A stretch of 64,000 nt of DNA, taken from the NCBI RefSeq assembly GCF_014303735.1, contig NZ_CP060296.1, positions 3,741,501 to 3,805,500 on the forward strand, in the 5' to 3' direction. Source of the DNA: Variovorax sp. PAMC28562 (GTDB lineage Bacteria > Pseudomonadota > Gammaproteobacteria > Burkholderiales > Burkholderiaceae_C). Position 1 is the first letter of the stretch, and each line of letters starts with the position of its first letter. Position numbers and translations under genes: made by a program. Shown here one piece after another: positions 1 to 64,000 of the stretch. The notes beneath the pieces were generated by a model that saw only the letters and a program-made list of their open reading frames with translations, searched no databases and was not told where the DNA came from.

Positions 1-85
1 CGGGGCCGGCCAGCTTGGCGTAGGCAGCCAGCTTGTCGGAATCTTTGACCGCGCGGTAGGTACTTACCCAATAGGCTTTTGGCAT
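1..85 (-). CDS. DUF1330 family protein, N-terminal part (runs off the window)
   Basis: Only the first 28 codons are inside the window. They read MPKAYWVSTYRAVKDSDK and continue AAYAKLAGP, which matches the start of DUF1330 proteins: small cytosolic ferredoxin-fold proteins of about 95 residues with no established reaction. The ATG is at 83-85 on the minus strand. It lies downstream of the DUF1161 gene on the same strand, but a terminator-like hairpin separates them, so it probably has its own promoter. Family assignment is from the characteristic N-terminus only. Confidence 0.75.
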   Translation of the reverse strand, partial: MPKAYWVSTYRAVKDSDKLAAYAKLAGP

Positions 86-120
86 GGTGTTCTCGTGTCC
101 TTGTTTTCAGGGCAATTAGA

Positions 121-141
121 ACCCGCGACTGTGCCGCGGGT
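121..141 (-). terminator. Hairpin between the DUF1161 and DUF1330 genes
   Basis: Perfect 7-bp inverted repeat ACCCGCG / CGCGGGT with a 7-nt loop. Read on the minus strand the stem is followed by TTCTAATT, a short weak T-rich tail. It lies 36 nt after the DUF1161 stop, where an intrinsic terminator for that gene is expected. Confidence 0.55.
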
Positions 142-176
142 CTTGGAGCGCGGCAAGTCCCGCCGCGACCTGACGT

Positions 177-563
177 TCACTTCTTGCAGTCGCCACCCGC
201 CGAGACGGAGCCATCCTTGCACTCGGTCAGGATGACATCTTTCTTGGCCCGCGGAACTGCAGCGGGAGTGCCGGACGTTGCGCTGGCCGAGCCGGTCATA
301 GCCGATGAGGACGGCGCATCCATCTGCTGGTACACGATCGACTTGGCGCCCATCTCGCAACTCCCGACCACCTTGCCACGTGTGCCGGAAGCGGCGCCTG
401 CGTCCACTATGGTCACGGCGAAATTGGCCACGCCGGACGCTGCGATCTTGGCTTCGATCTGCGAGCGCAATGCATCGCAGTTGCCGGCGGCGCTGGCGGT
501 GCCGACCGTACCGGCCGCAGCGGCAAACGCGAGGACCAGTGGAATCAACGGGAGTTTCATCAT
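177..563 (-). CDS. Exported DUF1161 family protein
   Basis: About 128 residues. A hydrophobic, Ala-rich signal peptide (MKLPLIPLVLAFAAAAG...) precedes a mature domain with the DUF1161 pattern: CDALRSQIEAKI near the start and VVGSCEMGAKSIVYQ in the middle. The two Cys are probably disulphide-bonded in the periplasm. The C-terminal Ser/Ala/Pro-rich linker and a KDVILTECKDG segment add two more Cys. The function of the family is unknown. I prefer the ATG at 563 because GAGG lies about 10 nt upstream and the signal peptide then starts directly; an ATG at 590 would add nine residues. Confidence 0.7.
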   Translation of the reverse strand: MMKLPLIPLVLAFAAAAGTVGTASAAGNCDALRSQIEAKIAASGVANFAVTIVDAGAASGTRGKVVGSCEMGAKSIVYQQMDAPSSSAMTGSASATSGTPAAVPRAKKDVILTECKDGSVSAGGDCKK

Positions 564-753
564 CGGTGCTTGCCTCGAAAAAGAGTGCATGGGCGAAACA
601 GTCTAGCGCTCAGACCGAAAGAGGCCTGCACTTGCAAGTGCTCGCGCCGAAGGCGCTGTCGATGTCGATCTCGGTGTCTTGCCTCCGTGGTTGAATTCAT
701 GAGATGTCGAACGCTCAGCACCACCGCTCACCCTGCCCACACGCAAGCACGCC

Positions 754-1698
754 ATGTTGATCATCGATGCGCCGACGACGCAGCAGGCGTTGCCCTTTCC
801 CACGTTGATCGAGGCGTTACGTCGCATGTTCCTTGCGGGCTGCGAGGTACCGCAGCGCCATGTCCACCAGGTGGCGGCGATCGCACCCGAGCGACCGTCG
901 GGCGTCACTTCGCTGGTCATGTCGGCATGGAACGCGCGCTACTACGGCGTCAAGATCGTCAACATCGCGCCGGGCAATGCAGCGCTTGGATTGGCCGGGC
1001 TTCACTCCAGCTACCTGCTGCACGACGCGACGACAGGCGTGCCCCTGGCATTGATCGATGGCGATGCAATCACCGCGCGGCGCACGGCAGCCGCCTCTGC
1101 CCTTGCGGCCTCCTTGCTGGCGCGTGATGACGCACGGCATCTGCTGGTGGTCGGTGCGGGAAAGGTCGCCCGATTGCTTCCCGAAGCCTATCGCGCAGTA
1201 CGGGCCATCGATCGCGTCACTGTCTGGGCGCGGTCATCGGACCAGGCCGCAGCGCTGGTAAGCGAGCTGTTCGTTGCAGGCATCGAAGCGACAGCTTCGA
1301 CCGACCTCGCCGCCGCCGTCGCAGAAGCCGATGTCGTGAGTTGCGCCACGATGGCCACGTCGCCAGTGGTGTTCGGCCAGTGGCTGGCAACCGGCAGTCA
1401 TCTGGATCTGATCGGCGGCTTCACCCCGGCGATGCGCGAGACCGACGATGCCTGTTTCATGGGCGCGAGCATCTTCGTGGACACCGAAGAGGCGCTGCAA
1501 AAGAGCGGCGACTTGCTGGGTCCAATGGAACGCGGCGTGTTCGAGGCGACCGACGTCAAGGCCACGCTGGCGCAACTGATGGCGGGCGAAAGATCGGGCC
1601 GGAGCAATGCATCGGAGCGCACCGTGTTCAAGTCCGTGGGTACAGCACTCGAAGACCTCGCTGCAGCGGTGTTGGTCTACGAATCGCAACGCGCGTAG
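754..1698 (+). CDS. Ornithine cyclodeaminase / mu-crystallin family NAD(P)-binding protein
   Basis: 314 residues, the usual family length. The N-terminal part carries the substrate-side segment (VPQRHVHQV, SLVMSAWN..., YYGVKIVNIAPGN). The middle has a Rossmann motif, LLVVGAGKVARLL near residue 130, and a second conserved stretch DLIGGFTPAMRETD near 225 typical of the family. Members are ornithine cyclodeaminases, delta1-pyrroline-2-carboxylate or ketimine reductases, or alanine dehydrogenases; the sequence alone does not choose between them. No Shine-Dalgarno is obvious. A second, broken family member follows directly, so this locus once held two such genes. Confidence 0.85.
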   Translation: MLIIDAPTTQQALPFPTLIEALRRMFLAGCEVPQRHVHQVAAIAPERPSGVTSLVMSAWNARYYGVKIVNIAPGNAALGLAGLHSSYLLHDATTGVPLALIDGDAITARRTAAASALAASLLARDDARHLLVVGAGKVARLLPEAYRAVRAIDRVTVWARSSDQAAALVSELFVAGIEATASTDLAAAVAEADVVSCATMATSPVVFGQWLATGSHLDLIGGFTPAMRETDDACFMGASIFVDTEEALQKSGDLLGPMERGVFEATDVKATLAQLMAGERSGRSNASERTVFKSVGTALEDLAAAVLVYESQRA

Positions 1699-1700
1699 TT

Positions 1701-1880
1701 GCCCAAGTGCCAGCCGGCTTGTCGGCCTGCATCGCAGGTATCGCCGCACGCATCGAGCGCGAATTCTTGCGCTGGAACGACTTCGACAAGAGCGCACGCG
1801 TAGCAGCTTATTCGGATGTAGGCGTCATAGAGCTGATGCCCATCGCCGACACTTCGCAGTTCGCCTTCAAGATGTGCTGA
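1701..1880 (+). pseudogene. Ornithine cyclodeaminase N-terminal fragment
   Basis: Starting three bases after the preceding stop, the frame encodes a segment including FLRWNDFDKSARVAAYSDVG and then IELMPIADTSQFAFK. This matches the N-terminal region of the longer, true ornithine cyclodeaminase subfamily, where WxxFDKSARVA is followed by GVIELMPVAD and FKYVNGHPKN. Here the frame has no start codon of its own and stops right after FKMC. The Rossmann domain and the rest are absent. It is best read as a deletion remnant of a second OCD gene, different from the intact neighbour. Confidence 0.6.
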
Positions 1881-2103
1881 TAGGCGCGCTGGAACCCGAG
1901 AAGGATCTGGTTGCGCTCGAGGTAGGCATCCAAGGTGATCGGACCGGTGTGCCTCTTCTCGCTCTATCACCTGATGGAAGTGGAGTCGTGGCTAAAGTGA
2001 CGGACCCTATGCAGGCCATCGTCGATACACCCGCGAGTTGCTGGCGAACTGCTATGCCGCGCAGCGGCTGGACCTCGTGGGCGAATAAATAAAGGAGTCA
2101 CGC
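1881..2103 (+). other. Non-coding or decayed spacer before the M14 peptidase gene
   Basis: No complete gene found. Short open stretches here end without a recognisable start or family match and may be debris from the same deletion that broke the ornithine cyclodeaminase copy. The last bases carry a strong Shine-Dalgarno, AAAGGAG at 2091-2097, for the ATG at 2104. Confidence 0.4.
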
Positions 2104-3810
2104 ATGACGTCCCCGACCAGCCCTGCCTATCCCACGCCCTTTGAACGCGGCAATGGCAACCAGACCACCACCTGGACCGAATGCATCGCCTTCTACGAGC
2201 GGCTGGCCGAGCGATTCCCGGGTGTGCTGCGATGGTGGCAGATCGGCACGTCCGACACCGGCCTGCCGATGCACGCTGGCCTGGTCACGGCCGACGGCGT
2301 GTTCGACCGCGACACCTTGCGCAAGCAGGGTCGCCCGGTGTTCTTCAACAATAACGGCATCCATCCCGGCGAACCCGAAGGCATCGATGCCTGCATGGCG
2401 CTGGTTCGCGACTTTTGCCTTGAGCCTGAGCGACTGGTGTCGCTCGGCGACACGGTGTTTCTTTTCATCCCGGTCTATAACGTCGACGGCTGCGTGAACC
2501 GCCAGTCCACTTCGCGGGCGAACCAGCTCGGCCCCGAGTCGTTCGGCTTTCGGGGCAACGGCCGCAACCTCGACCTCAACCGCGACTTCATCAAGTGCGA
2601 CAGCCTGGCCGCCCAGGTGTTCAACCGCTTCTTCACCTGCTGGGACCCCGATGTGATGGTCGACACCCACACCGCCAACGGTGCCGACTACGCCTACGCC
2701 ATGACCCTGATCCCGACCCAGCCCGACAAGCTGGGCGGCGGCCTGGGCGACTTCCTGCGTGAGCGCATGCTGCCTGCGATATATGGAGACATGGAGCGGC
2801 GCGGCTGGCCGACCTGCCCTTACGTCAACCTGCTGGGCGAGACGCCGGACGACGGCATCGAGGATTTCCTCGATCTGCCGCGCTTTTCCACCGGCTACGC
2901 CGCGCTGCACCACACCATCGGCTTCATGCCCGAGACCCACATGCTCAAGCCCTTCGCCGACCGCGTGGCCGCGATGCGCACGCTGGTCGAGGTGTTGCTG
3001 GACTTCAGCGTGGCGCAGTCGGGGCACATCCAGCAGCTTCGGCGCGAGGCTCGGGTCGATGCCGCACGCCGCACACAGTGGCCGCTGCGCTGGCGCAACG
3101 ACCACGAGCGGCCAGCGCGCATTCGCTTCAAGGGCTACACGGCAGTGCTTACGCCGAGCCGGCTGGGCAACTATCAACGGCTCTCTTACGACCGCGGCCA
3201 GCCCTGGGAGAAGGACATCGTCCACTTCGACCGCTGTGTCGAGGAACAGGTGGTGACGACGCCGAAGGCCTATCTGGTGCCCCAGGCATGGCGCGAGGTG
3301 ATCGAGCGGCTGGAGTGGAACGGCGTCGCGCTGCAGCGCCTGGACGCCGACCGCCTGTTCGATGCGGCCCGGGTGTACCGGGTGCTGGAGGTCGGCACGC
3401 TCGCGACCGCCTACGAAGGCCACATGTTCCATGACCGAGTGCTGCTGAGCACGCACGCCGAGGCCATGCAGGCGCGCGCCGGCGATGTGTTGGTGCCGCT
3501 CGACCAGCCCCAGGCCCGCTACGCGGTCGAGACCCTGGAGCCTGAAGCGCACGACAGCTTCTTCCGCTGGGGGTTCTTCAACAGCGTGCTGGAGAAGAAG
3601 CAGGCCTCCATCTCGGCCTACGTCTTCGAGGACACGGCCTTGCAGATGCTGGCCGACGAGCCGGCGTTGCGGCAGGCGTTCGACGAATGGAAGGCCGCGC
3701 ATCCGGCGCAGCTGTCCGACCCGCAAGCGGTGCTCGGGTTTCTGTTTGCCCACGGCAAGCGCCATGCCGAGCCGGAGTGGCGGCGCTATCCGGTGGCAGC
3801 GTTGATGTGA
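2104..3810 (+). CDS. M14 family zinc carboxypeptidase-like metallopeptidase
   Basis: 568 residues. The zinc site of M14 peptidases is visible: H87 and E90 in GIHPGEPEG, the third ligand H189 in VDTHTANGADY, and the probable catalytic Glu in MPETHMLKP near residue 277. The segment NGRNLDLNRDF around 155 supplies the conserved substrate-binding Arg/Asn. The protein is longer than classical carboxypeptidases because of a C-terminal domain of about 250 residues (from residue 320) of unknown role. No signal peptide is seen, so it should act in the cytoplasm, perhaps on small peptides or acyl-amino acids. The AAAGGAG at 2091 fixes the start. Confidence 0.85.
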   Translation: MTSPTSPAYPTPFERGNGNQTTTWTECIAFYERLAERFPGVLRWWQIGTSDTGLPMHAGLVTADGVFDRDTLRKQGRPVFFNNNGIHPGEPEGIDACMALVRDFCLEPERLVSLGDTVFLFIPVYNVDGCVNRQSTSRANQLGPESFGFRGNGRNLDLNRDFIKCDSLAAQVFNRFFTCWDPDVMVDTHTANGADYAYAMTLIPTQPDKLGGGLGDFLRERMLPAIYGDMERRGWPTCPYVNLLGETPDDGIEDFLDLPRFSTGYAALHHTIGFMPETHMLKPFADRVAAMRTLVEVLLDFSVAQSGHIQQLRREARVDAARRTQWPLRWRNDHERPARIRFKGYTAVLTPSRLGNYQRLSYDRGQPWEKDIVHFDRCVEEQVVTTPKAYLVPQAWREVIERLEWNGVALQRLDADRLFDAARVYRVLEVGTLATAYEGHMFHDRVLLSTHAEAMQARAGDVLVPLDQPQARYAVETLEPEAHDSFFRWGFFNSVLEKKQASISAYVFEDTALQMLADEPALRQAFDEWKAAHPAQLSDPQAVLGFLFAHGKRHAEPEWRRYPVAALM

Positions 3811-3883
3811 CCTGCGGGTCCAGCATCTGGTTGTCGAAAAACGGATGAGGGGCGCGCCGAATTCAGGTGTTTTTTTGCGACCT

Positions 3884-5905
3884 TCAATGCGACGTGCCCG
3901 TCGCAAAACGCACCGCATCACGCCCCGATGCCTTGGCCGCGTAGCAGGCTGCGTCGGCAGCATCCATCCATCCCGCAAGCGACAGGTGCGTGGCATTCAG
4001 TTCGGCAATGCCCAGACTCGCGCCCACTTGCAGGACGCCCTGTCCCCATGGCAGCCGAACGTCGCGAACTGCGCCGCGCACAGCCTCTGCGATGCGCAGA
4101 GCGTCATCATGCGAGCACCCGTCCAGCAGCAGCGCGAATTCATCTCCTCCGATGCGTGCGACCAGATCGCCGGAACGCACCTGACCGGATATGGCCTTCG
4201 CCACCGTCAGCAGCATCAGGTCACCCATCAGATGCCCAGCGGTGTCGTTTACAGGTTTGAAGCGGTCCAGATCGATGAACACCATGGACGCCGGCTGGGA
4301 CGACGGAAAGGTGTCTATCAAACGACTGGCGCGCGCTTCAAATGCTTTGCGGTTGGCCAGACCGGTCAGGGGATCGTGTGTTGCCGCCCACTCCAGGAGC
4401 TCACGCGAAGCGCGCAACTCTTCGACATCACTGAACGTCCAGACCGTGCCACGCGACGTGTTGCGAATATCCACCGGACTGCATCGCAATGCCGCCCAGA
4501 AACTGCTGCCGTCACGCCGGCGCATCTGCCACTCGCCCCCATAGGCCTCCCCCGAAACGAAAGCTGCATCCTGCTGGATCAGGAATGCCTCAAAGTCCGC
4601 GTGTGCCCAGAAACGAGCGGCCAGGTCTTCGACCAGCAGGTCATGCTCCGTGCCCGCGAAGAGCCGGCAGAACTCCTTGTTCAGCAACTCGAACCTCAGG
4701 CCCTGTGCAAAGGCGATGCCCATGGGCGCCGCAGACATGACCGAGGTGAGTTGACCCATGGTCCGGGCCCTCTCGCGCTCCAGCCGTGTCCGGTCGATCC
4801 CCACTCGCCGAAGGACCTTGCTCAGATTGGCAATCTCGCCGCTGGCCCGCGGCCATCCAGTCTCCGGCGGATAGGCTGCGTCGAACATGTGCCGCGCACG
4901 ATCCTCCAAAAGAGCCAGCGGCCTGAGCAGCCACCACAGGGTGCCCAGCACCAGCGGCAGGAGAACCAGCACCAGTGCGGCGGCGGTAGACAGCGCCCGG
5001 ACACGGGCGGCGTGCAGGGGCGCCAGGAGATCCGCTTCGCTTCGCACCCGCCAGATCATCCAGTCGGGGCCTGGCACGCCCGCTGCGCTGACAACCTCAT
5101 GCGGTTGGTCCAGCGCGAGTCCGGTCGGCTCCACGGGCGCGCCCTTGGCTTGCCATGAAGCAAAGGCAACGGCCAGGCGGGGTTCATCGGACAGAGGCTG
5201 CAATAGCCGCGCGCGATTGGGGTGTGCCAGGATCTGCCCCAGCGCGTCGGTCACCACCACCATCGCCGTGGCGTCCTCGCTCTGAGAGTCCACCAAACCC
5301 TCCAGCAGGTCACGGTTGTCCAGGCGCATCGCGCCACCCAGAACAGCGAAAACCCCCTGCTCATCGCGCACGGGTTGCGCAAAGACAATCACCGGCGCGC
5401 CGCTGAGCTTGCCCGGAACTGCCTGCGAAATCACGCTTCGAACCTGCATCAGGGTCTGCTGGAAGTAAGGGCGCTGCGAGAGATTGACTGTGGGTCGGCT
5501 GGTGCCGGTCGCATCCATCGAAATCCGAACGCTTCCATCCGGTGCTGCCACGAAGACATTGGAGAACAACTGTTGGAGTACGGACTGGCTCAAGGCAAAG
5601 CGGTGCAACGCGTCGGTATCGTCCAACGCCAGCCGTTCCAGCCGGCTCGACGCGGACCCGAGCGCGCGTTGGAGGGCAACCACGTGACCGGACAGGCGAG
5701 ACGCCGTGCTGGCGGCTTCATCGATTTCGCGCCGGCGCTCAGCTGACAACGTATCGGTCTCCGCGCTTTGCAGGAAGACCAGCGTGATGAGCGTCACGCT
5801 CATCACCATGACAACCATGCCGCCCAACAGCAGGCGAACTTTGAGGAAGCCGAGCCAACGCAAGACAACCGACCCAGCCTGTTTGATCCCGATTTCCGAT
5901 CGCAT
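3884..5905 (-). CDS. Membrane diguanylate cyclase (Cache sensor, PAS-like, GGDEF)
   Basis: 673 residues from the ATG at 5905. A first membrane helix (about residues 20-45) is followed by a periplasmic double-Cache-type sensor region with VFVAAPDGSVRIS and QRPYFQQTL motifs. A second helix (about 310-335) comes next. A PAS-like domain then contains MGIAFAQGLRFELLN and WQMRRRDGSSFWAALR. The C-terminal GGDEF domain starts at DPLTGLANRKAF and has the canonical RIGGDEFALLLDG active site. It should make c-di-GMP at the membrane in response to an external small ligand. The C-terminal part of the signature (SLGIAE, AADAACYAAKASGRD) is intact. An 81-codon upstream extension to 6148 is open but looks non-coding. 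Confidence 0.9.
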   Translation of the reverse strand: MRSEIGIKQAGSVVLRWLGFLKVRLLLGGMVVMVMSVTLITLVFLQSAETDTLSAERRREIDEAASTASRLSGHVVALQRALGSASSRLERLALDDTDALHRFALSQSVLQQLFSNVFVAAPDGSVRISMDATGTSRPTVNLSQRPYFQQTLMQVRSVISQAVPGKLSGAPVIVFAQPVRDEQGVFAVLGGAMRLDNRDLLEGLVDSQSEDATAMVVVTDALGQILAHPNRARLLQPLSDEPRLAVAFASWQAKGAPVEPTGLALDQPHEVVSAAGVPGPDWMIWRVRSEADLLAPLHAARVRALSTAAALVLVLLPLVLGTLWWLLRPLALLEDRARHMFDAAYPPETGWPRASGEIANLSKVLRRVGIDRTRLERERARTMGQLTSVMSAAPMGIAFAQGLRFELLNKEFCRLFAGTEHDLLVEDLAARFWAHADFEAFLIQQDAAFVSGEAYGGEWQMRRRDGSSFWAALRCSPVDIRNTSRGTVWTFSDVEELRASRELLEWAATHDPLTGLANRKAFEARASRLIDTFPSSQPASMVFIDLDRFKPVNDTAGHLMGDLMLLTVAKAISGQVRSGDLVARIGGDEFALLLDGCSHDDALRIAEAVRGAVRDVRLPWGQGVLQVGASLGIAELNATHLSLAGWMDAADAACYAAKASGRDAVRFATGTSH

Positions 5906-6169
5906 ACCGTAAGTGTGACGGCTCAAGCCGGGAAAACGCGTGAAGTCGCACACGGTCACCGTATAAAGGTGCGCCATCCCTCGCACAGACGGCCGCACTT
6001 GACGCCATGCTGAATCGCCTGACCGAAAGGAGTCACCATTGACTGCTGTGGGCGCGGGTTGAGATGCGTACCCTGCGATCGCCCATCTCAGTGGCTGCGG
6101 ATGTCGATGAGCTGCCGAGGCGTCTGCACTCCACCCCACACTTCGCAACAGGCTCCGCCGTCTGACTTG

Positions 6170-6658
6170 TTAAAGACCTTGAGCCGGCGCCCCGCCAGGT
6201 GCTCGGCTCCTGTCATTGTTGGTCGACACCAGCACGCGCAGCATGCGCATGAACTCCTTGCGATCGGCCTTGGGCAGCGGCTCGAGCATGCGCACTTGCG
6301 CCCGCAACATCGAGGGAACCACCGCGACGAGCACCGCCCGCCCCTCGTCGGTCAGGGTGAGCAGCCGCACTCGTTTGTCTGTCGGCGAGGCACTGCGAAG
6401 AACCAGCACGCGGGCTTCGAGCCGGTCAATGACGCTGGCAATCGTCGAGGTGTCGAACCCGATGGTCCTCGCCAGTGTCCGCTGGTCGATGCCGGGACTG
6501 TTTGCGATTCCCTGCAACGCGGAGTACTGGACCGGCGTCAGGCCATGCGGCTCGGTCTCCTGCAGAAAGACCGACACCGCAATCTGTTGCAGCCGCCGGA
6601 TGTAGTGACCTGGCAAGGTTTCAAGATCAAGGGTCGAGGTGCTTGCTTTCGCTTTCAT
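6170..6658 (-). CDS. MarR family regulator, probable repressor of the divergent hydroxybenzoate genes (MobR-like)
   Basis: 162 residues with the winged-helix layout of MarR proteins: an N-terminal dimerisation helix, recognition segment RTLARTIGFDTSTIASVIDRLE (about 60-82), and the wing with SPTDKRVRLLTLTDEGRAV (about 90-110). It is transcribed away from mobA. In Comamonas testosteroni a MarR-type repressor, MobR, sits beside mobA and responds to 3-hydroxybenzoate. Conserved arrangement and family suggest the same role, with the palindrome at 6722-6744 as operator. Ligand and direction of control are inferred. Confidence 0.8.
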   Translation of the reverse strand: MKAKASTSTLDLETLPGHYIRRLQQIAVSVFLQETEPHGLTPVQYSALQGIANSPGIDQRTLARTIGFDTSTIASVIDRLEARVLVLRSASPTDKRVRLLTLTDEGRAVLVAVVPSMLRAQVRMLEPLPKADRKEFMRMLRVLVSTNNDRSRAPGGAPAQGL

Positions 6659-6721
6659 GTCGTCCTGAGTGGTCGAGGGTGAACCCTGATGTCTACAACT
6701 GACTTTATCACTACACTAACA

Positions 6722-6744
6722 ATCAGTATACTGACGATCAGTAT
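6722..6744. promoter_or_regulatory. Candidate MarR/MobR operator
   Basis: In the 133-bp region between the divergent regulator and mobA there is a perfect 12-bp palindrome TCAGTATACTGA (6723-6734). Its left half, ATCAGTAT, is repeated 15 bp downstream (6722-6729 and 6737-6744). The palindrome contains TATACT, a good -10 hexamer on the plus strand, so a bound repressor would cover the promoter. No equally good -35 is seen. Confidence 0.65.
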
Positions 6745-6791
6745 GCATTTCATGTGAGGAAAAGAATTCCAATGAATGCAATGGACACCCC

Positions 6792-8690
6792 GTGCAGTTC
6801 TATCTGAATGGTTACGCGCCCGGCGATCCTGACCTCGCCGGCAAGGCGTTTCCGGACACGGTCGATGTCCTTGTGATCGGCAGTGGCCCGGCTGGTGCCC
6901 TGTTGGCCGCCCAGCTGTCGACCTTCCCGAAGATCACCACGCGGTTGATCGAACGTCGCCCAGCTGCGCTACAGGTTGGACAGGCCGACGGCATCGCCTG
7001 CCGCACGGTCGAAATGTTCGAGGCGTTCGGTCTGGGCCAGAGGCTCATGCGTGAAGCGTATTGGGTCAATGAGACCGTGTTCTGGCGCCCATCGAAGCAT
7101 GACCGCACACGCATCGAACGTACCGGCCGCGTCCAGGACACCGAGGACGGCCTGTCGGAGTTTCCGCACCTCATCGTCAACCAGGCACGACTGCAGCAGT
7201 ACCTGCTCGACTACATGCGCATGTCGCCCTCGCGGCTCGTACCGGACTACGGACTCGACTTCGTCGGACTCCATGTCGAACCCGCAGGCGAGCATCCCGT
7301 CGTGGTGACGTTGCGTGACGTCGCCACGGGGCGGCAAAACACCGTGCGTGCCAAATATGTCGTCGGCTGCGACGGTGCGCACAGCAAGGTACGCGATGCG
7401 ATCGGTGCGGTGCCCCGCGGGGACTTTGCCAATCATGCTTGGGGCGTTGTCGACATGCTGGCGGTCACCGACTTTCCGGACATCCGGCTCAAGGCCGCCA
7501 TCCAGTCGGCGGACGACGGCAACATCCTGCTCATTCCGCGCGAGGGCGGCTACATGGTGCGGCTCTATGTCGACCTCGGCGAAATCGACCCGGCCAGCCG
7601 CGACGCGTTCCGCTCCGTCACCCAGGAGCAGGTCATCGAGACCGCGCGGCGCGTGCTGCACCCGTACACGCTGGACGTCAAAAGCGTGGTGTGGTTCGCC
7701 GTGTACCAGGTCGGGCAGCGCGTCACGGACCGCTTCGACGACGTACCCGTCGATCAGCTCGCCTCTCGCCTTCCGCGCGTCTTCATTGCGGGCGACGCCT
7801 GCCACACGCACAGCGCGAAGGCTGGCCAGGGCATGAACGTCTCGATGCAGGACGCGTTCAACCTCGGCTGGAAGCTCGCCTCGGTTCTCGATGACCGCGC
7901 CGCGCCGGAGCTCCTGCGCACCTACTCTGTAGAGCGCCAGGCAATTGCGCAGGGCCTTATCGACTTCGACAAGGAGTGGTCGAAGATCATGGGATCGGCA
8001 CCGCAAGACCCAGACCATCCCGAACTTGGCGGTGTCGACCCGCAGGAACTTCAGGCTTACTTCGTGAAGTCCGGTCGGTACACCGCCGGCGTCGCGACGC
8101 ACTACGCGCCGACGACCGTACTGACGGCCCACGCGACCCACCAGGCTCTAGCCAAAGGCTTCACGATCGGCATGCGCTTCCATTCAGCGCCCGTCGTGCG
8201 GCTTGCCGACGCGAAGCCGATGCAGCTTGGCCATGCGGCGCGTGCCGACGGCGCCTGGCGTGTCTACGCGTTCGCCGATGCAAGCGGCGCGCGGCTGCGC
8301 AACCTAGCCGCTTTCCTGGCGGAATCTCCTGATTCGCCAGTCTGCCGCTTCACGCCAGCAGCATCGGACATCGACAGTGTCATCGACTTTCGCGCCATCT
8401 TCCAGCAGAGGCACCTCGACCTCCGGGTGGACGAGCTGCCCGCGCTTTTGCTGCCGCGCAAAGGGTGCTTCGGCCTCATCGACTACGAGAAGACCTATTG
8501 CGCCGACCGCATGACGGGTTCAAATATCTTCGAACTCCGGGGCATCGACCGCGAGCACGGCGCCATGATCGTGGTGCGTCCCGACCAGTACGTTTCGAGC
8601 GTGTTGCCGCTGGATGCTCACGCAGATCTCGCTGAATTCTTCGACCGCTTTCTGCTGGACCGCCACCACGCCAAGGAAACACGAACATGA
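6792..8690 (+). CDS. mobA: 3-hydroxybenzoate 4-monooxygenase-like FAD hydroxylase
   Basis: 632 residues from a GTG start. Class A flavoprotein hydroxylase: FAD motif VLVIGSGPAGALLAAQL near 25-41, DG motif VVGCDGAHSKVRDAIG near 190, GD motif VFIAGDACHTHSAKAGQGMN near 330, and a C-terminal thioredoxin-like domain. N-terminus (MQFYLNG), overall length and segments such as QADGIACRTVEMFEAF and VQDTEDGLSEFPH agree with MobA of Comamonas testosteroni as I recall it. That enzyme converts 3-hydroxybenzoate to protocatechuate with NADPH and O2. A phenol 2-monooxygenase-like specificity is possible. The downstream importer and divergent MarR gene support the aromatic-acid role. The GTG gives the conserved N-terminus, but the better Shine-Dalgarno serves an out-of-frame ATG at 6772. 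Confidence 0.85.
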   Translation: MQFYLNGYAPGDPDLAGKAFPDTVDVLVIGSGPAGALLAAQLSTFPKITTRLIERRPAALQVGQADGIACRTVEMFEAFGLGQRLMREAYWVNETVFWRPSKHDRTRIERTGRVQDTEDGLSEFPHLIVNQARLQQYLLDYMRMSPSRLVPDYGLDFVGLHVEPAGEHPVVVTLRDVATGRQNTVRAKYVVGCDGAHSKVRDAIGAVPRGDFANHAWGVVDMLAVTDFPDIRLKAAIQSADDGNILLIPREGGYMVRLYVDLGEIDPASRDAFRSVTQEQVIETARRVLHPYTLDVKSVVWFAVYQVGQRVTDRFDDVPVDQLASRLPRVFIAGDACHTHSAKAGQGMNVSMQDAFNLGWKLASVLDDRAAPELLRTYSVERQAIAQGLIDFDKEWSKIMGSAPQDPDHPELGGVDPQELQAYFVKSGRYTAGVATHYAPTTVLTAHATHQALAKGFTIGMRFHSAPVVRLADAKPMQLGHAARADGAWRVYAFADASGARLRNLAAFLAESPDSPVCRFTPAASDIDSVIDFRAIFQQRHLDLRVDELPALLLPRKGCFGLIDYEKTYCADRMTGSNIFELRGIDREHGAMIVVRPDQYVSSVLPLDAHADLAEFFDRFLLDRHHAKETRT

Positions 8691-10108
8691 CAACCAGAAC
8701 CAGAACAACAACATCGTCATCGTCATCGTCATCGACATCGACATCGACATCGGCCTCTGACACCGCGCAGCAAGCCCGGCGTCTGCGCACAGTGCTCTGG
8801 GTGGTGTCGCTGGCGACCGTCGGTCTGGTGTTCGACGGCTATGACCTCGTCGTCTACGGCACGGTGGTCTCGACGTTCCTGCGCGATGCATCGCACATCG
8901 GCACCGTGACCCCGGCGATTGCCGGCGTGCTTGGCAGCTATGCCCTGTTCGGCGTGCTGGTCGGTGCGCTGCTGGCCGGCAGCGTGGGCGACATTGTCGG
9001 GCGGCGCAAGGTGATGCTGTTCGCCTATGCCTGGTTTTCTGTGGGGATGGCACTGACCGCGTTGTCAACAACGTCTGCCGCTTTTGGCTGGCTGCGCTTC
9101 GCCACCGGCCTGGGCGTCGGCGCCCTCGTTGCGACGACCGGCGCGCTCGTGTCCGAGTACGCGCCCAAAGGAAGGAAGAACCTGTGCAATGCCATTGTCT
9201 ATGGCGGCATCCCTCTGGGCAGCCTGCTCGCCGCCCTCCTCGCCATCCTGCTGCTGCAGCACATTGGCTGGCGCGGCATGTTCAACATTGGTGCCTTGCC
9301 GCTGTTCACGCTGCTGCCTCTGGCGTACTTCAAGATGCCCGAATCCGTCGCCTGGCTGGCTTCGCGCGGCAGGATGGCTGAGGCTCGGGTCCTTTCCGAG
9401 AAAACTGGTGTCGAGCTCCCAAGCGAGGTGGTCGAGCTGGCCGGGCAGCACGGAATCGCCGACGAAGGCAAGGCGGGCTTTGCTGGCCTCTTCGGCGGCC
9501 ACTACCTTTTCCCCACCATCGTGCTCGGCCTGATGAGTGCCACCGGCCTGGTGCTGGTGTATTCGCTCAACACCTGGTTGCCCGAACTCATGCTTCGCGC
9601 CGGCTTCAATGCCAAGGGTTCGTTGTCGTTTCTGCTGGTGCTCAATGGCGGCGCACTGCTCGGCGCCCTGCTGGCCTCGGGCGCGGCAGACCGCTTCGGT
9701 CCGAAGCCGGTCGTTGCGATCTGTTTCGCCACCGGCACCATCGCGCTGATCTTGCTGACACTGGGCTTCCCGCTAGCGGCCTTGTTGCTGATCGTCGCCA
9801 TTGTCGGGCTGGGAACAAGCGGTACGCAAACCCTGATCTACGGCTTCGTTGCCAACTACTACAGGACCAACGTGCGCGGCGCAGGCGTCGCATGGTGCGC
9901 AGGCTTTGGCCGGCTCGGTGGCGTCGGCGGCCCAATGCTCGGCGGTCTGCTTATCGGCGCTGGATTCGCGCTGAATTCCATCTTCTACGTTCTGGCGGCG
10001 CTGGGTGTCGTCGGGGTGGTTCTGACCCTGCTTATCCCCGTCAGCAGCACCTCGCTCGGCACCCATGCGGCGCCTGAACCGACGGGCGATGCTCTAACGG
10101 TCGGATAG
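8687..10108 (+). CDS. MFS aromatic acid:H+ symporter (probable 3-hydroxybenzoate importer)
   Basis: 473 residues with about 12 membrane helices. After a Ser/Thr-rich N-terminus the first helix contains VGLVFDGYDLVVYG, the D-G-x-D motif of the aromatic acid:H+ symporter family. The loop-2 motif GDIVGRRKVML is also present, as is the later PKPVV loop. It should import the mobA substrate with protons. The ATG overlaps the mobA stop (ATGA), so the genes are translationally coupled. Residues 9-22 are a run of Ser and Thr encoded by a hexanucleotide repeat (8713-8748), unusual for this family. Confidence 0.87.
   Translation: MTTRTRTTTSSSSSSSTSTSTSASDTAQQARRLRTVLWVVSLATVGLVFDGYDLVVYGTVVSTFLRDASHIGTVTPAIAGVLGSYALFGVLVGALLAGSVGDIVGRRKVMLFAYAWFSVGMALTALSTTSAAFGWLRFATGLGVGALVATTGALVSEYAPKGRKNLCNAIVYGGIPLGSLLAALLAILLLQHIGWRGMFNIGALPLFTLLPLAYFKMPESVAWLASRGRMAEARVLSEKTGVELPSEVVELAGQHGIADEGKAGFAGLFGGHYLFPTIVLGLMSATGLVLVYSLNTWLPELMLRAGFNAKGSLSFLLVLNGGALLGALLASGAADRFGPKPVVAICFATGTIALILLTLGFPLAALLLIVAIVGLGTSGTQTLIYGFVANYYRTNVRGAGVAWCAGFGRLGGVGGPMLGGLLIGAGFALNSIFYVLAALGVVGVVLTLLIPVSSTSLGTHAAPEPTGDALTVG
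8713..8748 (+). repeat. Hexanucleotide tandem repeat in the 5' end of the MFS gene
   Basis: Three copies of ATCGTC directly followed by three copies of ATCGAC, 36 bp in all, encoding part of a poly-Ser/Thr stretch. The unit is six bases, so copy-number change alters length but not frame. It lies 26 nt inside the gene. Confidence 0.85.
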
Positions 10109-10368
10109 AAGCAGTAGCCCTCACCCTGAGATCCTGGCTCGGAGCCTCACGCCCGGCGCTGGACTGCGGAGCTGTCGCCATGCCCTCACAGTCCATGAAA
10201 AGCATCGTCAACCCAATTCGATGCACCCGCGTAACGCCGTGACGAAGTCACGATAGTTGAAAACGAGCAGTTCTCCGGCGCCGGGATCAGCTATGCGAAC
10301 CTTCGATGTCCGACGACAAACGCTACCCGTCAATGTTCGGTCCGGTGCTGCCTACAACGACAGAACCG
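10109..10368. other. Spacer between the importer gene and the CMD-family gene
   Basis: 260 bp with no gene I can support and no clear terminator. On the minus strand about 30 codons (roughly 10300-10212) are open and end in a stop, with no family match. Confidence 0.4.
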
Positions 10369-10989
10369 CTATTGCGGCAGTCTCCTGAGCCCGACCTGGC
10401 CCTCTGGAAGCTTGTATTGCGCTGAATTCAGTTGCATTGCCAGTAATGTGTAGTAGCCGGCGATCCCGGTCAGATCCACCACACCTTTGGTTCCGAAGCG
10501 GGTTTTGACCCGCTCGAATGTGACATCGGACACTTGCTTGTTCTTTGCAAGCTCGGTGGTGTAGCTGTAAATCATGTCTTCGTCCGAACTCATGCCGACA
10601 GGACGACGTCCTTCTGCAATAGCATCCGCAACCTCTTTGGAGATGCCGGACTTCAGGGCCAACGGATAGTGATACCACCACTCGAAGTCCTGTGTCCATT
10701 CGCGGGCGATGATGAGAATGACCAGTTCGCTCATCGTGTTGCCGATCGCCGATTTGTAGCGCAAGTAATCACCCATCGATCGCGAGAGTGTCATGACCTG
10801 CGGGCTGTGCATCAGGGGCTCGAAGGGTCCGAAAACCGGGCCCTTGCGCGCCACTTCAAAATCAGCGGCAGCCTGGGCCTGCTCGGGCGTATAGGCTGCC
10901 GGAGGAATGATCGGCAGCCGGTCTTCTGCATGAACCTGAATTTGGAGCAACAGGATGCTGGCGGCGAATAAATGAAAGAAGCGGGGCAT
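10369..10989 (-). CDS. Exported carboxymuconolactone decarboxylase (AhpD-like) family protein
   Basis: 206 residues. A signal peptide (FFHLFAASILLLQIQVHAED) suggests a periplasmic protein, unlike the cytosolic decarboxylases. The mature part has the all-helical CMD layout: GPFEPLMHSPQV, LRYKSAIGNTMSELVILIIA near 85-100, and WYHYPLALKSGISKEVADAI. The Cys-xx-Cys pair of AhpD-type peroxidases is absent, so it is probably neither a redox enzyme nor a proven decarboxylase. It is divergent from dgdA across a 274-bp gap. Family is firm; function unknown. Confidence 0.8.
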   Translation of the reverse strand: MPRFFHLFAASILLLQIQVHAEDRLPIIPPAAYTPEQAQAAADFEVARKGPVFGPFEPLMHSPQVMTLSRSMGDYLRYKSAIGNTMSELVILIIAREWTQDFEWWYHYPLALKSGISKEVADAIAEGRRPVGMSSDEDMIYSYTTELAKNKQVSDVTFERVKTRFGTKGVVDLTGIAGYYTLLAMQLNSAQYKLPEGQVGLRRLPQ

Positions 10990-11206
10990 CAGGTTCCAAT
11001 GGTGCGTGAATCAAATTCGAATCGTCCGACGATGAGCGGCTGAAGCAGGAAGACGACAACATTCCTGCGTCTCGTTCCTTGGCTGAACGATACGATCATT
11101 GCTCAATCCTCTCAGAGTGTTCAGCCTTCTCAAAAGCTGGGGCCATTCGGTCGAGTTGGCGTCTCATGAAATAAGTGGGGCTGATAGCTGCATTCGGAAA
11201 TATTAG

Positions 11207-12565
<1,359 letters not shown>

Positions 12566-12724
12566 CCGGCTCTGGTTGCCAACGGGTCAGAAGCAAGCCC
12601 CAATTTGGCACTGCCCGCGGCGCATTGCAAGTTGCAGTAGCGAGCCGCCCAGCGTTGCCCTAACTCGACAGAACCGTCATCTCGGCATCGGGGCTTGGCC
12701 CGCGATGAAAGACCAAGTCTTCCA

Positions 12725-13354
12725 CTACGCGACCGTGCCCGAGGTGGTCTTCAATGATGCGATCCATGGCACGAGGCCCGACTGTGCGTCCACGCCGATG
12801 TGCGCCTTCATCCCGAAGTGCCACTGCTTGCCCTTTCGGGTCTGATGCATCTTCGGGTCGCGTTTGCCTTCCGCGTTCTTGGTCGAGCTGGATGCGGCGA
12901 TCAGCGTGGCGTCCGCCGCCGTGCCTATGCGCAGCAGCAGGCCTTTGGCCTGCAGGATGTCGTCGACCACGCGCAGCATGTCGATGGCCATGTCGTGGGC
13001 CTCCAGCAACTGGCGAAACCGCAGGATCGTCGTCTCGTCAGGCAGGCGGCTCACCCAATCACGCAAGCCCGCGAACTCCCGGTACAGCGGCACGTCGTGC
13101 AGCGACTCTTCCATGGCTGGGCCGCTCAGGCCGAACCACTGTTGAAGGTAATGAATGCGCAGCATGGTTTCGATGGCAAACGGCGGGCGACCGGTCTTGG
13201 CCGGAGGTGTACGCGGCTGGACGATCTGCACCAGTGCGCTCCACGGCACGACTCGATCCATCTCGTCGACAAATTCGCGCTTGCGCGTCTTCTTCGTCGA
13301 CAGATTCAGACCCAGGCCAAGCTGATTGGGCAGTGTCACGCGTTTAGAAATCAT
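12725..13354 (-). pseudogene. IS5-family transposase, truncated at the C-terminus
   Basis: 209 codons. The intact part has the IS5-group N-terminus (WSALVQIVQP, GRPPFAIETMLRIHYLQQWF, MEESLHDVPLYREFAGL) and the first catalytic Asp region (GTAADATLIAAS). The similarity stops after KAHIGVDAQSGLV, which holds the second DDE-region Asp. The remaining residues are foreign, and the last third with the catalytic Glu is missing, so it cannot be active. Confidence 0.85.
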
Positions 13355-13402
13355 GGCCTCAGATGATGCAAAGAGTGGGTCTGTTTTGCAGACCTCCCTT
13401 AG
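12776..13402 (-). mobile_element. IS5-family insertion sequence remnant
   Basis: The transposase 5' side is retained up to an end-like sequence near 13378-13402, which includes the inverted repeat GGTCTG/CAGACC (13378-13394) and then CTTAG, resembling an IS5-type target. The other end is deleted around 12776, inside the transposase. The element directly abuts the headless ANTAR fragment. Boundaries are approximate because no second terminal repeat exists. Confidence 0.7.
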
Positions 13403-13404
13403 CG

Positions 13405-13575
13405 GTGAATCAGATCAATGAAGCTAAAGCCATCCTTGTAAGGACGAGAAACATGAGCGATAGCGAAGCCTACCGGGCAATTCGTGAGCAAGCGATGAGC
13501 AAGCGTGTACCCATCGAAGAGATCGCGTGTGCGATCGTTCATGCCAACGGGGTTCTGTCACGCTCTGACACGTGA
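13405..13575 (+). pseudogene. ANTAR-domain regulator, C-terminal fragment
   Basis: The frame right after the IS end encodes an ANTAR RNA-binding domain: INEAKAILVRTRNMSDSEAY, then RAIREQAMSKRVPIEEIA and a short tail. ANTAR domains form the C-terminus of AmiR/NasT-type antitermination regulators, which bind paired hairpins in mRNA leaders. The receiver domain is gone, replaced by the IS, and there is no proper start. The parent gene and its targets are not in the window. Confidence 0.75.
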
Positions 13576-13734
13576 TGTGCCGAAGATATATTCGATCTAT
13601 GTTGAATCACCTCAAGAATTGAGGCCTCAACGACTTCTGCGACGATTCAAGGTGAACAGGCGTCAGCGGGCCTGACGCCCGATCTGTCCAATGACATATG
13701 CTCCATTCATCTTCAGTAACAGGAGTCTGATGTG

Positions 13735-14514
13735 ATGGACATCTTTGCCAAAGTAGTACCTACCGCCCGCGATGCATCGATGTCCGACTCGGAATGGAAG
13801 GCCCGCCAGGAGCTCGCTTGCGCGTATCGGCTCTTTGACCATTTCGGCTGGCACGAACTGATCTACAACCACATCACTGTTCGTGTGCCAGACACACCCT
13901 ATTTCTTGATCAATCCGTTCGGACTGAGATACGGCGAAGTTCGTGCCTCGAACCTGGTCAAGATCGACGTTGAGGGTCAGATCATTGGTGAGTCTGCCTA
14001 CTCAGTGAATCCTGCGGGCTTCATCGTCCACTCTGCCGTCCATGCAGCGCGGCCTGACGCGCATGCCGTCGCGCACACGCATACGACGGCAGGTCAAGCC
14101 GTCGCATGCCAGAAGGGCGGACTGTTGCCCTTGAGCTTCACGTCGATGTTTTACACAGATGCCATTGCTTACCATGATTTTGAGGGCATCACCCTTGACC
14201 GCAGCGAGCGGGAACGCCTTGCCAAAAATCTGGGCAGCAAGTCGTTGATGATTCTGCGCAATCATGGGCTGCTGGCCTGCGGACCGAGCTTGGCACATGC
14301 TTTTCTAGACCTGTATCACTTGCAGCGCGCCTGTGAAGTTCAGGTAGTGGCTCAAGCGGCCGGCGAGGCAATGCTGCTACGGCCACCGCCGGAAGCGGCC
14401 GTCCGCAGTGCCTTACAACACCGCGTCGCAATGGACAGGGGCCTGGAACCGGCAATGGCATTCGCCGCGATGGCGAGGATGATGATGGAGAAGGACTCGA
14501 CCTTCCTCCAATAG
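13735..14514 (+). CDS. Class II aldolase/adducin family protein
   Basis: About 260 residues. Zinc-binding motifs of the fold are present: AVAHTHTTAGQAVA near 110-120 gives two His and RNHGLLACG near 183 another. The N-terminal YNHITVRVPDTPYFLINPFG segment is the usual substrate loop. Members include fuculose-phosphate aldolase, ribulose-5-phosphate epimerase and many unassigned decarboxylases. The early VAHTHT pattern and lack of sugar kinases nearby leave the substrate open. AGGAG at 13721 serves either GTG 13732 or ATG 13735; I use the ATG. Confidence 0.83.
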   Translation: MDIFAKVVPTARDASMSDSEWKARQELACAYRLFDHFGWHELIYNHITVRVPDTPYFLINPFGLRYGEVRASNLVKIDVEGQIIGESAYSVNPAGFIVHSAVHAARPDAHAVAHTHTTAGQAVACQKGGLLPLSFTSMFYTDAIAYHDFEGITLDRSERERLAKNLGSKSLMILRNHGLLACGPSLAHAFLDLYHLQRACEVQVVAQAAGEAMLLRPPPEAAVRSALQHRVAMDRGLEPAMAFAAMARMMMEKDSTFLQ

Positions 14515-14643
14515 CAGGGTCGGTTGTCGCCTCTGCCTGGGTTCGCAACATAGGGCGCATGAGCGGAGTAAGGCCTGCTCGGAACCCGACTGGAAGCAGC
14601 GCGAACGGCCGGCACTGGTGAAATCCGCGCCATCATTCACCCA

Positions 14644-15909
14644 ATGACCCTCGCTCCCCATGAAGCCCACCTCGCAGCCTGGGCCATCGCCGCGCTGACT
14701 GCGGCCGGCGTCATCGTGCGGCCATTCAAATGGCCTGAAGCCGTCTGGGCCGTGAGCGGCGCCCTGCTGCTGCTCGTGTCGGGCTTGCTGCCGATCGACA
14801 ACGCATTGCAAGCTGTCGGCAAAGGATGCGACGTCTACTTGTTTCTGATCGGGATGATGCTGCTGTCTGAGACAGCCCGGCGCGAGGGCCTGTTCGACTG
14901 GGTCGCGGCGGTGGCTGTCAATCACTCGCGGAGTTCGCCGCAGCGACTCTTCCTGCTGATCTACGGCGTGGGCGTTGTGGTGACCACTTTTATGTCCAAC
15001 GACGCCACGGCGGTGGTGCTGACGCCTGCCGTTTATGCCGCGGCGCGCAAGGCCAAGGTCGAGCCTTTGCCTTACCTGTTCATCTGCGCGTTCATCGCCA
15101 ACGCGGCGAGTTTCGTGCTGCCGATTTCAAACCCGGCCAACATCGTGCTGTACGGCGATCACACACCGCCGCTCGGCCCCTGGCTCGCGCGTTTCGCTGT
15201 GCCCTCGTTGCTGTCGATCGTGGCGACCTACGTCGCTTTGCGCTGCACGGAGGGTCGCCGGCTTCCGGTCACTTGCGAAAGCAACGTCCAGGTCACGCCG
15301 CTCTCGACCGGCGCCCGCACGGCGCTGGCCGGCCTCGGCCTTACTGCCGTCGCGCTGCTGGTCGTGTCAGCGCTCGACTTGCAGCTCGGCATGCCGACCG
15401 CCGTCATGGGTGTGCTGACCACCGCGATCGTATTGATCATTGCCCGCGAGTCCCCTTGGGAAACCGTCAAAGGCGTTTCTTGGTCGGTGCTGCCTTTGGT
15501 GGCCGGCCTGTTCGTGCTGGTCGAAGCGCTGGCTGCGACCGGCGTCATCGCGCAACTGGCTCGGCAACTGGTCGCGGGCGTGGCGCGATCGCCGGATGCG
15601 ACCGCGTGGATTTCGGGTGGGCTCATCGCGGTCGCGTCGAACCTGGTCAACAACCTGCCCGCCGGCCTGGTCGCGAGTTCGACCGTGGCCTTGGCGCACC
15701 CGCCGCAGCAGGTCATCGATGCGCTGTTGATCGGTGTGGACCTCGGCCCCAATCTGTCGGTGACCGGTTCGCTGGCAACCATTTTGTGGCTCACAGCGAT
15801 CCGTCGCGAAGGCGAACACGTCGGCTTCTGGCGGTTTCTGAAATTGGGCGCCATCGCGATGCCGCCGGCGTTCGTTCTCGCGCTCGGTGCGCGGTTGCTT
15901 TTCGACTGA
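14644..15909 (+). CDS. ArsB/SLC13-type ion transporter
   Basis: 421 residues with 10-12 predicted helices and the inverted repeat topology of the ion-transporter superfamily. FMSNDATAVVLTPAVY near 115-130 and LPISNPANIVLYG near 160 are the first-half re-entrant motifs. VASNLVNNLPAGLVASS near 335 is the second-half one. ArsB arsenite pumps and Na+/dicarboxylate carriers share this pattern. No arsR, arsC or ACR3 gene lies nearby, so arsenite export is only one option. It ends 245 bp before the convergent aldo/keto reductase, with a hairpin between them. Confidence 0.8.
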   Translation: MTLAPHEAHLAAWAIAALTAAGVIVRPFKWPEAVWAVSGALLLLVSGLLPIDNALQAVGKGCDVYLFLIGMMLLSETARREGLFDWVAAVAVNHSRSSPQRLFLLIYGVGVVVTTFMSNDATAVVLTPAVYAAARKAKVEPLPYLFICAFIANAASFVLPISNPANIVLYGDHTPPLGPWLARFAVPSLLSIVATYVALRCTEGRRLPVTCESNVQVTPLSTGARTALAGLGLTAVALLVVSALDLQLGMPTAVMGVLTTAIVLIIARESPWETVKGVSWSVLPLVAGLFVLVEALAATGVIAQLARQLVAGVARSPDATAWISGGLIAVASNLVNNLPAGLVASSTVALAHPPQQVIDALLIGVDLGPNLSVTGSLATILWLTAIRREGEHVGFWRFLKLGAIAMPPAFVLALGARLLFD

Positions 15910-16121
15910 TACCGGCCAATTTCAACGGGGCTCGCGGCAAACAGCCTGTGAGGGCACGCGCCTTGCATCGGTCTGCTGTACTTCGGCGTCCTATGCTGCA
16001 ATTTCTTTCTTGCCGCCTGGGCCGGCTGGACGAGCCGCAGGGCTTCTACATGCGAAGCCGATGCCGGCGCAGGAACTGGCGACGTGGTGGCTGCGTGAGC
16101 GTGAACGGCAGCACAGCGCTA

Positions 16122-16158
16122 CTTGAAATTCAGCCTGCAATTCAGGCTGAATTTCAAG
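16122..16158. terminator. Bidirectional terminator overlapping the aldo/keto reductase stop codon
   Basis: Perfect 16-bp inverted repeat: CTTGAAATTCAGCCTG (16122-16137) and its complement (16143-16158) around a 5-nt loop. On the plus strand it is followed by AAAAA, on the minus strand preceded by the same A tract. It separates two convergent genes. The stop codon of the minus-strand gene (16154-16156) lies inside the right arm. Confidence 0.75.
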
Positions 16159-17134
16159 AAAAACCGACCACCGCGTGCGGCACGTACGGCGTCTCGAGTG
16201 CGGCAATGTCTTCTGCGCTTAGCGTGAGCGCCAGCGCTGCGATCGCATCGTCCAGTTGTTCCAGTTTGGTCGCACCGATGATCGGCGCGGTAATGCCCGG
16301 CGTTTGCAGCACCCAGGCCAGCGCGACCTGGGCGCGCGGCACGCCCAGCCCGGCCGCGACTTTGGCCACTGCCTCGACCACGGCGCGGTCGGCGTCGGCC
16401 GTCTTCGCGTACAGCGAGCGGCCGAAGTCATCCGTTTCGACCCGGGCACTGGTCGTGTCCCAGTCGCGAGTGAGGCGTCCACGCGCCATCGGGCTCCACG
16501 GAATGACGGCGATGTTCCGGTCGCGGCAGAGCGGCAGCATCTCGCGCTCTTCTTCGCGGTAGAGCAGGTTCACGTAGTTCTGCATCGACACGAAGCGGGT
16601 CCAGCCATGCGCGTCGGCAACCGCGAGCGCGCGCGCGAACTGCCACGCGAACATCGACGAGGCGCCGACATAGCGCGCCTTGCCCGCCTTGACCACGTCG
16701 TGCAGCGCTTCCATGGTTTCTTCGATCGGTGTGCCGTAGTCCCAGCGATGGATCTGATACAGGTCGACGTAGTCGGTGCCTAGCCGCTTCAGGCTGGCGT
16801 CTATTTCACCCATGATCGCCTTGCGCGACAAGCCGGCGCCGTTCGGACCAGGCCGCATGCGGCTGTTCACCTTGGTCGCAATGACGACGTCTTCCCGGCG
16901 CGTGTAGTCGGCCAACGCACGGCCGACGATCTCTTCGCTGCTGCCATCCGAATAGACGTTGGCGGTGTCGAAGAAGTTGATGCCGAAGTCGAGCGCCTTC
17001 TTCAGGAACGGGCGGCTCGCCGCCTCCGGCAAGGTCCACGGGTGATTGCCGCGCTCGGGCTCGCCGTAGCTCATGCAGCCGAGGCAGAGGCGCGACACCT
17101 GAAGGCCGGTCTGACCGAGACGAACGTATTTCAT
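16154..17134 (-). CDS. Aldo/keto reductase
   Basis: 326 residues from the ATG at 17134 (MKYVRLGQTGLQVSRLCLG). Catalytic tetrad segments of the AKR TIM barrel are visible: NFFDTANVYSDGSSEE gives Asp and Tyr near 50-58, VVIATKVN the Lys near 85, and DLYQIHRWD the His near 125. The NADPH-binding region GITAPIIGATKLEQLDDAI closes the chain. It reduces aldehydes or ketones in the cytosol; substrate unknown. Family members of this kind (AKR12/13-like) are common general-stress reductases. A 26-codon upstream extension to 17212 is open but lacks homology. Confidence 0.88.
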   Translation of the reverse strand: MKYVRLGQTGLQVSRLCLGCMSYGEPERGNHPWTLPEAASRPFLKKALDFGINFFDTANVYSDGSSEEIVGRALADYTRREDVVIATKVNSRMRPGPNGAGLSRKAIMGEIDASLKRLGTDYVDLYQIHRWDYGTPIEETMEALHDVVKAGKARYVGASSMFAWQFARALAVADAHGWTRFVSMQNYVNLLYREEEREMLPLCRDRNIAVIPWSPMARGRLTRDWDTTSARVETDDFGRSLYAKTADADRAVVEAVAKVAAGLGVPRAQVALAWVLQTPGITAPIIGATKLEQLDDAIAALALTLSAEDIAALETPYVPHAVVGFS

Positions 17135-17288
17135 GGGCGGCTTCTTTCTTGGTTTGCTGGATCGGCGCGTCATCATGACAGCCGAATCTGTGGAGTTCTG
17201 CCCAGTCCCCAAATGTCAACTGTCTGTAACTCGTTTGACTTTCGAAGCAGCCGTTTAACAATCGTGCGAACTTTTGGTTACACACGAC

Positions 17289-17861
17289 ATGAACTCACCT
17301 CGTTGGCTTGGCAGACTTCGCCACATCCTTGCTGGCTTTGGGCCGACACGCGGCAAACGCGCGTCCACGAAGTCGAGGGTCGCTGCTTCGGCAAGGTCTG
17401 CCACGCGGTCGTCGGCTCTGCCTAGAACCGATGCGCAGCCCTTACCCGCGAAAGTGACGAAGGCAGCGCCGGCCACTGCCACGGTAATCACCATGACCGT
17501 GCCGGTCTCTGTGCCGGTGTCCGTCAAAGTGGCAACCCCGGTGAAAGCCGCACCGGCATTCGCACTGGCACTCGCACCGACGCCCGCACAGATGCCCACA
17601 CACACGCCTGCAATGGCGACAACCCCGCGTACGGGCAAGCCGCAACGCACGCTCGTCGAAGTCCGGGCTGACCTGGCGCGTCTGCGCGAAAGTTCGCGGG
17701 AGCGTCAGGCAGAGCGCGAACGCACGCACGACACCAATTTCGCACCGACTGATTTCATGGACTTTTCCGAGCACGAGATGCAGCTGGTCAAGCCGCAGCC
17801 GGCATTCGCTCCCACGGCCTATCTGGACTTCGGCGCCGCCAGGGCGCGCCAAAGACGCTAG
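17289..17861 (+). CDS. Hypothetical protein with Ala/Pro/Val-rich middle
   Basis: 190 residues, not recognised. A basic N-terminus (WLGRLRHILAGFG...) is followed by a low-complexity Ala/Pro/Val/Thr segment (about 45-115) with repeated VPVSVPVSVKV. A charged helix, LARLRESSRERQAERERTHD, comes next, then two similar short motifs: FAPTDFMDFSEHE and FAPTAYLDFGAAR. The duplicated FAPT-x-(F/Y)-(M/L)-DF motif suggests a real protein with a repeated binding tail. A terminator follows directly. No Shine-Dalgarno seen; TTG at 17274 is an alternative start. Confidence 0.55.
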   Translation: MNSPRWLGRLRHILAGFGPTRGKRASTKSRVAASARSATRSSALPRTDAQPLPAKVTKAAPATATVITMTVPVSVPVSVKVATPVKAAPAFALALAPTPAQMPTHTPAMATTPRTGKPQRTLVEVRADLARLRESSRERQAERERTHDTNFAPTDFMDFSEHEMQLVKPQPAFAPTAYLDFGAARARQRR

Positions 17862-17865
17862 AGGA

Positions 17866-17889
17866 AAAGGCGCCAGCCGGGCGCCTTTC
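17866..17889 (+). terminator. Rho-independent terminator
   Basis: AAAA, then GGCGCC, loop AGCCG, GGCGCC, TTT, starting five bases after the preceding stop codon. Six-base GC stem with a short U tract. Confidence 0.75.
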
Positions 17890-17892
17890 GCC

Positions 17893-17924
17893 GCTCACCC
17901 GCTCACCCGCTCACCCGCTCAGCC
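17893..17924 (+). repeat. Four tandem copies of an 8-bp unit
   Basis: CGCTCACC three times and CGCTCAGC once, immediately downstream of the terminator. Intergenic, no coding role seen. Confidence 0.85.
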
Positions 17925-18205
17925 GCTTTCCACAGTCACACTGGAATCGCAGCCGCGGCCCGCAGCGACGAATCGGTGATCCCAGCGCGCGACCCACGGC
18001 GCGGCCCGACGCAAAGCTTTCGGCAAGAAGTTGGCAGGCTGCTCAGCTGTTCGGTCCAAATCGCTGATCCCGGAAGTTTTGTAGGACAAAGCCGTCTGAG
18101 GCCATAAGTTGCGAAATTAATGCTGGCCTGCAGCACAAATAGTAATCACAATTGCTTACATGGTCGGTTTAACTTTCTCCCAATCCATCGCCTGAGGCCT
18201 TCTCC
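17925..18205. other. Non-coding stretch
   Basis: No gene supported. Base composition becomes AT-richer after 18080 (for example around 18100-18175), as expected for a promoter region of the following small gene, but no convincing -35/-10 pair was identified. GAGG at 18194-18197 fits as ribosome binding site for the GTG at 18206. Confidence 0.4.
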
Positions 18206-18451
18206 GTGTTGACACTCGCCAACTACTTTCCGGGCACCTCCCGGCTCAGCATCAAGGACCTTCGCGAAGTGGCCTACATGGTTCGATGCGACCCCAATCG
18301 TGATGGCGGCACGTCCGAAGCCGTCGCCCGCGCACTCGAATCCGTTGCTGCACTGCGGGCGGCACGCCTCTCCAAAATCCGCCGGCACGATGAGCTCAAG
18401 GCGATGTCGGTGTTTGAACGCGTTTCGCAATGGGCCGTGGCGCGCATCTGA
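18206..18451 (+). CDS. Small hypothetical protein
   Basis: 81 residues from a GTG start with GAGG eight bases upstream. The sequence begins LTLANYFPGTSRLSIKDL and is mostly helical and charged, ending RVSQWAVARI. No family recognised. It precedes the DHA2 exporter by about 100 bp on the same strand; a functional link is not shown. Support is the Shine-Dalgarno, balanced composition and absence of a better opposite-strand frame. Confidence 0.5.
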   Translation: MLTLANYFPGTSRLSIKDLREVAYMVRCDPNRDGGTSEAVARALESVAALRAARLSKIRRHDELKAMSVFERVSQWAVARI

Positions 18452-18554
18452 CCCGATAAGGTGCAAGAGCCCCAGCGTTGGCAAGGGCCGACGCTCGCCG
18501 ATAGGATGTGGGCCGCCGCTCGGCGTCGAATCGATCGACGTTCGCGGGACCGAA

Positions 18555-20054
18555 ATGACATCTTCCGCCGAATCCGTAAAGACAACCCATCGTCCGCTGG
18601 TGATCGCGGCGGTCATGGCCTCGATGGCCATGGTGGCGATCGAGGCCACCATCGTCTCGACGGTCATGCCGCAATTCGCGTCGCAGCTCGGCGGCCTGCA
18701 TCTTTACAGCTGGGTCTTCGCGTCCTTTCTGCTGGCACAAACAGCGATGACCGTGGTCTTCGGCAAGCTCTCCGATGTGTATGGCCGCAAGCCCGTGATG
18801 CTGATCGGCATCGCGATCTTTCTGCTGGGTTCGGTACTCGCCGGTTTCGCGTGGTCGATGCCCGCCATGATCTGTTTCCGGCTTATTCAGGGCGTCGGCG
18901 CGGGCGCCGTGCAGCCGGTGGCGCTCACCGTCGTCGGCGATCTGTATCCGGTGCGCGAACGCGGCAAGGTACAGGGCTACCTGGCCAGCGTATGGGCCAT
19001 TTCCGCGGTGCTCGGACCAATGCTCGGCGCGCTCATCGTGCAAAAGCTGTCGTGGGGCTGGATCTTCTGGATGAACGTGCCGATCGGCATCGCAGCCGCA
19101 GCCGGCTTCTGGCTTTTCTTGCGCGAAGCACCGATCGCACGGCGCGGCTCGATCGACCTGATCGGCGCGTTCCTGTTCACGCTCGGCATCGCGGCCCTGA
19201 TGATTGCACTCACCGAGTTCGGGCTCGGCCACGAGGGCGCCGCGATGGGCTGGGCGCTGGTGTTCGTCATCACACTGGGCCTCTTCGTGGTGCAAGAGCG
19301 GCGCGCACCCGATCCGATGGTGTCTTTCCAGCTGTGGGGCCGCCGCGTCATCGCCACGGTCAACGGCGCTGCAATTCTGTCGGGCATGGCGCTGATCGGC
19401 ATCACCACGTTCTTGCCGATGTACGTGCAGGTGGTGCTGAAACATTCGTCGGTCGTCGCCGGCCTGGCGTTGACGATGGTGATGCTCGGCTGGCCCATCG
19501 GTGCCACGCTGGCATCGCGAACCTTTCAGCGCTTCGGCCTTTGGCGCCTCGTGTTGACGGGGTCGGTGCTGGTGCCGTTCGGTGCCCTCGCCTTCGCGAC
19601 GATGGGGCCGGAGACATCCGTATATCTCGCCGGCGTCGGGTCGTTTCTGGTAGGGCTCGGCATGGGATTGCTCAGCCTGAGTTCGCTCATCCTGATCCAG
19701 GAATCGGTCGAGATCACGCAGCGGGGCAGCGCCACAGCTTCCAACATTTTTTCCCGCAACTTGGGTAGCGCGTTGGGAGCGACCTTCTTCGGCGCGGTGT
19801 TCAATTACGGGCTGACGCAAGCCGGAACGGCTGGTGGCGCGGGCTTGTTCACCGAAGACCAGCTGCGCCAATTGCTGCAGGGGACACTGACTTCTCCTGC
19901 CAGCGAAATGGCAATTCGCCTGACGCTCGCGGGTTCGCTGCATCTCACCTTCGTCACGATGTTGGTGATCAGCCTGGCGATCGTCGCGCTGGCGTTTTTG
20001 CTGCCTCGCCACGGGCTGGAAATCCGGCCGCTGGCCGTGCCGCGAGAGGGCTGA
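18555..20054 (+). CDS. DHA2-family (EmrB/QacA) drug:H+ antiporter
   Basis: 499 residues, about 14 membrane helices. Motif A-like loop GKLSDVYGRKPVMLIG near 65-80, helix-4 RLIQGVGAGAVQPV near 115, and motif C-type VWAISAVLGPMLGALI near 148-163 mark an exporter of the DHA2 branch. WGWIFWMNVPIGI near 172 is a further family signature. It should expel hydrophobic compounds across the inner membrane. No adaptor (EmrA) gene is adjacent, so it probably works alone. The ATG at 18555 gives the standard N-terminus; the frame is open 85 codons further upstream without homology. Confidence 0.88.
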   Translation: MTSSAESVKTTHRPLVIAAVMASMAMVAIEATIVSTVMPQFASQLGGLHLYSWVFASFLLAQTAMTVVFGKLSDVYGRKPVMLIGIAIFLLGSVLAGFAWSMPAMICFRLIQGVGAGAVQPVALTVVGDLYPVRERGKVQGYLASVWAISAVLGPMLGALIVQKLSWGWIFWMNVPIGIAAAAGFWLFLREAPIARRGSIDLIGAFLFTLGIAALMIALTEFGLGHEGAAMGWALVFVITLGLFVVQERRAPDPMVSFQLWGRRVIATVNGAAILSGMALIGITTFLPMYVQVVLKHSSVVAGLALTMVMLGWPIGATLASRTFQRFGLWRLVLTGSVLVPFGALAFATMGPETSVYLAGVGSFLVGLGMGLLSLSSLILIQESVEITQRGSATASNIFSRNLGSALGATFFGAVFNYGLTQAGTAGGAGLFTEDQLRQLLQGTLTSPASEMAIRLTLAGSLHLTFVTMLVISLAIVALAFLLPRHGLEIRPLAVPREG

Positions 20055-20190
20055 CCTGGCGGGCTACCCTCGCCTGCTCCCCAGTCCGCCCAGCACTTTG
20101 CTTTGCGACGTCGCGTGCAACGCCTCCAGCCGAACCGCCGCGTGGGCTTGGCAAAGGAACGACGTAGGGCGGCGACCACAGCTTTGTGCG

Positions 20191-20532
20191 ATGGCCGCAC
20201 ACAAGGGCGGCGCATCGGCCGGAGTTCAGTGCCTGATCGCCTACGGACAAGCGATTCCTGCAATCACAGCGACCGCAGCGTCGCCCACCGGACATCCCGC
20301 TTTGGACCTGCTCTCCCTCATTCAATGGCCCGCGTTCGCGGCGTCGGTGGTCGCTGCGTGGCTGGTGGCTTCCAGCTCGAAGCCGCGGCGCAACGTGGGT
20401 TTCTGGATTTTCCTTCTGAGCAACGTGTTGTGGGTTGCATGGGGCATCCACACTTCGGCTTATGCGCTGCTGGCCTTGCAGTTTTGCCTCGCTGCAATGA
20501 ACATCCGCGGTCTTTTCAAGACCGAGGACTGA
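20191..20532 (+). CDS. Small membrane protein of unknown function
   Basis: The reliable part is the last 76 residues from DLLSLIQWPAFAASVVAAW through the second helix FWIFLLSNVLWVAWGIH to a third segment AYALLALQFCLAAMNIRG. Three hydrophobic segments indicate an inner-membrane protein. Similar short proteins that begin at the DLLSLIQWP motif occur in related bacteria as I recall, so the true start may be the TTG at 20302. The in-frame ATG at 20191 is used here by default. It converges on the large c-di-GMP gene. Confidence 0.6.
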   Translation: MAAHKGGASAGVQCLIAYGQAIPAITATAASPTGHPALDLLSLIQWPAFAASVVAAWLVASSSKPRRNVGFWIFLLSNVLWVAWGIHTSAYALLALQFCLAAMNIRGLFKTED

Positions 20533-20553
20533 CGACCTCGGTCTGTCGTCGGC

Positions 20554-22809
20554 TCAGCACACGGGCAGCACGTTCCTGGTCGGCCTGACGATCGGTGGGA
20601 TCGACAACAAAAGTCCTTCGCGCAGCAACGCTTCGGTCTGCAGCAACGGCAGCGGCGCACTGAAATAGTAGCCTTGAATCTGCTCGCAACCGTGGTGCTT
20701 CAAGAAGGCCAGCTGCGCCGCGGTTTCCACCCCTTCGGCTATCACTTCCAGCTTGAGACTGTGTGCAAGCCGGATGATCGCCAGCGCGATGGCGGCATCG
20801 TCGGGCGTGGCGGTGATATCCCTGATAAAAGCGATATCGATTTTTAACTTGTCGATCGGAAAGCGCCGGAGATAGGCCAGGCTCGAATAGCCGGTGCCGA
20901 AGTCGTCGATCGAGATCTTTACGCCCTGCTGCTTCAGCTCCCGCAGGCTCGTGAGCGTGCGCTCGGTGTTAGACATGAGCGAGCCTTCGGTGAGCTCGAG
21001 TTCGAGCAGATCGGCCGGAATCTCGTTGCGTGCCAGCGCCAGTACAACGTGCTTCGCGAGATCGCTCTCGACGAACTGACGCTCCGCCACGTTGACCGAC
21101 ACTTCGACCCTGCCGATCGGTGAGCGAAGCCACTCGCCGATCTGTCGGCACACGGTATCGATCACCCAGTTGCCGACCCGCACGATCAAACCGCACTCTT
21201 CCATCACGGGAATGAAAGCGCTGGGTGAGATCAGGCCATGACCCGGCCGCTGCCATCGCAACAAGGCCTCCAGACCTGACACCGTGCCGTCGCTCAGGCG
21301 CACTTTGGGCTGGTAATAGATGACGAACTCGTCGTTGTCGACCGCCCGCCGCAATGCCATTTCGAGATCGTGCCGCGCTATTGCGTCCAGGTTCATCTGC
21401 GCTGTGAAAAAGCACCACGTGTCGCGCCCGCTTTTCTTGGCGCGGTACATCGCGATGTCGGCGTACTTCAGCAGCGTTTCGGCGTCCGTCGCGTCTTCCG
21501 GATAAAAAGTGATGCCGATGCTCGCCGTCAGGACCACTTCGTGGCCCCGCAGATCGAATGGTGCGCGCAGCACGTCGCGGATCTTTTCGGCCACCGCGCA
21601 GGCGCTCGGCGCCAGCGAGTCCAGTGTCAACATCAGGCCGAATTCATCGCCACCGAGCCGACCGATCGCGTCATGTCGGGTGATGCAACGCAACAGCAGT
21701 GCGCTGAAGTGCAGCAACAGCTCGTCACCGATGGCGTGTCCCAGCGTGTCGTTGACGTTCCTGAACTGGTCCAGGTCGACGATCAGCACCGCCAGCCGCG
21801 CTGTGCCACCAGCGCTCAGGCTTATGTTGTTGCGCAGCGTTTCGTAAAACAGCGACCGGTTCGGCAAATTGGTCAGCGCGTCGTAGTGCGCAAGCCGATG
21901 CAACTGGCGCTCAGTGGCTTTCCGTTCAGCAACGTCCCGCACCAGCGCGACGATGAGCCAGCTGTCGCCGAACCGCTGGGCCAGTCGCTCGACTTCCACC
22001 GTCACGATGCTCCCGTCCTTGCGGCGCAGATCGACTTCCGATTGCTGGGTCGGACCGAGTCCGTCAATCGCCGCATCGAATACGCCTTCAATCTGTTGGA
22101 CCGTGACGTTGCCCAGGTTCGCCGGCCCGCGCTCGAACATCTCTGCACGCGAATAGCCGAGCAGTTCGCAGGCAGTCGTGTTGACCTCGACAAAACGCAT
22201 GGTCTGGCGGTCGACCAGAAAAATCGCATCGGCGGTGGCATTCATCGCCGTACGAAATCGCTGCAGATCCGCGTTGCGCGCCTGCACTTGGCTCGCGAGC
22301 AACTCGGCATGCCGGCGCAGCAAATCGCTCGACGCTTTCAGGCGAAGCAGGTTGCGTACGCGCAGCCACAACTCGGCACGATCGATCGGCTTCGTCAGGA
22401 ACTCTTCGGCGCCTGCTTCCAGGCCAGCCAAACGCGACTTCGCGTCGACCTTCCCGGTGACCATGATGATGGGAATGTCGCAGGTGGTGACATCGGCCTT
22501 CAGGCTCTTTGCGACGGCATAGCCGTCCATGCCGGGCATTGCGACGTCGAGCAGGATGAGATCGGGTGCGCACTCGGCAATGAAAGAGAGCGCCTGGGGT
22601 CCGCTGCAAGCGCACTGAATGGTGTAGCCCTCGGGCTTGAGCAGTGCTTGCAGCAGGCGCCGGTTGATCGCGTTGTCGTCGACGATCAACACCGTGGCGG
22701 ACTGCGCGAGGCGTGTGTTTTGCGACGCGCGTGGCTGGCGCGCTTGATCGGGCTGCAACGAGTCGACTGGAAGGGAGTGAGGGAGAGATACCGGTGCAAC
22801 TTTGCTCAT
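20554..22809 (-). CDS. Response regulator with PAS, GGDEF and EAL domains
   Basis: 751 residues, soluble. A receiver domain (about 38-155) has VLIVDDN, phospho-acceptor Asp in LILLDVAMPGMDG and Lys in FLTKPIDR. A PAS domain (about 185-300) contains IFLVDRQTMRFVEVN. The GGDEF domain (about 310-475) has the canonical GRLGGDEFGLML. The EAL domain (about 490-735) keeps GLEALLRWQ, LTEGSLM, DDFGTGYSSL and AEGVET, so catalytic and metal residues look intact. It could both make and hydrolyse c-di-GMP; phosphorylation by a kinase encoded elsewhere would choose. No partner kinase is adjacent. Confidence 0.9.
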   Translation of the reverse strand: MSKVAPVSLPHSLPVDSLQPDQARQPRASQNTRLAQSATVLIVDDNAINRRLLQALLKPEGYTIQCACSGPQALSFIAECAPDLILLDVAMPGMDGYAVAKSLKADVTTCDIPIIMVTGKVDAKSRLAGLEAGAEEFLTKPIDRAELWLRVRNLLRLKASSDLLRRHAELLASQVQARNADLQRFRTAMNATADAIFLVDRQTMRFVEVNTTACELLGYSRAEMFERGPANLGNVTVQQIEGVFDAAIDGLGPTQQSEVDLRRKDGSIVTVEVERLAQRFGDSWLIVALVRDVAERKATERQLHRLAHYDALTNLPNRSLFYETLRNNISLSAGGTARLAVLIVDLDQFRNVNDTLGHAIGDELLLHFSALLLRCITRHDAIGRLGGDEFGLMLTLDSLAPSACAVAEKIRDVLRAPFDLRGHEVVLTASIGITFYPEDATDAETLLKYADIAMYRAKKSGRDTWCFFTAQMNLDAIARHDLEMALRRAVDNDEFVIYYQPKVRLSDGTVSGLEALLRWQRPGHGLISPSAFIPVMEECGLIVRVGNWVIDTVCRQIGEWLRSPIGRVEVSVNVAERQFVESDLAKHVVLALARNEIPADLLELELTEGSLMSNTERTLTSLRELKQQGVKISIDDFGTGYSSLAYLRRFPIDKLKIDIAFIRDITATPDDAAIALAIIRLAHSLKLEVIAEGVETAAQLAFLKHHGCEQIQGYYFSAPLPLLQTEALLREGLLLSIPPIVRPTRNVLPVC

Positions 22810-22851
22810 GCACCGTCATTTTCAGTTCGACCCGTCAGACCGACTTTTGAT

Positions 22852-24084
22852 TCACGGCATGAATCGATTGTCTGCCGCCAGAGGGGAAAGCCGGGAGAGC
22901 TGGGAAAGCCGGGTTATCGCGCGTTCGACACCGCCGCGGCCGAACGGAATGCCCTGTACCGTCATCGCCGCTTCGATGCCGGCGAGGCAGCCGAGGATCA
23001 TGGCCTCGTTCATATCGCCCAAATGGCCGATGCGAAACGCGCGCCCCGTGAGCGACCCGAGACCGCCGGCCACCGCGACCTGAAAGCGCTCGCGTGCAAT
23101 GCTTCGCAGCGCCTCAGGATCGACGCCCTCGCCCACCGCAATCGTGGTGACTGACACCGACCTCGACGATGGCACCGTGGCAAAGAAACTCAGCGCGCCT
23201 GTTTCGCTCCAGCACGCGACCGCGGCGTGTACCGCATCGGCAATGCGCCGATGGCGCGCGAACACTTCTTCGATGCCCTCGAGTGCGATCAACCGGAGCG
23301 ATGCCTCCAGCGCGAAGACCAGATTCTGCGGCGGCGTGCCGCAAAACTTACGGTAGACGAGCGGGCTCTGCCGCCGCTGCCAGTCCCAGTAAAACCGTGG
23401 CGTGGTGTTGAGGCGCGAGGCGTCCATGGCGCGCGCATTGACTGCGACGAACGCCAGCCCCGGCGGCACCATCAAGCCCTTCTGGCTGGCGCCGAGCGCC
23501 ACGTCTGCCCGCAATGCGTCCATGGCAAACGGCGCCGCCGCGAGCGAGGCCACCACGTCGACGACAAAGAGCGCCGGGTGCCCGGCCCTGTCGATGGCCG
23601 CACGCAGCGCCGCCAGGTCGTTGGTGATGCCACTGGCCGTGTCGGTGTGCACCACGAAGACGGCGTTGATCTCATGGGCCACATCCGCGCGCAGCACCGC
23701 TTCGATCTCGGCCGGATCGATCGGCAAGCCTTCGACCCAGGGCGTGCGGATCACGCGGCCACCCATCGCCTCGGTCTGCACCGCCCACGATTCGGAGAAG
23801 TGGCCTGTGCCCGGCACCAGCACGGCTTGGCCCGGCGCCACAAGATTGGCGATGACCGCCTCCCATGCCCCGTGGCCGTTGGCGGCATAAAAGTAGACGT
23901 CGGACGCTGCGGTTTGAAGCAGCCGCTTGAGTCCGGCTTCGCAGGCGGCGATGCAGCTGTCGAGCCGCGGGTCGGACAGGTCCATCGGCTGCCGGCTCAT
24001 GGCGTGCAGCACTTCGTCGGGCACCCGGGTCGGACCGGGCGAATGCAGGAACCGGTGGCCCGGCAGGCGTGGCGAATCGTTCAT
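22852..24084 (-). CDS. Alanine/serine-glyoxylate aminotransferase family PLP enzyme
   Basis: 410 residues, class V aminotransferase fold. N-terminal HSPGPTRVPDEVLHAM is the family signature. ANGHGAWEAVIANL binds the PLP phosphate, VVDVVASLAAAPFAMD carries the PLP Asp and GASQKGLMVPPGLAF holds the Schiff-base Lys near 200. Members transfer amino groups from serine or alanine to glyoxylate, or act as purine-catabolism (S)-ureidoglycine transaminases. The last 25 residues form a Leu/Ser repeat-like tail. The window gives no serine-cycle neighbours, so the substrate is open. Confidence 0.85.
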   Translation of the reverse strand: MNDSPRLPGHRFLHSPGPTRVPDEVLHAMSRQPMDLSDPRLDSCIAACEAGLKRLLQTAASDVYFYAANGHGAWEAVIANLVAPGQAVLVPGTGHFSESWAVQTEAMGGRVIRTPWVEGLPIDPAEIEAVLRADVAHEINAVFVVHTDTASGITNDLAALRAAIDRAGHPALFVVDVVASLAAAPFAMDALRADVALGASQKGLMVPPGLAFVAVNARAMDASRLNTTPRFYWDWQRRQSPLVYRKFCGTPPQNLVFALEASLRLIALEGIEEVFARHRRIADAVHAAVACWSETGALSFFATVPSSRSVSVTTIAVGEGVDPEALRSIARERFQVAVAGGLGSLTGRAFRIGHLGDMNEAMILGCLAGIEAAMTVQGIPFGRGGVERAITRLSQLSRLSPLAADNRFMP

Positions 24085-24126
24085 CGCCCGATCCTAGACG
24101 CTGATAGCGTCATCCATTGGATGCAG

Positions 24127-24744
24127 TCAGATGTGCAGCATTGCCAGCGCGCCGACCACCAGGCCGATACCGGCCACGCCGAACATGCCCCACTCCAACC
24201 ACTTCTTGCGGGTCAGCAGAGCCATCGCCGCCAACGCAATGGCGACTTGCAGCGCAGTGGTCGCCTGGGCCCAACGGTGGTGCTGGTGCATTTGCGTTTC
24301 GGATTGATGATCCCAGTCGGTGGCATCTGTTTCCAGCTTTTGGGCCACGAGCTGGATCTCGGCTTTCTCGCGCTCGTAACGCACCGCCTTGTCTTGCCAT
24401 GTGGCCCTGCGATCCTCAGGCGACATATCGCGCGCGAACTCCGCCAGCGACTGTTTCGTGCTCTTGGACTGGTAGTAGTTCCACTGATTGGAAGCCTCGG
24501 TCTTCTTGATGCCGGCGTTGTTCTTGTAGAGCCCGGCGTTCGCCTGCGTCAGGCCGCCCATGTACGAAAAGATAGCGCCAACCGTGGCGATGATCGCGGT
24601 GCACACCGCGATTTGATCGGTCATGGTGCGACGACCCGAGTGCGGAGCAGCGTCGGCGTCCGCGGCTTTGTGGCCATGGTCGCCTGCGGGATGTTCGAGC
24701 ACGTGGTCGTGCGGGCCGTGGGCATGAAAACCGTCACCTGACAT
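24127..24744 (-). CDS. DUF4337 family membrane protein
   Basis: 205 residues. A His/Asp/Gly-rich N-terminus (HAHGPHDHVLEH...) could bind metal. It is followed by helix AVCTAIIATVGAIFSYM, a long charged coiled segment with NQWNYYQSKSTKQSL and YEREKAEIQ, and a C-terminal helix pair (ALQVAIALAAMALL, WGMFGVAGIGLVVGALAML). NQWxYYQSKSxK is the DUF4337 hallmark. The role of the family is unknown. GGAGG lies ahead of the ATG at 24744. Confidence 0.8.
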   Translation of the reverse strand: MSGDGFHAHGPHDHVLEHPAGDHGHKAADADAAPHSGRRTMTDQIAVCTAIIATVGAIFSYMGGLTQANAGLYKNNAGIKKTEASNQWNYYQSKSTKQSLAEFARDMSPEDRRATWQDKAVRYEREKAEIQLVAQKLETDATDWDHQSETQMHQHHRWAQATTALQVAIALAAMALLTRKKWLEWGMFGVAGIGLVVGALAMLHI

Positions 24745-24807
24745 GGAATACCTCCGTCACCGAAAATTTTGGGACGGGCGAGTATGACCGTGGTTGTAAG
24801 ACAGTGG

Positions 24808-25068
24808 TCAGGACGACCGGTCTCGCACCCTTCGGATCACGCGGTCGGCCAGCTTGGCGAAATAGGCGCGCAGCCGCGCCGCAGACATCCGCTCTTGCTG
24901 TTGTGCGGTAGCGAACGCAGCGAGGTCGTCGCCCTTGGGGCCGGTGCCGCTGCCACACAGCTTGTCGCCCAGCGCCTCGATGATTTTTGCGCGGATGGCA
25001 GCGGTCGCGCGACGCCGACCGGAAAGGTCGTCGCGAAGATGTTGCAGAAAAGAGTCTTGATCGTCCAT
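24808..25068 (-). CDS. Small hypothetical protein
   Basis: 86 residues from the ATG at 25068 (MDDQDSFLQHLRDDLSG). Predicted helical and basic, ending in KLADRVIRRVRDRSS. A GSGTGPKGDD loop lies mid-chain. No family recognised. An upstream in-frame ATG at 25119 would add 17 residues. It lies between the DUF4337 and SDR genes on the same strand with its own gaps. Confidence 0.55.
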   Translation of the reverse strand: MDDQDSFLQHLRDDLSGRRRATAAIRAKIIEALGDKLCGSGTGPKGDDLAAFATAQQQERMSAARLRAYFAKLADRVIRRVRDRSS

Positions 25069-25182
25069 CGGGCCTTTTTCGTTAAGCCCAAGATGTACTA
25101 CTTTATAGTTCCTTTTCAATCAGCCAAAGTGACAGTGCCGACGTGGTCATCTTCTGACATGCGCCGTATGCCATCCGACCCC

Positions 25183-25878
25183 TCACCAAGGCAATCGCTC
25201 GCCGGTGTACGAGAAGAAGCAGGCGGTGTGCTCCGGTTTCAAATCATCGATAACCCGCAACAGATCTGCCGCCGCGGCCGCTGCCGGACGACCGATTTCG
25301 GCACCCCGAAACGGCGCCGACAACGCCGAATCCACGGTGCCCGGATGCAGCGCCACCAGCACGGCATTCGGTTGCGCGCGCTGCACTTCGATCGCTGCCG
25401 TCTTGAGCAACATATTGAGTGCCGCCTTCGACGCGCGATAGCTGTACCAGCCGCCCAAACGGTTGTCTTCGATGCTGCCGACCTTGGCCGAGACCACGGC
25501 CAGTACCGCGCGTTGGCGGTCGAGCAACGGCGCGAACTTTGCCAACACCATCGCGGGCCCGAAGGCATTCACTTGAAAGGTCTCGGCCATTTGGGCGAAG
25601 TCCAATTGAGACAAACGCTTTTCGGGTGCGAAGCGGGTCGTGTGCAGTACGCCGGTCGCGGTCACGACCAAGTGGAAAGGCCCGCGGGATGCCAGAGCGG
25701 CGGCGGCCGCGGCCACGCTCGCTTCGTCGTTGAAATCGATGGATGGGAAAGTCTTCCGCCCAAGTCCGATCACGCTGCCGCAGCGCGGATCGGCTTCGAG
25801 TTGCCGCACCATCGCCGCGCCTATCGCTCCCGATGCGCCGATCACCACCGCTCTGAATCCGTCAGGAAAGGATTGCAT
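25183..25878 (-). CDS. Short-chain dehydrogenase/reductase (C-factor-like)
   Basis: 231 residues from the ATG at 25878. NAD(P)-binding motif VIGASGAIGAAMV near residue 10, NAFGPAMVLAKF near 100, catalytic Ser in AVVSAKVGSI near 130, and YSYRASKAALNML with the YxxxK pair near 143. LHPGTVDSALSAPF near 180 follows. The pattern GSIEDNRLGGWYSYRASKAAL resembles the CsgA/C-factor subgroup, whose in vivo substrate is mostly unknown. An upstream ATG at 25959 is not needed. Confidence 0.85.
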   Translation of the reverse strand: MQSFPDGFRAVVIGASGAIGAAMVRQLEADPRCGSVIGLGRKTFPSIDFNDEASVAAAAAALASRGPFHLVVTATGVLHTTRFAPEKRLSQLDFAQMAETFQVNAFGPAMVLAKFAPLLDRQRAVLAVVSAKVGSIEDNRLGGWYSYRASKAALNMLLKTAAIEVQRAQPNAVLVALHPGTVDSALSAPFRGAEIGRPAAAAAADLLRVIDDLKPEHTACFFSYTGERLPW

Positions 25879-25971
25879 GCGGTGTGTCCATGGAAATCGC
25901 GGTGCAGAGCGCCAGATTCTGCGGGCTACGCATGACCACGGGCTGACCTTGGCCTGCATCTCGGTCGCGCT

Positions 25972-28473
25972 TTATCTGTCGCGTCGTGCCTTCTCCGACG
26001 CTCCAGACCCATCCGCTGCATCCTCGGCATCCGCGGCTTCCACCGTGACTTCTTCACTGGTCGCTTCGATGGCATCGTCAGCGTGCGGGGTGTCGCACAC
26101 GAAGCTGTCGCGACCATTGCGCTTGGCCTGATACAAGGCCGCGTCGGCGCGTCTGAGCAACACTGCTGCGTCGTTGTCGTTCGGCCCGCGAAACGCGATA
26201 CCGATGCTTGTCGACACGCCCGAGCCTCCGCCCTGCGGGTCGCTAAATCCGCTCAGCTTTCGCACCCTTTCGACGATGCGTTGCGCCACCCCGGTCGCTT
26301 CGGACACGCCGGAGATGTCATTCAGAATGATGGTGAACTCGTCGCCCGCAAGACGCGCGACCGTGTCGCTCGGCCGTACGCACTCCTTGAGAATCGCAGC
26401 AAAAGCCACCAGCAACTTGTCCCCGGCCTCGTGACCGAAGGTGTCGTTCACGCTCTTGAAGTAGTCGATGTCCAGGAACATGAGTGCCGACGTCCGATGT
26501 GGCGCGACCCGGCTCAGCAACAGTCTTTTCAGGCGCTCGTCGAACAGGGCGCGATTGGGCAGGCCTGTCAGCGCATCGTTCTCCGCAAGATAGCGAAGTC
26601 GCTCTTCGGCGGCCTTGCGCGGCGTGATGTCCGCGCCTGTGCCGGCGAGGCGTATCGCCATGCCTTGCGCGTCGCGTTCGACCACGCGCCCCAGGCCGCG
26701 AATCCAGATCCAGGTGAGCGCGCGGGTCGCCATCCGGAACTCGGCATCGAAGGTCGGCGTGCGGCCCCTGAGGGCGCCTTCGAAGCAGTGAGTGAGCCAG
26801 TCGCGGTCGTCGGGATGCACGCGATTCATGTACACGGCGAGGCTCGTCGTCTCTTCCCGCGCCGGCTCGCCACGCATCGTCGCGGCCTGCGCGCTTTGAT
26901 AGATACGGCTGCGCTTCACGTCGAGGTCGAACAGTGCCGACCCCGATCCTTCGAGCGCCAGGCTGAGCCGCTCCTCGATGCGGGCGCGCAAGGCGGTGGC
27001 CTCGCGGCTGGCCGTGACGTCGAGCGTGAGCGCGAAAAGACCGACTACGTTGTTGTCGGCGTCTCGATGCGGAATCAGCGTTACTTCGACGCGACGCGGT
27101 CCGGCCAGTGTCTGAATGTCGCGCTCGTAGGCCATACGGCGGCCGCCGAGACACGCTTCGATGTCCTCGCGGAAAATTGCATATTCGGCCTCGCCATAGA
27201 ACTCCACCAGGCTCTTGCCCATAAATGCGTCGACCTCGACACCCAGCCATTCCTTGAAGACGTTGTTGGCAAACAAAAAACGCTGCTGTGCGTCCAGGTA
27301 CGAAATCATCGCGGGCAGGTTGTCGGTGATCTGTTGCAGCTGGAACCGGCTCGCTTCCAGCAAGGCCGTGCGCTCCTGCAACGAGTCCGACATGCGATTC
27401 AGCGCGCTCGCGAGCTGACCGATTTCGCCGCCCTGCGACACGCTGCTCCGATGATCGAAACGACCCTGCTCGAGCCGCGCTGCGTCATCGCTCAACTGGC
27501 GCAACGGCGCCGAAATGCGACGGCCGGCCACTGCTGCAGCGGCCAGGCCCAGCAGCAACATCGCCAGACCCGCCAGGAAAGTCTGCGCCAGATGTCGCTT
27601 CATGGGCGCCAGCGCGATCTCGTTCGGAATGCCGACGTAGACAAACCAAGGCACGCGCCGCGATGCGGTAAGGCCACCGATGCGCGATACCCCGTCGGCA
27701 CTGGGGCCGTCTCGCACGCTGTCCACCAGGTCGGCAGCCACGGTGCTTGCCACGAACCCGGCACCCAGGCTTTTGCCAATCCAGCGCGACGGGTCGAGAG
27801 ACCTCGCCAGAATGACGCCATCATGGTCGAGCACGGTGATGACCGCACCGGGCGGCAAGCCACCGGCCGGTAATACCAGCGCCTGCAACAGCCGCAACCG
27901 TGCGGTCGCGGTCACCACGCCCACCACCCGGCCCTGCCGCCGGACCGCGGTGGCAAAGACGGCGACCTGTTCGCCATTGGATGCGGCGAGGATCGGCGCT
28001 TCCACAGGCAGGTCGGCACCGGCCACCGCTTGCTTGAAAAACGATCGCTGGGCAACGTTCAGTCCGGTCAGGCGCAATTGCTTTTCGGCAGAGCCTGTCA
28101 GCTCACCGTTCGCGCTCCAAACGGCAACGTTGTTGATCTGTGCGGGCCTACGCGATGCAAGGCCCCTCAACAATGCATCGTTGGCGGCATTGCCCCCAGA
28201 CTCGGGAGTAACGACTTCTGCGAGCACGCCGAGGAACTGACCGATGTCGCCGACGTGGTCGTCCAGTCGGGCCGAGGTGAGGCGCGCCAGGCTCAACATC
28301 TCCTGTCGGACCTGTTCGCGTTCCTGCCTTGCCTGCAGCAATGCCGTCGCTGCAAGGAAGATCGAGAACGGAATTGCCACTGCAAGGACGAGCAGGAACA
28401 AGCGTCCATTGATCGTGAGACCTTTGGTCGGGCGGCGACGTGGGCGGACCAGCATCCCCCGAGTTTCGCGCAC
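25972..28473 (-). CDS. Membrane sensor with Cache, HAMP, two PAS and an AGDEF-type cyclase domain
   Basis: 833 residues. Helix 1 (about 22-46) precedes a periplasmic dCache region (about 47-290) with AQRSFFKQAVAG and ITVLDHDGVILARS. Helix 2 (about 295-320) leads into a HAMP segment (ISAPLRQLSDDAARLEQG). Two PAS domains follow (about 385-510 and 515-635), the second with VHPDDRD and RMATRALTWIWIRG. The cyclase domain starts at DALTGLPNRALFDERL, and its signature reads LAGDEFTIIL, with Ala replacing the first Gly. AGDEF proteins have been shown active in some cases, so activity is plausible. The last 45 residues are a variable acidic/Ala-rich tail. Confidence 0.88.
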   Translation of the reverse strand: MRETRGMLVRPRRRPTKGLTINGRLFLLVLAVAIPFSIFLAATALLQARQEREQVRQEMLSLARLTSARLDDHVGDIGQFLGVLAEVVTPESGGNAANDALLRGLASRRPAQINNVAVWSANGELTGSAEKQLRLTGLNVAQRSFFKQAVAGADLPVEAPILAASNGEQVAVFATAVRRQGRVVGVVTATARLRLLQALVLPAGGLPPGAVITVLDHDGVILARSLDPSRWIGKSLGAGFVASTVAADLVDSVRDGPSADGVSRIGGLTASRRVPWFVYVGIPNEIALAPMKRHLAQTFLAGLAMLLLGLAAAAVAGRRISAPLRQLSDDAARLEQGRFDHRSSVSQGGEIGQLASALNRMSDSLQERTALLEASRFQLQQITDNLPAMISYLDAQQRFLFANNVFKEWLGVEVDAFMGKSLVEFYGEAEYAIFREDIEACLGGRRMAYERDIQTLAGPRRVEVTLIPHRDADNNVVGLFALTLDVTASREATALRARIEERLSLALEGSGSALFDLDVKRSRIYQSAQAATMRGEPAREETTSLAVYMNRVHPDDRDWLTHCFEGALRGRTPTFDAEFRMATRALTWIWIRGLGRVVERDAQGMAIRLAGTGADITPRKAAEERLRYLAENDALTGLPNRALFDERLKRLLLSRVAPHRTSALMFLDIDYFKSVNDTFGHEAGDKLLVAFAAILKECVRPSDTVARLAGDEFTIILNDISGVSEATGVAQRIVERVRKLSGFSDPQGGGSGVSTSIGIAFRGPNDNDAAVLLRRADAALYQAKRNGRDSFVCDTPHADDAIEATSEEVTVEAADAEDAADGSGASEKARRDR

Positions 28474-28497
28474 TTTTCGCGCGCGCTGAATCGGGAC

Positions 28498-29631
28498 TCA
28501 ACGCAAATCGCTGGCCAACACCTGCACGATGCGCTGCGCCACTGCCGATTGCTCCGGCGCCCCCGCCTCCGTCAGCACCGAAACCGTGCTGGCCTCTCCT
28601 TCACTGCGAACCTGGATGCCGAGCTTCAAGGGCTTTTCGACAGGCGAAGGTTTGACGTACTCGACCATTTTGGTAAGGAGCCCCGGCTCCGCGCCGGGCG
28701 GCCGTGGCAGCACATAGCGGATGAAGTAGATGCCCGTCCGGCGGTCCCGGTCTTCGACGGTGAAGCCCGCGTGATCGAGGGCCAGGCCGACATGCCGCCA
28801 GGCGAGATCGAAGCCTTCGACAAGCTCGAGCGTGCTCCGGCCCGTGGTCGCATCACCCTTCACGTCACCCTTCATGTCACCCTTCACGATCCGTTGCAGC
28901 ACCGCGACCTTCGCGGTGCCAGCCGTGGGCGCGCTGCCGAGCGCCAACATCATTTTGCGAAGGTATTCGCTTTCGAGCGCGATGTCGGCCGGCTGTGCCT
29001 GCCAGCCACCCGGAGTGCCGGGCGTATCCCGAACGTTTTCATGCATGCCGCGATGCGTCACGAAGATTTCCGTGCCGCTGGCCGTGTGTTCCAGTCGCGT
29101 GCGAAAGATGTCGAGTTCACCCGTCGAATGGCGTGAATCGACCAGCTTGCCCATCGCGTCGCGCACCAGGTCGCCGGGCACGTTGGCGTGGCTCTCGGCC
29201 CAATCGGTTTCCATGACGCCGCGCGCGGGGTCTTCGATGCTCAACAAAAATCCACTCTCTTGCCAGAACGATTTGAGCGGCTCCCACAGCGCGTCGGGCG
29301 AACGGCCGATCGACAGCCATTGGTCGGTGCCGTCGCCTTCGAGCTTGATATCGCCGCCAACGCGCACTGCCGTCGGCTGCACGAATGGCTGAGCGCTCTC
29401 GGAAGCGTATGCGCTTGCAGCCACCGACTGGGGCCGTGCGTCTGATCCCGATCGGGAGAGTTGAGCTACATCGGGCGGCGCGTCCAGCGACGGTGCCTTG
29501 CCGGAACTCGTGTGATAACGCATGCCGTCACCGTCCTTGGGCGCCGCGCACGCTATCAGGCTCGCAACGAATGCCATAGCCAGGCTTGCTCTGAAAAGCA
29601 GCCAGGCGCCGCGTGTTTCGGTTGGGTTCAT
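28498..29631 (-). CDS. bamC: BamC/NlpB-like outer-membrane assembly lipoprotein
   Basis: 377 residues. Lipobox SLIAC near residue 24-28 marks an outer-membrane lipoprotein. RYHTSSGKAPSLDAPPDVAQL near 38-58 corresponds to the BamC N-terminal lasso that binds BamD. Two helix-grip domains follow (DALWEPLKSFWQESGF... and FDLAWRHVGLALDHAGFTVED...). BamC helps the Bam complex insert beta-barrel proteins. The usual neighbour dapA is absent, so this may be a relocated or second copy. A KGDMKGDVKGD insertion comes from a 12-bp tandem repeat (28853-28888). Confidence 0.82.
   Translation of the reverse strand: MNPTETRGAWLLFRASLAMAFVASLIACAAPKDGDGMRYHTSSGKAPSLDAPPDVAQLSRSGSDARPQSVAASAYASESAQPFVQPTAVRVGGDIKLEGDGTDQWLSIGRSPDALWEPLKSFWQESGFLLSIEDPARGVMETDWAESHANVPGDLVRDAMGKLVDSRHSTGELDIFRTRLEHTASGTEIFVTHRGMHENVRDTPGTPGGWQAQPADIALESEYLRKMMLALGSAPTAGTAKVAVLQRIVKGDMKGDVKGDATTGRSTLELVEGFDLAWRHVGLALDHAGFTVEDRDRRTGIYFIRYVLPRPPGAEPGLLTKMVEYVKPSPVEKPLKLGIQVRSEGEASTVSVLTEAGAPEQSAVAQRIVQVLASDLR
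28853..28888 (+). repeat. Three tandem copies of a 12-bp unit inside bamC
   Basis: TCACCCTTCACG, TCACCCTTCATG, TCACCCTTCACG. It encodes a repeated Lys-Gly-Asp-x unit on the minus strand and preserves frame. Confidence 0.9.
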
Positions 29632-29743
29632 CGGGCGATGGTGGCCACCGATTCGGGAGAAATATGGGAGGCTGACGGCTGCATCACTGCTCCGGGTGCT
29701 ATGTTCAAGACCGACCCGAGTGACCCAAGCAAGTGGAAGAACA

Positions 29744-30352
29744 ATGACAACTCAAACCAGCACCACAGATACCTCACCGCTGCCACTGCCACTGCCACTG
29801 ACTTTGCCGATAAAGCCGCCCATCCCCCAACCGGTGGTGCTGGTGATCATGGGCGTTTCAGGCTGCGGCAAAACCACCGTTGCGGCCCTTCTTGCCGGCC
29901 GCCTGGGCTGGCCTTTCGAAGAGGGCGATGCACTGCATCCGCCGGCCAACATCGAGAAGATGAAGGCCGGGCATCCGCTCGACGACAACGACCGCGCGCC
30001 CTGGCTGGAGAAGGTGGCCGACTGGGTCGGGGAGCGCCTCGACGCCGGCGGCAGCGGTTTGATCACCTGCTCTGCGCTGAAGCGTTCTTATCGCGACACC
30101 ATCGACCGACGCGGTTCTGGCGTGGTGTTCGTCTACCTGCACGGGTCGTACGAAACGATCGCTGCGCGCTTGGCCGCACGACATGGCCATTTCATGCCGA
30201 CCAAGCTGCTCGACAGCCAGTTCGCCGACTTGCACGAGCCCACCGCCGATGAGCCGGCGATCCGCGTCGATGTCGGCCCGTCGCCGTCGGAGATCGCCGA
30301 TACCGTCATCGAGATGCTCGGTCTGGGCGTGGTGAAAGGAGTCGCGAAATGA
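29744..30352 (+). CDS. gntK: Gluconokinase
   Basis: 202 residues. P-loop GVSGCGKTT at 37-45, GDALHPPANIEKMKAGHPLD near 60-80 (gluconate side, highly conserved), CSALKRSYRD near 107 and LLDSQFADLHEP near 155. It phosphorylates gluconate to 6-phosphogluconate for the Entner-Doudoroff or pentose phosphate path. Residues 11-20 are a PLPLPLPL run from a CTGCCA repeat, an unusual N-terminal extension. The ATG at 29744 follows GGAAG. The stop overlaps the permease start (ATGA), giving one translationally coupled operon. Confidence 0.9.
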   Translation: MTTQTSTTDTSPLPLPLPLTLPIKPPIPQPVVLVIMGVSGCGKTTVAALLAGRLGWPFEEGDALHPPANIEKMKAGHPLDDNDRAPWLEKVADWVGERLDAGGSGLITCSALKRSYRDTIDRRGSGVVFVYLHGSYETIAARLAARHGHFMPTKLLDSQFADLHEPTADEPAIRVDVGPSPSEIADTVIEMLGLGVVKGVAK

Positions 30353-31776
30353 ACCCGACCGACCTGATGCACCAACCGCTGAACGCGCACGACACGCAGG
30401 TACTGATCGTCGCTGCCGTCGGCATCGGCATTCTGATTTTGCTGATCGTGTGGCTGAAGATGCACGCGTTTCTGGCGCTGACCATCGGCGCTCTCTTCGT
30501 CGGTGTCGGCTCGGGGCTGCCGCTCGACAAGGTGACTGCCTCGTACGAAGCCGGCGTCGGCGGCGTGCTTGGCTATGTCGGCGTGCTGATCGCACTCGGG
30601 GCCATGCTCGGCAAGCTGCTGGCAGATTCCGGCGGTGCCGAGAAAGTGGTCGACACGCTGTTGCAGGGTCGCCCGGCAACGCTGCCCTGGAAGATGGCGC
30701 TGGTCGCCAGCATCATCGGCATCCCGATGTTCTTCGAGATCGGGCTGGTGCTGCTGATCCCGGTGGTCATGCTCGCGGTACACCGCTCCAAAGGCCCGGC
30801 CATGCGGCTCGGCATCCCGGCGCTGGCCGGCCTCTCGGTGCTGCACGGATTCATCCCGCCGCACCCCGGCCCGTTGGCGGCCATTGCGATTCTTCATGCC
30901 AATGTCGGCGTGACCCTGGCGCTGGGGCTGCTCATCGCCATCCCGACCGTCGCCGTCGCAGGGCCGTTGTTCGGCCTGCTCGCCGCGCGCATGGTGCCGA
31001 TCGGCGCTGCGGGTGCCGGCCTGGCGGTGTCCTCTGCAAGTGCATCGAGCGCATCGAGCACATCGGGCAGCAACGCGGGCGGCAAGGATGAGGACCCGAA
31101 GCCGACGCACAGCCCGACCTTCACCTGGACCTTGATCACGTTGTTGGCTCCGCTGGCGCTGATGCTCATCAAGGCCGGCGCCGACATCTGGATGGACAAG
31201 ACGGCGCCGCTGCGGCCCGCGCTCGACTTCATCGGCGACCCGGTGTTCGCCTTGCTGATCGCGGTTCTGCTGGCGATGGTGACCTTCGGTACCTCCGTCG
31301 GCTTCACGCCCACGGTGCTGGCCAGGAAGATCGGCGCCAGCCTGCTGCCTGTCGTCGGCGTGATGCTGATCGTCGGCGCGGGCGGTGGCTTCAAGCAGGC
31401 GCTGGTCGACGGCGGAACCGGCATCGCCATTGCCAAGATCGCGCTCGCCGCGGGCTTGTCGACGCTGGTGCTGGGTTGGATCGTCGCGGTGCTGATCCGC
31501 CTTGCCACCGGCTCCGCGACGGTGGCAACGGTCACCGCCGCCGGCATCGTCGCGCCGCTGGCCGTGGGCCTGTCGCCCAATCACTTGTCGCTCGTGGTGC
31601 TGGCCGTCGGCGCCGGCTCGCTGTTCTTCTCGCATGTGAACGACGCGGGCTTCTGGCTGGTCAAGGAGTACTTCGGCCTGACCGTGATGGAGACCATCAA
31701 GACCTGGTCGTTGATGGAGACCGTGATCTCGGTGATGGGGTTGATCCTGACGCTGGGGTTGTCGCTGGTGATCTAG
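30349..31776 (+). CDS. gntP: GntP-family gluconate:H+ symporter
   Basis: 475 residues, about 12-14 helices. Family signatures: GALFVGVGSGLPLDKV near 45, GALIALG-like ALGAMLGKLLADSGGAE near 85, GIPMFFEIGLVLLIPVV near 125, GFIPPHPGPLAAI near 168 and FSHVNDAGFWLVKEYFGL near 425. It imports gluconate for the upstream kinase. A central cytoplasmic loop (about 225-250) is an Ala/Ser low-complexity stretch. No GntR-type regulator is adjacent. Confidence 0.9.
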   Translation: MNPTDLMHQPLNAHDTQVLIVAAVGIGILILLIVWLKMHAFLALTIGALFVGVGSGLPLDKVTASYEAGVGGVLGYVGVLIALGAMLGKLLADSGGAEKVVDTLLQGRPATLPWKMALVASIIGIPMFFEIGLVLLIPVVMLAVHRSKGPAMRLGIPALAGLSVLHGFIPPHPGPLAAIAILHANVGVTLALGLLIAIPTVAVAGPLFGLLAARMVPIGAAGAGLAVSSASASSASSTSGSNAGGKDEDPKPTHSPTFTWTLITLLAPLALMLIKAGADIWMDKTAPLRPALDFIGDPVFALLIAVLLAMVTFGTSVGFTPTVLARKIGASLLPVVGVMLIVGAGGGFKQALVDGGTGIAIAKIALAAGLSTLVLGWIVAVLIRLATGSATVATVTAAGIVAPLAVGLSPNHLSLVVLAVGAGSLFFSHVNDAGFWLVKEYFGLTVMETIKTWSLMETVISVMGLILTLGLSLVI

Positions 31777-32191
31777 ACAGCGGTTTCGAAGGCGACATCG
31801 CCGCCTGCCGGCAATCACGCAGGTCGATGGAGGCCTCGTCGCCCACCGCCCACGCGCGATCGCTGTCGAGCAAGACGATGCGCAAGCGCGAACGCCGCCC
31901 CTGTCGATAGGCCACTTCAGCGAATGCGCCGGCCGCGCGCTCCGATGGCGCCAGCGCGATGCGGCAATCGTCTTCCAACGTTCCCGGGTCAGGCAAGGCA
32001 GCGCCGAGTCGCACGATCACGCCGAGGCGCCAGCCATCGGCCGCATCGTGGCTCGCCTTCGTCGCGTCGCCTTCTGGCAGCGGCGTGCGCGCTGCGCAGC
32101 CGCTCGCCGCCAGCACGCAGATGCACGCGAGCAGGAGCGTGGAAACGCAAGTCCATGCGGACGCCGGCGTGCAGCGGCCCGGCCTGACCAT
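31697..32191 (-). CDS. Small lipoprotein at the end of the efflux operon
   Basis: 164 residues. Signal peptide with lipobox LAASGC near 28-33, then GDATKASHDAADGWRLGVIV and a short beta-rich domain with paired Cys (EDDCRIALA, LRDCRQ). Family unknown. It starts two bases after the channel gene stop, so it belongs to the RND operon and may assist the outer-membrane part. The last 27 or so codons are antisense to the end of gntP (80-nt convergent overlap) and are Ser/Pro/Arg-rich, which suggests an ancestral stop was lost. Confidence 0.62.
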   Translation of the reverse strand: MVRPGRCTPASAWTCVSTLLLACICVLAASGCAARTPLPEGDATKASHDAADGWRLGVIVRLGAALPDPGTLEDDCRIALAPSERAAGAFAEVAYRQGRRSRLRIVLLDSDRAWAVGDEASIDLRDCRQAAMSPSKPLSRSPATTPASGSTPSPRSRSPSTTRS

Positions 32192-32193
32192 CG

Positions 32194-33696
32194 TCAATTC
32201 CCCTGCCCGTTCGACGACACCACGCCCACCTCGCTCCGCCGTGCGTCGACGGCCTGCAGCCAGCCACCGCCCAGCGCCTGAAACAACGCCACGCTGTCGG
32301 CGAGCCGGGCCGATTGCGCCTGGATGCGCGCGATGGCGGCTTGCCGCAAAGCCTGCTGCGCGACCAGCACGGCAAACGATCCGGTAGCGCCGGCGTCGCG
32401 CTGCGCGCGGGCGATGTCGAAGCTGCGCGCGGCCGCCTGCTCGGCACGGTTTTGCGCGGCCAGGGTCGCCGCATCGGCCTGGATCGCGTTCAGCGTGTCG
32501 GCAACGTTCTGGAACGCGCCCAGCACCGTGCTGCGGTACTGCGCTGCGGCCTGCGCCTGCGTGGCCTCCGCTGCACGCTGCCGGTGCATCAGCGTGCCGG
32601 CATCGAACAGCGGCTGCACGAGGTTTGCCCCGATGCTCCAGAAGGCGGTGCCGGCTGTCGCGAGCTGCGACAGCCGCAACGCGGTGGTGCCGACGTTCGC
32701 GGTGAGTTCGAAGTTCGGCAGCCTGGCGGCCAGCGCCACGCCGATCTGCGCATTGGCGGCGTGCCACTGGGCTTCGGCGGCGCGAACATCGGGCCGCTGC
32801 ACGACCAGTTGCGAAGGCAGGCTCAGCGGCAGCTCACCCGGCAACTGCAATGCGTCGAGGCCGATCTCCGGAATGTCCGCGTCGCTCGGCAGCCGGCCCA
32901 GCAACACCGCGAGCAGGTTGCGTTGTTGCGCCTGCTGCTTTTGCAGTGGCGGCAAAGTTGCTTCGAGCTGGGCGAGCAGCGCCTCTTGTGCGGCCACATC
33001 GGCCGTACCGACCTGGCCGAGCGCCTGCTGGCGGCGCACCATCGTCAGCTGCGAATCGGCCAGCGCGACGATCTCTCGCGCGGCATCGATCTGAGCGCGT
33101 ACTGCAGCGCGCTGGATCACCGTCGCGACCAGGTTGGCCGTCAGCGTGAGCTGCGCGGCCTCCAGCTGAAAGCGCTGCACGTCCGACAGCGACTGCAACG
33201 ATTCGAGCTGCCGTCGATTGCCGCCGAACACGTCCGGCGCGTAGGCGATGTTGAGCTGCGCCGTGTGCAGGCTGTAGAGGTTGCCACCTGAGGCAACCGG
33301 GCTCGCGAGCGACGTTGCCACCGACTGCCGTATGGGCGTGAACTGCGCCCCGACCGTAGGAAAGAAAGTGCCCTGCTGCGCCAGCACGTTCTCCTGCGCG
33401 ATGCGAAGCGATGCCCGCGCTGCCTCGACGTCGGCGTTGGCTGCCAGCGCCTGCCGGACCATCGCATCGAGCGGTGCCGATTGAAACACCGACCACCATT
33501 TCTCCGAAATCGTCCGGCCATCGACAAAGCGTTGGAGTCCAACGCCAGCGGTGTCCTGAGTCTGCGTCTGCGCCTGCGCCAAAGGCTCGGCCGTGTAGCG
33601 GTCGGTGACCGGCGCCACGGGCGGCTTGAAGTCCGGGCCTACCGCGCACCCAGCGATCAGAAAGACGCCGGCGACGGTCCATGCAATGCGCTTCAT
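32194..33696 (-). CDS. NodT/CusC-type outer-membrane efflux lipoprotein
   Basis: 500 residues. Lipobox LIAGC near residues 13-17, then GPDFKPPVAPV, the usual start of NodT-family TolC-like channels. Two OEP repeats follow, with EKWWSVFQSAPLDAMV near 65 and QPLFDAGTLMHRQRAAEAT near 355. The trimer provides the outer-membrane duct of the tripartite pump. The start overlaps the RND stop (ATGA). Membership in the NodT branch rather than the CzcC branch fits lipoprotein anchoring. Confidence 0.88.
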   Translation of the reverse strand: MKRIAWTVAGVFLIAGCAVGPDFKPPVAPVTDRYTAEPLAQAQTQTQDTAGVGLQRFVDGRTISEKWWSVFQSAPLDAMVRQALAANADVEAARASLRIAQENVLAQQGTFFPTVGAQFTPIRQSVATSLASPVASGGNLYSLHTAQLNIAYAPDVFGGNRRQLESLQSLSDVQRFQLEAAQLTLTANLVATVIQRAAVRAQIDAAREIVALADSQLTMVRRQQALGQVGTADVAAQEALLAQLEATLPPLQKQQAQQRNLLAVLLGRLPSDADIPEIGLDALQLPGELPLSLPSQLVVQRPDVRAAEAQWHAANAQIGVALAARLPNFELTANVGTTALRLSQLATAGTAFWSIGANLVQPLFDAGTLMHRQRAAEATQAQAAAQYRSTVLGAFQNVADTLNAIQADAATLAAQNRAEQAAARSFDIARAQRDAGATGSFAVLVAQQALRQAAIARIQAQSARLADSVALFQALGGGWLQAVDARRSEVGVVSSNGQGN

Positions 33697-36600
33697 GTGG
33701 CTGCTCCAGCGGGGTCTGTCAGGTCGGCATGCGCTTGGGCGTGACGTGCGTTCATGGCCTCGAGCCGGCTTGCGACCAGGTAGTAGAGCGCCGGCAACCA
33801 GACCAGCGTCAGACCGGTCGCGGTGACCAGGCCACCCACCACCACCGTGGCCAGCGGACGCTGCACATCGCTGCCGAGCCCGTGCGCAAGCGCGGCCGGC
33901 AGCAAGCCGAGGGCTGCCACCGTCGCCGTCATCAGCACCGGACGAAAACGTTCCCGAGCGCCCTGGATCACCGCCTCGCGCAGCGGCAGCTTTTCTTCCA
34001 CGCGCAACCGGTTCAGGTTCGACACCATGATGATGCCGTTCATCACCGTGACGCCGAACAAAGCAATGAAGCCGACCGCACTCGACACGTTGAGCGTCAT
34101 GTCGCGAAGATGCAAGGCAACGAAACCACCGAGCGCGCCGAGCGGCACGGCCAGCAGGATCAACGACGGTTGCCACAAGTTCTTGAACTGCGCAAAAAGC
34201 AGCGCGAACATCAGGACGATGACCATCGGCATGATGAGCATCAGCCGCGCCTGGGCCCGCTGCTGGTTCTCGAACTGGCCGCCCCACGCAAGCTGGATGT
34301 GCGCGTGGTTGTACTTCACTTTGGCCTCGATCTGGGTGTGCGCATCTTCCAGAAAGGACGACAGATCGCGCCCGCGCAGATTCAGCCGCACCGTCAGATG
34401 CCGCTTGCCCATCTCGCGCGTGATGGTGCTCTCGCCATCGTCCAGCCGCAGCGTTGCGACCTGAGACAGCGCCACCTTGGCACCACCAGGTGCGCTCAGC
34501 ACCAGCCGGCCGATCGCGTCGGGGTCGCTCCGGCTCTGCGGCGTGAAACGCACGGCGATGTCGTAGCGCCGCTCGTCGACGAACAACTGCGCCACCGGTG
34601 CACCGCCAATGCCGGTGCCGATCAGGTCCGCGATGTCCGCGACGTTGATGCCATAGCGCGCTGCTGCAGCCCGGTCGACCTCGATGCGCAACTGCGGCAG
34701 CGGTGGCTCCTGGTCGATGATGACGTCGGCTGCACCGGGTACGGCGGAAAGCACCTGGTCGATGTCGCTGGCGATGCGCCGCGTTTCCTTGAAGTCGTTG
34801 CCGTAGATCTTGACCACCAGATCGCTGTGCGCGCCGGCGAGCTTGTCGAGCACGCCGTCGATCATCGGTTGCGTGAAGCCGACCTGCGTGCCGGGCAACT
34901 GCGCAAAGCGCGCCGCCAGCCCACTGATCAACTCCTGCTTGCTGAGACCCGATTTCCATTCGGCCTGGGGATGTAGTCCGACGCTCACCTCGATGTGCGA
35001 CGCGGTCCATGGATCGGTGCCGTCATCGTTGCGGCCGAGTTGCGTGACGACGTACGAGACCTCGTCGAATTCACGCGTGGCGTCGCGCAACTTGTTCGAC
35101 ATCTGCGTCGCCTTGTCGAGCGAAATACCGGGCGGCAACGTGACCTGCAACCAGAGCGAACCTTCGTCGAGGTAGGGCAGAAAGTCGCGCCCGATGGTCG
35201 CCGCCGCGCCGATCACGCAGACGAAGGCCAGCGCAAAAGCGGCCAGCGTCAACGCGCGTTGCCCGACGATGCGTCGCAGCAGTTGTTCGTACCAGTGGCC
35301 GAGCGCTTCGAGTGCCCGGTTGTGGAACACGCGGCGTGGCTTGCGGTAGGCCAGGTAGGCCAGCCCCGGGATCAGCAGCAACCCGACCGCCAGCGCGCCG
35401 ACCAGTGCAAAGCCGATCGCAAAAGCCATCGGTGCAAAGAGCTTGTATTCGATGCGCTGAAAGGCGAACAGCGGCGTATAGGCCGTGATGATGACGACCA
35501 TGCCGAAGAAGATCGGACGCGTCACCTGCAAGGTGGCCTTGAGCACGTCGCGCGGCTTCAGGGGTCGGTCTGCATGCGCCTCGCGCTGGCGCAGGATGTT
35601 CTCCATCACGACGATGGCCGCGTCCACCACGATGCCGAAATCGATCGCGCCCAGGGACAGCAGGTTGGCCGGGATCTTCAGCTGGTGCATGAAGGCGAAA
35701 GCCGTCAGCAACGACATCGGAATGGTCAGCGCCACGATCAGCGCCGCGCGCGGGCTGCCCAGGAATAGCAGCAGCACCAGCGTGACCAGCGTCATGCCTT
35801 CGAGCAATGTCTTGCCGACCGTATGCACCGTCGCCTGGACCAGCATGGTGCGGTCCAGGTAGGGCACGACCTTGACGTCTTGCGGCAGCACGTTGTCGTT
35901 GAGGTCGCGCACCGCTTCGTGCACACCGTCGAGCACCGTCGAAGGGTTCTCTCCCTTGAGCAGCAGCGTCACGCCTTCGATGGTGTCGGGGTTGCGGTCC
36001 TTGCCGAGAATGCCTTGCCGCTCCTTGTTGCCGAGCTTGACTTCGCCGAGGTCTTTCACGAGCACGGGTACGCCGTTCTTCTGGCTCACCACGATCTGCG
36101 CCAGGTCGGCCAGACCGCTGATGAGCCCCACGCCGCGCACCACGAAACCTTGTTGGCCGCGCGTCAGCACACTGCCGCCAGCGCTCGAATTGTTGGCGTT
36201 GATCGCCTGCGTGACCTGGGCCAGCGTGATGTTGTATTTGCTGAGCTTGGCCGGATCGAACTCCACCATGAATTGCGTGGTGAGCCCGCCGAAGTTCGAC
36301 ACGTCGGCGACGCCCGCCACCTGCTTCAGGCGCGGGATCACCTTCCAGCGCTGCAACTCCGACAACTCACGCAGGTCGCGTGTTTTCGATTCGAGGGTGT
36401 AGCGGTAGATCTCGCCGATGGGCGATGTCAGCGCGTCGAGGCCGGGCTGCGCGCTGTACGGCAGGGCGACGCCACCGATGCGCTCCTGCAGTCGCTGGCG
36501 CGACCAGTAGTCTTCGGCGCCATCGCGGAACACGACGGTGATCAGCGACAGACCGAAGGTGCTCTTGGAGCGCATCACGTACATGCCGGGCGTGCCCATG

Positions 36601-36818
36601 ATCTCGCGCTCGAGCGGAATCGTGATCTGCTTTTCGACCTCTTCGGCGGCCAGCCCCGGCACCTGCGTGACCACCTGCGAGGTGGTGTCGGCAATGTCCG
36701 GGTAAGCCTCGAGCGGCAGCTGGGTCCAGCACCAGGCGCCGTAGCCGGCCGCCATGGCGAACACCAGCCAGACGATGCCGCGCCGCTTCAGGCAGGTGGT
36801 GACGAATGCGTCAATCAT
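33693..36818 (-). CDS. HME-type RND efflux pump (CzcA/CusA family)
   Basis: 1041 residues, 12 helices with two large periplasmic loops. Early segment PLEAYPDIADTTSQVVTQVP is the heavy-metal-efflux signature. Helix 4, AIDFGIVVDAAIVVMEN near 400, keeps the Asp-Asp-Glu proton relay of CzcA-type pumps. FLPYLDEGSLWLQV near 560 and GVTVMNGIIMVSNLNRLR near 930 are also family-typical. CusA Met-rich copper sites are not obvious, which favours divalent cations such as Co/Zn/Cd, but the ion is not proven. It overlaps the adaptor gene by 8 nt and the channel gene by 4 nt. Confidence 0.9.
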   Translation of the reverse strand: MIDAFVTTCLKRRGIVWLVFAMAAGYGAWCWTQLPLEAYPDIADTTSQVVTQVPGLAAEEVEKQITIPLEREIMGTPGMYVMRSKSTFGLSLITVVFRDGAEDYWSRQRLQERIGGVALPYSAQPGLDALTSPIGEIYRYTLESKTRDLRELSELQRWKVIPRLKQVAGVADVSNFGGLTTQFMVEFDPAKLSKYNITLAQVTQAINANNSSAGGSVLTRGQQGFVVRGVGLISGLADLAQIVVSQKNGVPVLVKDLGEVKLGNKERQGILGKDRNPDTIEGVTLLLKGENPSTVLDGVHEAVRDLNDNVLPQDVKVVPYLDRTMLVQATVHTVGKTLLEGMTLVTLVLLLFLGSPRAALIVALTIPMSLLTAFAFMHQLKIPANLLSLGAIDFGIVVDAAIVVMENILRQREAHADRPLKPRDVLKATLQVTRPIFFGMVVIITAYTPLFAFQRIEYKLFAPMAFAIGFALVGALAVGLLLIPGLAYLAYRKPRRVFHNRALEALGHWYEQLLRRIVGQRALTLAAFALAFVCVIGAAATIGRDFLPYLDEGSLWLQVTLPPGISLDKATQMSNKLRDATREFDEVSYVVTQLGRNDDGTDPWTASHIEVSVGLHPQAEWKSGLSKQELISGLAARFAQLPGTQVGFTQPMIDGVLDKLAGAHSDLVVKIYGNDFKETRRIASDIDQVLSAVPGAADVIIDQEPPLPQLRIEVDRAAAARYGINVADIADLIGTGIGGAPVAQLFVDERRYDIAVRFTPQSRSDPDAIGRLVLSAPGGAKVALSQVATLRLDDGESTITREMGKRHLTVRLNLRGRDLSSFLEDAHTQIEAKVKYNHAHIQLAWGGQFENQQRAQARLMLIMPMVIVLMFALLFAQFKNLWQPSLILLAVPLGALGGFVALHLRDMTLNVSSAVGFIALFGVTVMNGIIMVSNLNRLRVEEKLPLREAVIQGARERFRPVLMTATVAALGLLPAALAHGLGSDVQRPLATVVVGGLVTATGLTLVWLPALYYLVASRLEAMNARHAQAHADLTDPAGAAT

Positions 36819-37992
36819 CCAGCAGCACTCCGTCCTGCACCACCACGCGCTCGCCGCTCTTCAGGCCGGCAAGCACCTCGATCCGGTCGCCGACCCGTGG
36901 GCCGACACGCACCACGCGCGGCTCGAAATGCCAGGGCGATGCCTCCACGAACACGCGGCTGTGCAATCCGCTTTGCACCACCGCGTCCATCGGCACCAGC
37001 AATCCGTTGTGCGGCTTCGACAGAAAGGTGGCGTTGGCGAACATGCCCGGCTTCAGCCGGCCGTCGCGGTTGTCGAACACCATGCGCACCTTGACGCGCC
37101 GGGTGTCGGGGTCGAGCACTTCGCCGATGTAGCGCACCGTGCCGCTCAGGGCTTCGCCGGGAAAAGCGTCGAGGACCACCCGCACCGGCTGGCCGAGGAA
37201 CAGCGCCTTCAGATCCGCCTCGCCCGCACTGGCGGTGACGAATACTCTGGACAGATCGGCCACCGTCATCAGCGAGGCGGTGGCATCGTTCCAGTACGCG
37301 CCCTGCGCAGCGCTCAGGTCGATCACGCGGCCCGCCACCGGCGAGCGCACGGCCAGCAGGCGGCCCGTGCCGGCCGTGCCCGGCCCTGCATCCGACTTGT
37401 CGGCCTGCCCTGCGCCGAGTTGCATCAGACGCGCCCCGGTGCGCGCCACTTCGCTTTGCGCCTGGTCGAAATCGTTGCGCGCCTGTTCGATCTCGCGATT
37501 GGCCGCAATGCCGGACGCGCCGAGCGCGCGTTGCCGCTCCAGCGCCTGCGTCGCGAGCGCCAGGGTCGACCGGGCCTTTTGTGCGTCGCTGCGTACCTGC
37601 GCCAGATCGGCAGAATCGATTCGGAACAGCACATCGCCCACACGCACCGCATCGCCCAGCCCTTTGTCCAGGCTCGCCACGCGCCCGGTCACGGGCGGCG
37701 ACACCTTGACCAGTTTGGCCGGATCGGCCTCGACCACCGCCGGCAGCGACAGCGGCACCTCGATCGCCTGCGCGTCGGCTCCGGCCACGACAAGTGACTG
37801 TCGCAAGGGCGAGCCCTCGGGGACCACCACCTGGGCACCGACGTGCTCCAGCACACGCACCGGCACGGCCTTTGCCGCCTCGGCGGCATGTGCCCGACTT
37901 GCCATGAACCACCATGCGATGCCAATGGCGATCAGCGCCACGGCGCAAATCACGGGCAGCGCGCGGCGCGACTTTCCTTTGTCGTCATGCAT
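36811..37992 (-). CDS. RND periplasmic adaptor (membrane fusion protein)
   Basis: 393 residues from the ATG at 37992. One N-terminal anchor helix (ALPVICAVALIAIGIAWWF). Lipoyl half-motifs flank a coiled-coil hairpin (about 125-190). The barrel segment AVRSPVAGRVIDLSAAQGAYW near 215 and the beta-barrel FVTASAGEADLKALFLGQPV are typical of CzcB/CusB-like adaptors. It bridges the pump and the outer-membrane channel. No His-rich CzcB metal domain is seen. GGGAAAA precedes this ATG; the longer start at 38040 has no signal. Confidence 0.87.
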   Translation of the reverse strand: MHDDKGKSRRALPVICAVALIAIGIAWWFMASRAHAAEAAKAVPVRVLEHVGAQVVVPEGSPLRQSLVVAGADAQAIEVPLSLPAVVEADPAKLVKVSPPVTGRVASLDKGLGDAVRVGDVLFRIDSADLAQVRSDAQKARSTLALATQALERQRALGASGIAANREIEQARNDFDQAQSEVARTGARLMQLGAGQADKSDAGPGTAGTGRLLAVRSPVAGRVIDLSAAQGAYWNDATASLMTVADLSRVFVTASAGEADLKALFLGQPVRVVLDAFPGEALSGTVRYIGEVLDPDTRRVKVRMVFDNRDGRLKPGMFANATFLSKPHNGLLVPMDAVVQSGLHSRVFVEASPWHFEPRVVRVGPRVGDRIEVLAGLKSGERVVVQDGVLLDD

Positions 37993-38080
37993 GTTTTTTC
38001 CCTGTTTTTCTGTTGATCGACGCAGTCGGCTATAGAACAAGCCCGTCCACTGGGAGCGCGACGCAGCTTAGACAGCCGCG

Positions 38081-38130
38081 CCTGAAGAACGCCGCAAGAA
38101 ATCCTGAAGTCTTCTTCAGGATCGGCGTTC
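38081..38130. promoter_or_regulatory. Nested inverted repeat in the divergent efflux / two-component promoter region
   Basis: Inner arms ATCCTGAAG (38101-38109) and CTTCAGGAT (38114-38122) are perfect. Outer arms GAACGCCG (38087-38094) and CGGCGTTC (38123-38130) are also perfect but with unequal spacing. A further CCTGAAG copy lies at 38081-38087. Located 44-93 bp before the response-regulator start and 89-138 bp before the adaptor start. OmpR-type regulators bind repeated half-sites, so this is a candidate box for the local regulator. A hairpin in mRNA is the alternative. Confidence 0.6.
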
Positions 38131-38173
38131 GCCGGGCTGGCCGCCGGGCATTGGTGCGAGACTCGCGGCCGTT

Positions 38174-38857
38174 ATGAAAATTCTTCTTGTCGAAGACGAT
38201 GGAAAAGCGGCCCGCCTGCTCGCGCGCGGGCTCGAGGAAGAGGGTTTTCTGGTCGACATCGCAGGCTCCGCCGAAGAAGGCGAGCAGCGCGTTTTTGCCT
38301 CCGACTACGACCTGCTGATCCTCGACTGGATGCTGCCCGGCAAGGACGGCCTGGCGTTGTGCGCGGCTTTGCGGCGCCACAAGATCCACACGCCGATCCT
38401 GATGCTGACCGCGCGTGACGCGCTGGGCGACCGCGTGACCGGCCTCAATACCGGCGCCGACGACTACCTCACCAAGCCCTTTTCTTTCGACGAACTTCTG
38501 GCCCGCGCCCGAGCGTTGCTGCGCCGCTCGGAGCTGACGCGACCGTCCGTGCTCACGGTCGGTGACCTGAGCCTCGACCCAATGGCCCAGCGTGTGCAGC
38601 GCGCCGGCACGGTACTCACCCTGACGCGCAAGGAATACGCGATCCTCGAGGTGCTGATGCGCCAGGCCGGCGACGTGGTAAGCCGGTCGCGCCTCGCCGA
38701 GCAAGTGTGGAAAGCCGACCTGGTCGCCATCGACAACCTGATCGACGTGCATGTCGGCAACCTGCGCCGCAAGATCGACGCGCCGGGGCTGCCCACGCTG
38801 ATCCAGACGGTGCGCGGGCGCGGCTTCAGGCTCGGTGCCGCGGAAGGCGAAGCATGA
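38174..38857 (+). CDS. OmpR-family response regulator of the metal efflux system
   Basis: 227 residues. Receiver domain with KILLVEDDGKAA at the start, D51 in LLILDWMLPGKDG as phospho-acceptor and Lys in DDYLTKPFSFDEL near 101. The C-terminal winged helix has LTRKEYAILEVLMRQ and IDVHVGNLRRKID. It resembles CzcR/CopR/CusR-type regulators and probably activates the divergent efflux operon when the partner kinase senses metal. The stop overlaps the kinase start (ATGA). Confidence 0.9.
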   Translation: MKILLVEDDGKAARLLARGLEEEGFLVDIAGSAEEGEQRVFASDYDLLILDWMLPGKDGLALCAALRRHKIHTPILMLTARDALGDRVTGLNTGADDYLTKPFSFDELLARARALLRRSELTRPSVLTVGDLSLDPMAQRVQRAGTVLTLTRKEYAILEVLMRQAGDVVSRSRLAEQVWKADLVAIDNLIDVHVGNLRRKIDAPGLPTLIQTVRGRGFRLGAAEGEA

Positions 38858-40275
38858 TCAGTTTTCGCCGCCGGCTCACGCTGGTGCACCAGGCCGTCAT
38901 TGTCGTGGTGCTGACCGTGACGGCGCTGGCCGCCTACTGGACGCTGTCGCGCGAGGTGCATGCGCAGCTCGACGCGGCCCTGTTGGCGCTGGCTGAAACC
39001 GAAGCCGCTGCGCTGCCCGAGCAAGGCGGTCAGGCCGTCACCGTGCACGAGGCGGTGGCCGCAGGTGCGCCACCATCGTTCGAGCGGCTCGACCGTCTGC
39101 TGCAGATCGTCGGCGCCGACGGCGAGGTGCTGGCGCGCAGCCGCAACCTCGGCGCGGCCCGCCTGCCGCTGTCGCCCGATCTTTCCAGGCGACTTGCAGC
39201 GGGTGAAGTGGTGTTCGAGACACTCCACAGCTTCGGCAGTGAGCCGACGCGCCTGGTGTCACTGCCGGTGCAGGGCCACGGCAATGTGCGCGCCGTGCAG
39301 GTAGCCGGCTCGCTGGACGACGTCGACCGCGTGGTCGAGACCGCCAGCGTGCTGTTCGGCGTAATGGGCGCGACGCTGCTGCTGGCCGTCGGCGCGGCGG
39401 GTTTCCTGCTGACGCGCGGCGCCTTCAACGCGATCGGTGATGTGGTCGAACAGGCACACCGGATCGGCGATGCCAGCCTGGGTCGTCGCTTGCCGCACCC
39501 GGGCACTGACGACGAGATCGGCCGGCTGGTGCAGACGCTCAACGAGATGCTTGACCGCCTGGAGCACGGCTTCGATGCACAGAAACGCTTTACCGCCGAC
39601 GCGTCGCACGAACTGCGCTCGCCCTTGTCGCGCCTGCGCACCGAACTCGAACTCGCGTTACGCCGGCCTCGGGAGCCAGCCGCTTATGTAGAAGCGATGC
39701 GCTCGTGCGTCGAAGAAGTCGAACGTCTCACCTTGCTGGTCGAAGAACTGCTCACGCTGGCGCGGCTCGATGCTGGTCAGGAGCGCGGGCCGACCGAAAC
39801 CGCGTCGCTGAAAGCGCTGATCGAGGAGGCGATGGCGCGCCAGGAGAGCGCTGCTCAGGAGCGTGGCGTGCGCATGGCGCTAGCGCCATCGGCGATGCGG
39901 CACGAGCTGATGGTGGCGCGCGGGCCGGCGAGTCTGGTGCTGGCCAATCTGCTGGACAACGCAGTCAAGTTTTCACCGCATGGCGGCCGGGTGACGGTGC
40001 AACTGGCGGCCGAAGGCGCCGAAGCCCGGGTGAGCGTGGGCGACGAAGGCCCTGGCATCCAGAAGCAGGATCTGCCCTACGTGTTCGAGCGCTTCTATCG
40101 CGGCGCCGCAGCACGTGCCGGTGCGGTGCCGGGAATCGGCCTGGGACTGGCGCTGTCGCACGCCATCGTGAAGGCACATGGCGGTCGCATCGAGGCGTCG
40201 AGCCCCGTAGGCGGCGGCGCACTTTTTACAGTGTCGCTGCCGTTCGCCGACGCTGCGGTCACTGCTCGACCTTGA
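38854..40275 (+). CDS. Heavy-metal-sensor-type histidine kinase
   Basis: 473 residues. Helix 1 (about 10-30), periplasmic sensor (about 31-165) and helix 2 (about 170-190). A HAMP domain follows, then the H-box FTADASHELRSPLSRLR with H252. LLDNAVKFSPHGG is the N-box, VGDEGPGIQ the G1-box and GIGLGLALSHAIVKAHGG the G2-box. Partner of the overlapping response regulator. The last 17 nt overlap the convergent binding-protein gene. Confidence 0.9.
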   Translation: MISFRRRLTLVHQAVIVVVLTVTALAAYWTLSREVHAQLDAALLALAETEAAALPEQGGQAVTVHEAVAAGAPPSFERLDRLLQIVGADGEVLARSRNLGAARLPLSPDLSRRLAAGEVVFETLHSFGSEPTRLVSLPVQGHGNVRAVQVAGSLDDVDRVVETASVLFGVMGATLLLAVGAAGFLLTRGAFNAIGDVVEQAHRIGDASLGRRLPHPGTDDEIGRLVQTLNEMLDRLEHGFDAQKRFTADASHELRSPLSRLRTELELALRRPREPAAYVEAMRSCVEEVERLTLLVEELLTLARLDAGQERGPTETASLKALIEEAMARQESAAQERGVRMALAPSAMRHELMVARGPASLVLANLLDNAVKFSPHGGRVTVQLAAEGAEARVSVGDEGPGIQKQDLPYVFERFYRGAAARAGAVPGIGLGLALSHAIVKAHGGRIEASSPVGGGALFTVSLPFADAAVTARP

Positions 40276-41395
40276 ACTCCCCGTTCACCACCTTGAGCAT
40301 CACGCCGGTCTCGTTGGTGTAGCCCCAATGGTCGTCGGCCGTCCAGTTGAGGACGCCGTGGGCCAGCACGGTGCGGCCCATGTTTTCCATGGCATCGCGC
40401 AATGCAGCACGAAACTCAGGCGTGCCGGGCTTGGCCTTTTTCAGCGCGACTGGCACGGCGATTTCGAGTACGGTCAATGCATCCGTGCCGTGACCTGCGA
40501 ACTGGTTGCGCGAGCCCGGTCCATAAGCTTGTTCGTATTGCTGCACGAACGCCACCGCGGCCTTCTTCGACGGATGGCTGTCGGGCAACTGGGTGCCGAT
40601 CATGGCGGGGCCGGAGACGACGAAGGCGCCGTCTGCATCTTTTCCGGCAGTGCGCATCAGGTCGGGTGATGCGGCTGCGTGCGTCTGATAGATCTTGCCC
40701 TTGTAGCCGCGCTCGACAATGGCTTTTTGCGGCATGCCGGCGCCGCTGCCCGAGGCCACGATCAGGATCGCGTCGGGGTTGGCAGAAGTCAGCTTGAGCG
40801 CTTGCGCTGTCACGCTGGTGTCGGCGCGTGCAAAGCGCTCCACGCCGACGACCTTGATGCCGGCCTTGGCGCCCTGCTCGGTAAATGCCTTGAGCCACAG
40901 CTCGCCGTATGCATCGGTGTAGCCGAGAAAGCCCACCGTCTTGATGTTCTGCTTTTTCATGTGCTCGATGACCGCGTAGGCCATGACACCGTTCGACTGC
41001 GGCAGCCTGAAGAACCACTTGTCTTTGCCGGGTGGCAGCCCGGCTGGGGACGTCGACAGTTGCGGCGTTCCGGACTCGGCCGTGACCTCGGCCATCGGTG
41101 CGGCCACCGGTGTGGCGGACGAGCCGACGATGACGTCGACCTTGTCGTCGGTGACCAGTCGCTGCGCGGCCTTGACGCCCGTCGTCGGGTCGCTCGCGTC
41201 GTCGAGCACGATCACCTTGAGCGTCTGCCCCGCGATGGTCTTGGGCCAGAGCGCGATGGCTTTGTTGACAGGAATGCCGAGGCCGGAAGCCGGTCCGGTG
41301 AGTGGTTGCACCACGCCAATGGTGAGATCGGCATGGGCGGTGCCCAGCATCGTCGTGGCCAGCACGGCGGCAAGGGTGGCGAGTTTGAAAGTCAT
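40259..41395 (-). CDS. Branched-chain-amino-acid-type ABC substrate-binding protein (orphan)
   Basis: 378 residues from the ATG at 41395. Signal peptide (LATLAAVLATTMLGTAHA), then a type-I periplasmic fold: LTIGVVQPLTGPASGLGIPV, VDVIVGSSATPVAAPMAEV near 90 and VGFLGYTDAYGELWLKAF near 150. Such proteins feed LivHMGF-type importers, but no permease or ATPase gene is adjacent. It must use components from elsewhere. Ligands of relatives include amino acids and aromatic acids. A palindrome lies 47-63 bp upstream of the start codon. Confidence 0.87.
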   Translation of the reverse strand: MTFKLATLAAVLATTMLGTAHADLTIGVVQPLTGPASGLGIPVNKAIALWPKTIAGQTLKVIVLDDASDPTTGVKAAQRLVTDDKVDVIVGSSATPVAAPMAEVTAESGTPQLSTSPAGLPPGKDKWFFRLPQSNGVMAYAVIEHMKKQNIKTVGFLGYTDAYGELWLKAFTEQGAKAGIKVVGVERFARADTSVTAQALKLTSANPDAILIVASGSGAGMPQKAIVERGYKGKIYQTHAAASPDLMRTAGKDADGAFVVSGPAMIGTQLPDSHPSKKAAVAFVQQYEQAYGPGSRNQFAGHGTDALTVLEIAVPVALKKAKPGTPEFRAALRDAMENMGRTVLAHGVLNWTADDHWGYTNETGVMLKVVNGEFKVEQ

Positions 41396-41441
41396 GGCGG
41401 CGCTTCTCCTGAAGAGGTCGTCAAAGAACGTGGTGATGGCA

Positions 41442-41470
41442 CATAACCAATGGTTATGCAGGATAACCAA
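41442..41470. promoter_or_regulatory. Operator-like palindrome upstream of the orphan binding protein
   Basis: CATAACC (41442-41448), spacer AAT, GGTTATG (41452-41458), a perfect 7-bp dyad. A further ATAACCAAA half-site follows at 41463-41471. The layout of a dyad plus one half-site is typical of a bound dimeric repressor or activator. No regulator gene lies next to it. Confidence 0.6.
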
Positions 41471-41510
41471 ATCTAATCTTTGAACGAAGCGCGGCCATGA
41501 GGGCTTACCC

Positions 41511-43142
41511 TCAAAGCATGAGCGCCTTGAAGCTCTGCAGCGCCACCTTGGGATGCACTGCCCCGTGATAGATCGCAGGAATCTCGTTCTTCAGGTGCAG
41601 CAGCCCGTACACCGCATGCATCGCGCTGCGCACCGAATACTCGACAGTGAACACCACATCTTCCGGAATCTCCACATACTGGCCGAGCACCGCGAAATTG
41701 CGGGTGCCACCGGGAACGACAGCGGGCCGATCCGTCGGCTCGCGACGCTCGAACTGACTCGTGATGTAAGGCAGCATCACCGGGATCACGGTGCTGGTGC
41801 GACGCACTTCGTCGAGGATGTCTTCGAAGCCCAACTGGTGCATCAACTCGGTCAGGATTTCTTCACCGCTGCTCTCGGCCATCGACTTGTCGACGTAGTC
41901 GCCCTTCTTGTCGATGAAGAGCCCATAGCCCCATATCGTGTAGACGCCCTCGGGTTGACCCGCGAAGTGCGGGGCGTGCGGCACGACGATCGACATCAAC
42001 CACGGCGAGTCCTTGAACGTCATGAGGCCGCCCGTGCCCGGCGCGTTGCCTGAGTACGCTTCGATGCGCTTCACCAGCAAGGGGCTTCGCAGCGTGACGG
42101 TGAAAGACTCCCACTTGCTCTCGTCGACGTTGCCGTTGAACGTCTCCGGTCGGCCCAGGGTCGGCACCTTGCGCGCGAGGTTTTCCCAAAGCGTCCAGCC
42201 GCCGTCGCGCTTGTCTCGCAACAGTGCCGGGGCGTGATCGTTGTCGCCGATGCGGGCGTCGGCGGTCATCGAACCGAGCGTGGCAAAGACCAGATCGTCG
42301 GACCCGACCTGATGCGAGAAGAACTCGTCGCCGCGTTTGCAATGGATGGCAGTGACGCGCAAGCCGTCGGTGTTGCGCGCGACCTCGGTCATCTCTGCGA
42401 AGTCTTCGAAATCCATGTCCACGACCTTGGTTCCGAACTGGAACGCCACGCCTTGCCCCGCGAGCCAGTCCTGCATCGGCCGGACGATCGAGTCGTACTG
42501 ATTCAAGGCTGTGCGACGAACGCCGGCCAGCGTGTGAATGCGCGGCAGCTCCTGCAGGAAGCGGAGCAAATAGCGTCGCATTTCGACGGCGCTGTGCCAG
42601 TTTTGGAAGGCGAAGGTTGTACGCCACATCGCCCAGAAGTTGGAGTTGAAAAAGTGCTCGGTGAAGCAGTCTTCGATACGCTCGGCGCCGAACATGCGCT
42701 CCGGCGTGGCGAGCAGGCGCAGCACATCGAGGCGGTCGCGCGCATCGAAGCCCAGATCGGCCGCATCGAGGATGCGGTGCTGCCGGTCGATGAGCCGCGC
42801 GTTGGCGTGCGATTGCAAAGCTTCGTTGAAGTCCCACACCGCGTCTTTCAGCGACCCTGCGCCGTGACGGTCCGGCACCGCATCCAGCACATTCCACATG
42901 CAGACATAAGCCTCTTCGGTCCACATGCGGCCGCCGCGCGTCACGTAACCTGCTTTTGCATCGCCTGAACCGTCCAGTGCGCCGCCTGCCACCTGCATCT
43001 CTTCGAAGATGAAGATGTCGGTACCCTGAAATCCGCCATCACGAATCAACAGCACGGCGGCCGACAACGACGCGATGCCGCCGCCAACGAGAAAAGCCCT
43101 GCGCCTGCGGTTCGGGGTCGACATTGAGATGGACGTGTTCAT
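41511..43142 (-). CDS. ohyA: Oleate hydratase (FAD-dependent, MCRA family)
   Basis: 543 residues from the ATG at 43142. N-terminal FAD motif AFLVGGGIASLSAAVLLI, then FEEMQVAGGALDGSG, the hydratase-specific loop RGGRMWTEEAYVCMW and SNFWAMWRTTFAFQNWHSA near 180. SPWLMSIVVPHAPHF near 385 and VWGYGL-like YTIWGYGLFIDKKGDY are further signatures. It adds water to the cis-9 double bond of oleate to give 10-hydroxystearate, often against toxic unsaturated fatty acids. Length fits the shorter, probably monomeric subfamily. ATG at 43166 would add eight residues; neither has a good Shine-Dalgarno. Confidence 0.88.
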   Translation of the reverse strand: MNTSISMSTPNRRRRAFLVGGGIASLSAAVLLIRDGGFQGTDIFIFEEMQVAGGALDGSGDAKAGYVTRGGRMWTEEAYVCMWNVLDAVPDRHGAGSLKDAVWDFNEALQSHANARLIDRQHRILDAADLGFDARDRLDVLRLLATPERMFGAERIEDCFTEHFFNSNFWAMWRTTFAFQNWHSAVEMRRYLLRFLQELPRIHTLAGVRRTALNQYDSIVRPMQDWLAGQGVAFQFGTKVVDMDFEDFAEMTEVARNTDGLRVTAIHCKRGDEFFSHQVGSDDLVFATLGSMTADARIGDNDHAPALLRDKRDGGWTLWENLARKVPTLGRPETFNGNVDESKWESFTVTLRSPLLVKRIEAYSGNAPGTGGLMTFKDSPWLMSIVVPHAPHFAGQPEGVYTIWGYGLFIDKKGDYVDKSMAESSGEEILTELMHQLGFEDILDEVRRTSTVIPVMLPYITSQFERREPTDRPAVVPGGTRNFAVLGQYVEIPEDVVFTVEYSVRSAMHAVYGLLHLKNEIPAIYHGAVHPKVALQSFKALML

Positions 43143-43220
43143 GAAGTTTGAAAAGACCAAGGTCATAGGGTGCGCAACATTGCGCAGTACAGATTGAAAG
43201 CGCCTGCAGCGCGCGAAGGC

Positions 43221-43234
43221 TTGATGCAGGTCAA
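43221..43234. promoter_or_regulatory. FNR-type box upstream of the response regulator
   Basis: TTGAT-GCAG-GTCAA, one mismatch from TTGAT-N4-ATCAA. It lies 60 bp before the response-regulator start. It also lies 79 bp before the divergent oleate hydratase start, for which TTCAAT at the class II distance (43193-43198, minus strand) is a possible -10. Which gene it serves is not decided. Confidence 0.55.
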
Positions 43235-43293
43235 TCCGCGATCAATGTGTCCTACGCCGCACTCCATGACTTCTCTTGCATCTAACATGGTGC

Positions 43294-44046
43294 GTGCCTT
43301 CAACCTCCATCCACATCGCTGTTCTCGACGACGAAACCGAGATCACCCTGCTGCTGGCCAACTATCTGCAGGTCCACGGCTTTCGTGTCAGCCAGCGCCA
43401 TTCGGGCCGAGCCCTGCTGGAGCTGATGCGGCAAGACCCGGCGGCGGTCGTGCTGCTCGATCTCGGCTTGCCGGGTGAAGACGGCATCACCATCGCGCGG
43501 CAGGTGCGAGAGCGATGGCAGTGCGGACTGGTGATCGTGACTGGCCGCGGCGATGCTGTCGACAAGGTGGTGGGCCTGGAGATCGGCGCCGACGATTACG
43601 TGACCAAGCCCTTCGATCTGCGCGAACTGCTGGCGCGCATCCGGGCTGTGTTGCGCCGGATTGCAGCGCCCGCGGCGGCGCCTGTAGTGGCGGTCGTCGA
43701 CGCGGCGTCCGCGCCCGATGCGCCACCCACGAAGCTTCACTTCTCCGGCTGGACGCTCGACATCGCTGCGCGCCGCCTCCGCGCTGCGCAGGGCGATGAA
43801 GTGCCGCTCACCACTGGCGAGTTCGATCTGCTGCGCGTCATGGCCGAAAACGCCGGCCGCGTGCTGTCGCGCGACTTCCTGCTGGAGCGAACACGAGGCC
43901 GCGATGGTGGCCCGTTCGATCGAACCATCGACGTGCAGATCGGCCGGCTGCGCCGCAAGCTCGGCGACGACCCGAACCAGCCACGCATCGTCAAGTCGGT
44001 GCGCGGCGCCGGCTATCTTTTCGTGCCTGCCGTCGTGTCGGCATGA
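43294..44046 (+). CDS. OmpR-family response regulator
   Basis: 250 residues from a GTG start (TTG at 43276 possible). Receiver IHIAVLDDETEITLL, phospho-acceptor D56 in VVLLDLGLPGEDG and Lys in DDYVTKPFDLREL. A longer than usual Ala/Pro-rich linker (about 125-145) leads to the winged helix with LTTGEFDLLRVMAENAG and FDRTIDVQIGRLRRKLGDD. It overlaps the hybrid kinase by ATGA, so the two form a phosphorelay pair. An FNR-type box precedes it. Confidence 0.88.
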   Translation: MPSTSIHIAVLDDETEITLLLANYLQVHGFRVSQRHSGRALLELMRQDPAAVVLLDLGLPGEDGITIARQVRERWQCGLVIVTGRGDAVDKVVGLEIGADDYVTKPFDLRELLARIRAVLRRIAAPAAAPVVAVVDAASAPDAPPTKLHFSGWTLDIAARRLRAAQGDEVPLTTGEFDLLRVMAENAGRVLSRDFLLERTRGRDGGPFDRTIDVQIGRLRRKLGDDPNQPRIVKSVRGAGYLFVPAVVSA

Positions 44047-46142
44047 AAACACCGCGCAAGCCGGTCGTTCCCGGCTTCGACGATGGCACCGTGTTCCGCA
44101 CGTTGTTCGCCGCCTATCCCGATGCGCTGCTGGTGGTCGACCAGCGCGGCGTGATCGTGCTGGCCAACCCGACCGCCCTCGAGCTGCTCGGCTACACCGC
44201 AGATGAACTGGTGGGCATGTCGGTCGACACGCTGGTGCCCGACGCGACTCGCCCGCGCCATGCCGCATACCGCGAGGGCTATGCCGCGCACCCTCGCAAG
44301 CGCCCGATGGGAACGCAGATGGACCTGGTCGCCAAACGGCGCGACGGCAGCGAGGTGATGGTCGAAATTGCGCTCAGCCCGCTCAACGACCACGGGCTGC
44401 CGCTGGTCGTGGCCGCCATCCGCAGCGTCGCTTCTTATCCGCGCGTCCAGCATGCGCTGCAGCGTGCGCGCTATGCCGAGCATCTGGCGCAGTTCAGCCG
44501 GCACGCTGTCGACGTGGCGGATCTGCATCTTCTGCTGGACCAGGTGCCCGTCATAGCTGCAGAGGCGCTTCAGGTCGAAACGGCGAAGGTGCTGCTGCTC
44601 GAACCCAATGGAACCGAATTCCGCATTGCCGCCGGCGTCGGGCTGCTGCCTGAAGAAGCGATCGGCGATCGCATCGCCAACGAAGCCCGATCACCCGCCG
44701 GCCATGTGATGGCGAGTGGCCAGTCGGTGCTTATGGGCGACTACGCGGCAGAGTCGCGCTTTACCATTCCATCGCACTACCTGGCTGCCGGCTTCGTCTG
44801 CGAGATCACGGTGCCGCTGGCAGACCGAGGTCGCACCATCGGTGTGCTGTCAGTGCGCTCGCGCACTGCAAGGCGCTTTGGCGACGAAGAGGTGCGCTTT
44901 CTCGAATCGCTGTCGAGCTTGCTGGCCACCGTGTTGCAACGTACGCAGATCGAGGAAGCGCTCGGCCACGCGCAGCGGCTCGAAAGCGTGGGGCAGCTCA
45001 CCGGCGGCATCGCGCACGATTTCAACAACCTGCTGACGGTGATCTCGGGCAACCTGCAGGTGCTCGAAGACTCGCCCGCCATCGGCGGCGACGCGGTGTC
45101 GCAGCAACTCATCGGCGCCGCCATGCGCGCCACCCGACGCGGCGCGGAACTCACCGGCAAGCTGCTCGCATTTTCCCGGCGGCAGGTGCTGCAGCCGACC
45201 ATCGTCGACACGCGCGCCCTGCTGCTGTCGCTCACCGACATGCTGCGGCGTACGCTCGACCAGCGCATTGCCATCACGCTGGTAGCCGACGCGGCGCTGT
45301 GCATGGCCGATGCCGGGCAGCTGGAGTCGGCCCTGCTCAACATCGCGATCAACTCGCGCGATGCGATGCCGCAAGGCGGGACGCTGACTTTTTCTTGCCG
45401 AGTGGTGTCCGCGCTGCCGGCCGACCTGCGCTCGGATCACGACACGCAAGCCCAACCCCCCATGCCCACGGGCTACGTCGCCATCGCCGTGTCGGACACC
45501 GGCGATGGCATGCCCGAAACCGTGCAGGAGCGGGCCTTCGAACCGTTCTTTACGACCAAGGAAGCCGGTCGCGGCACTGGCCTCGGGCTGTCGACCGTGT
45601 ACGGCTTTGCCAAGCAGTCGCATGGCGCCGTCAAGCTGGTCAGCGCGCCCGGTGCGGGCACGACCGTCACGCTTTTCTTGCCACGCGCAGAGGACGACGA
45701 CTACATGGATTACGACAGCATCGCCGACGTCACGCACGGCGCTGTGCCGCATGGCCTTCGCGTGATGCTGGTCGAAGACGATGCCGAAGTACGGAGCGTG
45801 CTGCAGAAGTTTCTGGCGTCGATGGGATGCGAGGCCGTCGCCTGCGGCCAGGCCGAGCAGGCGCTGGCCTCGTTGATGGCCGGCAGTGCGATCGATTTGC
45901 TGCTGACCGACATCGCGCTCGGCGTCGGCATGCAGGGCACGGAGTTGGCGGCCAAGGCGCATGCGTTACGGCCCGCGTTGGCAGTGCTGCTGATGTCCGG
46001 CTTTTCGAGCGAGCTGGCCGATGCACCGCCCGATTGGGAGTTGCTGCCCAAACCGTGTACGCGCCTTGAGCTGGAGCGCGCGATGCTGCGGGCGCTCAGT
46101 GCAGCGCCACTGCCGCCGACGCCGCCGACCCGCGCTGCATGA
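44043..46142 (+). CDS. Soluble PAS-GAF hybrid histidine kinase
   Basis: 699 residues, no membrane helix. PAS (about 18-130) with DALLVVDQRGVIVLAN, then GAF (about 160-305) with ETAKVLLLEPNGTEFRIA and GVLSVRSRTARRFGDEEV. H-box GGIAHDFNNLLTVISGNL near 325, N-box NIAINSRDAMPQGG near 440, G-boxes DTGDGMP and GRGTGLGLSTVYGF. The C-terminal receiver (about 575-690) has VMLVEDDAEVR and the Asp in LLLTDIAL. A cytosolic GAF sensor fits a redox, gas or small-molecule signal. The 3' end overlaps the convergent FNR-type gene by 47 nt. Confidence 0.88.
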   Translation: MKTPRKPVVPGFDDGTVFRTLFAAYPDALLVVDQRGVIVLANPTALELLGYTADELVGMSVDTLVPDATRPRHAAYREGYAAHPRKRPMGTQMDLVAKRRDGSEVMVEIALSPLNDHGLPLVVAAIRSVASYPRVQHALQRARYAEHLAQFSRHAVDVADLHLLLDQVPVIAAEALQVETAKVLLLEPNGTEFRIAAGVGLLPEEAIGDRIANEARSPAGHVMASGQSVLMGDYAAESRFTIPSHYLAAGFVCEITVPLADRGRTIGVLSVRSRTARRFGDEEVRFLESLSSLLATVLQRTQIEEALGHAQRLESVGQLTGGIAHDFNNLLTVISGNLQVLEDSPAIGGDAVSQQLIGAAMRATRRGAELTGKLLAFSRRQVLQPTIVDTRALLLSLTDMLRRTLDQRIAITLVADAALCMADAGQLESALLNIAINSRDAMPQGGTLTFSCRVVSALPADLRSDHDTQAQPPMPTGYVAIAVSDTGDGMPETVQERAFEPFFTTKEAGRGTGLGLSTVYGFAKQSHGAVKLVSAPGAGTTVTLFLPRAEDDDYMDYDSIADVTHGAVPHGLRVMLVEDDAEVRSVLQKFLASMGCEAVACGQAEQALASLMAGSAIDLLLTDIALGVGMQGTELAAKAHALRPALAVLLMSGFSSELADAPPDWELLPKPCTRLELERAMLRALSAAPLPPTPPTRAA

Positions 46143-46878
46143 AAGCGGTCAGCGCTTCGACATGGGGAATATGGATGTCGCGGCGTCCCTTCTCCGAGAA
46201 GCGGATCACGTCCCCACGTGCCAGCCGCGACAGTGCTCGACTCACCGATTCCAGCGTCATGCCGAGGTAGTTGCCGATCTCGGCGCGCGTCATGCGCAGG
46301 GTGAATTGATCGGTGCGGAGACCGCGCTGGGCCAACGCTTCAGCCCAGTAGCGCAGAAAGCCGGCCACTCGCGCGTCGGCCGACAGCGTGCACATCGACA
46401 GCATCGAATCCTGCTCTCGCACCAGTTCGCGGCTCATGGTCTGGTGCAATGCGGTGAGCAATGCGGGCGTACGCAGGCTGGCGCGGAGCAGGTCGTCGTA
46501 GCGAATGGCCCACAGCTCGCCGGTGTCCATTGCGACCGCGTCGCAGCCGTAGTGCGCGTTCGCGATGCCGTCGAGACCGAGCCAGTCGCCCTTGAGATGC
46601 AGGCCGACGACCTGCTCGCGGCCTTCGCTCGACAGGTTCACCATCTTGAAGAAGCCGGCGTTGACGACGTAGAGACATTCGAAATCCTGCCCCGCCTGAT
46701 AGACCGAATCGCCGGCACGCACGACGCGCTTGGTGATCGGCACGCTTTGCTCGATGAGCCGCAGCATGTCGCCGATGCGCTGCAGCGGGGCTTGTGCCGC
46801 GCTCGGTCCGGCGCTCGGGATGGAGAGCGTGGCACGGGTCGAAAGTGGCATCGGTTGCTGCAGTGCGGCGTATGACAT
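46096..46878 (-). CDS. CRP/FNR family regulator of the cluster-less (DNR/FixK-like) type
   Basis: 260 residues. Cyclic-nucleotide-like beta roll (about 50-165) with AGDSVYQAGQDFECLYVVNAG and LKGDWLGLDGIAN, a dimer helix, and the helix-turn-helix TRAEIGNYLGMTLESVSRAL. E210, S213 and R214 give the E-xx-SR pattern by which FNR reads TTGAT half-sites. The four Fe-S Cys of FNR are missing: no Cys lies in the first 60 residues, and the few later Cys do not fit. Oxygen is therefore sensed indirectly or the signal is different, for example NO or haem. Divergent from the carbamoyltransferase-like gene. Confidence 0.88.
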   Translation of the reverse strand: MSYAALQQPMPLSTRATLSIPSAGPSAAQAPLQRIGDMLRLIEQSVPITKRVVRAGDSVYQAGQDFECLYVVNAGFFKMVNLSSEGREQVVGLHLKGDWLGLDGIANAHYGCDAVAMDTGELWAIRYDDLLRASLRTPALLTALHQTMSRELVREQDSMLSMCTLSADARVAGFLRYWAEALAQRGLRTDQFTLRMTRAEIGNYLGMTLESVSRALSRLARGDVIRFSEKGRRDIHIPHVEALTAFMQRGSAASAAVALH

Positions 46879-47021
46879 GGTGGCTTCCTTGTAGGTTCCT
46901 GATGGAGTGAGGCAAGCCTATTCGCCGAGTGCAACAGCTTCACCACTGCAAGCGCGCGTTGCGTAACAGACCGTCAACGCTTTGTGTCTTGAGTGCGCTG
47001 CCACCTTTTTTGCGCAATGGC

Positions 47022-47035
47022 TTGACGCAAATCAA
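47022..47035. promoter_or_regulatory. FNR-type box upstream of the carbamoyltransferase-like gene
   Basis: TTGAC-GCAA-ATCAA, one mismatch from consensus, 38 bp before the ATG at 47074 and about 143 bp before the divergent FNR-type gene. At class II spacing the transcript would start only a few bases before the ATG, so the exact promoter is unclear. Confidence 0.6.
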
Positions 47036-47073
47036 TCGCCGAATTGAAGGCGCACCTAAGGTCGGACACGCCT

Positions 47074-47832
47074 ATGAACTTGCCCGCCACACCTGTCGAT
47101 AGAACTCTCTGGCCAAGCCAGGGCTTGGGCGGAGCGGATGTTCGACGCACGTTCGACCTCGCGCGCAGCCTCAAGGCCAACGTACTGGTCGGCGAGGGGC
47201 TGCCGCTCGCGGGCAAGAACCTGGCGCTGTTGCGCGCCACGTCGGCGCCGCAGGACGATTCGGTGTTCCAGGACGCAGCAGCGGCCCTCGGCGCCCGGGT
47301 CGCGGATGTCTGGCTGGGCGACTCGATCGGGCCTCCGGGGAGCGAGTTCCAAAACTTGCCGAAGATGCTCGGCCGCCTTTATGACGCCGTCGATTGCGGG
47401 AGCGTGTCGGCCCTCTCGGCTGCGCAGATCGAAAGCCAGGCAGGCATTCCCGTCTACCGCGGGCTCGAAGGGCATCCCGCTGCGGTGCTGGCCGACCTCA
47501 TGGCGCTGTGCGAGCAGCGCCCGCTCAACGTAGCCGCCGCGGCCAATACAGCCAAGGCAACACTGCTCTTTGTGGGCGACGTGACGACCGGCCGTGGTCG
47601 AAGCTTTCTGCAGGGCGCACGGCAACTCGGCTTCGACGTCCACTCGATGGCCACCCCCGTCGATGCGCTTCAGGATGCGTCGGCAATCGACGCGCCCTTC
47701 GTCGTCGATGCGACCGATACAGAACATTGGCTGCTGGCCGGCCCGGCGGCAAGCGTCGAGGATGCGCAACGAACAGAGAACCATCGCTTCGTGCTGCAGG
47801 CGGTGCTGCTGATCACCCTCCTGGCACGCTGA
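47074..47832 (+). CDS. Ornithine/aspartate carbamoyltransferase-like protein lacking the carbamoyl-phosphate motif
   Basis: 252 residues. The layout follows carbamoyltransferases: GKNLALLRA aligns with the strand before the carbamoyl-phosphate loop, GARVADVWLGDSIGPPG with the cover loop, VPV-like IPVYRGLEGHPAAVLADLMAL with the H-P-x-Q-x-L-aD region, and ATLLFVGDVTTGRGRSFLQGA with the second domain. The S-x-R-T loop that binds carbamoyl phosphate is replaced by SAPQDDS, and the HPCQ motif reads HPAA. The protein is shorter (family about 310). Catalysis is unlikely; a regulatory or ligand-binding role is possible. An FNR-type box precedes it. Confidence 0.65.
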   Translation: MNLPATPVDRTLWPSQGLGGADVRRTFDLARSLKANVLVGEGLPLAGKNLALLRATSAPQDDSVFQDAAAALGARVADVWLGDSIGPPGSEFQNLPKMLGRLYDAVDCGSVSALSAAQIESQAGIPVYRGLEGHPAAVLADLMALCEQRPLNVAAAANTAKATLLFVGDVTTGRGRSFLQGARQLGFDVHSMATPVDALQDASAIDAPFVVDATDTEHWLLAGPAASVEDAQRTENHRFVLQAVLLITLLAR

Positions 47833-47886
47833 ACCTTGCGCTGGAATTTCGCGCTCCGTTCGACCCGATGGCGATGCCGATTTCCC

Positions 47887-47935
47887 TTGATCTTTATCAA
47901 GCTCGGCCAAAAGACGGCTTCCATACTGACGCCAC
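47887..47935 (+). promoter_or_regulatory. Class II FNR-type promoter of the stress-protein/phosphoketolase genes
   Basis: Perfect FNR box TTGAT-CTTT-ATCAA (47887-47900, centre 47893.5). A -10 hexamer CATACT lies at 47922-47927. A start near 47935 would place the box at -41.5, the textbook class II position. The gene begins at 47982, giving a short leader with AAGAG before the ATG. Confidence 0.75.
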
Positions 47936-47981
47936 CGACTTCATCTCACTCACGGCCCCCTATTTCAGAAAAGAGCGCGCC

Positions 47982-48509
47982 ATGTACCAAAAGATCCTGG
48001 TTCCCATCGACGGCAGTGCGACCTCCGCACGCGGCCTCGACGAAGCGATTCAACTGGCCAAACTGACCGGTGGCCGGCTCCGGCTGATCCACGTGACCGA
48101 TGAACTGTCGGCCGGCTTTGCCATGGAGTGCTACGCGGGCTCGGGCGAATGGCTGACAGTCGTGCGCGAAAACGGCGCCAAGCTTCTTGAAGAAGCGACC
48201 TCGACCGTCAAGGCGGCCGGCGTACCGGTCGACTCCGTGTTGCTCGACGGCCTCGCCGCCACGGTTGAACTGCTCGTGACCACGCAGGCGACGTCGTGGG
48301 GAGCGGATCTGATCGTGCTCGGTACGCACGGACGCCGTGGCGTCGGGCGTGCGTTTCTCGGTAGCAGCGCCGAGCAGGTGCTGCGCCAGTCACCGGTGCC
48401 GGTGCTGCTCGTGCGTGCACCCGAAGTTCCGGACGCGCCCACGAAGACCGCTGCATCGAGCCAGGCAGTGCACACCAAGTTGCCGTCTGCCGCACTGTCG
48501 ATCGAGTAA
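47982..48509 (+). CDS. Universal stress protein (UspA family)
   Basis: 175 residues. [20 protein letters not shown] at the N-terminus and [20 protein letters not shown] near 115-135 give the ATP-binding G-2x-G-9x-G-S/T motif. VPVLLVR closes the fold. A 30-residue Ala/Ser/Thr tail is extra. Such proteins are induced under low oxygen and energy stress. It is followed after 16 nt by the phosphoketolase gene under the same FNR-type promoter. Confidence 0.9.
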
Positions 48510-48525
48510 CCCCGGAACCCTGCCC

Positions 48526-50922
48526 ATGTCCTTGCCAATGTCCTTGCCCATGCCGACCGCGAACCCCACGGATTTCTCCCAGCTCGACGCCTGGTGGCGT
48601 GCCGCCAATTACCTATCGGTCGGCCAGGTCTACCTGATGGGCAACGCCTTGCTGCGCGAGCCACTGACGCTGGCGCACATCAAGCCGCGGCTGCTCGGGC
48701 ATTGGGGCACCACGCCGGGCCTCAACTTCGTCTACGCGCACATGAACCGCGCCATCGTCGCCCGCGACCTCAATGCGATCTTCATCGCGGGTCCGGGCCA
48801 CGGCGGTCCTGGCGTGGTGGCCAACACCTACCTCGAAGGCACCTACAGCGAGGTGTATTCGCAGGTCACGCAAAACGCCGAAGGCATCCAGCGGCTCTTC
48901 AAGCAGTTCTCGTTTCCGGGTGGCATCCCGAGCCACGTCGCGCCTGAAACGCCGGGCTCGATCCATGAAGGCGGCGAGCTCGGCTATTCGCTGCTTCACG
49001 CGTACGGGGCGGTGTTCGACAACCCCGACCTCATCGCCTGCTGTGTGGTCGGCGATGGCGAGGCCGAGACCGGTGCACTGGCAGCCAGCTGGCACTCCAA
49101 CAAGTTCCTGAACCCCACACGCGACGGCGCGGTGCTGCCCATCCTTCACCTGAACGGTTACAAGATCGCCGGCCCGACCGTGCTGGCACGCATCGGCGAC
49201 GAGCAGCTGACCCAGCTCATGCGGGGCTACGGCTACGAGCCGCACTTCGTGTCCGGCCACGAGCCGCTGGCCATGCATGCGGCAATGGCCGCCGCGCTCG
49301 ATGCATCGCTCGATGCGATCTGCGCCATCCAGACCGAAGCCCGCTCCGATGGCTTCAAGAAACGCCATCGCTGGCCGATGATCGTGCTGCGCTCGCCCAA
49401 GGGCTGGACCGGCCCGAAGGTGGTCGATGGCGTGCCGATCGAAGGCACGTTCCGCGCGCACCAGGTGCCGCTCACCGGCTTCGTCGAGAACCCGTCGCAT
49501 GTGCAAATCCTCGAAAACTGGATGCGCAGCTACAAGCCCGAAGAGCTGTTCGACGAGGCCGGCACGCTGCGCCCCGAGATCGCGTCGTTCGCACCCAAGG
49601 CCTTGCGCCGCATGAGCGCCAATCCGCACACCAACGGCGGCCTGCTGCTGAAAGACCTGGCGTTGCCGGACTTTCGCGACTACGCCGTGGCCGTGCCGCA
49701 GCCCGGTGCCAGCATCGCCGAAGCCACACGCATCACCGGCGCCTTCTTGCGCGACGTGATGCGCATGAACGACGTCAACAGCAACTTCCGCGTGATGGGC
49801 CCGGACGAAACCGCATCGAACCGGCTCGGCGCGCTGTTCGAGGTGACCGACCGCACCTCGACCGCCGAAGTCGAGCCCGGGGACGACCACGTCGGCGCCG
49901 ATGGCCGTGTGATGGAAGTGCTGAGCGAGCACCTGTGCCAGGGCTGGCTCGAAGGCTATCTGCTGACCGGCCGCCACGGCCTCTTCTCCTGCTACGAAGC
50001 CTTTATCCACATCATCGATTCGATGTTCAACCAGCACGCGAAGTGGTTGAAGGTGACGCGCCACATTCCATGGCGCCGGCCCATTGCGTCGCTCAACTAT
50101 CTGCTCACCAGCCACGTCTGGCAGCAAGACCACAACGGCTTCAGTCACCAGGACCCGGGCTTCATCGACCACGTCGTCAACAAGAAGGCCGAGGTGGTGC
50201 GCGTGTACCTGCCACCCGACGCCAACACCCTGCTTTCGGTGGTCGACCATTGCCTGCGCAGCCGCAACTACGTGAACGTGATCGTCGCCGGCAAGCCGCC
50301 AGAGGCGCAGTGGCTCGACATCGATGCGGCTGCCCGCCACTGCAAGATCGGCATGGGCATCTGGGACTGGGCCAGCAACGACGACGGCGTTGCGCCCGAC
50401 GTGGTCATGGCCTGCGCCGGCGATGTGCCGACGCTCGAGACGCTGGCGGCGGTCGACCTGCTGCGTCGCCAGTTGCCCGACCTGAAAGTGCGTGTCGTCA
50501 ACGTGGTCGACCTGATGGCGTTGGAGTCGCCGACCAGCCACCCGCATGGCCTGTCGGATGCGGCATTCGACTCGATCTTCACGACCGATGCGCCCGTCAT
50601 CTTCGCCTTCCACGGCTATCCGTCGCTGATCCATCGCCTGACCTACAAGCGCACCAACCACCGCAATTTCCATGTGCACGGCTACCAGGAAGAAGGCACC
50701 ACCACCACGCCGTTCGACATGACCGTGCTGAACGAACTCGACCGCTTCCATCTGGCGGCCGATGCCATCGACCGGGTCGATCGCGTGCGCAACAGCGCCG
50801 GCCATGTGCAGCAGCATCTGCGCGACCGCTTGCTGGAACACCGCGCTTTCATCACGGAGCACGGCATCGACATGCCGGACATCCTCGGGTGGACGTGGCC
50901 GGCGCATCCGGTCGCGCCCTGA
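48526..50922 (+). CDS. xfp: Xylulose-5-phosphate/fructose-6-phosphate phosphoketolase
   Basis: 798 residues, full family length. [43 protein letters not shown] near 90-110 and the thiamine diphosphate motif [19 protein letters not shown] near 175. ETASNRL near 425, [13 protein letters not shown] near 487, and [19 protein letters not shown] near 530 are conserved. It splits xylulose 5-phosphate (and perhaps fructose 6-phosphate) with phosphate to acetyl phosphate plus an aldose phosphate, an oxygen-independent carbon and ATP route. No acetate kinase gene is adjacent. Start region holds a duplicated 12-bp unit (MSLPMSLPM), so 48526, 48538 or 48550 could be used. Confidence 0.93.
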
Positions 50923-50938
50923 AAGCAAGGAGAAGATC

Positions 50939-51235
50939 ATGCCCATGGACCTGTTGCGCCGGCTCCGCTGCTCGCTGCTTCCGATCGACCTGCACGCGCA
51001 AAGCGACATCGAGAAGTGCATCGTGCTGCGCATGTCGCACCTGATCGACGCCGATCTGCCGCCGTTGCGGCATGGGGCGGGGCACACGATCTACTCCGGG
51101 CACGCGACGGTCATGCAAATCACGGCGCTGGGCTTGGCCGCCCTGAAGCGCGATGAGGTCGCGGTGGCCTCCAAAGCGGCTCCGACCACCATACCTCCCG
51201 CAGTGGGCCCGTCGCCGATCGTTGCCGGCCGATGA
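50939..51235 (+). CDS. Small hypothetical protein downstream of xfp
   Basis: 98 residues, not recognised. AAGGAG at 50927-50932 fits the ATG at 50939, 16 nt after xfp, so it is probably the last gene of that operon. The N-terminus (MDLLRRLRCSLLPIDLHAQS) is followed by a helical region with Cys and His (EKCIVLRMSHLIDADLPPLRHGAGH) and an Ala/Pro-rich tail. The tail overlaps where a broken regulator begins on the other strand, so its C-terminus may be of recent origin. Confidence 0.62.
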   Translation: MPMDLLRRLRCSLLPIDLHAQSDIEKCIVLRMSHLIDADLPPLRHGAGHTIYSGHATVMQITALGLAALKRDEVAVASKAAPTTIPPAVGPSPIVAGR

Positions 51236-51269
51236 CTTCCGTGAGCGCAGCGCAAGGCCGCGTCGTCGC

Positions 51270-51467
51270 GGGCCGCGAACCGCCGACCGACGCCGCACCC
51301 ACCGTCGATTCGGCGATTCGAGCTGGCGCGCGATCAACTTGTTGGGCAGACCACGGGTCGCCGCGCGGTACACGTCCATCTGCCGCACGGTGAGGTTCGA
51401 GAGACGCGGGTCGGTTAGATGCGAGTCGAGCAGCACCAGATCGAAAGGTGTGCGCTGCACCGGGCAC
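51270..51467 (-). pseudogene. LuxR/NarL-type response regulator remnant
   Basis: Minus-strand frame reads PFDLVLLDSHLTD, the phospho-acceptor strand of a receiver. It is joined directly to LSNLTVRQMDVYRAATRG and LPNKLIARQLE, the first helices of a LuxR-type HTH. About 100 residues between them are missing. After QLE one base is lost: the expected LAESTV continues only in another frame. Both lesions mark a dead gene. It probably was the response regulator of this stress island. Confidence 0.7.
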
Positions 51468-51496
51468 GCCCCGGTTTGCCGATTACGATCGGCGCG

Positions 51497-51742
51497 ATGG
51501 ATGACCTGGCTGCACTTCAATCGCTCGGACTCGAGTTGCCGAGCCCGGCGTACATCGTGGGTGCCATCGTTTTCGGGCTGGTCGGGTGGGTCGCATTCCG
51601 CTACGGGCGCAAGCAGAAGAAGCCGCGTACCTTGTGGCTCGGCGTCGCGCTGATGCTCTATCCATATGCGATATCGCGCACCTGGATGCTGTACGCGGTC
51701 GGCGTTGCGTTGTGCGCGGGGCTGGTGCTGGATCGGAGCTGA
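51497..51742 (+). CDS. Small conserved-looking membrane protein
   Basis: 81 residues. Two or three hydrophobic segments: YIVGAIVFGLVGWVAFRYG near 17-35, TLWLGVALMLYPYAI near 44-58 and LYAVGVALCAGLVL near 65-78. A basic loop (GRKQKKPRT) sits between the first two, so the N-terminus probably faces the periplasm. Composition and topology argue for a real inner-membrane protein of unknown function. No Shine-Dalgarno is clear; in-frame TG-type starts further upstream are possible. Confidence 0.62.
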   Translation: MDDLAALQSLGLELPSPAYIVGAIVFGLVGWVAFRYGRKQKKPRTLWLGVALMLYPYAISRTWMLYAVGVALCAGLVLDRS

Positions 51743-51796
51743 GGCGCAGTCCGGCACTACGAACAACATCTGCTTTCTGCACCCACCTTGGCTCAT

Positions 51797-51842
51797 GCCT
51801 TTGCCTTTGCCTTTTTCTTTGTCTTTGCCTTTGCCTTTGCCT
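51797..51842 (+). repeat. Imperfect TTTGCC hexanucleotide tract
   Basis: About eight units of TTTGCC/TTTGTC/TTTTTC in a row, 68 bp upstream of the SET gene. Pyrimidine-rich. It lies in the leader region of that gene and outside any supported coding frame. Confidence 0.8.
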
Positions 51843-51909
51843 CTCGTCCTCCACTCTTTGCCCGCCGACCGCTTGTCGGAATGGGCCGTTTTTTGCTTTC
51901 CTCATCTTC

Positions 51910-52374
51910 ATGAATCAGATCGATCTCACCGCCCTCTCACTCCCCGGCGTGGAAGTCCATGACAGCGGCGTTCACGGACTCGGCGCCTTCGCATCGCAAG
52001 ACTTGCCAGTCGGCACCAAACTGGGCCAGTACGCGGGCCGCCGCTACAGCGCCGAACAGGCCGAGGCGGTGGACTGGGACTCCAGCCTCACCTATCTCTT
52101 CGGCCTCTCGGACGGCACGCTGATCGACGGCGCCGATGGCGGCAACGCGACGCGGCACCTCAACCATGCATGCGAGCCCAACTGCGAGGCGGTCGAGGTC
52201 CAGCGAAAGGGGCGCCGTATCGTGCTCGAAGTGCGCACCATCAAGCCGGTGCGTGCGGGCGACGAACTCTTCATCGACTACGCGCTCACCGTCGATGAGT
52301 CGGAGCCCCGCACGGGCTACCCGTGCTACTGCAAATCGGCGGGGTGCCGCGGCACGCTGCTCGGGCCGGTCTGA
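51910..52374 (+). CDS. SET-domain protein-lysine methyltransferase-like protein
   Basis: 154 residues, a compact SET domain. GVHGLGAFASQDLPVGTKLGQY at the start, RHLNHACEPNCEA near 75 (the pseudoknot NH-x-C-x-PN) and DELFIDYAL near 118. The post-SET zinc motif is CYCKSAGCRGTLLG at the end. AdoMet-dependent lysine methylation of a protein is the expected activity; bacterial targets are mostly unknown. Similar free SET proteins occur across Proteobacteria. The leader holds a hexanucleotide repeat. Convergent with the ABC operon. Confidence 0.88.
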   Translation: MNQIDLTALSLPGVEVHDSGVHGLGAFASQDLPVGTKLGQYAGRRYSAEQAEAVDWDSSLTYLFGLSDGTLIDGADGGNATRHLNHACEPNCEAVEVQRKGRRIVLEVRTIKPVRAGDELFIDYALTVDESEPRTGYPCYCKSAGCRGTLLGPV

Positions 52375-52415
52375 CTTGGTGAGCACCGGCGCCTAACGGC
52401 GTCAGTGAATCGGCG

Positions 52416-53975
52416 TCAGTGGATCGCCGCGTACATGATCTTTTCCTGCGTCGCCTCGATCGCCGAAAACTCCGTCACCACCTTGCCCTGCTTGGCGACC
52501 AGGATGCGGTCCGACAACGCCAGCACCTCGGGCAAGTAGGACGAGATCACCACCACAGCCTTGCCGGCGTCGGCCAGCCGGTTGATCTCTGCATGGATCT
52601 CGGCGATGGCGCCCACGTCGACGCCGCGGGTCGGCTCGTCGAAGATGATGATGTCGGGGTCCTGCACCAGCGACTTGGCGATCACCACCTTCTGCTGGTT
52701 GCCGCCGGAGAGTTCGATTACCTTCACGTCCTTGCTGATCGCGCGCACATTCAAGAGCTTGATCCAGTGCTCCCCCACCGCCTTGGCCTTGGCACCCGAC
52801 ACCACGCCGAAAGCGCTGCCGAGCTTTCCCAGCCAGCCCATGTAGATGTTTTGCGAGATCGACATGGTCTCGAAGAAGCCTTCGATCTTTCGGTCTTCGG
52901 TGATGTAGGCAATGCCGTCGCGCACCGCCGATCGCGCGACCTTGTAACGCACCGGCTTGCCGCGCAGCAGCACCTCGCCGCCGTGGAAGAAATCGCGCTT
53001 GATGAGCCCGGCCACCACCTTGAAGGTTTCTGTACGGCCGGCACCGACGAGCCCGAATACGCCGGTAATCTGGCCCGCGAAGACCGACAGCGAGTTGTTC
53101 TTGACCATCGACGCCATGCGCAGATTGCGCACCGACAGCAGGCATTCGCCACGTGGCCGCACCGTCGTCTTCTTCTGGCCATAGAGCGTTTGCGACAGGT
53201 CACGCCCGACCATCGCCTGCACGATGCGCGTGCGGTCGAAATTCTTCTTGTCGTCGGTCACCACGTGATGGCCGTCGCGCAGCACGGTGATGCGGTCGGC
53301 CAGCAGCAGCGCCTCCTCGAGTGCGTGCGAAATGAAGATGATCGAAACGCCGCGCGCTTTCAAGTTGAAGATCAGGTCGAAGAAGTACTTCTTTTCTTCC
53401 GGTGTCAGGCTGGCGGTCGGCTCGTCGAAGATGATGATGCGGGCCTGGTGCAGCACCGCGCGGGCGATCTCCACCATCTGCTTCTTGGCCGCGCCGAGCA
53501 TGCCGACCGTCGCGGTCGGATCGACGTCGAAGTTGAGCGACTGCAGGAACTGCTGCGCCGAGATGTAGACGCCGCGCAGGCGGTTGTAGAAAGCCTCTTG
53601 CCCCAGATAGAGGTTCTGTGCGACCGTCATCGTCGGCACCAGGCTCGTCTCCTGGAACACCATCGCGATGCCGCGATGCCGCGCTTCGAGTGGCGTGCGC
53701 AACTCGACCGGTTGCCCTTCCACCAGCATCTGCCCGCCCGACAGCGGCACCACGCCGGCCATCACCTTGGTCAGCGTCGACTTGCCGGCGCCGTTCTCGC
53801 CGAGCAGCGCATGGATCTCGCCCCGCCGCAGCGTGAACGACACGTCTTCGATGGCGGGTACGCCGGCATATTTCTTGGTGGCGGCGCGCAGTTCGAGAAC
53901 GATGTCTTCGGCGGCGGAAGGTGCGGATGCGGCGGCCACAGCGGCAGCCTCTGCAGCGTTGATCAAGTCGGTCAT
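52416..53975 (-). CDS. CUT2-type sugar ABC transporter ATPase (two ABC domains)
   Basis: 519 residues. Domain 1 (about 28-260): Walker A GENGAGKST, Walker B IIIFDEPTAS; its signature is degenerate (MLGAAKKQM instead of LSxGQ). Domain 2 (about 285-519): Walker A GLVGAGRTE without Lys, as normal for RbsA-like proteins, signature LSGGNQQKV, Walker B IIIFDEPTRG. It powers the importer formed by the two permeases upstream. Last gene of the operon, overlapping the propeller gene by ATGA. An Ala-rich N-terminus (about 8-22) is extra. Confidence 0.9.
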   Translation of the reverse strand: MTDLINAAEAAAVAAASAPSAAEDIVLELRAATKKYAGVPAIEDVSFTLRRGEIHALLGENGAGKSTLTKVMAGVVPLSGGQMLVEGQPVELRTPLEARHRGIAMVFQETSLVPTMTVAQNLYLGQEAFYNRLRGVYISAQQFLQSLNFDVDPTATVGMLGAAKKQMVEIARAVLHQARIIIFDEPTASLTPEEKKYFFDLIFNLKARGVSIIFISHALEEALLLADRITVLRDGHHVVTDDKKNFDRTRIVQAMVGRDLSQTLYGQKKTTVRPRGECLLSVRNLRMASMVKNNSLSVFAGQITGVFGLVGAGRTETFKVVAGLIKRDFFHGGEVLLRGKPVRYKVARSAVRDGIAYITEDRKIEGFFETMSISQNIYMGWLGKLGSAFGVVSGAKAKAVGEHWIKLLNVRAISKDVKVIELSGGNQQKVVIAKSLVQDPDIIIFDEPTRGVDVGAIAEIHAEINRLADAGKAVVVISSYLPEVLALSDRILVAKQGKVVTEFSAIEATQEKIMYAAIH

Positions 53976-55090
53976 TGCATCGCTCCTGGGCCGGTCAACG
54001 GCACGCGCAGCAATCGCCCGCTGCCTCTCGATGCAGCGTACAGCGCACCGCCGAACTCGACGACTGCGGTGATGCCGTGGTGCTGGCCGTCGACCTGGCT
54101 GTGCAGCGACTCTGTGGTGTGCCCCTGTGCATCGACGTGCAGCACCAGCCCGTAAGAGCGCGGCGGCGCCCACGGCTTGAGCACGCCCATCTGCTTGACG
54201 CCGGCGCCCTGCAACGGCTCCAGGTAACTGGTGCCGGATCGCAGCGACGGCGCGACCCAGTAGCGCGGGTCGACGCTTTCGAGCATGCGCGTGCGGTAGG
54301 CGTCTTCACGCAGCACGAACTCGACGAGCTGCGTGCGGCAGACGAAGCACGTCAGCCAGAAGCCGCCGCGTGCGGCAGGCGCCATGCGCGAGGGGTAGCC
54401 AGGCAGGTCGGCGAGCACGGCCTGCGCCCCGGCTTGCGCGACGCGGTGCCGCCAGCTCTCGCTGTAGAGCACGCTGGCCGCGCGCCCTTGCGGCAACACG
54501 CCGTACGCATGTTGCAGCCGGCTTGCCAGGAGTTCGGCGCTGCCTGATCCGCCCTCCGTGCCGACGTGCCAGCGTCCGACGCGGCCGGTTTGGCCTTTTT
54601 CCATCAGGTCGCGGCACCAGTCGTCCGGGTCGTGCCGGGTCGATCCATCGGTGAAGAGAACGCTGTCGTCGGCTTCGAACGAGAGCGCATTCACACTGTT
54701 CAACGGCACATCGCCGAGACGATCGAGCACCGCGATCTCGGTCAGGCTTGTCGCTCCTTTGCGGGCGACCGAAAGCAACACAATCCGCTTTCCGGCCAGC
54801 GCCACGGCCAGCAGATTCGCGGACCGTACGGCAAGTGCGGTGATGTTCGCATCGAAGCGCTGCACCTCGACCATGCGACCGGCTTCGAGCACGTACAGCA
54901 CTGGGCCGGCGCTCGCAAAAAAAGCGCGGCCGTCAGTGGCAAGGTCATCGATGTCGGGCAGCGTCGCGACCACCTCGGCATCGTCGAGCGCCCGATTGGG
55001 CTTGAGCGCGCCGTCCATGACCGGCACGGTGATGGCGGCGTCGCCGCGGCCCAGCACGCGATCGCTGAATTGACGGATGGTGTCGAACAT
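53972..55090 (-). CDS. SMP-30/strictosidine-synthase-like beta-propeller protein
   Basis: 372 residues. Propeller blades are suggested by repeated strand pairs, with GDVPLNSVNALSFEADDSVLF near 135, DLPGYPSRMAPAARGGFWL near 235 and VLYSESWRHRVAQA. The same phrases (DLPGYP, GFWL/NYWLA, xxESWRxxV/AETWGCCV) occur in the fused domain of the adjacent permease gene, so the two are paralogues. SMP-30 relatives are lactonases or esterases with a metal-bound active site. No signal peptide, so cytosolic. It overlaps the permease stop by one base (TGATG). Confidence 0.75.
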   Translation of the reverse strand: MFDTIRQFSDRVLGRGDAAITVPVMDGALKPNRALDDAEVVATLPDIDDLATDGRAFFASAGPVLYVLEAGRMVEVQRFDANITALAVRSANLLAVALAGKRIVLLSVARKGATSLTEIAVLDRLGDVPLNSVNALSFEADDSVLFTDGSTRHDPDDWCRDLMEKGQTGRVGRWHVGTEGGSGSAELLASRLQHAYGVLPQGRAASVLYSESWRHRVAQAGAQAVLADLPGYPSRMAPAARGGFWLTCFVCRTQLVEFVLREDAYRTRMLESVDPRYWVAPSLRSGTSYLEPLQGAGVKQMGVLKPWAPPRSYGLVLHVDAQGHTTESLHSQVDGQHHGITAVVEFGGALYAASRGSGRLLRVPLTGPGAMQ

Positions 55091-57204
55091 CAGGCAGCCC
55101 TCCAGCGGCGCTCGTACTGGTTGAAGTTGGGGTCGGCCCCGGGCAGCGTGTAGCGGCCGATGCGATTGTTGGAAATGCCGCCGAGGTAAAGATGGCCCTT
55201 GTGCTCGCGCATCGAAGTGATCATGGGATGGTTCTCGCCGCCCAGGTCCCACAGCGTTTCGAGCACCTCGCCGGCCTCGCTGAACTTGAGCACGCAGCCG
55301 GTGTTGATGTTGGGAAAAAGCCATTCGTCGACTGGCAGCCGCGACGCCATGCGCTTGCGAAAGCCCGGCATGCGCATGGCAAGGTCGTACGCCGGGGAAC
55401 GCATGCCGACCAGCGCCAGCCAGTAGTTGCCGTCGGATGCCAGGTTGATGTTGTCGGGGTAGCCTGGCAGGTCGGCAATGACCATCTCGACTTGCCCGCT
55501 CTTCGGTCCGTCGAACCAGTAGCGCTTGACGCAGCAGCCCCAGGTTTCTGCGAACAGGATCGACTGCCCGTCGCTCGCGATGGCGATGCCGTTGGGGAAC
55601 TTGAGGTCGCGCAACACCGTGCGCGTCGAGTTGTCGCGTGGGTCGTAGCACACGATGCGACCGTTGCCACGCGCCTCCAGACCATCGACCGGCCACTCGT
55701 CCATTTCGTAGCGCACCGTGGCTTCGCTGAAGAACACGCGGCCGTCATCGGCGATGTCGAGATCGTCGGCCAGCCGCAGCCGGCTGTCGTCGTTGATCGA
55801 GCTCCAACTGCGGTTTGTTTCGTCGGTGACGCGCTCGACCTTTTGCTGTGGCGTAACGCGATACAAGCCCATGCCGCCGACGCACACATAGAGGTTGTCT
55901 TCGCGGTCGAAAGCCATGCCGAGCGGCTGGCCGCCGATGTGCGCGAAGATTTCCATGCGCTCGTAGTCAGGCGAGAAGAAACGGATGATGTCGCCGTGCC
56001 GGGAGCCCGCGTAGAGGTTGTCTTCGCGGTCGAGGATGACGTCTTCGGGCGCCTCGATGCGTCCGAGTCCAATCAGCGTCACGTCACGCAGCTTGTTGTT
56101 CAGCGCATAGCGGCCTGCGGCCTCCTCGCTGCAGTCCGGCGCGTCGCCGAGCTTGTGATAAGTCGGGCTGATGTAGACCTTGCTGATGATGCGCTGTCGG
56201 TTCTTCAGCCAGCGCACATCGATCACCGCAGCCAGCACCAGGATGGCCGCCAGCACCATGCGGATGACGCCGCCAGGCGCCGACATCGAGGTCAGCCCGT
56301 TGGTAATCAGCAGCACCAGTAGCGTGCCGACCATCGCTTTGGTGACCGAGCCGCGACCGCCGCCCACGCTGATGCCGCCGAGCACCGCCGCCGTCAGCAC
56401 CAGAACTTCCATGCCGACGCCGATGTCGGCGCCCGCCGTGGCGAGTCTCGATGCGAAGAAGCAACCGCCCGCGCCGGTAAGAATGCCGCAGCCCACATAG
56501 CACAGCGCCACCGTGCGCCGCACCGCGATGCCACCGTTGTAGGCCGACCGGCGCGAGCCACCAATGGCCATGATGTGCCAGCCGAGGCGCAGCCGGGTCA
56601 GCAGCAAGTGCCCGCCGATGGCCGCGACGGCATAGACCCAAGCCACCGTCGGCAGCCCGAGAAAAGTGCCGTCGCCCAGAAAATTCCAGACTTCCGAATC
56701 GGGCAGATTGCCGGCGATCTCGGTCGAATACTGCATGCTCAGAATCTCATACACCGACCTGAAGATGATCAGCGTGATGAGCGTGGTGAGAAACGCACGA
56801 AGCCGCAGGTAGCCGATCAGCAAGCCGTTGATGGCGCCCAGACAGGCGCCGCACAGCAGCGTGCCGAGGACCGCGAAAGCCACCGGCCACTTGAGCACGT
56901 GCATCAGCATGAGCGCGCAAAAATTGGTCAGCGCGAACATCGACCCGACCGACAGATCGATGCCGCCGACGATCATTACCAGCGCCATGCCCAGCACGAT
57001 CAAGCCGATTTCACCGGCCTGTCGCAAGGTGTCGGCCAGCACGCCCGGCGTGTAGAAGTTGCCGATCAATCGCCCGGAGGCGATGACGACGACGATGAGC
57101 AGCAGCACCGGGATGGCGGTCTCGGTCCATCGCTTGGACAGGATCTCGCCGACCCAGTGGTCGGGCCAATAGCGGTAGCGCAGCCGCGTCAGTGTTTCAT
57201 TCAT
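55090..57204 (-). CDS. ABC permease fused to an SMP-30/gluconolactonase-like domain
   Basis: 704 residues. The first 340 form a CUT2 permease: about 9 helices, MIVGGIDLSVGSMFALTNF near 85 and AVLGGISVGGGRGSVTKAMVGTLL near 280 are the RbsC/BPD_transp_2 signatures. After a short basic stretch (RWLKNRQRIISKVY) a cytosolic beta-propeller begins near 385 with EAPEDVILDREDNLYAGSRHGDI. It continues with LADDLDIADDGRVFFSEATVRY and PNGIAIASDGQSILFAETW. The join lies in one uninterrupted frame. Import and lactone or ester hydrolysis at the membrane may be coupled. Stop overlaps the next gene. Confidence 0.88.
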   Translation of the reverse strand: MNETLTRLRYRYWPDHWVGEILSKRWTETAIPVLLLIVVVIASGRLIGNFYTPGVLADTLRQAGEIGLIVLGMALVMIVGGIDLSVGSMFALTNFCALMLMHVLKWPVAFAVLGTLLCGACLGAINGLLIGYLRLRAFLTTLITLIIFRSVYEILSMQYSTEIAGNLPDSEVWNFLGDGTFLGLPTVAWVYAVAAIGGHLLLTRLRLGWHIMAIGGSRRSAYNGGIAVRRTVALCYVGCGILTGAGGCFFASRLATAGADIGVGMEVLVLTAAVLGGISVGGGRGSVTKAMVGTLLVLLITNGLTSMSAPGGVIRMVLAAILVLAAVIDVRWLKNRQRIISKVYISPTYHKLGDAPDCSEEAAGRYALNNKLRDVTLIGLGRIEAPEDVILDREDNLYAGSRHGDIIRFFSPDYERMEIFAHIGGQPLGMAFDREDNLYVCVGGMGLYRVTPQQKVERVTDETNRSWSSINDDSRLRLADDLDIADDGRVFFSEATVRYEMDEWPVDGLEARGNGRIVCYDPRDNSTRTVLRDLKFPNGIAIASDGQSILFAETWGCCVKRYWFDGPKSGQVEMVIADLPGYPDNINLASDGNYWLALVGMRSPAYDLAMRMPGFRKRMASRLPVDEWLFPNINTGCVLKFSEAGEVLETLWDLGGENHPMITSMREHKGHLYLGGISNNRIGRYTLPGADPNFNQYERRWRAA

Positions 57205-57226
57205 GGCAAGAACGCAGCCGGTCGCG

Positions 57227-58240
57227 TTACTTGCTCGCAGTCAGTTTCCAGCAGGTGCCTTCGGCACTCGCGTTGTCCTTGGTGATGGGCACCAGCGTGG
57301 TGTAGATGTTCTGTTTGGCGGAGCCGGGCTTGATGCCGTTCTGCACCAGCCACTTGATCATCGCGGCCATGTTGCTGGCCTGGGTCGGCACGTCGTAGCT
57401 GATGTCGGAATCGAAAGCGCCCGACTTCACCTGGTCGCAGGCGCCCTTCTGCTCACCACCGCCCGACGTCGCGAGGAACACCTTGCCGGTGAGACCCGCT
57501 TCCTTGACCGCGGCAGCAGTGCCGATGTCCATGCCGTCCCAAAATCCGATGATGCCGCACAGGTCGGGGTTTTGCTTCAGCACGGTCTGCGTGAGCGCCT
57601 TGGCCTTGGCGGCGTCCCAGTCGGCCGCCTGGTTCGAGACGACCTTGATCTGCGGATTCTTGGCAAGCACGTTCTCCACGCCCTTCAGCGTGTAGGCGCT
57701 GGTGGCTGCTGTCGGCGCGCCCTGCACGATGGCGATCTTGTTCGACTTGCCCTTGCAAGCGGCCACGACGGACTCGGCATTGCGCTCGCCGACATCGACC
57801 CAGTCGGCACCCACGAACACGGTCGACGGCTGCACCGAGCGCATGTTGATCTGCACCACGTAGATGCCTTCGCTCTCGGCCTTGGCGATCAGTTTGGCGT
57901 AGGTCGCGACGTCGGGGTTATGGATGACGATAACGGCCGGCTTCTCGGCGATGAGCGCGGTGAAAGCCTGCGCGCCGGAGTTGGTGTTCCAGTTGGGGTC
58001 GCGCGCGACGACCTTCATGCCGGAAGGCTCGAGCTCCTTCTTCAGTCCGTTGTACCAGCCCTGCGCCAGGTCGAAGCCCATCGCCACCGGGATGAAGCCG
58101 ACGGTCTTGCCATCAAGCGATTTCTTGTAGCCGTCACGGAACGGCTCGTCCAGCCCCTTGCCCTGCGCCAGCGCGGTTTGCGCGGCGGCGAGGCCGAGGG
58201 TCAGGCAAGCGACAGTCGCGATTTTTTGTCCGAGATGCAT
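57227..58240 (-). CDS. Sugar-type ABC periplasmic binding protein (CUT2)
   Basis: 337 residues. Signal peptide ending ALAQ, then KTVGFIPVAMGFDLAQGWYNG, a periplasmic-binding type-2-like (RbsB class) fold. VIVIHNPDVATYAKLIAKAE near 105 and GIIGFWDGMDIGTAAAVKEAG near 230 are the usual hinge and ligand segments. Cys residues near 158, 225, 270 and 330 may pair as disulphides in the periplasm. It delivers the unknown substrate to the two permeases. It lies second among the transporter genes, after a 91-nt gap with a hairpin. Confidence 0.88.
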   Translation of the reverse strand: MHLGQKIATVACLTLGLAAAQTALAQGKGLDEPFRDGYKKSLDGKTVGFIPVAMGFDLAQGWYNGLKKELEPSGMKVVARDPNWNTNSGAQAFTALIAEKPAVIVIHNPDVATYAKLIAKAESEGIYVVQINMRSVQPSTVFVGADWVDVGERNAESVVAACKGKSNKIAIVQGAPTAATSAYTLKGVENVLAKNPQIKVVSNQAADWDAAKAKALTQTVLKQNPDLCGIIGFWDGMDIGTAAAVKEAGLTGKVFLATSGGGEQKGACDQVKSGAFDSDISYDVPTQASNMAAMIKWLVQNGIKPGSAKQNIYTTLVPITKDNASAEGTCWKLTASK

Positions 58241-58271
58241 GCTGTGTCTCCTTCATTTGTATTTAAGAACA

Positions 58272-58292
58272 GCGCCAATGGATGCCTGGCGC
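58272..58292. promoter_or_regulatory. Hairpin in the 91-nt gap between permease and binding-protein genes
   Basis: GCGCCA / TGGCGC, 6-bp stem with a 9-nt loop, 32 bp ahead of the binding-protein start. It may stabilise or partly terminate the mRNA so that the binding protein is made in different amount from the permeases. Inference from position only. Confidence 0.4.
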
Positions 58293-58331
58293 GGGGCACT
58301 AACGGAACTTGAGAAAAGCAATTGGTCGAGG

Positions 58332-59303
58332 TCAGATGTCGCCCTGCTGGGCGGTCTCCTCGTTGCGCGGATTGAAGGCCGAGTCGACCAGGATGGCGAC
58401 CAGCAGCACCACGCCCTTGACGATGTTCTGTACCGAATAGGAGATGTCGAGGATCGTCATGCCATTCAGCATGGTTCCGATGAGCAGCGTGCCGATGATC
58501 ACATTGAGCACACCACCGCGGCCGCCGGAAAGTCCGATGCCGCCCAGCACCACCACCAGCACCACGTCGTAGATCATGGTCGAGTTGAAGATGCGCGTCG
58601 GCATGCTGTTGACCGAAGCCGCCATCACGATGCCGGCGAAGACCCCGATCAAAGCGGCCATGACGTACTGCAGCACGACGATCGGTCGGGTCGGCAAGCC
58701 GGTAGCGCGCGCGCCGAAAGGGTTATCGCCGATGGCGTAGATGAAGGCGCCCGCGCGCAGCCGTTTCAAAAACAGTGCGAGCCCCGCCGCAGCGATGCCG
58801 AACATGACGACCGGCATCGGCAGGCCGGCGAACGTGCCACGCCCCATCCAGGCGATCGAGTCCATATTGCTCGGCCATTGCACCACTTCGAGTTGAAAGA
58901 AGAACGCCTGGCCCAACCCCGCGAGAAACAAGCCCGATGCCAGCGTGGTGAAGAGCGACGGCACTTCGGCATACGCGATGAGCCAGCCGTTGACCAGCCC
59001 GAACGCCAGCGACAACCCGACGGCCAGTGCGCAGGCGGCAGGCAAGGTCATGCCGTTTTGCATCAGCTGCAGCAGCAGCCCCGACGGCACCGCGAGCGCC
59101 GCGATCATCGAGATATCGATGCCACGTCCGATCACGACCACCGACATACCGAGCCCCAGGATGCCGAGGATGGCGACGTTCTGCAGCAGCGTGAGCAGGT
59201 TGTCGACCTGCGCGAAGCCGGGCAACAGCAGCGCGAAGCCGAGGAACATCAGCACGAACAGTACGAAGACGATGCTCTGCTGCGAGATGTGGATTTTTTT
59301 CAT
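58332..59303 (-). CDS. CUT2-type ABC transporter permease
   Basis: 323 residues, about 9-10 helices. FVLFVLMFLGFALLLPGF at the start, IGRGIDISMIAALAVPSGL near 60 (the IDLSVG-like signature) and VVVLGGIGLSGGRGGVLNVIIGTLL near 265. It pairs with the fused permease to form the membrane channel. It begins 25 nt after the TetR-ligase gene, so both share one transcript. Confidence 0.88.
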   Translation of the reverse strand: MKKIHISQQSIVFVLFVLMFLGFALLLPGFAQVDNLLTLLQNVAILGILGLGMSVVVIGRGIDISMIAALAVPSGLLLQLMQNGMTLPAACALAVGLSLAFGLVNGWLIAYAEVPSLFTTLASGLFLAGLGQAFFFQLEVVQWPSNMDSIAWMGRGTFAGLPMPVVMFGIAAAGLALFLKRLRAGAFIYAIGDNPFGARATGLPTRPIVVLQYVMAALIGVFAGIVMAASVNSMPTRIFNSTMIYDVVLVVVLGGIGLSGGRGGVLNVIIGTLLIGTMLNGMTILDISYSVQNIVKGVVLLVAILVDSAFNPRNEETAQQGDI

Positions 59304-59328
59304 CGATGGCTTTGTGACGAGTTCCGGC

Positions 59329-61608
59329 TCAGGTCATGGCGACATGCAACGAATCGCGCAGCGCACGCTTCATGACCTTGCCGTTCAGGTTGCGTGGCAG
59401 CGGCTCGGTGCCGATGGTCCAGGTTTCCGGCACGGCGTAGTCGGAAAGGCGCTCGGTGCTGAAAGCCTGCAGTGCCGCGGCCTGTGTCGACGCATCCAGT
59501 TGCCGCACGCAAACGAAGGCATGCACGCGCTCGCCGAGCACGGCGCACGGCACGCCGACCAGAGCGACCTCGATCACCTCCGGGTGCTCGGTGATCGTGT
59601 TCTCGGCAGCAGCGCAAAAGATCTTGTAGCCACCACGGTTGATGACGTCCTTCTTGCGATCGAGGATGCGCACGAAGCCTTCGGCATCCATGCTGCCGAT
59701 GTCGCCGGAGCGCCAGTAGCCGCCCTTGAATTCGCTGGCGGTGGCGGCCTCGTTGCGCCAGTAGCCCTGCGACACCATCGGGCCGGCGATCCATATCTCG
59801 CCGGCCTCGCCGCGTGGCACTTCATTGCCGTCGTCATCGACGATGCTGATCTCGCCACACGCCACAGCCAGGCCGACACTGTCTCGATGCTGCGATGTCT
59901 GGCCGGGCGGCATGATGGTCGCCGGTGAACAGGTCTCGGTCGACCCGTAGGCGTTCATCAGCGTGAGGTTGGGCAGGCGCTCGGCCATCGCCTCGATGCT
60001 GGCGGAAGGCATGGGCGCGCCGCCGAAGGCGCCGATGCGCCAGTGATGCAGGTCGTGCTCCTGCAGGTTTGGCAGCAACAGGCACAGGTTGTACATGGCC
60101 GGCACCATGATCGTGTGAGTCATGCGCTCTTCGGACGCGAGGCGCACGAACTCGCTGGACTTGAAGGGCGGCATGAGGACGACGCAGCCCTGCGCATGGA
60201 GCATGGTGTACAGCTCGGCCACGAGACCAGTGACATGGCTCAGCGGCACCGCGACCACGCTGCGGTCGTCAGGCCCGAGTCCCATGGCCTGCACGAAGTG
60301 CATCACCGAATGCACGATGTTGAGGTGACTCAGCATCGCGCCCTTCGGCTTGCCGGTGGTGCCCGAGGTGTAGAGCAACACGGCCAGATCGTCTTCGGCG
60401 CTGTCGTGGGGTTGCACGAGCGGCTGCGCCTGCATGAGATCGCTGAAGAGCTCGAACCCTTCCCTGGTTCCACCGACCACGAAGCGGTGCTGCAGTGACC
60501 GCAGGGCCACCGGTGCCGGCACGAATTCAGCGAGGTGCCGGCTGCACACCAGCGCGATCGCCTCTGCATCGTTGAGCGAATATTCGATCTCGGCGGCACG
60601 GGCTCGCGAGCTGATGGGCACGGCCACCGCGCCCAACCATGCACAGGCATAGACGACGATCACGAACTCGGCGCTGTTGTCCATGAACAGCGCCACTCGG
60701 TCGCCCGGGCCGATGCCTCTTTGCTTGAGGCCGGCCGCGCACTTGCAGACTGCGTGATGCAACCCGCGCCAGCTGAGCCGCAGCGGCCCGATGACCAACG
60801 CCTCGGCATCGGGGCGTGCCGCGAGCACGTCGGCCAGCAACTGCGCCACATGCACGCGGCGCGGCGTGAAGCAGCGCACCACGCGGTTGCCAAAATGAAC
60901 TTCGCGACGCATCTCCGACATGGTTTCTCCCCAGGGGCCCGGTTGCGCGCGCGACGGCACCGCAGCGCTGTTCTGCGACGGCGCGCTCAGCACGCCCCGC
61001 ATGAGCATTTCGATGCAATGGCGCACCGCGTCTTCGAGGTTGTGGGCAGCGCGGTTCTCTGGCCGGTACCAACGGCCCACGCCGCTCAATGCGCCAACCA
61101 CCGTGTAGGCCGCCATAGCTGCATCGCCGGCGGCGATCCAGCCTTCGGCCATGCCGGCCTCGATCAGCGTGCGGAACTCGACATCGATCTCGCCCTTGAG
61201 CGCACGCAGCTCGCGTCGGCGCGGCTCCGACAGCGGGTCTTCGCCGATGCGGATCACACAAAGGCCGAAGTCGCTGGTCACGATGCCGGCGTAGTTTTCC
61301 ATCGCGGCGCGGAGCCGCTCGCGACCCGCGAGGCCGCGCTCGGTCGCTTCGTCGATGCAGGCCCGCAGCGCACCCAGACCGCGGCGCACGCATTCGAAGA
61401 GGATCTCTTCCTTGTTCGCGACGTAGTGATACAGGGTTGGCTTGGTGACACCGAGGCTTTGCGCGATGTCGTCGAGCGAGGTGCCCTGAAAGCCGCGGTG
61501 CGTGAACAGGCGTGCTGCCGCGGTGAGCACGGCGTCGCGCTTGGCGCTGCGTGGCTGCTGCCTTTCACGGTCGGTCCGCCAAGGCGAATCCGCGAGCTCA
61601 GTACCCAT
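59329..61608 (-). CDS. TetR regulator fused to an acyl-CoA ligase (AMP-binding enzyme)
   Basis: 759 residues in one frame. Residues about 22-70 are a TetR HTH (RDAVLTAAARLFTHRGFQGT, then IAQSLGVTKPTLYHYVANKEE), followed by a helical ligand domain to about 205. From 229 (MSEMRREVHFGNR) begins a complete adenylating enzyme: P-loop YTSGTTGKPKGAMLS, NAYGSTETC, WRSGDIG, RILDRKKDVINRGGYKI and the C-terminal PRNLNGKVMKRAL lysine. No stop separates the parts. ATG at 61608 follows AGGAG. A GGGGAG precedes the internal ATG at 60921, so the ligase may also be made alone. First gene of the ABC operon, behind a TetR-type palindrome. Confidence 0.85.
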   Translation of the reverse strand: MGTELADSPWRTDRERQQPRSAKRDAVLTAAARLFTHRGFQGTSLDDIAQSLGVTKPTLYHYVANKEEILFECVRRGLGALRACIDEATERGLAGRERLRAAMENYAGIVTSDFGLCVIRIGEDPLSEPRRRELRALKGEIDVEFRTLIEAGMAEGWIAAGDAAMAAYTVVGALSGVGRWYRPENRAAHNLEDAVRHCIEMLMRGVLSAPSQNSAAVPSRAQPGPWGETMSEMRREVHFGNRVVRCFTPRRVHVAQLLADVLAARPDAEALVIGPLRLSWRGLHHAVCKCAAGLKQRGIGPGDRVALFMDNSAEFVIVVYACAWLGAVAVPISSRARAAEIEYSLNDAEAIALVCSRHLAEFVPAPVALRSLQHRFVVGGTREGFELFSDLMQAQPLVQPHDSAEDDLAVLLYTSGTTGKPKGAMLSHLNIVHSVMHFVQAMGLGPDDRSVVAVPLSHVTGLVAELYTMLHAQGCVVLMPPFKSSEFVRLASEERMTHTIMVPAMYNLCLLLPNLQEHDLHHWRIGAFGGAPMPSASIEAMAERLPNLTLMNAYGSTETCSPATIMPPGQTSQHRDSVGLAVACGEISIVDDDGNEVPRGEAGEIWIAGPMVSQGYWRNEAATASEFKGGYWRSGDIGSMDAEGFVRILDRKKDVINRGGYKIFCAAAENTITEHPEVIEVALVGVPCAVLGERVHAFVCVRQLDASTQAAALQAFSTERLSDYAVPETWTIGTEPLPRNLNGKVMKRALRDSLHVAMT

Positions 61609-61676
61609 GCGACTCCTCGTCGATCTGAAGCCATGGATGCGGTCGACCAACCCGAGGCGCCCTCGAAGATACGAGG

Positions 61677-61690
61677 TTACCGGGCGGTAA
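61677..61690. promoter_or_regulatory. TetR-type operator candidate
   Basis: TTACC-GGGC-GGTAA, perfect 5-bp arms around a self-complementary-like centre. The form is typical of TetR-family operators (ACCGnnCGGT core). It lies 69 bp upstream of the TetR-ligase start, where autoregulation of the whole operon is expected. Confidence 0.65.
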
Positions 61691-61824
61691 GCATCCTGAC
61701 TGGGCGCGAGTTTCTGCCGTTGTATGACAGATGCGTATGCTGATATGCCCTTAGCTGCAGCGCAGCATCGGGCGAAGCGGGGCGGGTGTTACCCGAAAGT
61801 CGACCGAGCGTCGACGTAACGAAA

Positions 61825-62769
61825 TTAGCGTGCGTCGCGTCGCGCCAGCAGCACGTTGCCGCCGGTGGTGTTGAACGAAATCGTCGGTGCGCTGAAGTCG
61901 CTCAACGGCGCGCCCAAGCCGATCTCGCCACTGCCATGCAGCACGCACTCTTGCCGGCGCAAGGCGATCTCGCCGCTGGCACCGGCGGTACCGTGAAAAC
62001 GCACCCAGGTGCCGTAGGTGCTGACATCGACCAGCACGCAACTGCCCTGCCGCGCCTCGATGCGCGCATGCAGCCGCGAGACGCGCGGGTCGTTGACGAC
62101 GAACTGCGCATCGTCGACACGTCCCAAATGAATCGGCAACTCCGCTGCACGGAACATCGAGCGCACGTCGAGCCAGGCCAGCTCGATCTGGCCGAAGGTC
62201 GAGTCGGGCGCCTTTTGCGGCGCCAGCGATGCCGGCATCGTCAGGAACTCCGAAACCTCTTCCTGCCAGTCGACGCGATGGACGATCGCCATCTCGTTGC
62301 GGCCGCGAATGTTGATGGGGCCCAGATTGCGATGTCGAACGCTGCCGTCGTGCAGCTGCTCGATCACCGAATCGGTCGCCCATATCTGGCCCGGGCCAGC
62401 CAGGTCGCTCAGGCGCGAAGCGAGGTTGACGGCATCGCCGTAGCAATCACCGTCGACCTCGACGATTTCTCCGCTCGCCACGCCGATCTGCAGGTCCATG
62501 CGCAACGGCACCGGCCAGACTGACAACCGCTTCTGGTGATTGCGCTGCATCTCCAGCACGGCCGCAGTGGCAGCCGGCCCGCTCTGAAATGTCGCGAAGA
62601 CGCCATCGCCTAACGATTTGACGACGCGCCCGCCGTGGGATTCGCAAACGCCGCCGATCCACTGAATCAATCGCGTGACAGTTTCCGTCGCTCGCGCGTT
62701 TCCCATGGCCTCGAAGACCCGCGTGCTTCCGGTCAGGTCCGCAAAGACGACGGTGGTTTGAATGCCCAT
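61825..62769 (-). CDS. Class III adenylate/guanylate cyclase with C-terminal FHA domain
   Basis: 314 residues. Cyclase domain (about 1-165): metal Asp in VVFADLTGSTRVF, second region VVKSLGDGVFATFQ and GDCYGDAVNLASRLSDLAGPGQIW. FHA domain (about 205-300): IHLGRVDDAQFVVNDPRVSRLHARIE keeps the G-R, S-R-x-H phosphothreonine-binding residues. Soluble. It could link Ser/Thr phosphorylation to cyclic nucleotide synthesis. No kinase or phosphatase gene lies nearby. It has the single-domain bacterial form, active as a dimer. Confidence 0.88.
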   Translation of the reverse strand: MGIQTTVVFADLTGSTRVFEAMGNARATETVTRLIQWIGGVCESHGGRVVKSLGDGVFATFQSGPAATAAVLEMQRNHQKRLSVWPVPLRMDLQIGVASGEIVEVDGDCYGDAVNLASRLSDLAGPGQIWATDSVIEQLHDGSVRHRNLGPINIRGRNEMAIVHRVDWQEEVSEFLTMPASLAPQKAPDSTFGQIELAWLDVRSMFRAAELPIHLGRVDDAQFVVNDPRVSRLHARIEARQGSCVLVDVSTYGTWVRFHGTAGASGEIALRRQECVLHGSGEIGLGAPLSDFSAPTISFNTTGGNVLLARRDAR

Positions 62770-63132
62770 TTTGTGAATTTTTTGGTAGCGAGAGCTGTTT
62801 GATTATGGCAAAGCATTCGTTTCTAGGCGTTGGCGATTGGCGACGTGCACGCTCGATGCAGTCACCAATCGTTTTGCGCTCTCCAACGTCCATGTGCGTC
62901 TGACGTACGAGAACCGGTGCGCGGCTGGATTCAACAGGGTGTTTTATCAGCCCTCATCGGATCCCTGATTACCCAAAAACTAAAACTAATGTATCAACTC
63001 TTGGGAAAGCGCTTGAACAGTTTCGTGAAGTATGTTGTTTTTAATGATGAAAAAGTGTGTCCGGGCTTGTGCCACCGCTTGACGCCCATTAACGTACGTT
63101 CATTAAGTCTCCAGGCAAATAGCTCCCGCGTC
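62770..63132. other. Intergenic region of 363 bp with a palindrome
   Basis: No gene supported. The part 62940-63110 is clearly more AT-rich than its surroundings. A perfect 10-bp palindrome AACGTACGTT lies at 63091-63100, flanked by ATT and CATTAA, 33 bp before the next start codon. It could be a regulator site. No convincing promoter hexamer pair with proper spacing was found. Confidence 0.5.
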
Positions 63133-63465
63133 ATGGTTTCCCCAAGCAGCTTCTTTCGACTTCTGTCCTTCCCCGGCATTGGCTGGAGCCGCTCTGCCGA
63201 CCGCAAGACAGGGCGAATTCGCACGGCGATGTTGTCACTGTTGCAGGTGCACACCGGCCAGAACGTCCAGCGCCTGATGCAACGTGTGCGCTTTGCCGAA
63301 GACGTGGAAGCCCTCTGGTATCTCCGGCAAGACTTGTTGGCCGCAATCAGCGAAGTCGATGGCGAGCTGGAAGCGCGCCGTCAAGTCAAGCAGATCAACG
63401 GCATGTTCAAAGGCGGGTTGCCCAACACCATGGGCCCGCGCATTCACCAGCGTTTCCCTGTCTGA
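63133..63465 (+). CDS. Small hypothetical protein
   Basis: 110 residues, not recognised. N-terminus MVSPSSFFRLLSFPGIGW, then a helical segment (TAMLSLLQVHTGQNVQRLMQ, and AEDVEALWYLRQDLLAAISE) and a basic tail with VKQINGMFKGGLPNTMG. Balanced composition and the palindromic upstream region support it. It converges on the LD-carboxypeptidase gene. Confidence 0.6.
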   Translation: MVSPSSFFRLLSFPGIGWSRSADRKTGRIRTAMLSLLQVHTGQNVQRLMQRVRFAEDVEALWYLRQDLLAAISEVDGELEARRQVKQINGMFKGGLPNTMGPRIHQRFPV

Positions 63466-63512
63466 ACAAGTTTTCGGTCTGAGCAACTCAGATCGAGGCT
63501 AACCTCTTCAGG

Positions 63513-64000
63513 TCAATGAGCGTGGTCATGGTGATGCCGATGACCCCACACCAAAAATACATCCCTCCCGTCGGCCGCCATTTCGACTTTGGCGCCCACC
63601 GGCAACATCACTTTGGTCGGCACATGGCCGAACGGTAGCCCCGTCAACACTGGAATCTTCAGCAAGCCACGCAGTCGCGTCACCACGGCCTGCAGGTCGA
63701 AGCCGCGGTCGTAACCGGGGATCTTGCGCATGCCGGTGAACTGACCCAGCACGATCGCCTTTTGACGCGCCAGCACGCCCGCATGACGCAACTGGTCGAG
63801 CATGCGTTCGATGCGATAAGGATGCTCGTTCACGTCTTCGACGAACAGCACGCCCTTGTCGACCGCCGGAAAATACGGCGTGCCGAGCAGGCTGGTCAGC
63901 ACGCACAGGTTGCCGCCCCACAACGTGGCACCGTGAATGCTCTTCAACGGCGACGCCATGGCGGCCGCGTCGCGCACCGGAACGCGCCAGCCCGTTCCCT
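63513..64000 (-). CDS. ldcA: LD-carboxypeptidase (S66 family), C-terminal part (runs off the window)
   Basis: The last 162 codons are inside the window; the frame continues past the edge. ATLWGGNLCVLTSLLGTPYF, VLFVEDVNEHPYRIERMLDQL, GQFTGMRK and PVLTGLPFGHVPTKVMLPVG are S66 signatures; the final one holds the catalytic His. The Ser nucleophile lies outside. The enzyme trims the terminal D-Ala from murein tetrapeptides during cell-wall recycling in the cytosol. A His/Asp tail (GHRHHHDHAH) ends the protein. Confidence 0.85.
   Translation of the reverse strand, partial: GTGWRVPVRDAAAMASPLKSIHGATLWGGNLCVLTSLLGTPYFPAVDKGVLFVEDVNEHPYRIERMLDQLRHAGVLARQKAIVLGQFTGMRKIPGYDRGFDLQAVVTRLRGLLKIPVLTGLPFGHVPTKVMLPVGAKVEMAADGRDVFLVWGHRHHHDHAH

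Follow-up and report, generated by a model that had tools for sequence, protein, structure and literature searches.

A six-gene operon on the minus strand of the 64,000-nucleotide stretch analysed here (the window), at positions 52416-61608, associates a CUT2 importer with a strictosidine-synthase-like propeller fused to one of its permeases and probably catalytic, a degenerate second propeller, and a transcriptional regulator fused to an acid-CoA ligase. We tentatively propose, at not quite an even chance in our estimate, that the operon carries out the uptake, opening and CoA activation of a small lactone-forming hydroxy acid by the following mechanism. A small hydroxycarboxylic acid able to form a lactone would be imported as the acid, the lactone or both, the binding protein handing it to the permease pair and the RbsA-type ATPase powering import. 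The propeller at the C-terminus of one permease, predicted to be on the cytoplasmic side, would act as a calcium-dependent hydrolase and open the lactone during entry; the second propeller, translationally coupled, may be a partner without catalytic activity. In the first protein, the ligase half would form the CoA ester and the TetR half may regulate the operon, probably by sensing the acid or the CoA ester. In the window's lineage, the product would most likely be a 4-hydroxyacyl-CoA. Entry of this ester into beta-oxidation would then depend on an APH-type kinase and an ACAD10/11-type dehydrogenase whose genes lie elsewhere in the genome.

Layout of the operon and its regulator-ligase fusion

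The genome is a single contig of 4.69 Mb, and the closest named relatives of the operon proteins, among the homologues listed, are from Variovorax. In the order of transcription, the genes encode a TetR-family regulator fused to an AMP-forming acid-CoA ligase (759 aa, 59329..61608), an RbsC-type CUT2 permease (323 aa, 58332..59303), a periplasmic substrate-binding protein (337 aa, 57227..58240), a second CUT2 permease fused to a strictosidine-synthase-like propeller (PermSMP, 704 aa, 55090..57204), a second propeller (SMP2, 372 aa, 53972..55090) and an RbsA-type double ATPase (519 aa, 52416..53975). The last five genes are hereafter called the core. The intergenic gaps are 25, 91, 22, -1 and -4 nt, so that two of the five junctions overlap. 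The original prediction of six genes in tight order with overlaps is thus borne out, and Pfam matches agree with its inventory of a regulator, a ligase, a sugar-type importer and two propellers, one of them attached to a permease. The first start is likely the ATG at 61608, preceded by GAGGAGTCGC, which is favoured over 61650 and 61690. The genes on either side, an adenylate-cyclase/FHA protein upstream and a SET-domain protein and a phosphoketolase on the other strand downstream, look unrelated to the operon.

A pattern scan of the region found no sigma-70-type promoter, and terminator-like sites were near the shuffle level (7 vs. 5.2). Hence, the case for co-transcription rests on the spacing and on the conservation of the overlaps. 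The full order of the core is found in 47 of 66 GTDB loci, several of the other 19 being interrupted by contig ends. Among the 47 complete loci, 40 show a 4-nt overlap between SMP2 and the ATPase gene, and 43 an overlap of 1, 4 or 19 nt between PermSMP and SMP2. The starts and gaps used for relatives are those of our own gene caller, which missed most genes in some loci, for example L080, L091, L092, L097 and L131 (L and G numbers are our handles for loci and genomes).

The transport parts have the features of a CUT2 importer: BPD_transp_2 permeases, a sugar-type binding protein (Peripla_BP_4) and an ATPase with two ABC_tran stretches. For the first permease, RbsC is the best model, below its cut-off. 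The ATPase carries a Walker A motif at residue 59, LSGG at 422 and IIFDEP at 181 and 443. No sugar-specific NCBIfam model reaches its own cut-off, and the solved relatives of the binding protein are distant and give no ligand name.

In the first protein, a single frame of 759 residues holds the TetR part (about 60991-61527; TetR_N and TetR_C_24) and the ligase part (about 59377-60825; AMP-binding and AMP-binding_C, the former at 312.8 bits). Both the P-loop and the C-terminal lysine motif of AMP-forming acid-CoA ligases are present (YTSGTTGKPKG at residue 413 and NGK at 742). TetR_N, TetR_C_24 and the ligase domains occur together in 118 of the 120 homologues among the matches listed, of 3516, and the other two lack TetR_N only. 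This fusion and that of permease and propeller are both real. Arrangements that look like unfused states were also found: in L158 (genome G704), two neighbouring genes encode a homologous TetR and a homologous ligase, and the next two an enoyl-CoA-hydratase-like protein and the first core permease; in L138, a separate TetR gene adjoins another ligase. In a ligase tree, the 15 full-length fused ligases all share one side of a branch with weak support (84/53), which would agree with a single fusion event; L016_0, a contig-edge fragment of the fused protein, was mislabelled LIVsbp there and gives one false change. Full-length TetR-ligases occur in five of 399 genomes of the window's family and adjoin PermSMP in all five.

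A putative hydrolase and a degenerate second propeller

PermSMP is made of a permease (about 56230-57039, BPD_transp_2) and a propeller (about 55093-56115) matched by SSL_N, Str_synth and, more weakly, SGL in Pfam. SMP2 is without an SGL match, and its Str_synth match (24.6 bits) is just under the 25-bit cut-off. Two propellers are present, as originally proposed, but their class is strictosidine-synthase-like rather than SMP-30. An AlphaFold model of PermSMP (pLDDT 84.6, pTM 0.61) matches strictosidine synthase (TMt 0.81), TGW6, DFPase and the lactonase RPA3624 in Foldseek. By sequence, the nearest solved relatives of its propeller are TGW6 (8kg3) and strictosidine synthases. The SMP2 model (pLDDT 88.7, pTM 0.89) matches strictosidine synthase, TGW6, paraoxonase and RPA3624.

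In TGW6, excerpts of PMC10958001 give E59, N167, N226 and N272 as calcium-chelating positions. They correspond to E387, D480, N538 and N585 of PermSMP, the last three placed by alignment to TGW6 with a numbering offset of 28 and E387 by position only. All four ligand positions are kept, being conserved in 36, 35, 36 and 36 of 36 PermSMP sequences, respectively. According to the same excerpts, TGW6 showed no calcium, which its authors link to the presence of a single acidic ligand (PMC10958001); PermSMP has two acidic residues among these positions vs. one in TGW6. The PermSMP propeller is thus predicted to be an enzyme, and we infer that its activity is that of a calcium-dependent lactonase. 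From the topology of RbsC-type permeases, it is predicted to lie on the cytoplasmic side.

SMP2 has lost two of the four positions: of 43 sequences, 2 have Asn at residue 196 and all 43 have Arg at residue 235. At the remaining two positions, residues are mostly polar (residue 134 is Asn in 30 of 43; residue 48, placed by position, is Asp or Glu in 38 of 43). On reading its start, no signal peptide is apparent. With the ligand positions kept in PermSMP and two of them lost in SMP2, the prediction is of one catalytic propeller and one partner. Judged from its residues, SMP2 seems degenerate and unlikely to be a second lactonase, and the earlier idea of two lactonase-like propellers probably does not hold for it.

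Distribution and neighbours of the core

Matches cover almost all of PermSMP in 63 of the 66 GTDB loci, which come from alpha-, beta- and gammaproteobacteria; loci with G handles that repeat GTDB loci (e.g., L146/L014, L140/L064, L145/L058, L144/L026, L136/L073) are counted once in the 66. One of the three partial loci, L072, is titled Mycobacteriaceae; it groups with proteobacterial rows and may be mis-binned. On plasmids, PermSMP is matched over at least 80% in 15 records. Three of them are without annotation; 11 of the 12 annotated loci show the core order, and the twelfth ends at the record end. In the window's family, 17 of 399 genomes have PermSMP; this set includes four more genomes from the genus of the window, all of which lack it, so that the unit is patchy. 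Across 369 genomes drawn evenly from the class, the one match at E 1e-150 was the window's own copy. In a PermSMP tree of 42 rows, 27 including the window form one clade, 13 a second one, and two rows lie outside both. The parts of the operon are already in databases under general names; among the titles and abstract openings listed from an open-access library, we found no description of this operon or of a permease-propeller fusion.

In many loci, the neighbours of the core include CoA ligases or other acyl-CoA genes. Over the 64 GTDB loci with a callable PermSMP (two of the 66 had none), ligases account for 31 of the 292 genes lying at most three genes from the core vs. 5 of the 271 genes beyond (p = 1.7e-5, uncorrected for kinship). 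Of these 31, 23 resemble the window's ligase and eight are of other types, five of the kind in L037, L048, L057, L063 and L068 and three of the kind in L011 (two of these at 28-34% identity); L138 and L078 add two more types. Where three genes are available on both sides, 18 of 35 loci have a ligase there and 21 of 35 some acyl-CoA gene. Altogether, several ligase types, CoA-transferases and HMG-CoA reductase adjoin the core. The proposal of import, opening and CoA activation is partly supported, by the ligase enrichment, the acyl-CoA enzymes of several related loci and the metal-ligand positions kept in the PermSMP propeller; what it probably loses is the second propeller as a lactonase, while substrate and lactonase activity keep the status of predictions.

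The picture varies among relatives. In Bradyrhizobium/Rhodopseudomonas-type loci, some of which end at contig ends, a ligase stands within three genes in just 4 of 22. Eight of the 12 annotated plasmid loci have no acyl-CoA enzyme within three genes and show instead dehydrogenases, a carboxymuconolactone decarboxylase, an aminotransferase or sugar-type genes. Together with an HMG-CoA reductase co-occurrence at chance level, a rare L138 kinase and a sister-type ACAD (see below), these loci indicate that substrates probably differ between sublineages.

Candidate substrates and relation to known systems

For the window, a 4-hydroxy acid or its gamma-lactone would be the most likely substrate. Excerpts of PMC11342911 and PMC12440821 describe LvaA/LvaC and ACAD10/11 as phosphorylating 4-hydroxyacyl-CoAs and feeding them into beta-oxidation, the 4-hydroxy acids used in that work being prepared by opening of gamma-lactones. 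Such genes accompany the core in some relatives. In L059/L196 (genome G765), a single strand carries a TetR-ligase (66% identity), the five core genes, five LIV importer genes, a ligase (55%), an APH kinase and an ACAD10/11-type dehydrogenase (51% to a Sulfitobacter enzyme). On the Sulfitobacter plasmid, an APH kinase, a 157-aa protein, a ligase, an ACAD11-type enzyme and a DUF7064/7065 protein lie upstream of the core; this enzyme scores 425 bits to ACAD11, the first match outside the group scoring 139. In L015, L020, L062 and L064, the ACAD encoded beside the TetR-ligase belongs to a sister type and shares 36-38% identity with the ACAD11-type enzyme.

Unfused matches to the window's ligase number 26, at 47-54% identity. 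Across the 17 contexts examined (including G690), a LIV-type binding-protein marker occurs in nine and an APH kinase in five, once in pieces; it is absent from the other 12. Among the five closest unfused ligases, three directly adjoin an APH kinase, that of G704 stands beside the core and that of G747 beside neither. The 12 sequences from which the APH model was built are also among its matches, so its scores are not independent. In the window itself, no APH kinase or ACAD10/11-type gene occurs among the six genes or their neighbours, and the operon is not of the lva type. Elsewhere in the genome, far from the operon, two APH-ACAD11-type pairs are found (L181, L182), whose ACADs share 56 and 57% identity with that of Sulfitobacter. 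The L138 kinase, used as a query, matched in just 2 of the 17 PermSMP genomes, and not in that of the window.

A second clue comes from the sister lineage. In Shinella HZN7, Alcanivorax S71-1-4 and Variovorax WDL1, all three in the second PermSMP clade, without the window, the core has a degradative HMG-CoA reductase next to it. The Alcanivorax enzyme matches TIGR00532 at 418 bits (cut-off 260) and the Variovorax WDL1 one is 74% identical to it; these two loci also have a CaiB transferase and an enoyl-CoA hydratase. Mevalonate may thus be the substrate in part of this lineage. Mevalonate forms a delta-lactone, and the feature common to both clues would therefore be a lactone-forming acid. A wider scheme, possible though doubtful, is that of a family of hydrolytic-trapping importers, in which a calcium lactonase on the cytoplasmic face of the permease, assisted by a pseudo-enzyme, opens lactones on entry so that they cannot leave; sublineages would serve 4-hydroxy acids and gamma-lactones or mevalonolactone, and one lineage would couple supply to gene control through the TetR-ligase.

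Three alternatives have to be weighed against the uptake and activation of a lactone-forming acid. The operon could instead import an ester or conjugate of an aromatic or fatty acid, the propeller being an esterase or a TGW6-like conjugate hydrolase and the ligase activating the freed acid. TGW6, the nearest solved relative of the propeller, is described in excerpts of PMC10958001 as an IAA-glucose hydrolase, the solved structures best matching the ligase include fatty-acyl, feruloyl and malonyl-CoA ligases, and a ring-hydroxylating dioxygenase lies near the Celeribacter core. We nevertheless regard this as unlikely, since the kinase/ACAD10-11 genes and the HMG-CoA reductase seen as neighbours speak for aliphatic hydroxy acids, and no aromatic pathway gene recurred in the regions read, in an unsystematic look. 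That the operon imports a sugar or sugar lactone, with the ligase as a passenger, would fit the RbsABC-like transport parts and the dihydroxyacetone-kinase, transketolase and aldehyde dehydrogenase genes around the core on a Pantoea plasmid; it is improbable given the lack of a sugar-specific NCBIfam match above cut-off, the variety of acyl-CoA genes adjoining the core and the occurrence of the fused ligase beside the core only (5/5 in the 399 family genomes). Slightly more improbable still is that the whole family, window included, imports mevalonate or mevalonolactone, which HMG-CoA reductase or a ligase would convert to HMG-CoA: the three linked loci speak for it, but they are confined to the other main clade, PF00368 has no match in the window's genome vs. 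5 of 14 control genomes, HMG-CoA reductase (46 genomes) and PermSMP (17) share 2 of the 399 family genomes, which is chance level, and on different contigs, and mevalonolactone opens rapidly in water, unaided, according to excerpts of a review (PMC13064465). Mevalonate was accordingly rejected for the window's lineage, where the operon is not a degradative mevalonate operon.

If the preferred reading of lactone uptake, opening and CoA activation is right, proteins annotated only as SMP-30/gluconolactonase/LRE protein and sugar ABC transporter would gain a function, and lactone uptake would be tied to bacterial catabolism of 4-hydroxy acids and mevalonate. The operon would also offer clear cases of an importer-fused hydrolase whose partner is degenerate, and of a fusion between a transcription factor and the enzyme of its own pathway, and would call for caution in annotating these CUT2 systems as sugar importers.

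Compared with known systems, the permeases, binding protein and double ATPase match CUT2 importers of the RbsABC, AraGH and LsrACD type; in contrast to these, one permease here bears a strictosidine-synthase-like propeller to which a second one is coupled, and the neighbours in many loci are CoA ligases or other acyl-CoA genes, not sugar kinases. The PermSMP propeller shares the fold and the ligand positions of the six-bladed strictosidine-synthase-like, SMP-30, DFPase and paraoxonase propellers but is fused to a permease, whereas two of the four positions are lost in SMP2. With the lva (levulinate/4-hydroxyvalerate) pathway of Pseudomonas putida and mammalian ACAD10/11, as described in excerpts of PMC11342911 and PMC12440821, the operon has in common an acid-CoA ligase and, in some relatives, an APH kinase and an ACAD10/11-type enzyme; unlike the lva pathway, it is without kinase and dehydrogenase and includes an ABC importer and propellers. 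Finally, the link to the degradative mevalonate pathway (mvaA) lies in the HMG-CoA reductase adjoining the core in three sister-lineage loci, an enzyme that the window's genome lacks.

Genes around the operon in the window

Immediately upstream of the operon lies a minus-strand gene (61825-62769) coding for an adenylate/guanylate cyclase catalytic domain and an FHA domain in one fused protein. At the other end, a small SET-domain protein of 154 amino acids is encoded on the plus strand (51910-52374), in convergent orientation with the operon end. About 9 kb from the operon, the minus strand carries an MCRA-family gene (41511-43166; PF06100, 622.7 bits), a family known for its oleate hydratases. 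The products of oleate hydratases are hydroxy fatty acids, the chain-shortening of which can give 4-hydroxy acids. A tie between this gene and the operon is speculation.

HMG-CoA reductases and CaiB transferases in relatives

In L137 and L138, two loci of relatives, a DSBA-fold gene (assigned by Pfam in L138) and a CaiB CoA-transferase are found downstream of the core ATPase. These transferases are 62-69% identical to the Alcanivorax CaiB encoded beside the HMG-CoA reductase. The top PF00368 match in the family draw (399 genomes), an HMG-CoA reductase of locus L142 (G458:C231, 9016-10185, minus strand), is of a different type from the degradative one; its neighbours are a 171-aa gene, phasin-like by eye, and a dehydrogenase.

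CoA genes upstream of the core on a plasmid

On the Paraburkholderia plasmid (L080), five genes are placed upstream of the core (3750-8475), coding for a CoA transferase, a MaoC-type dehydratase, a CoA ester lyase, a MaoC dehydratase and a CoA transferase; they resemble the itaconate degradation set.
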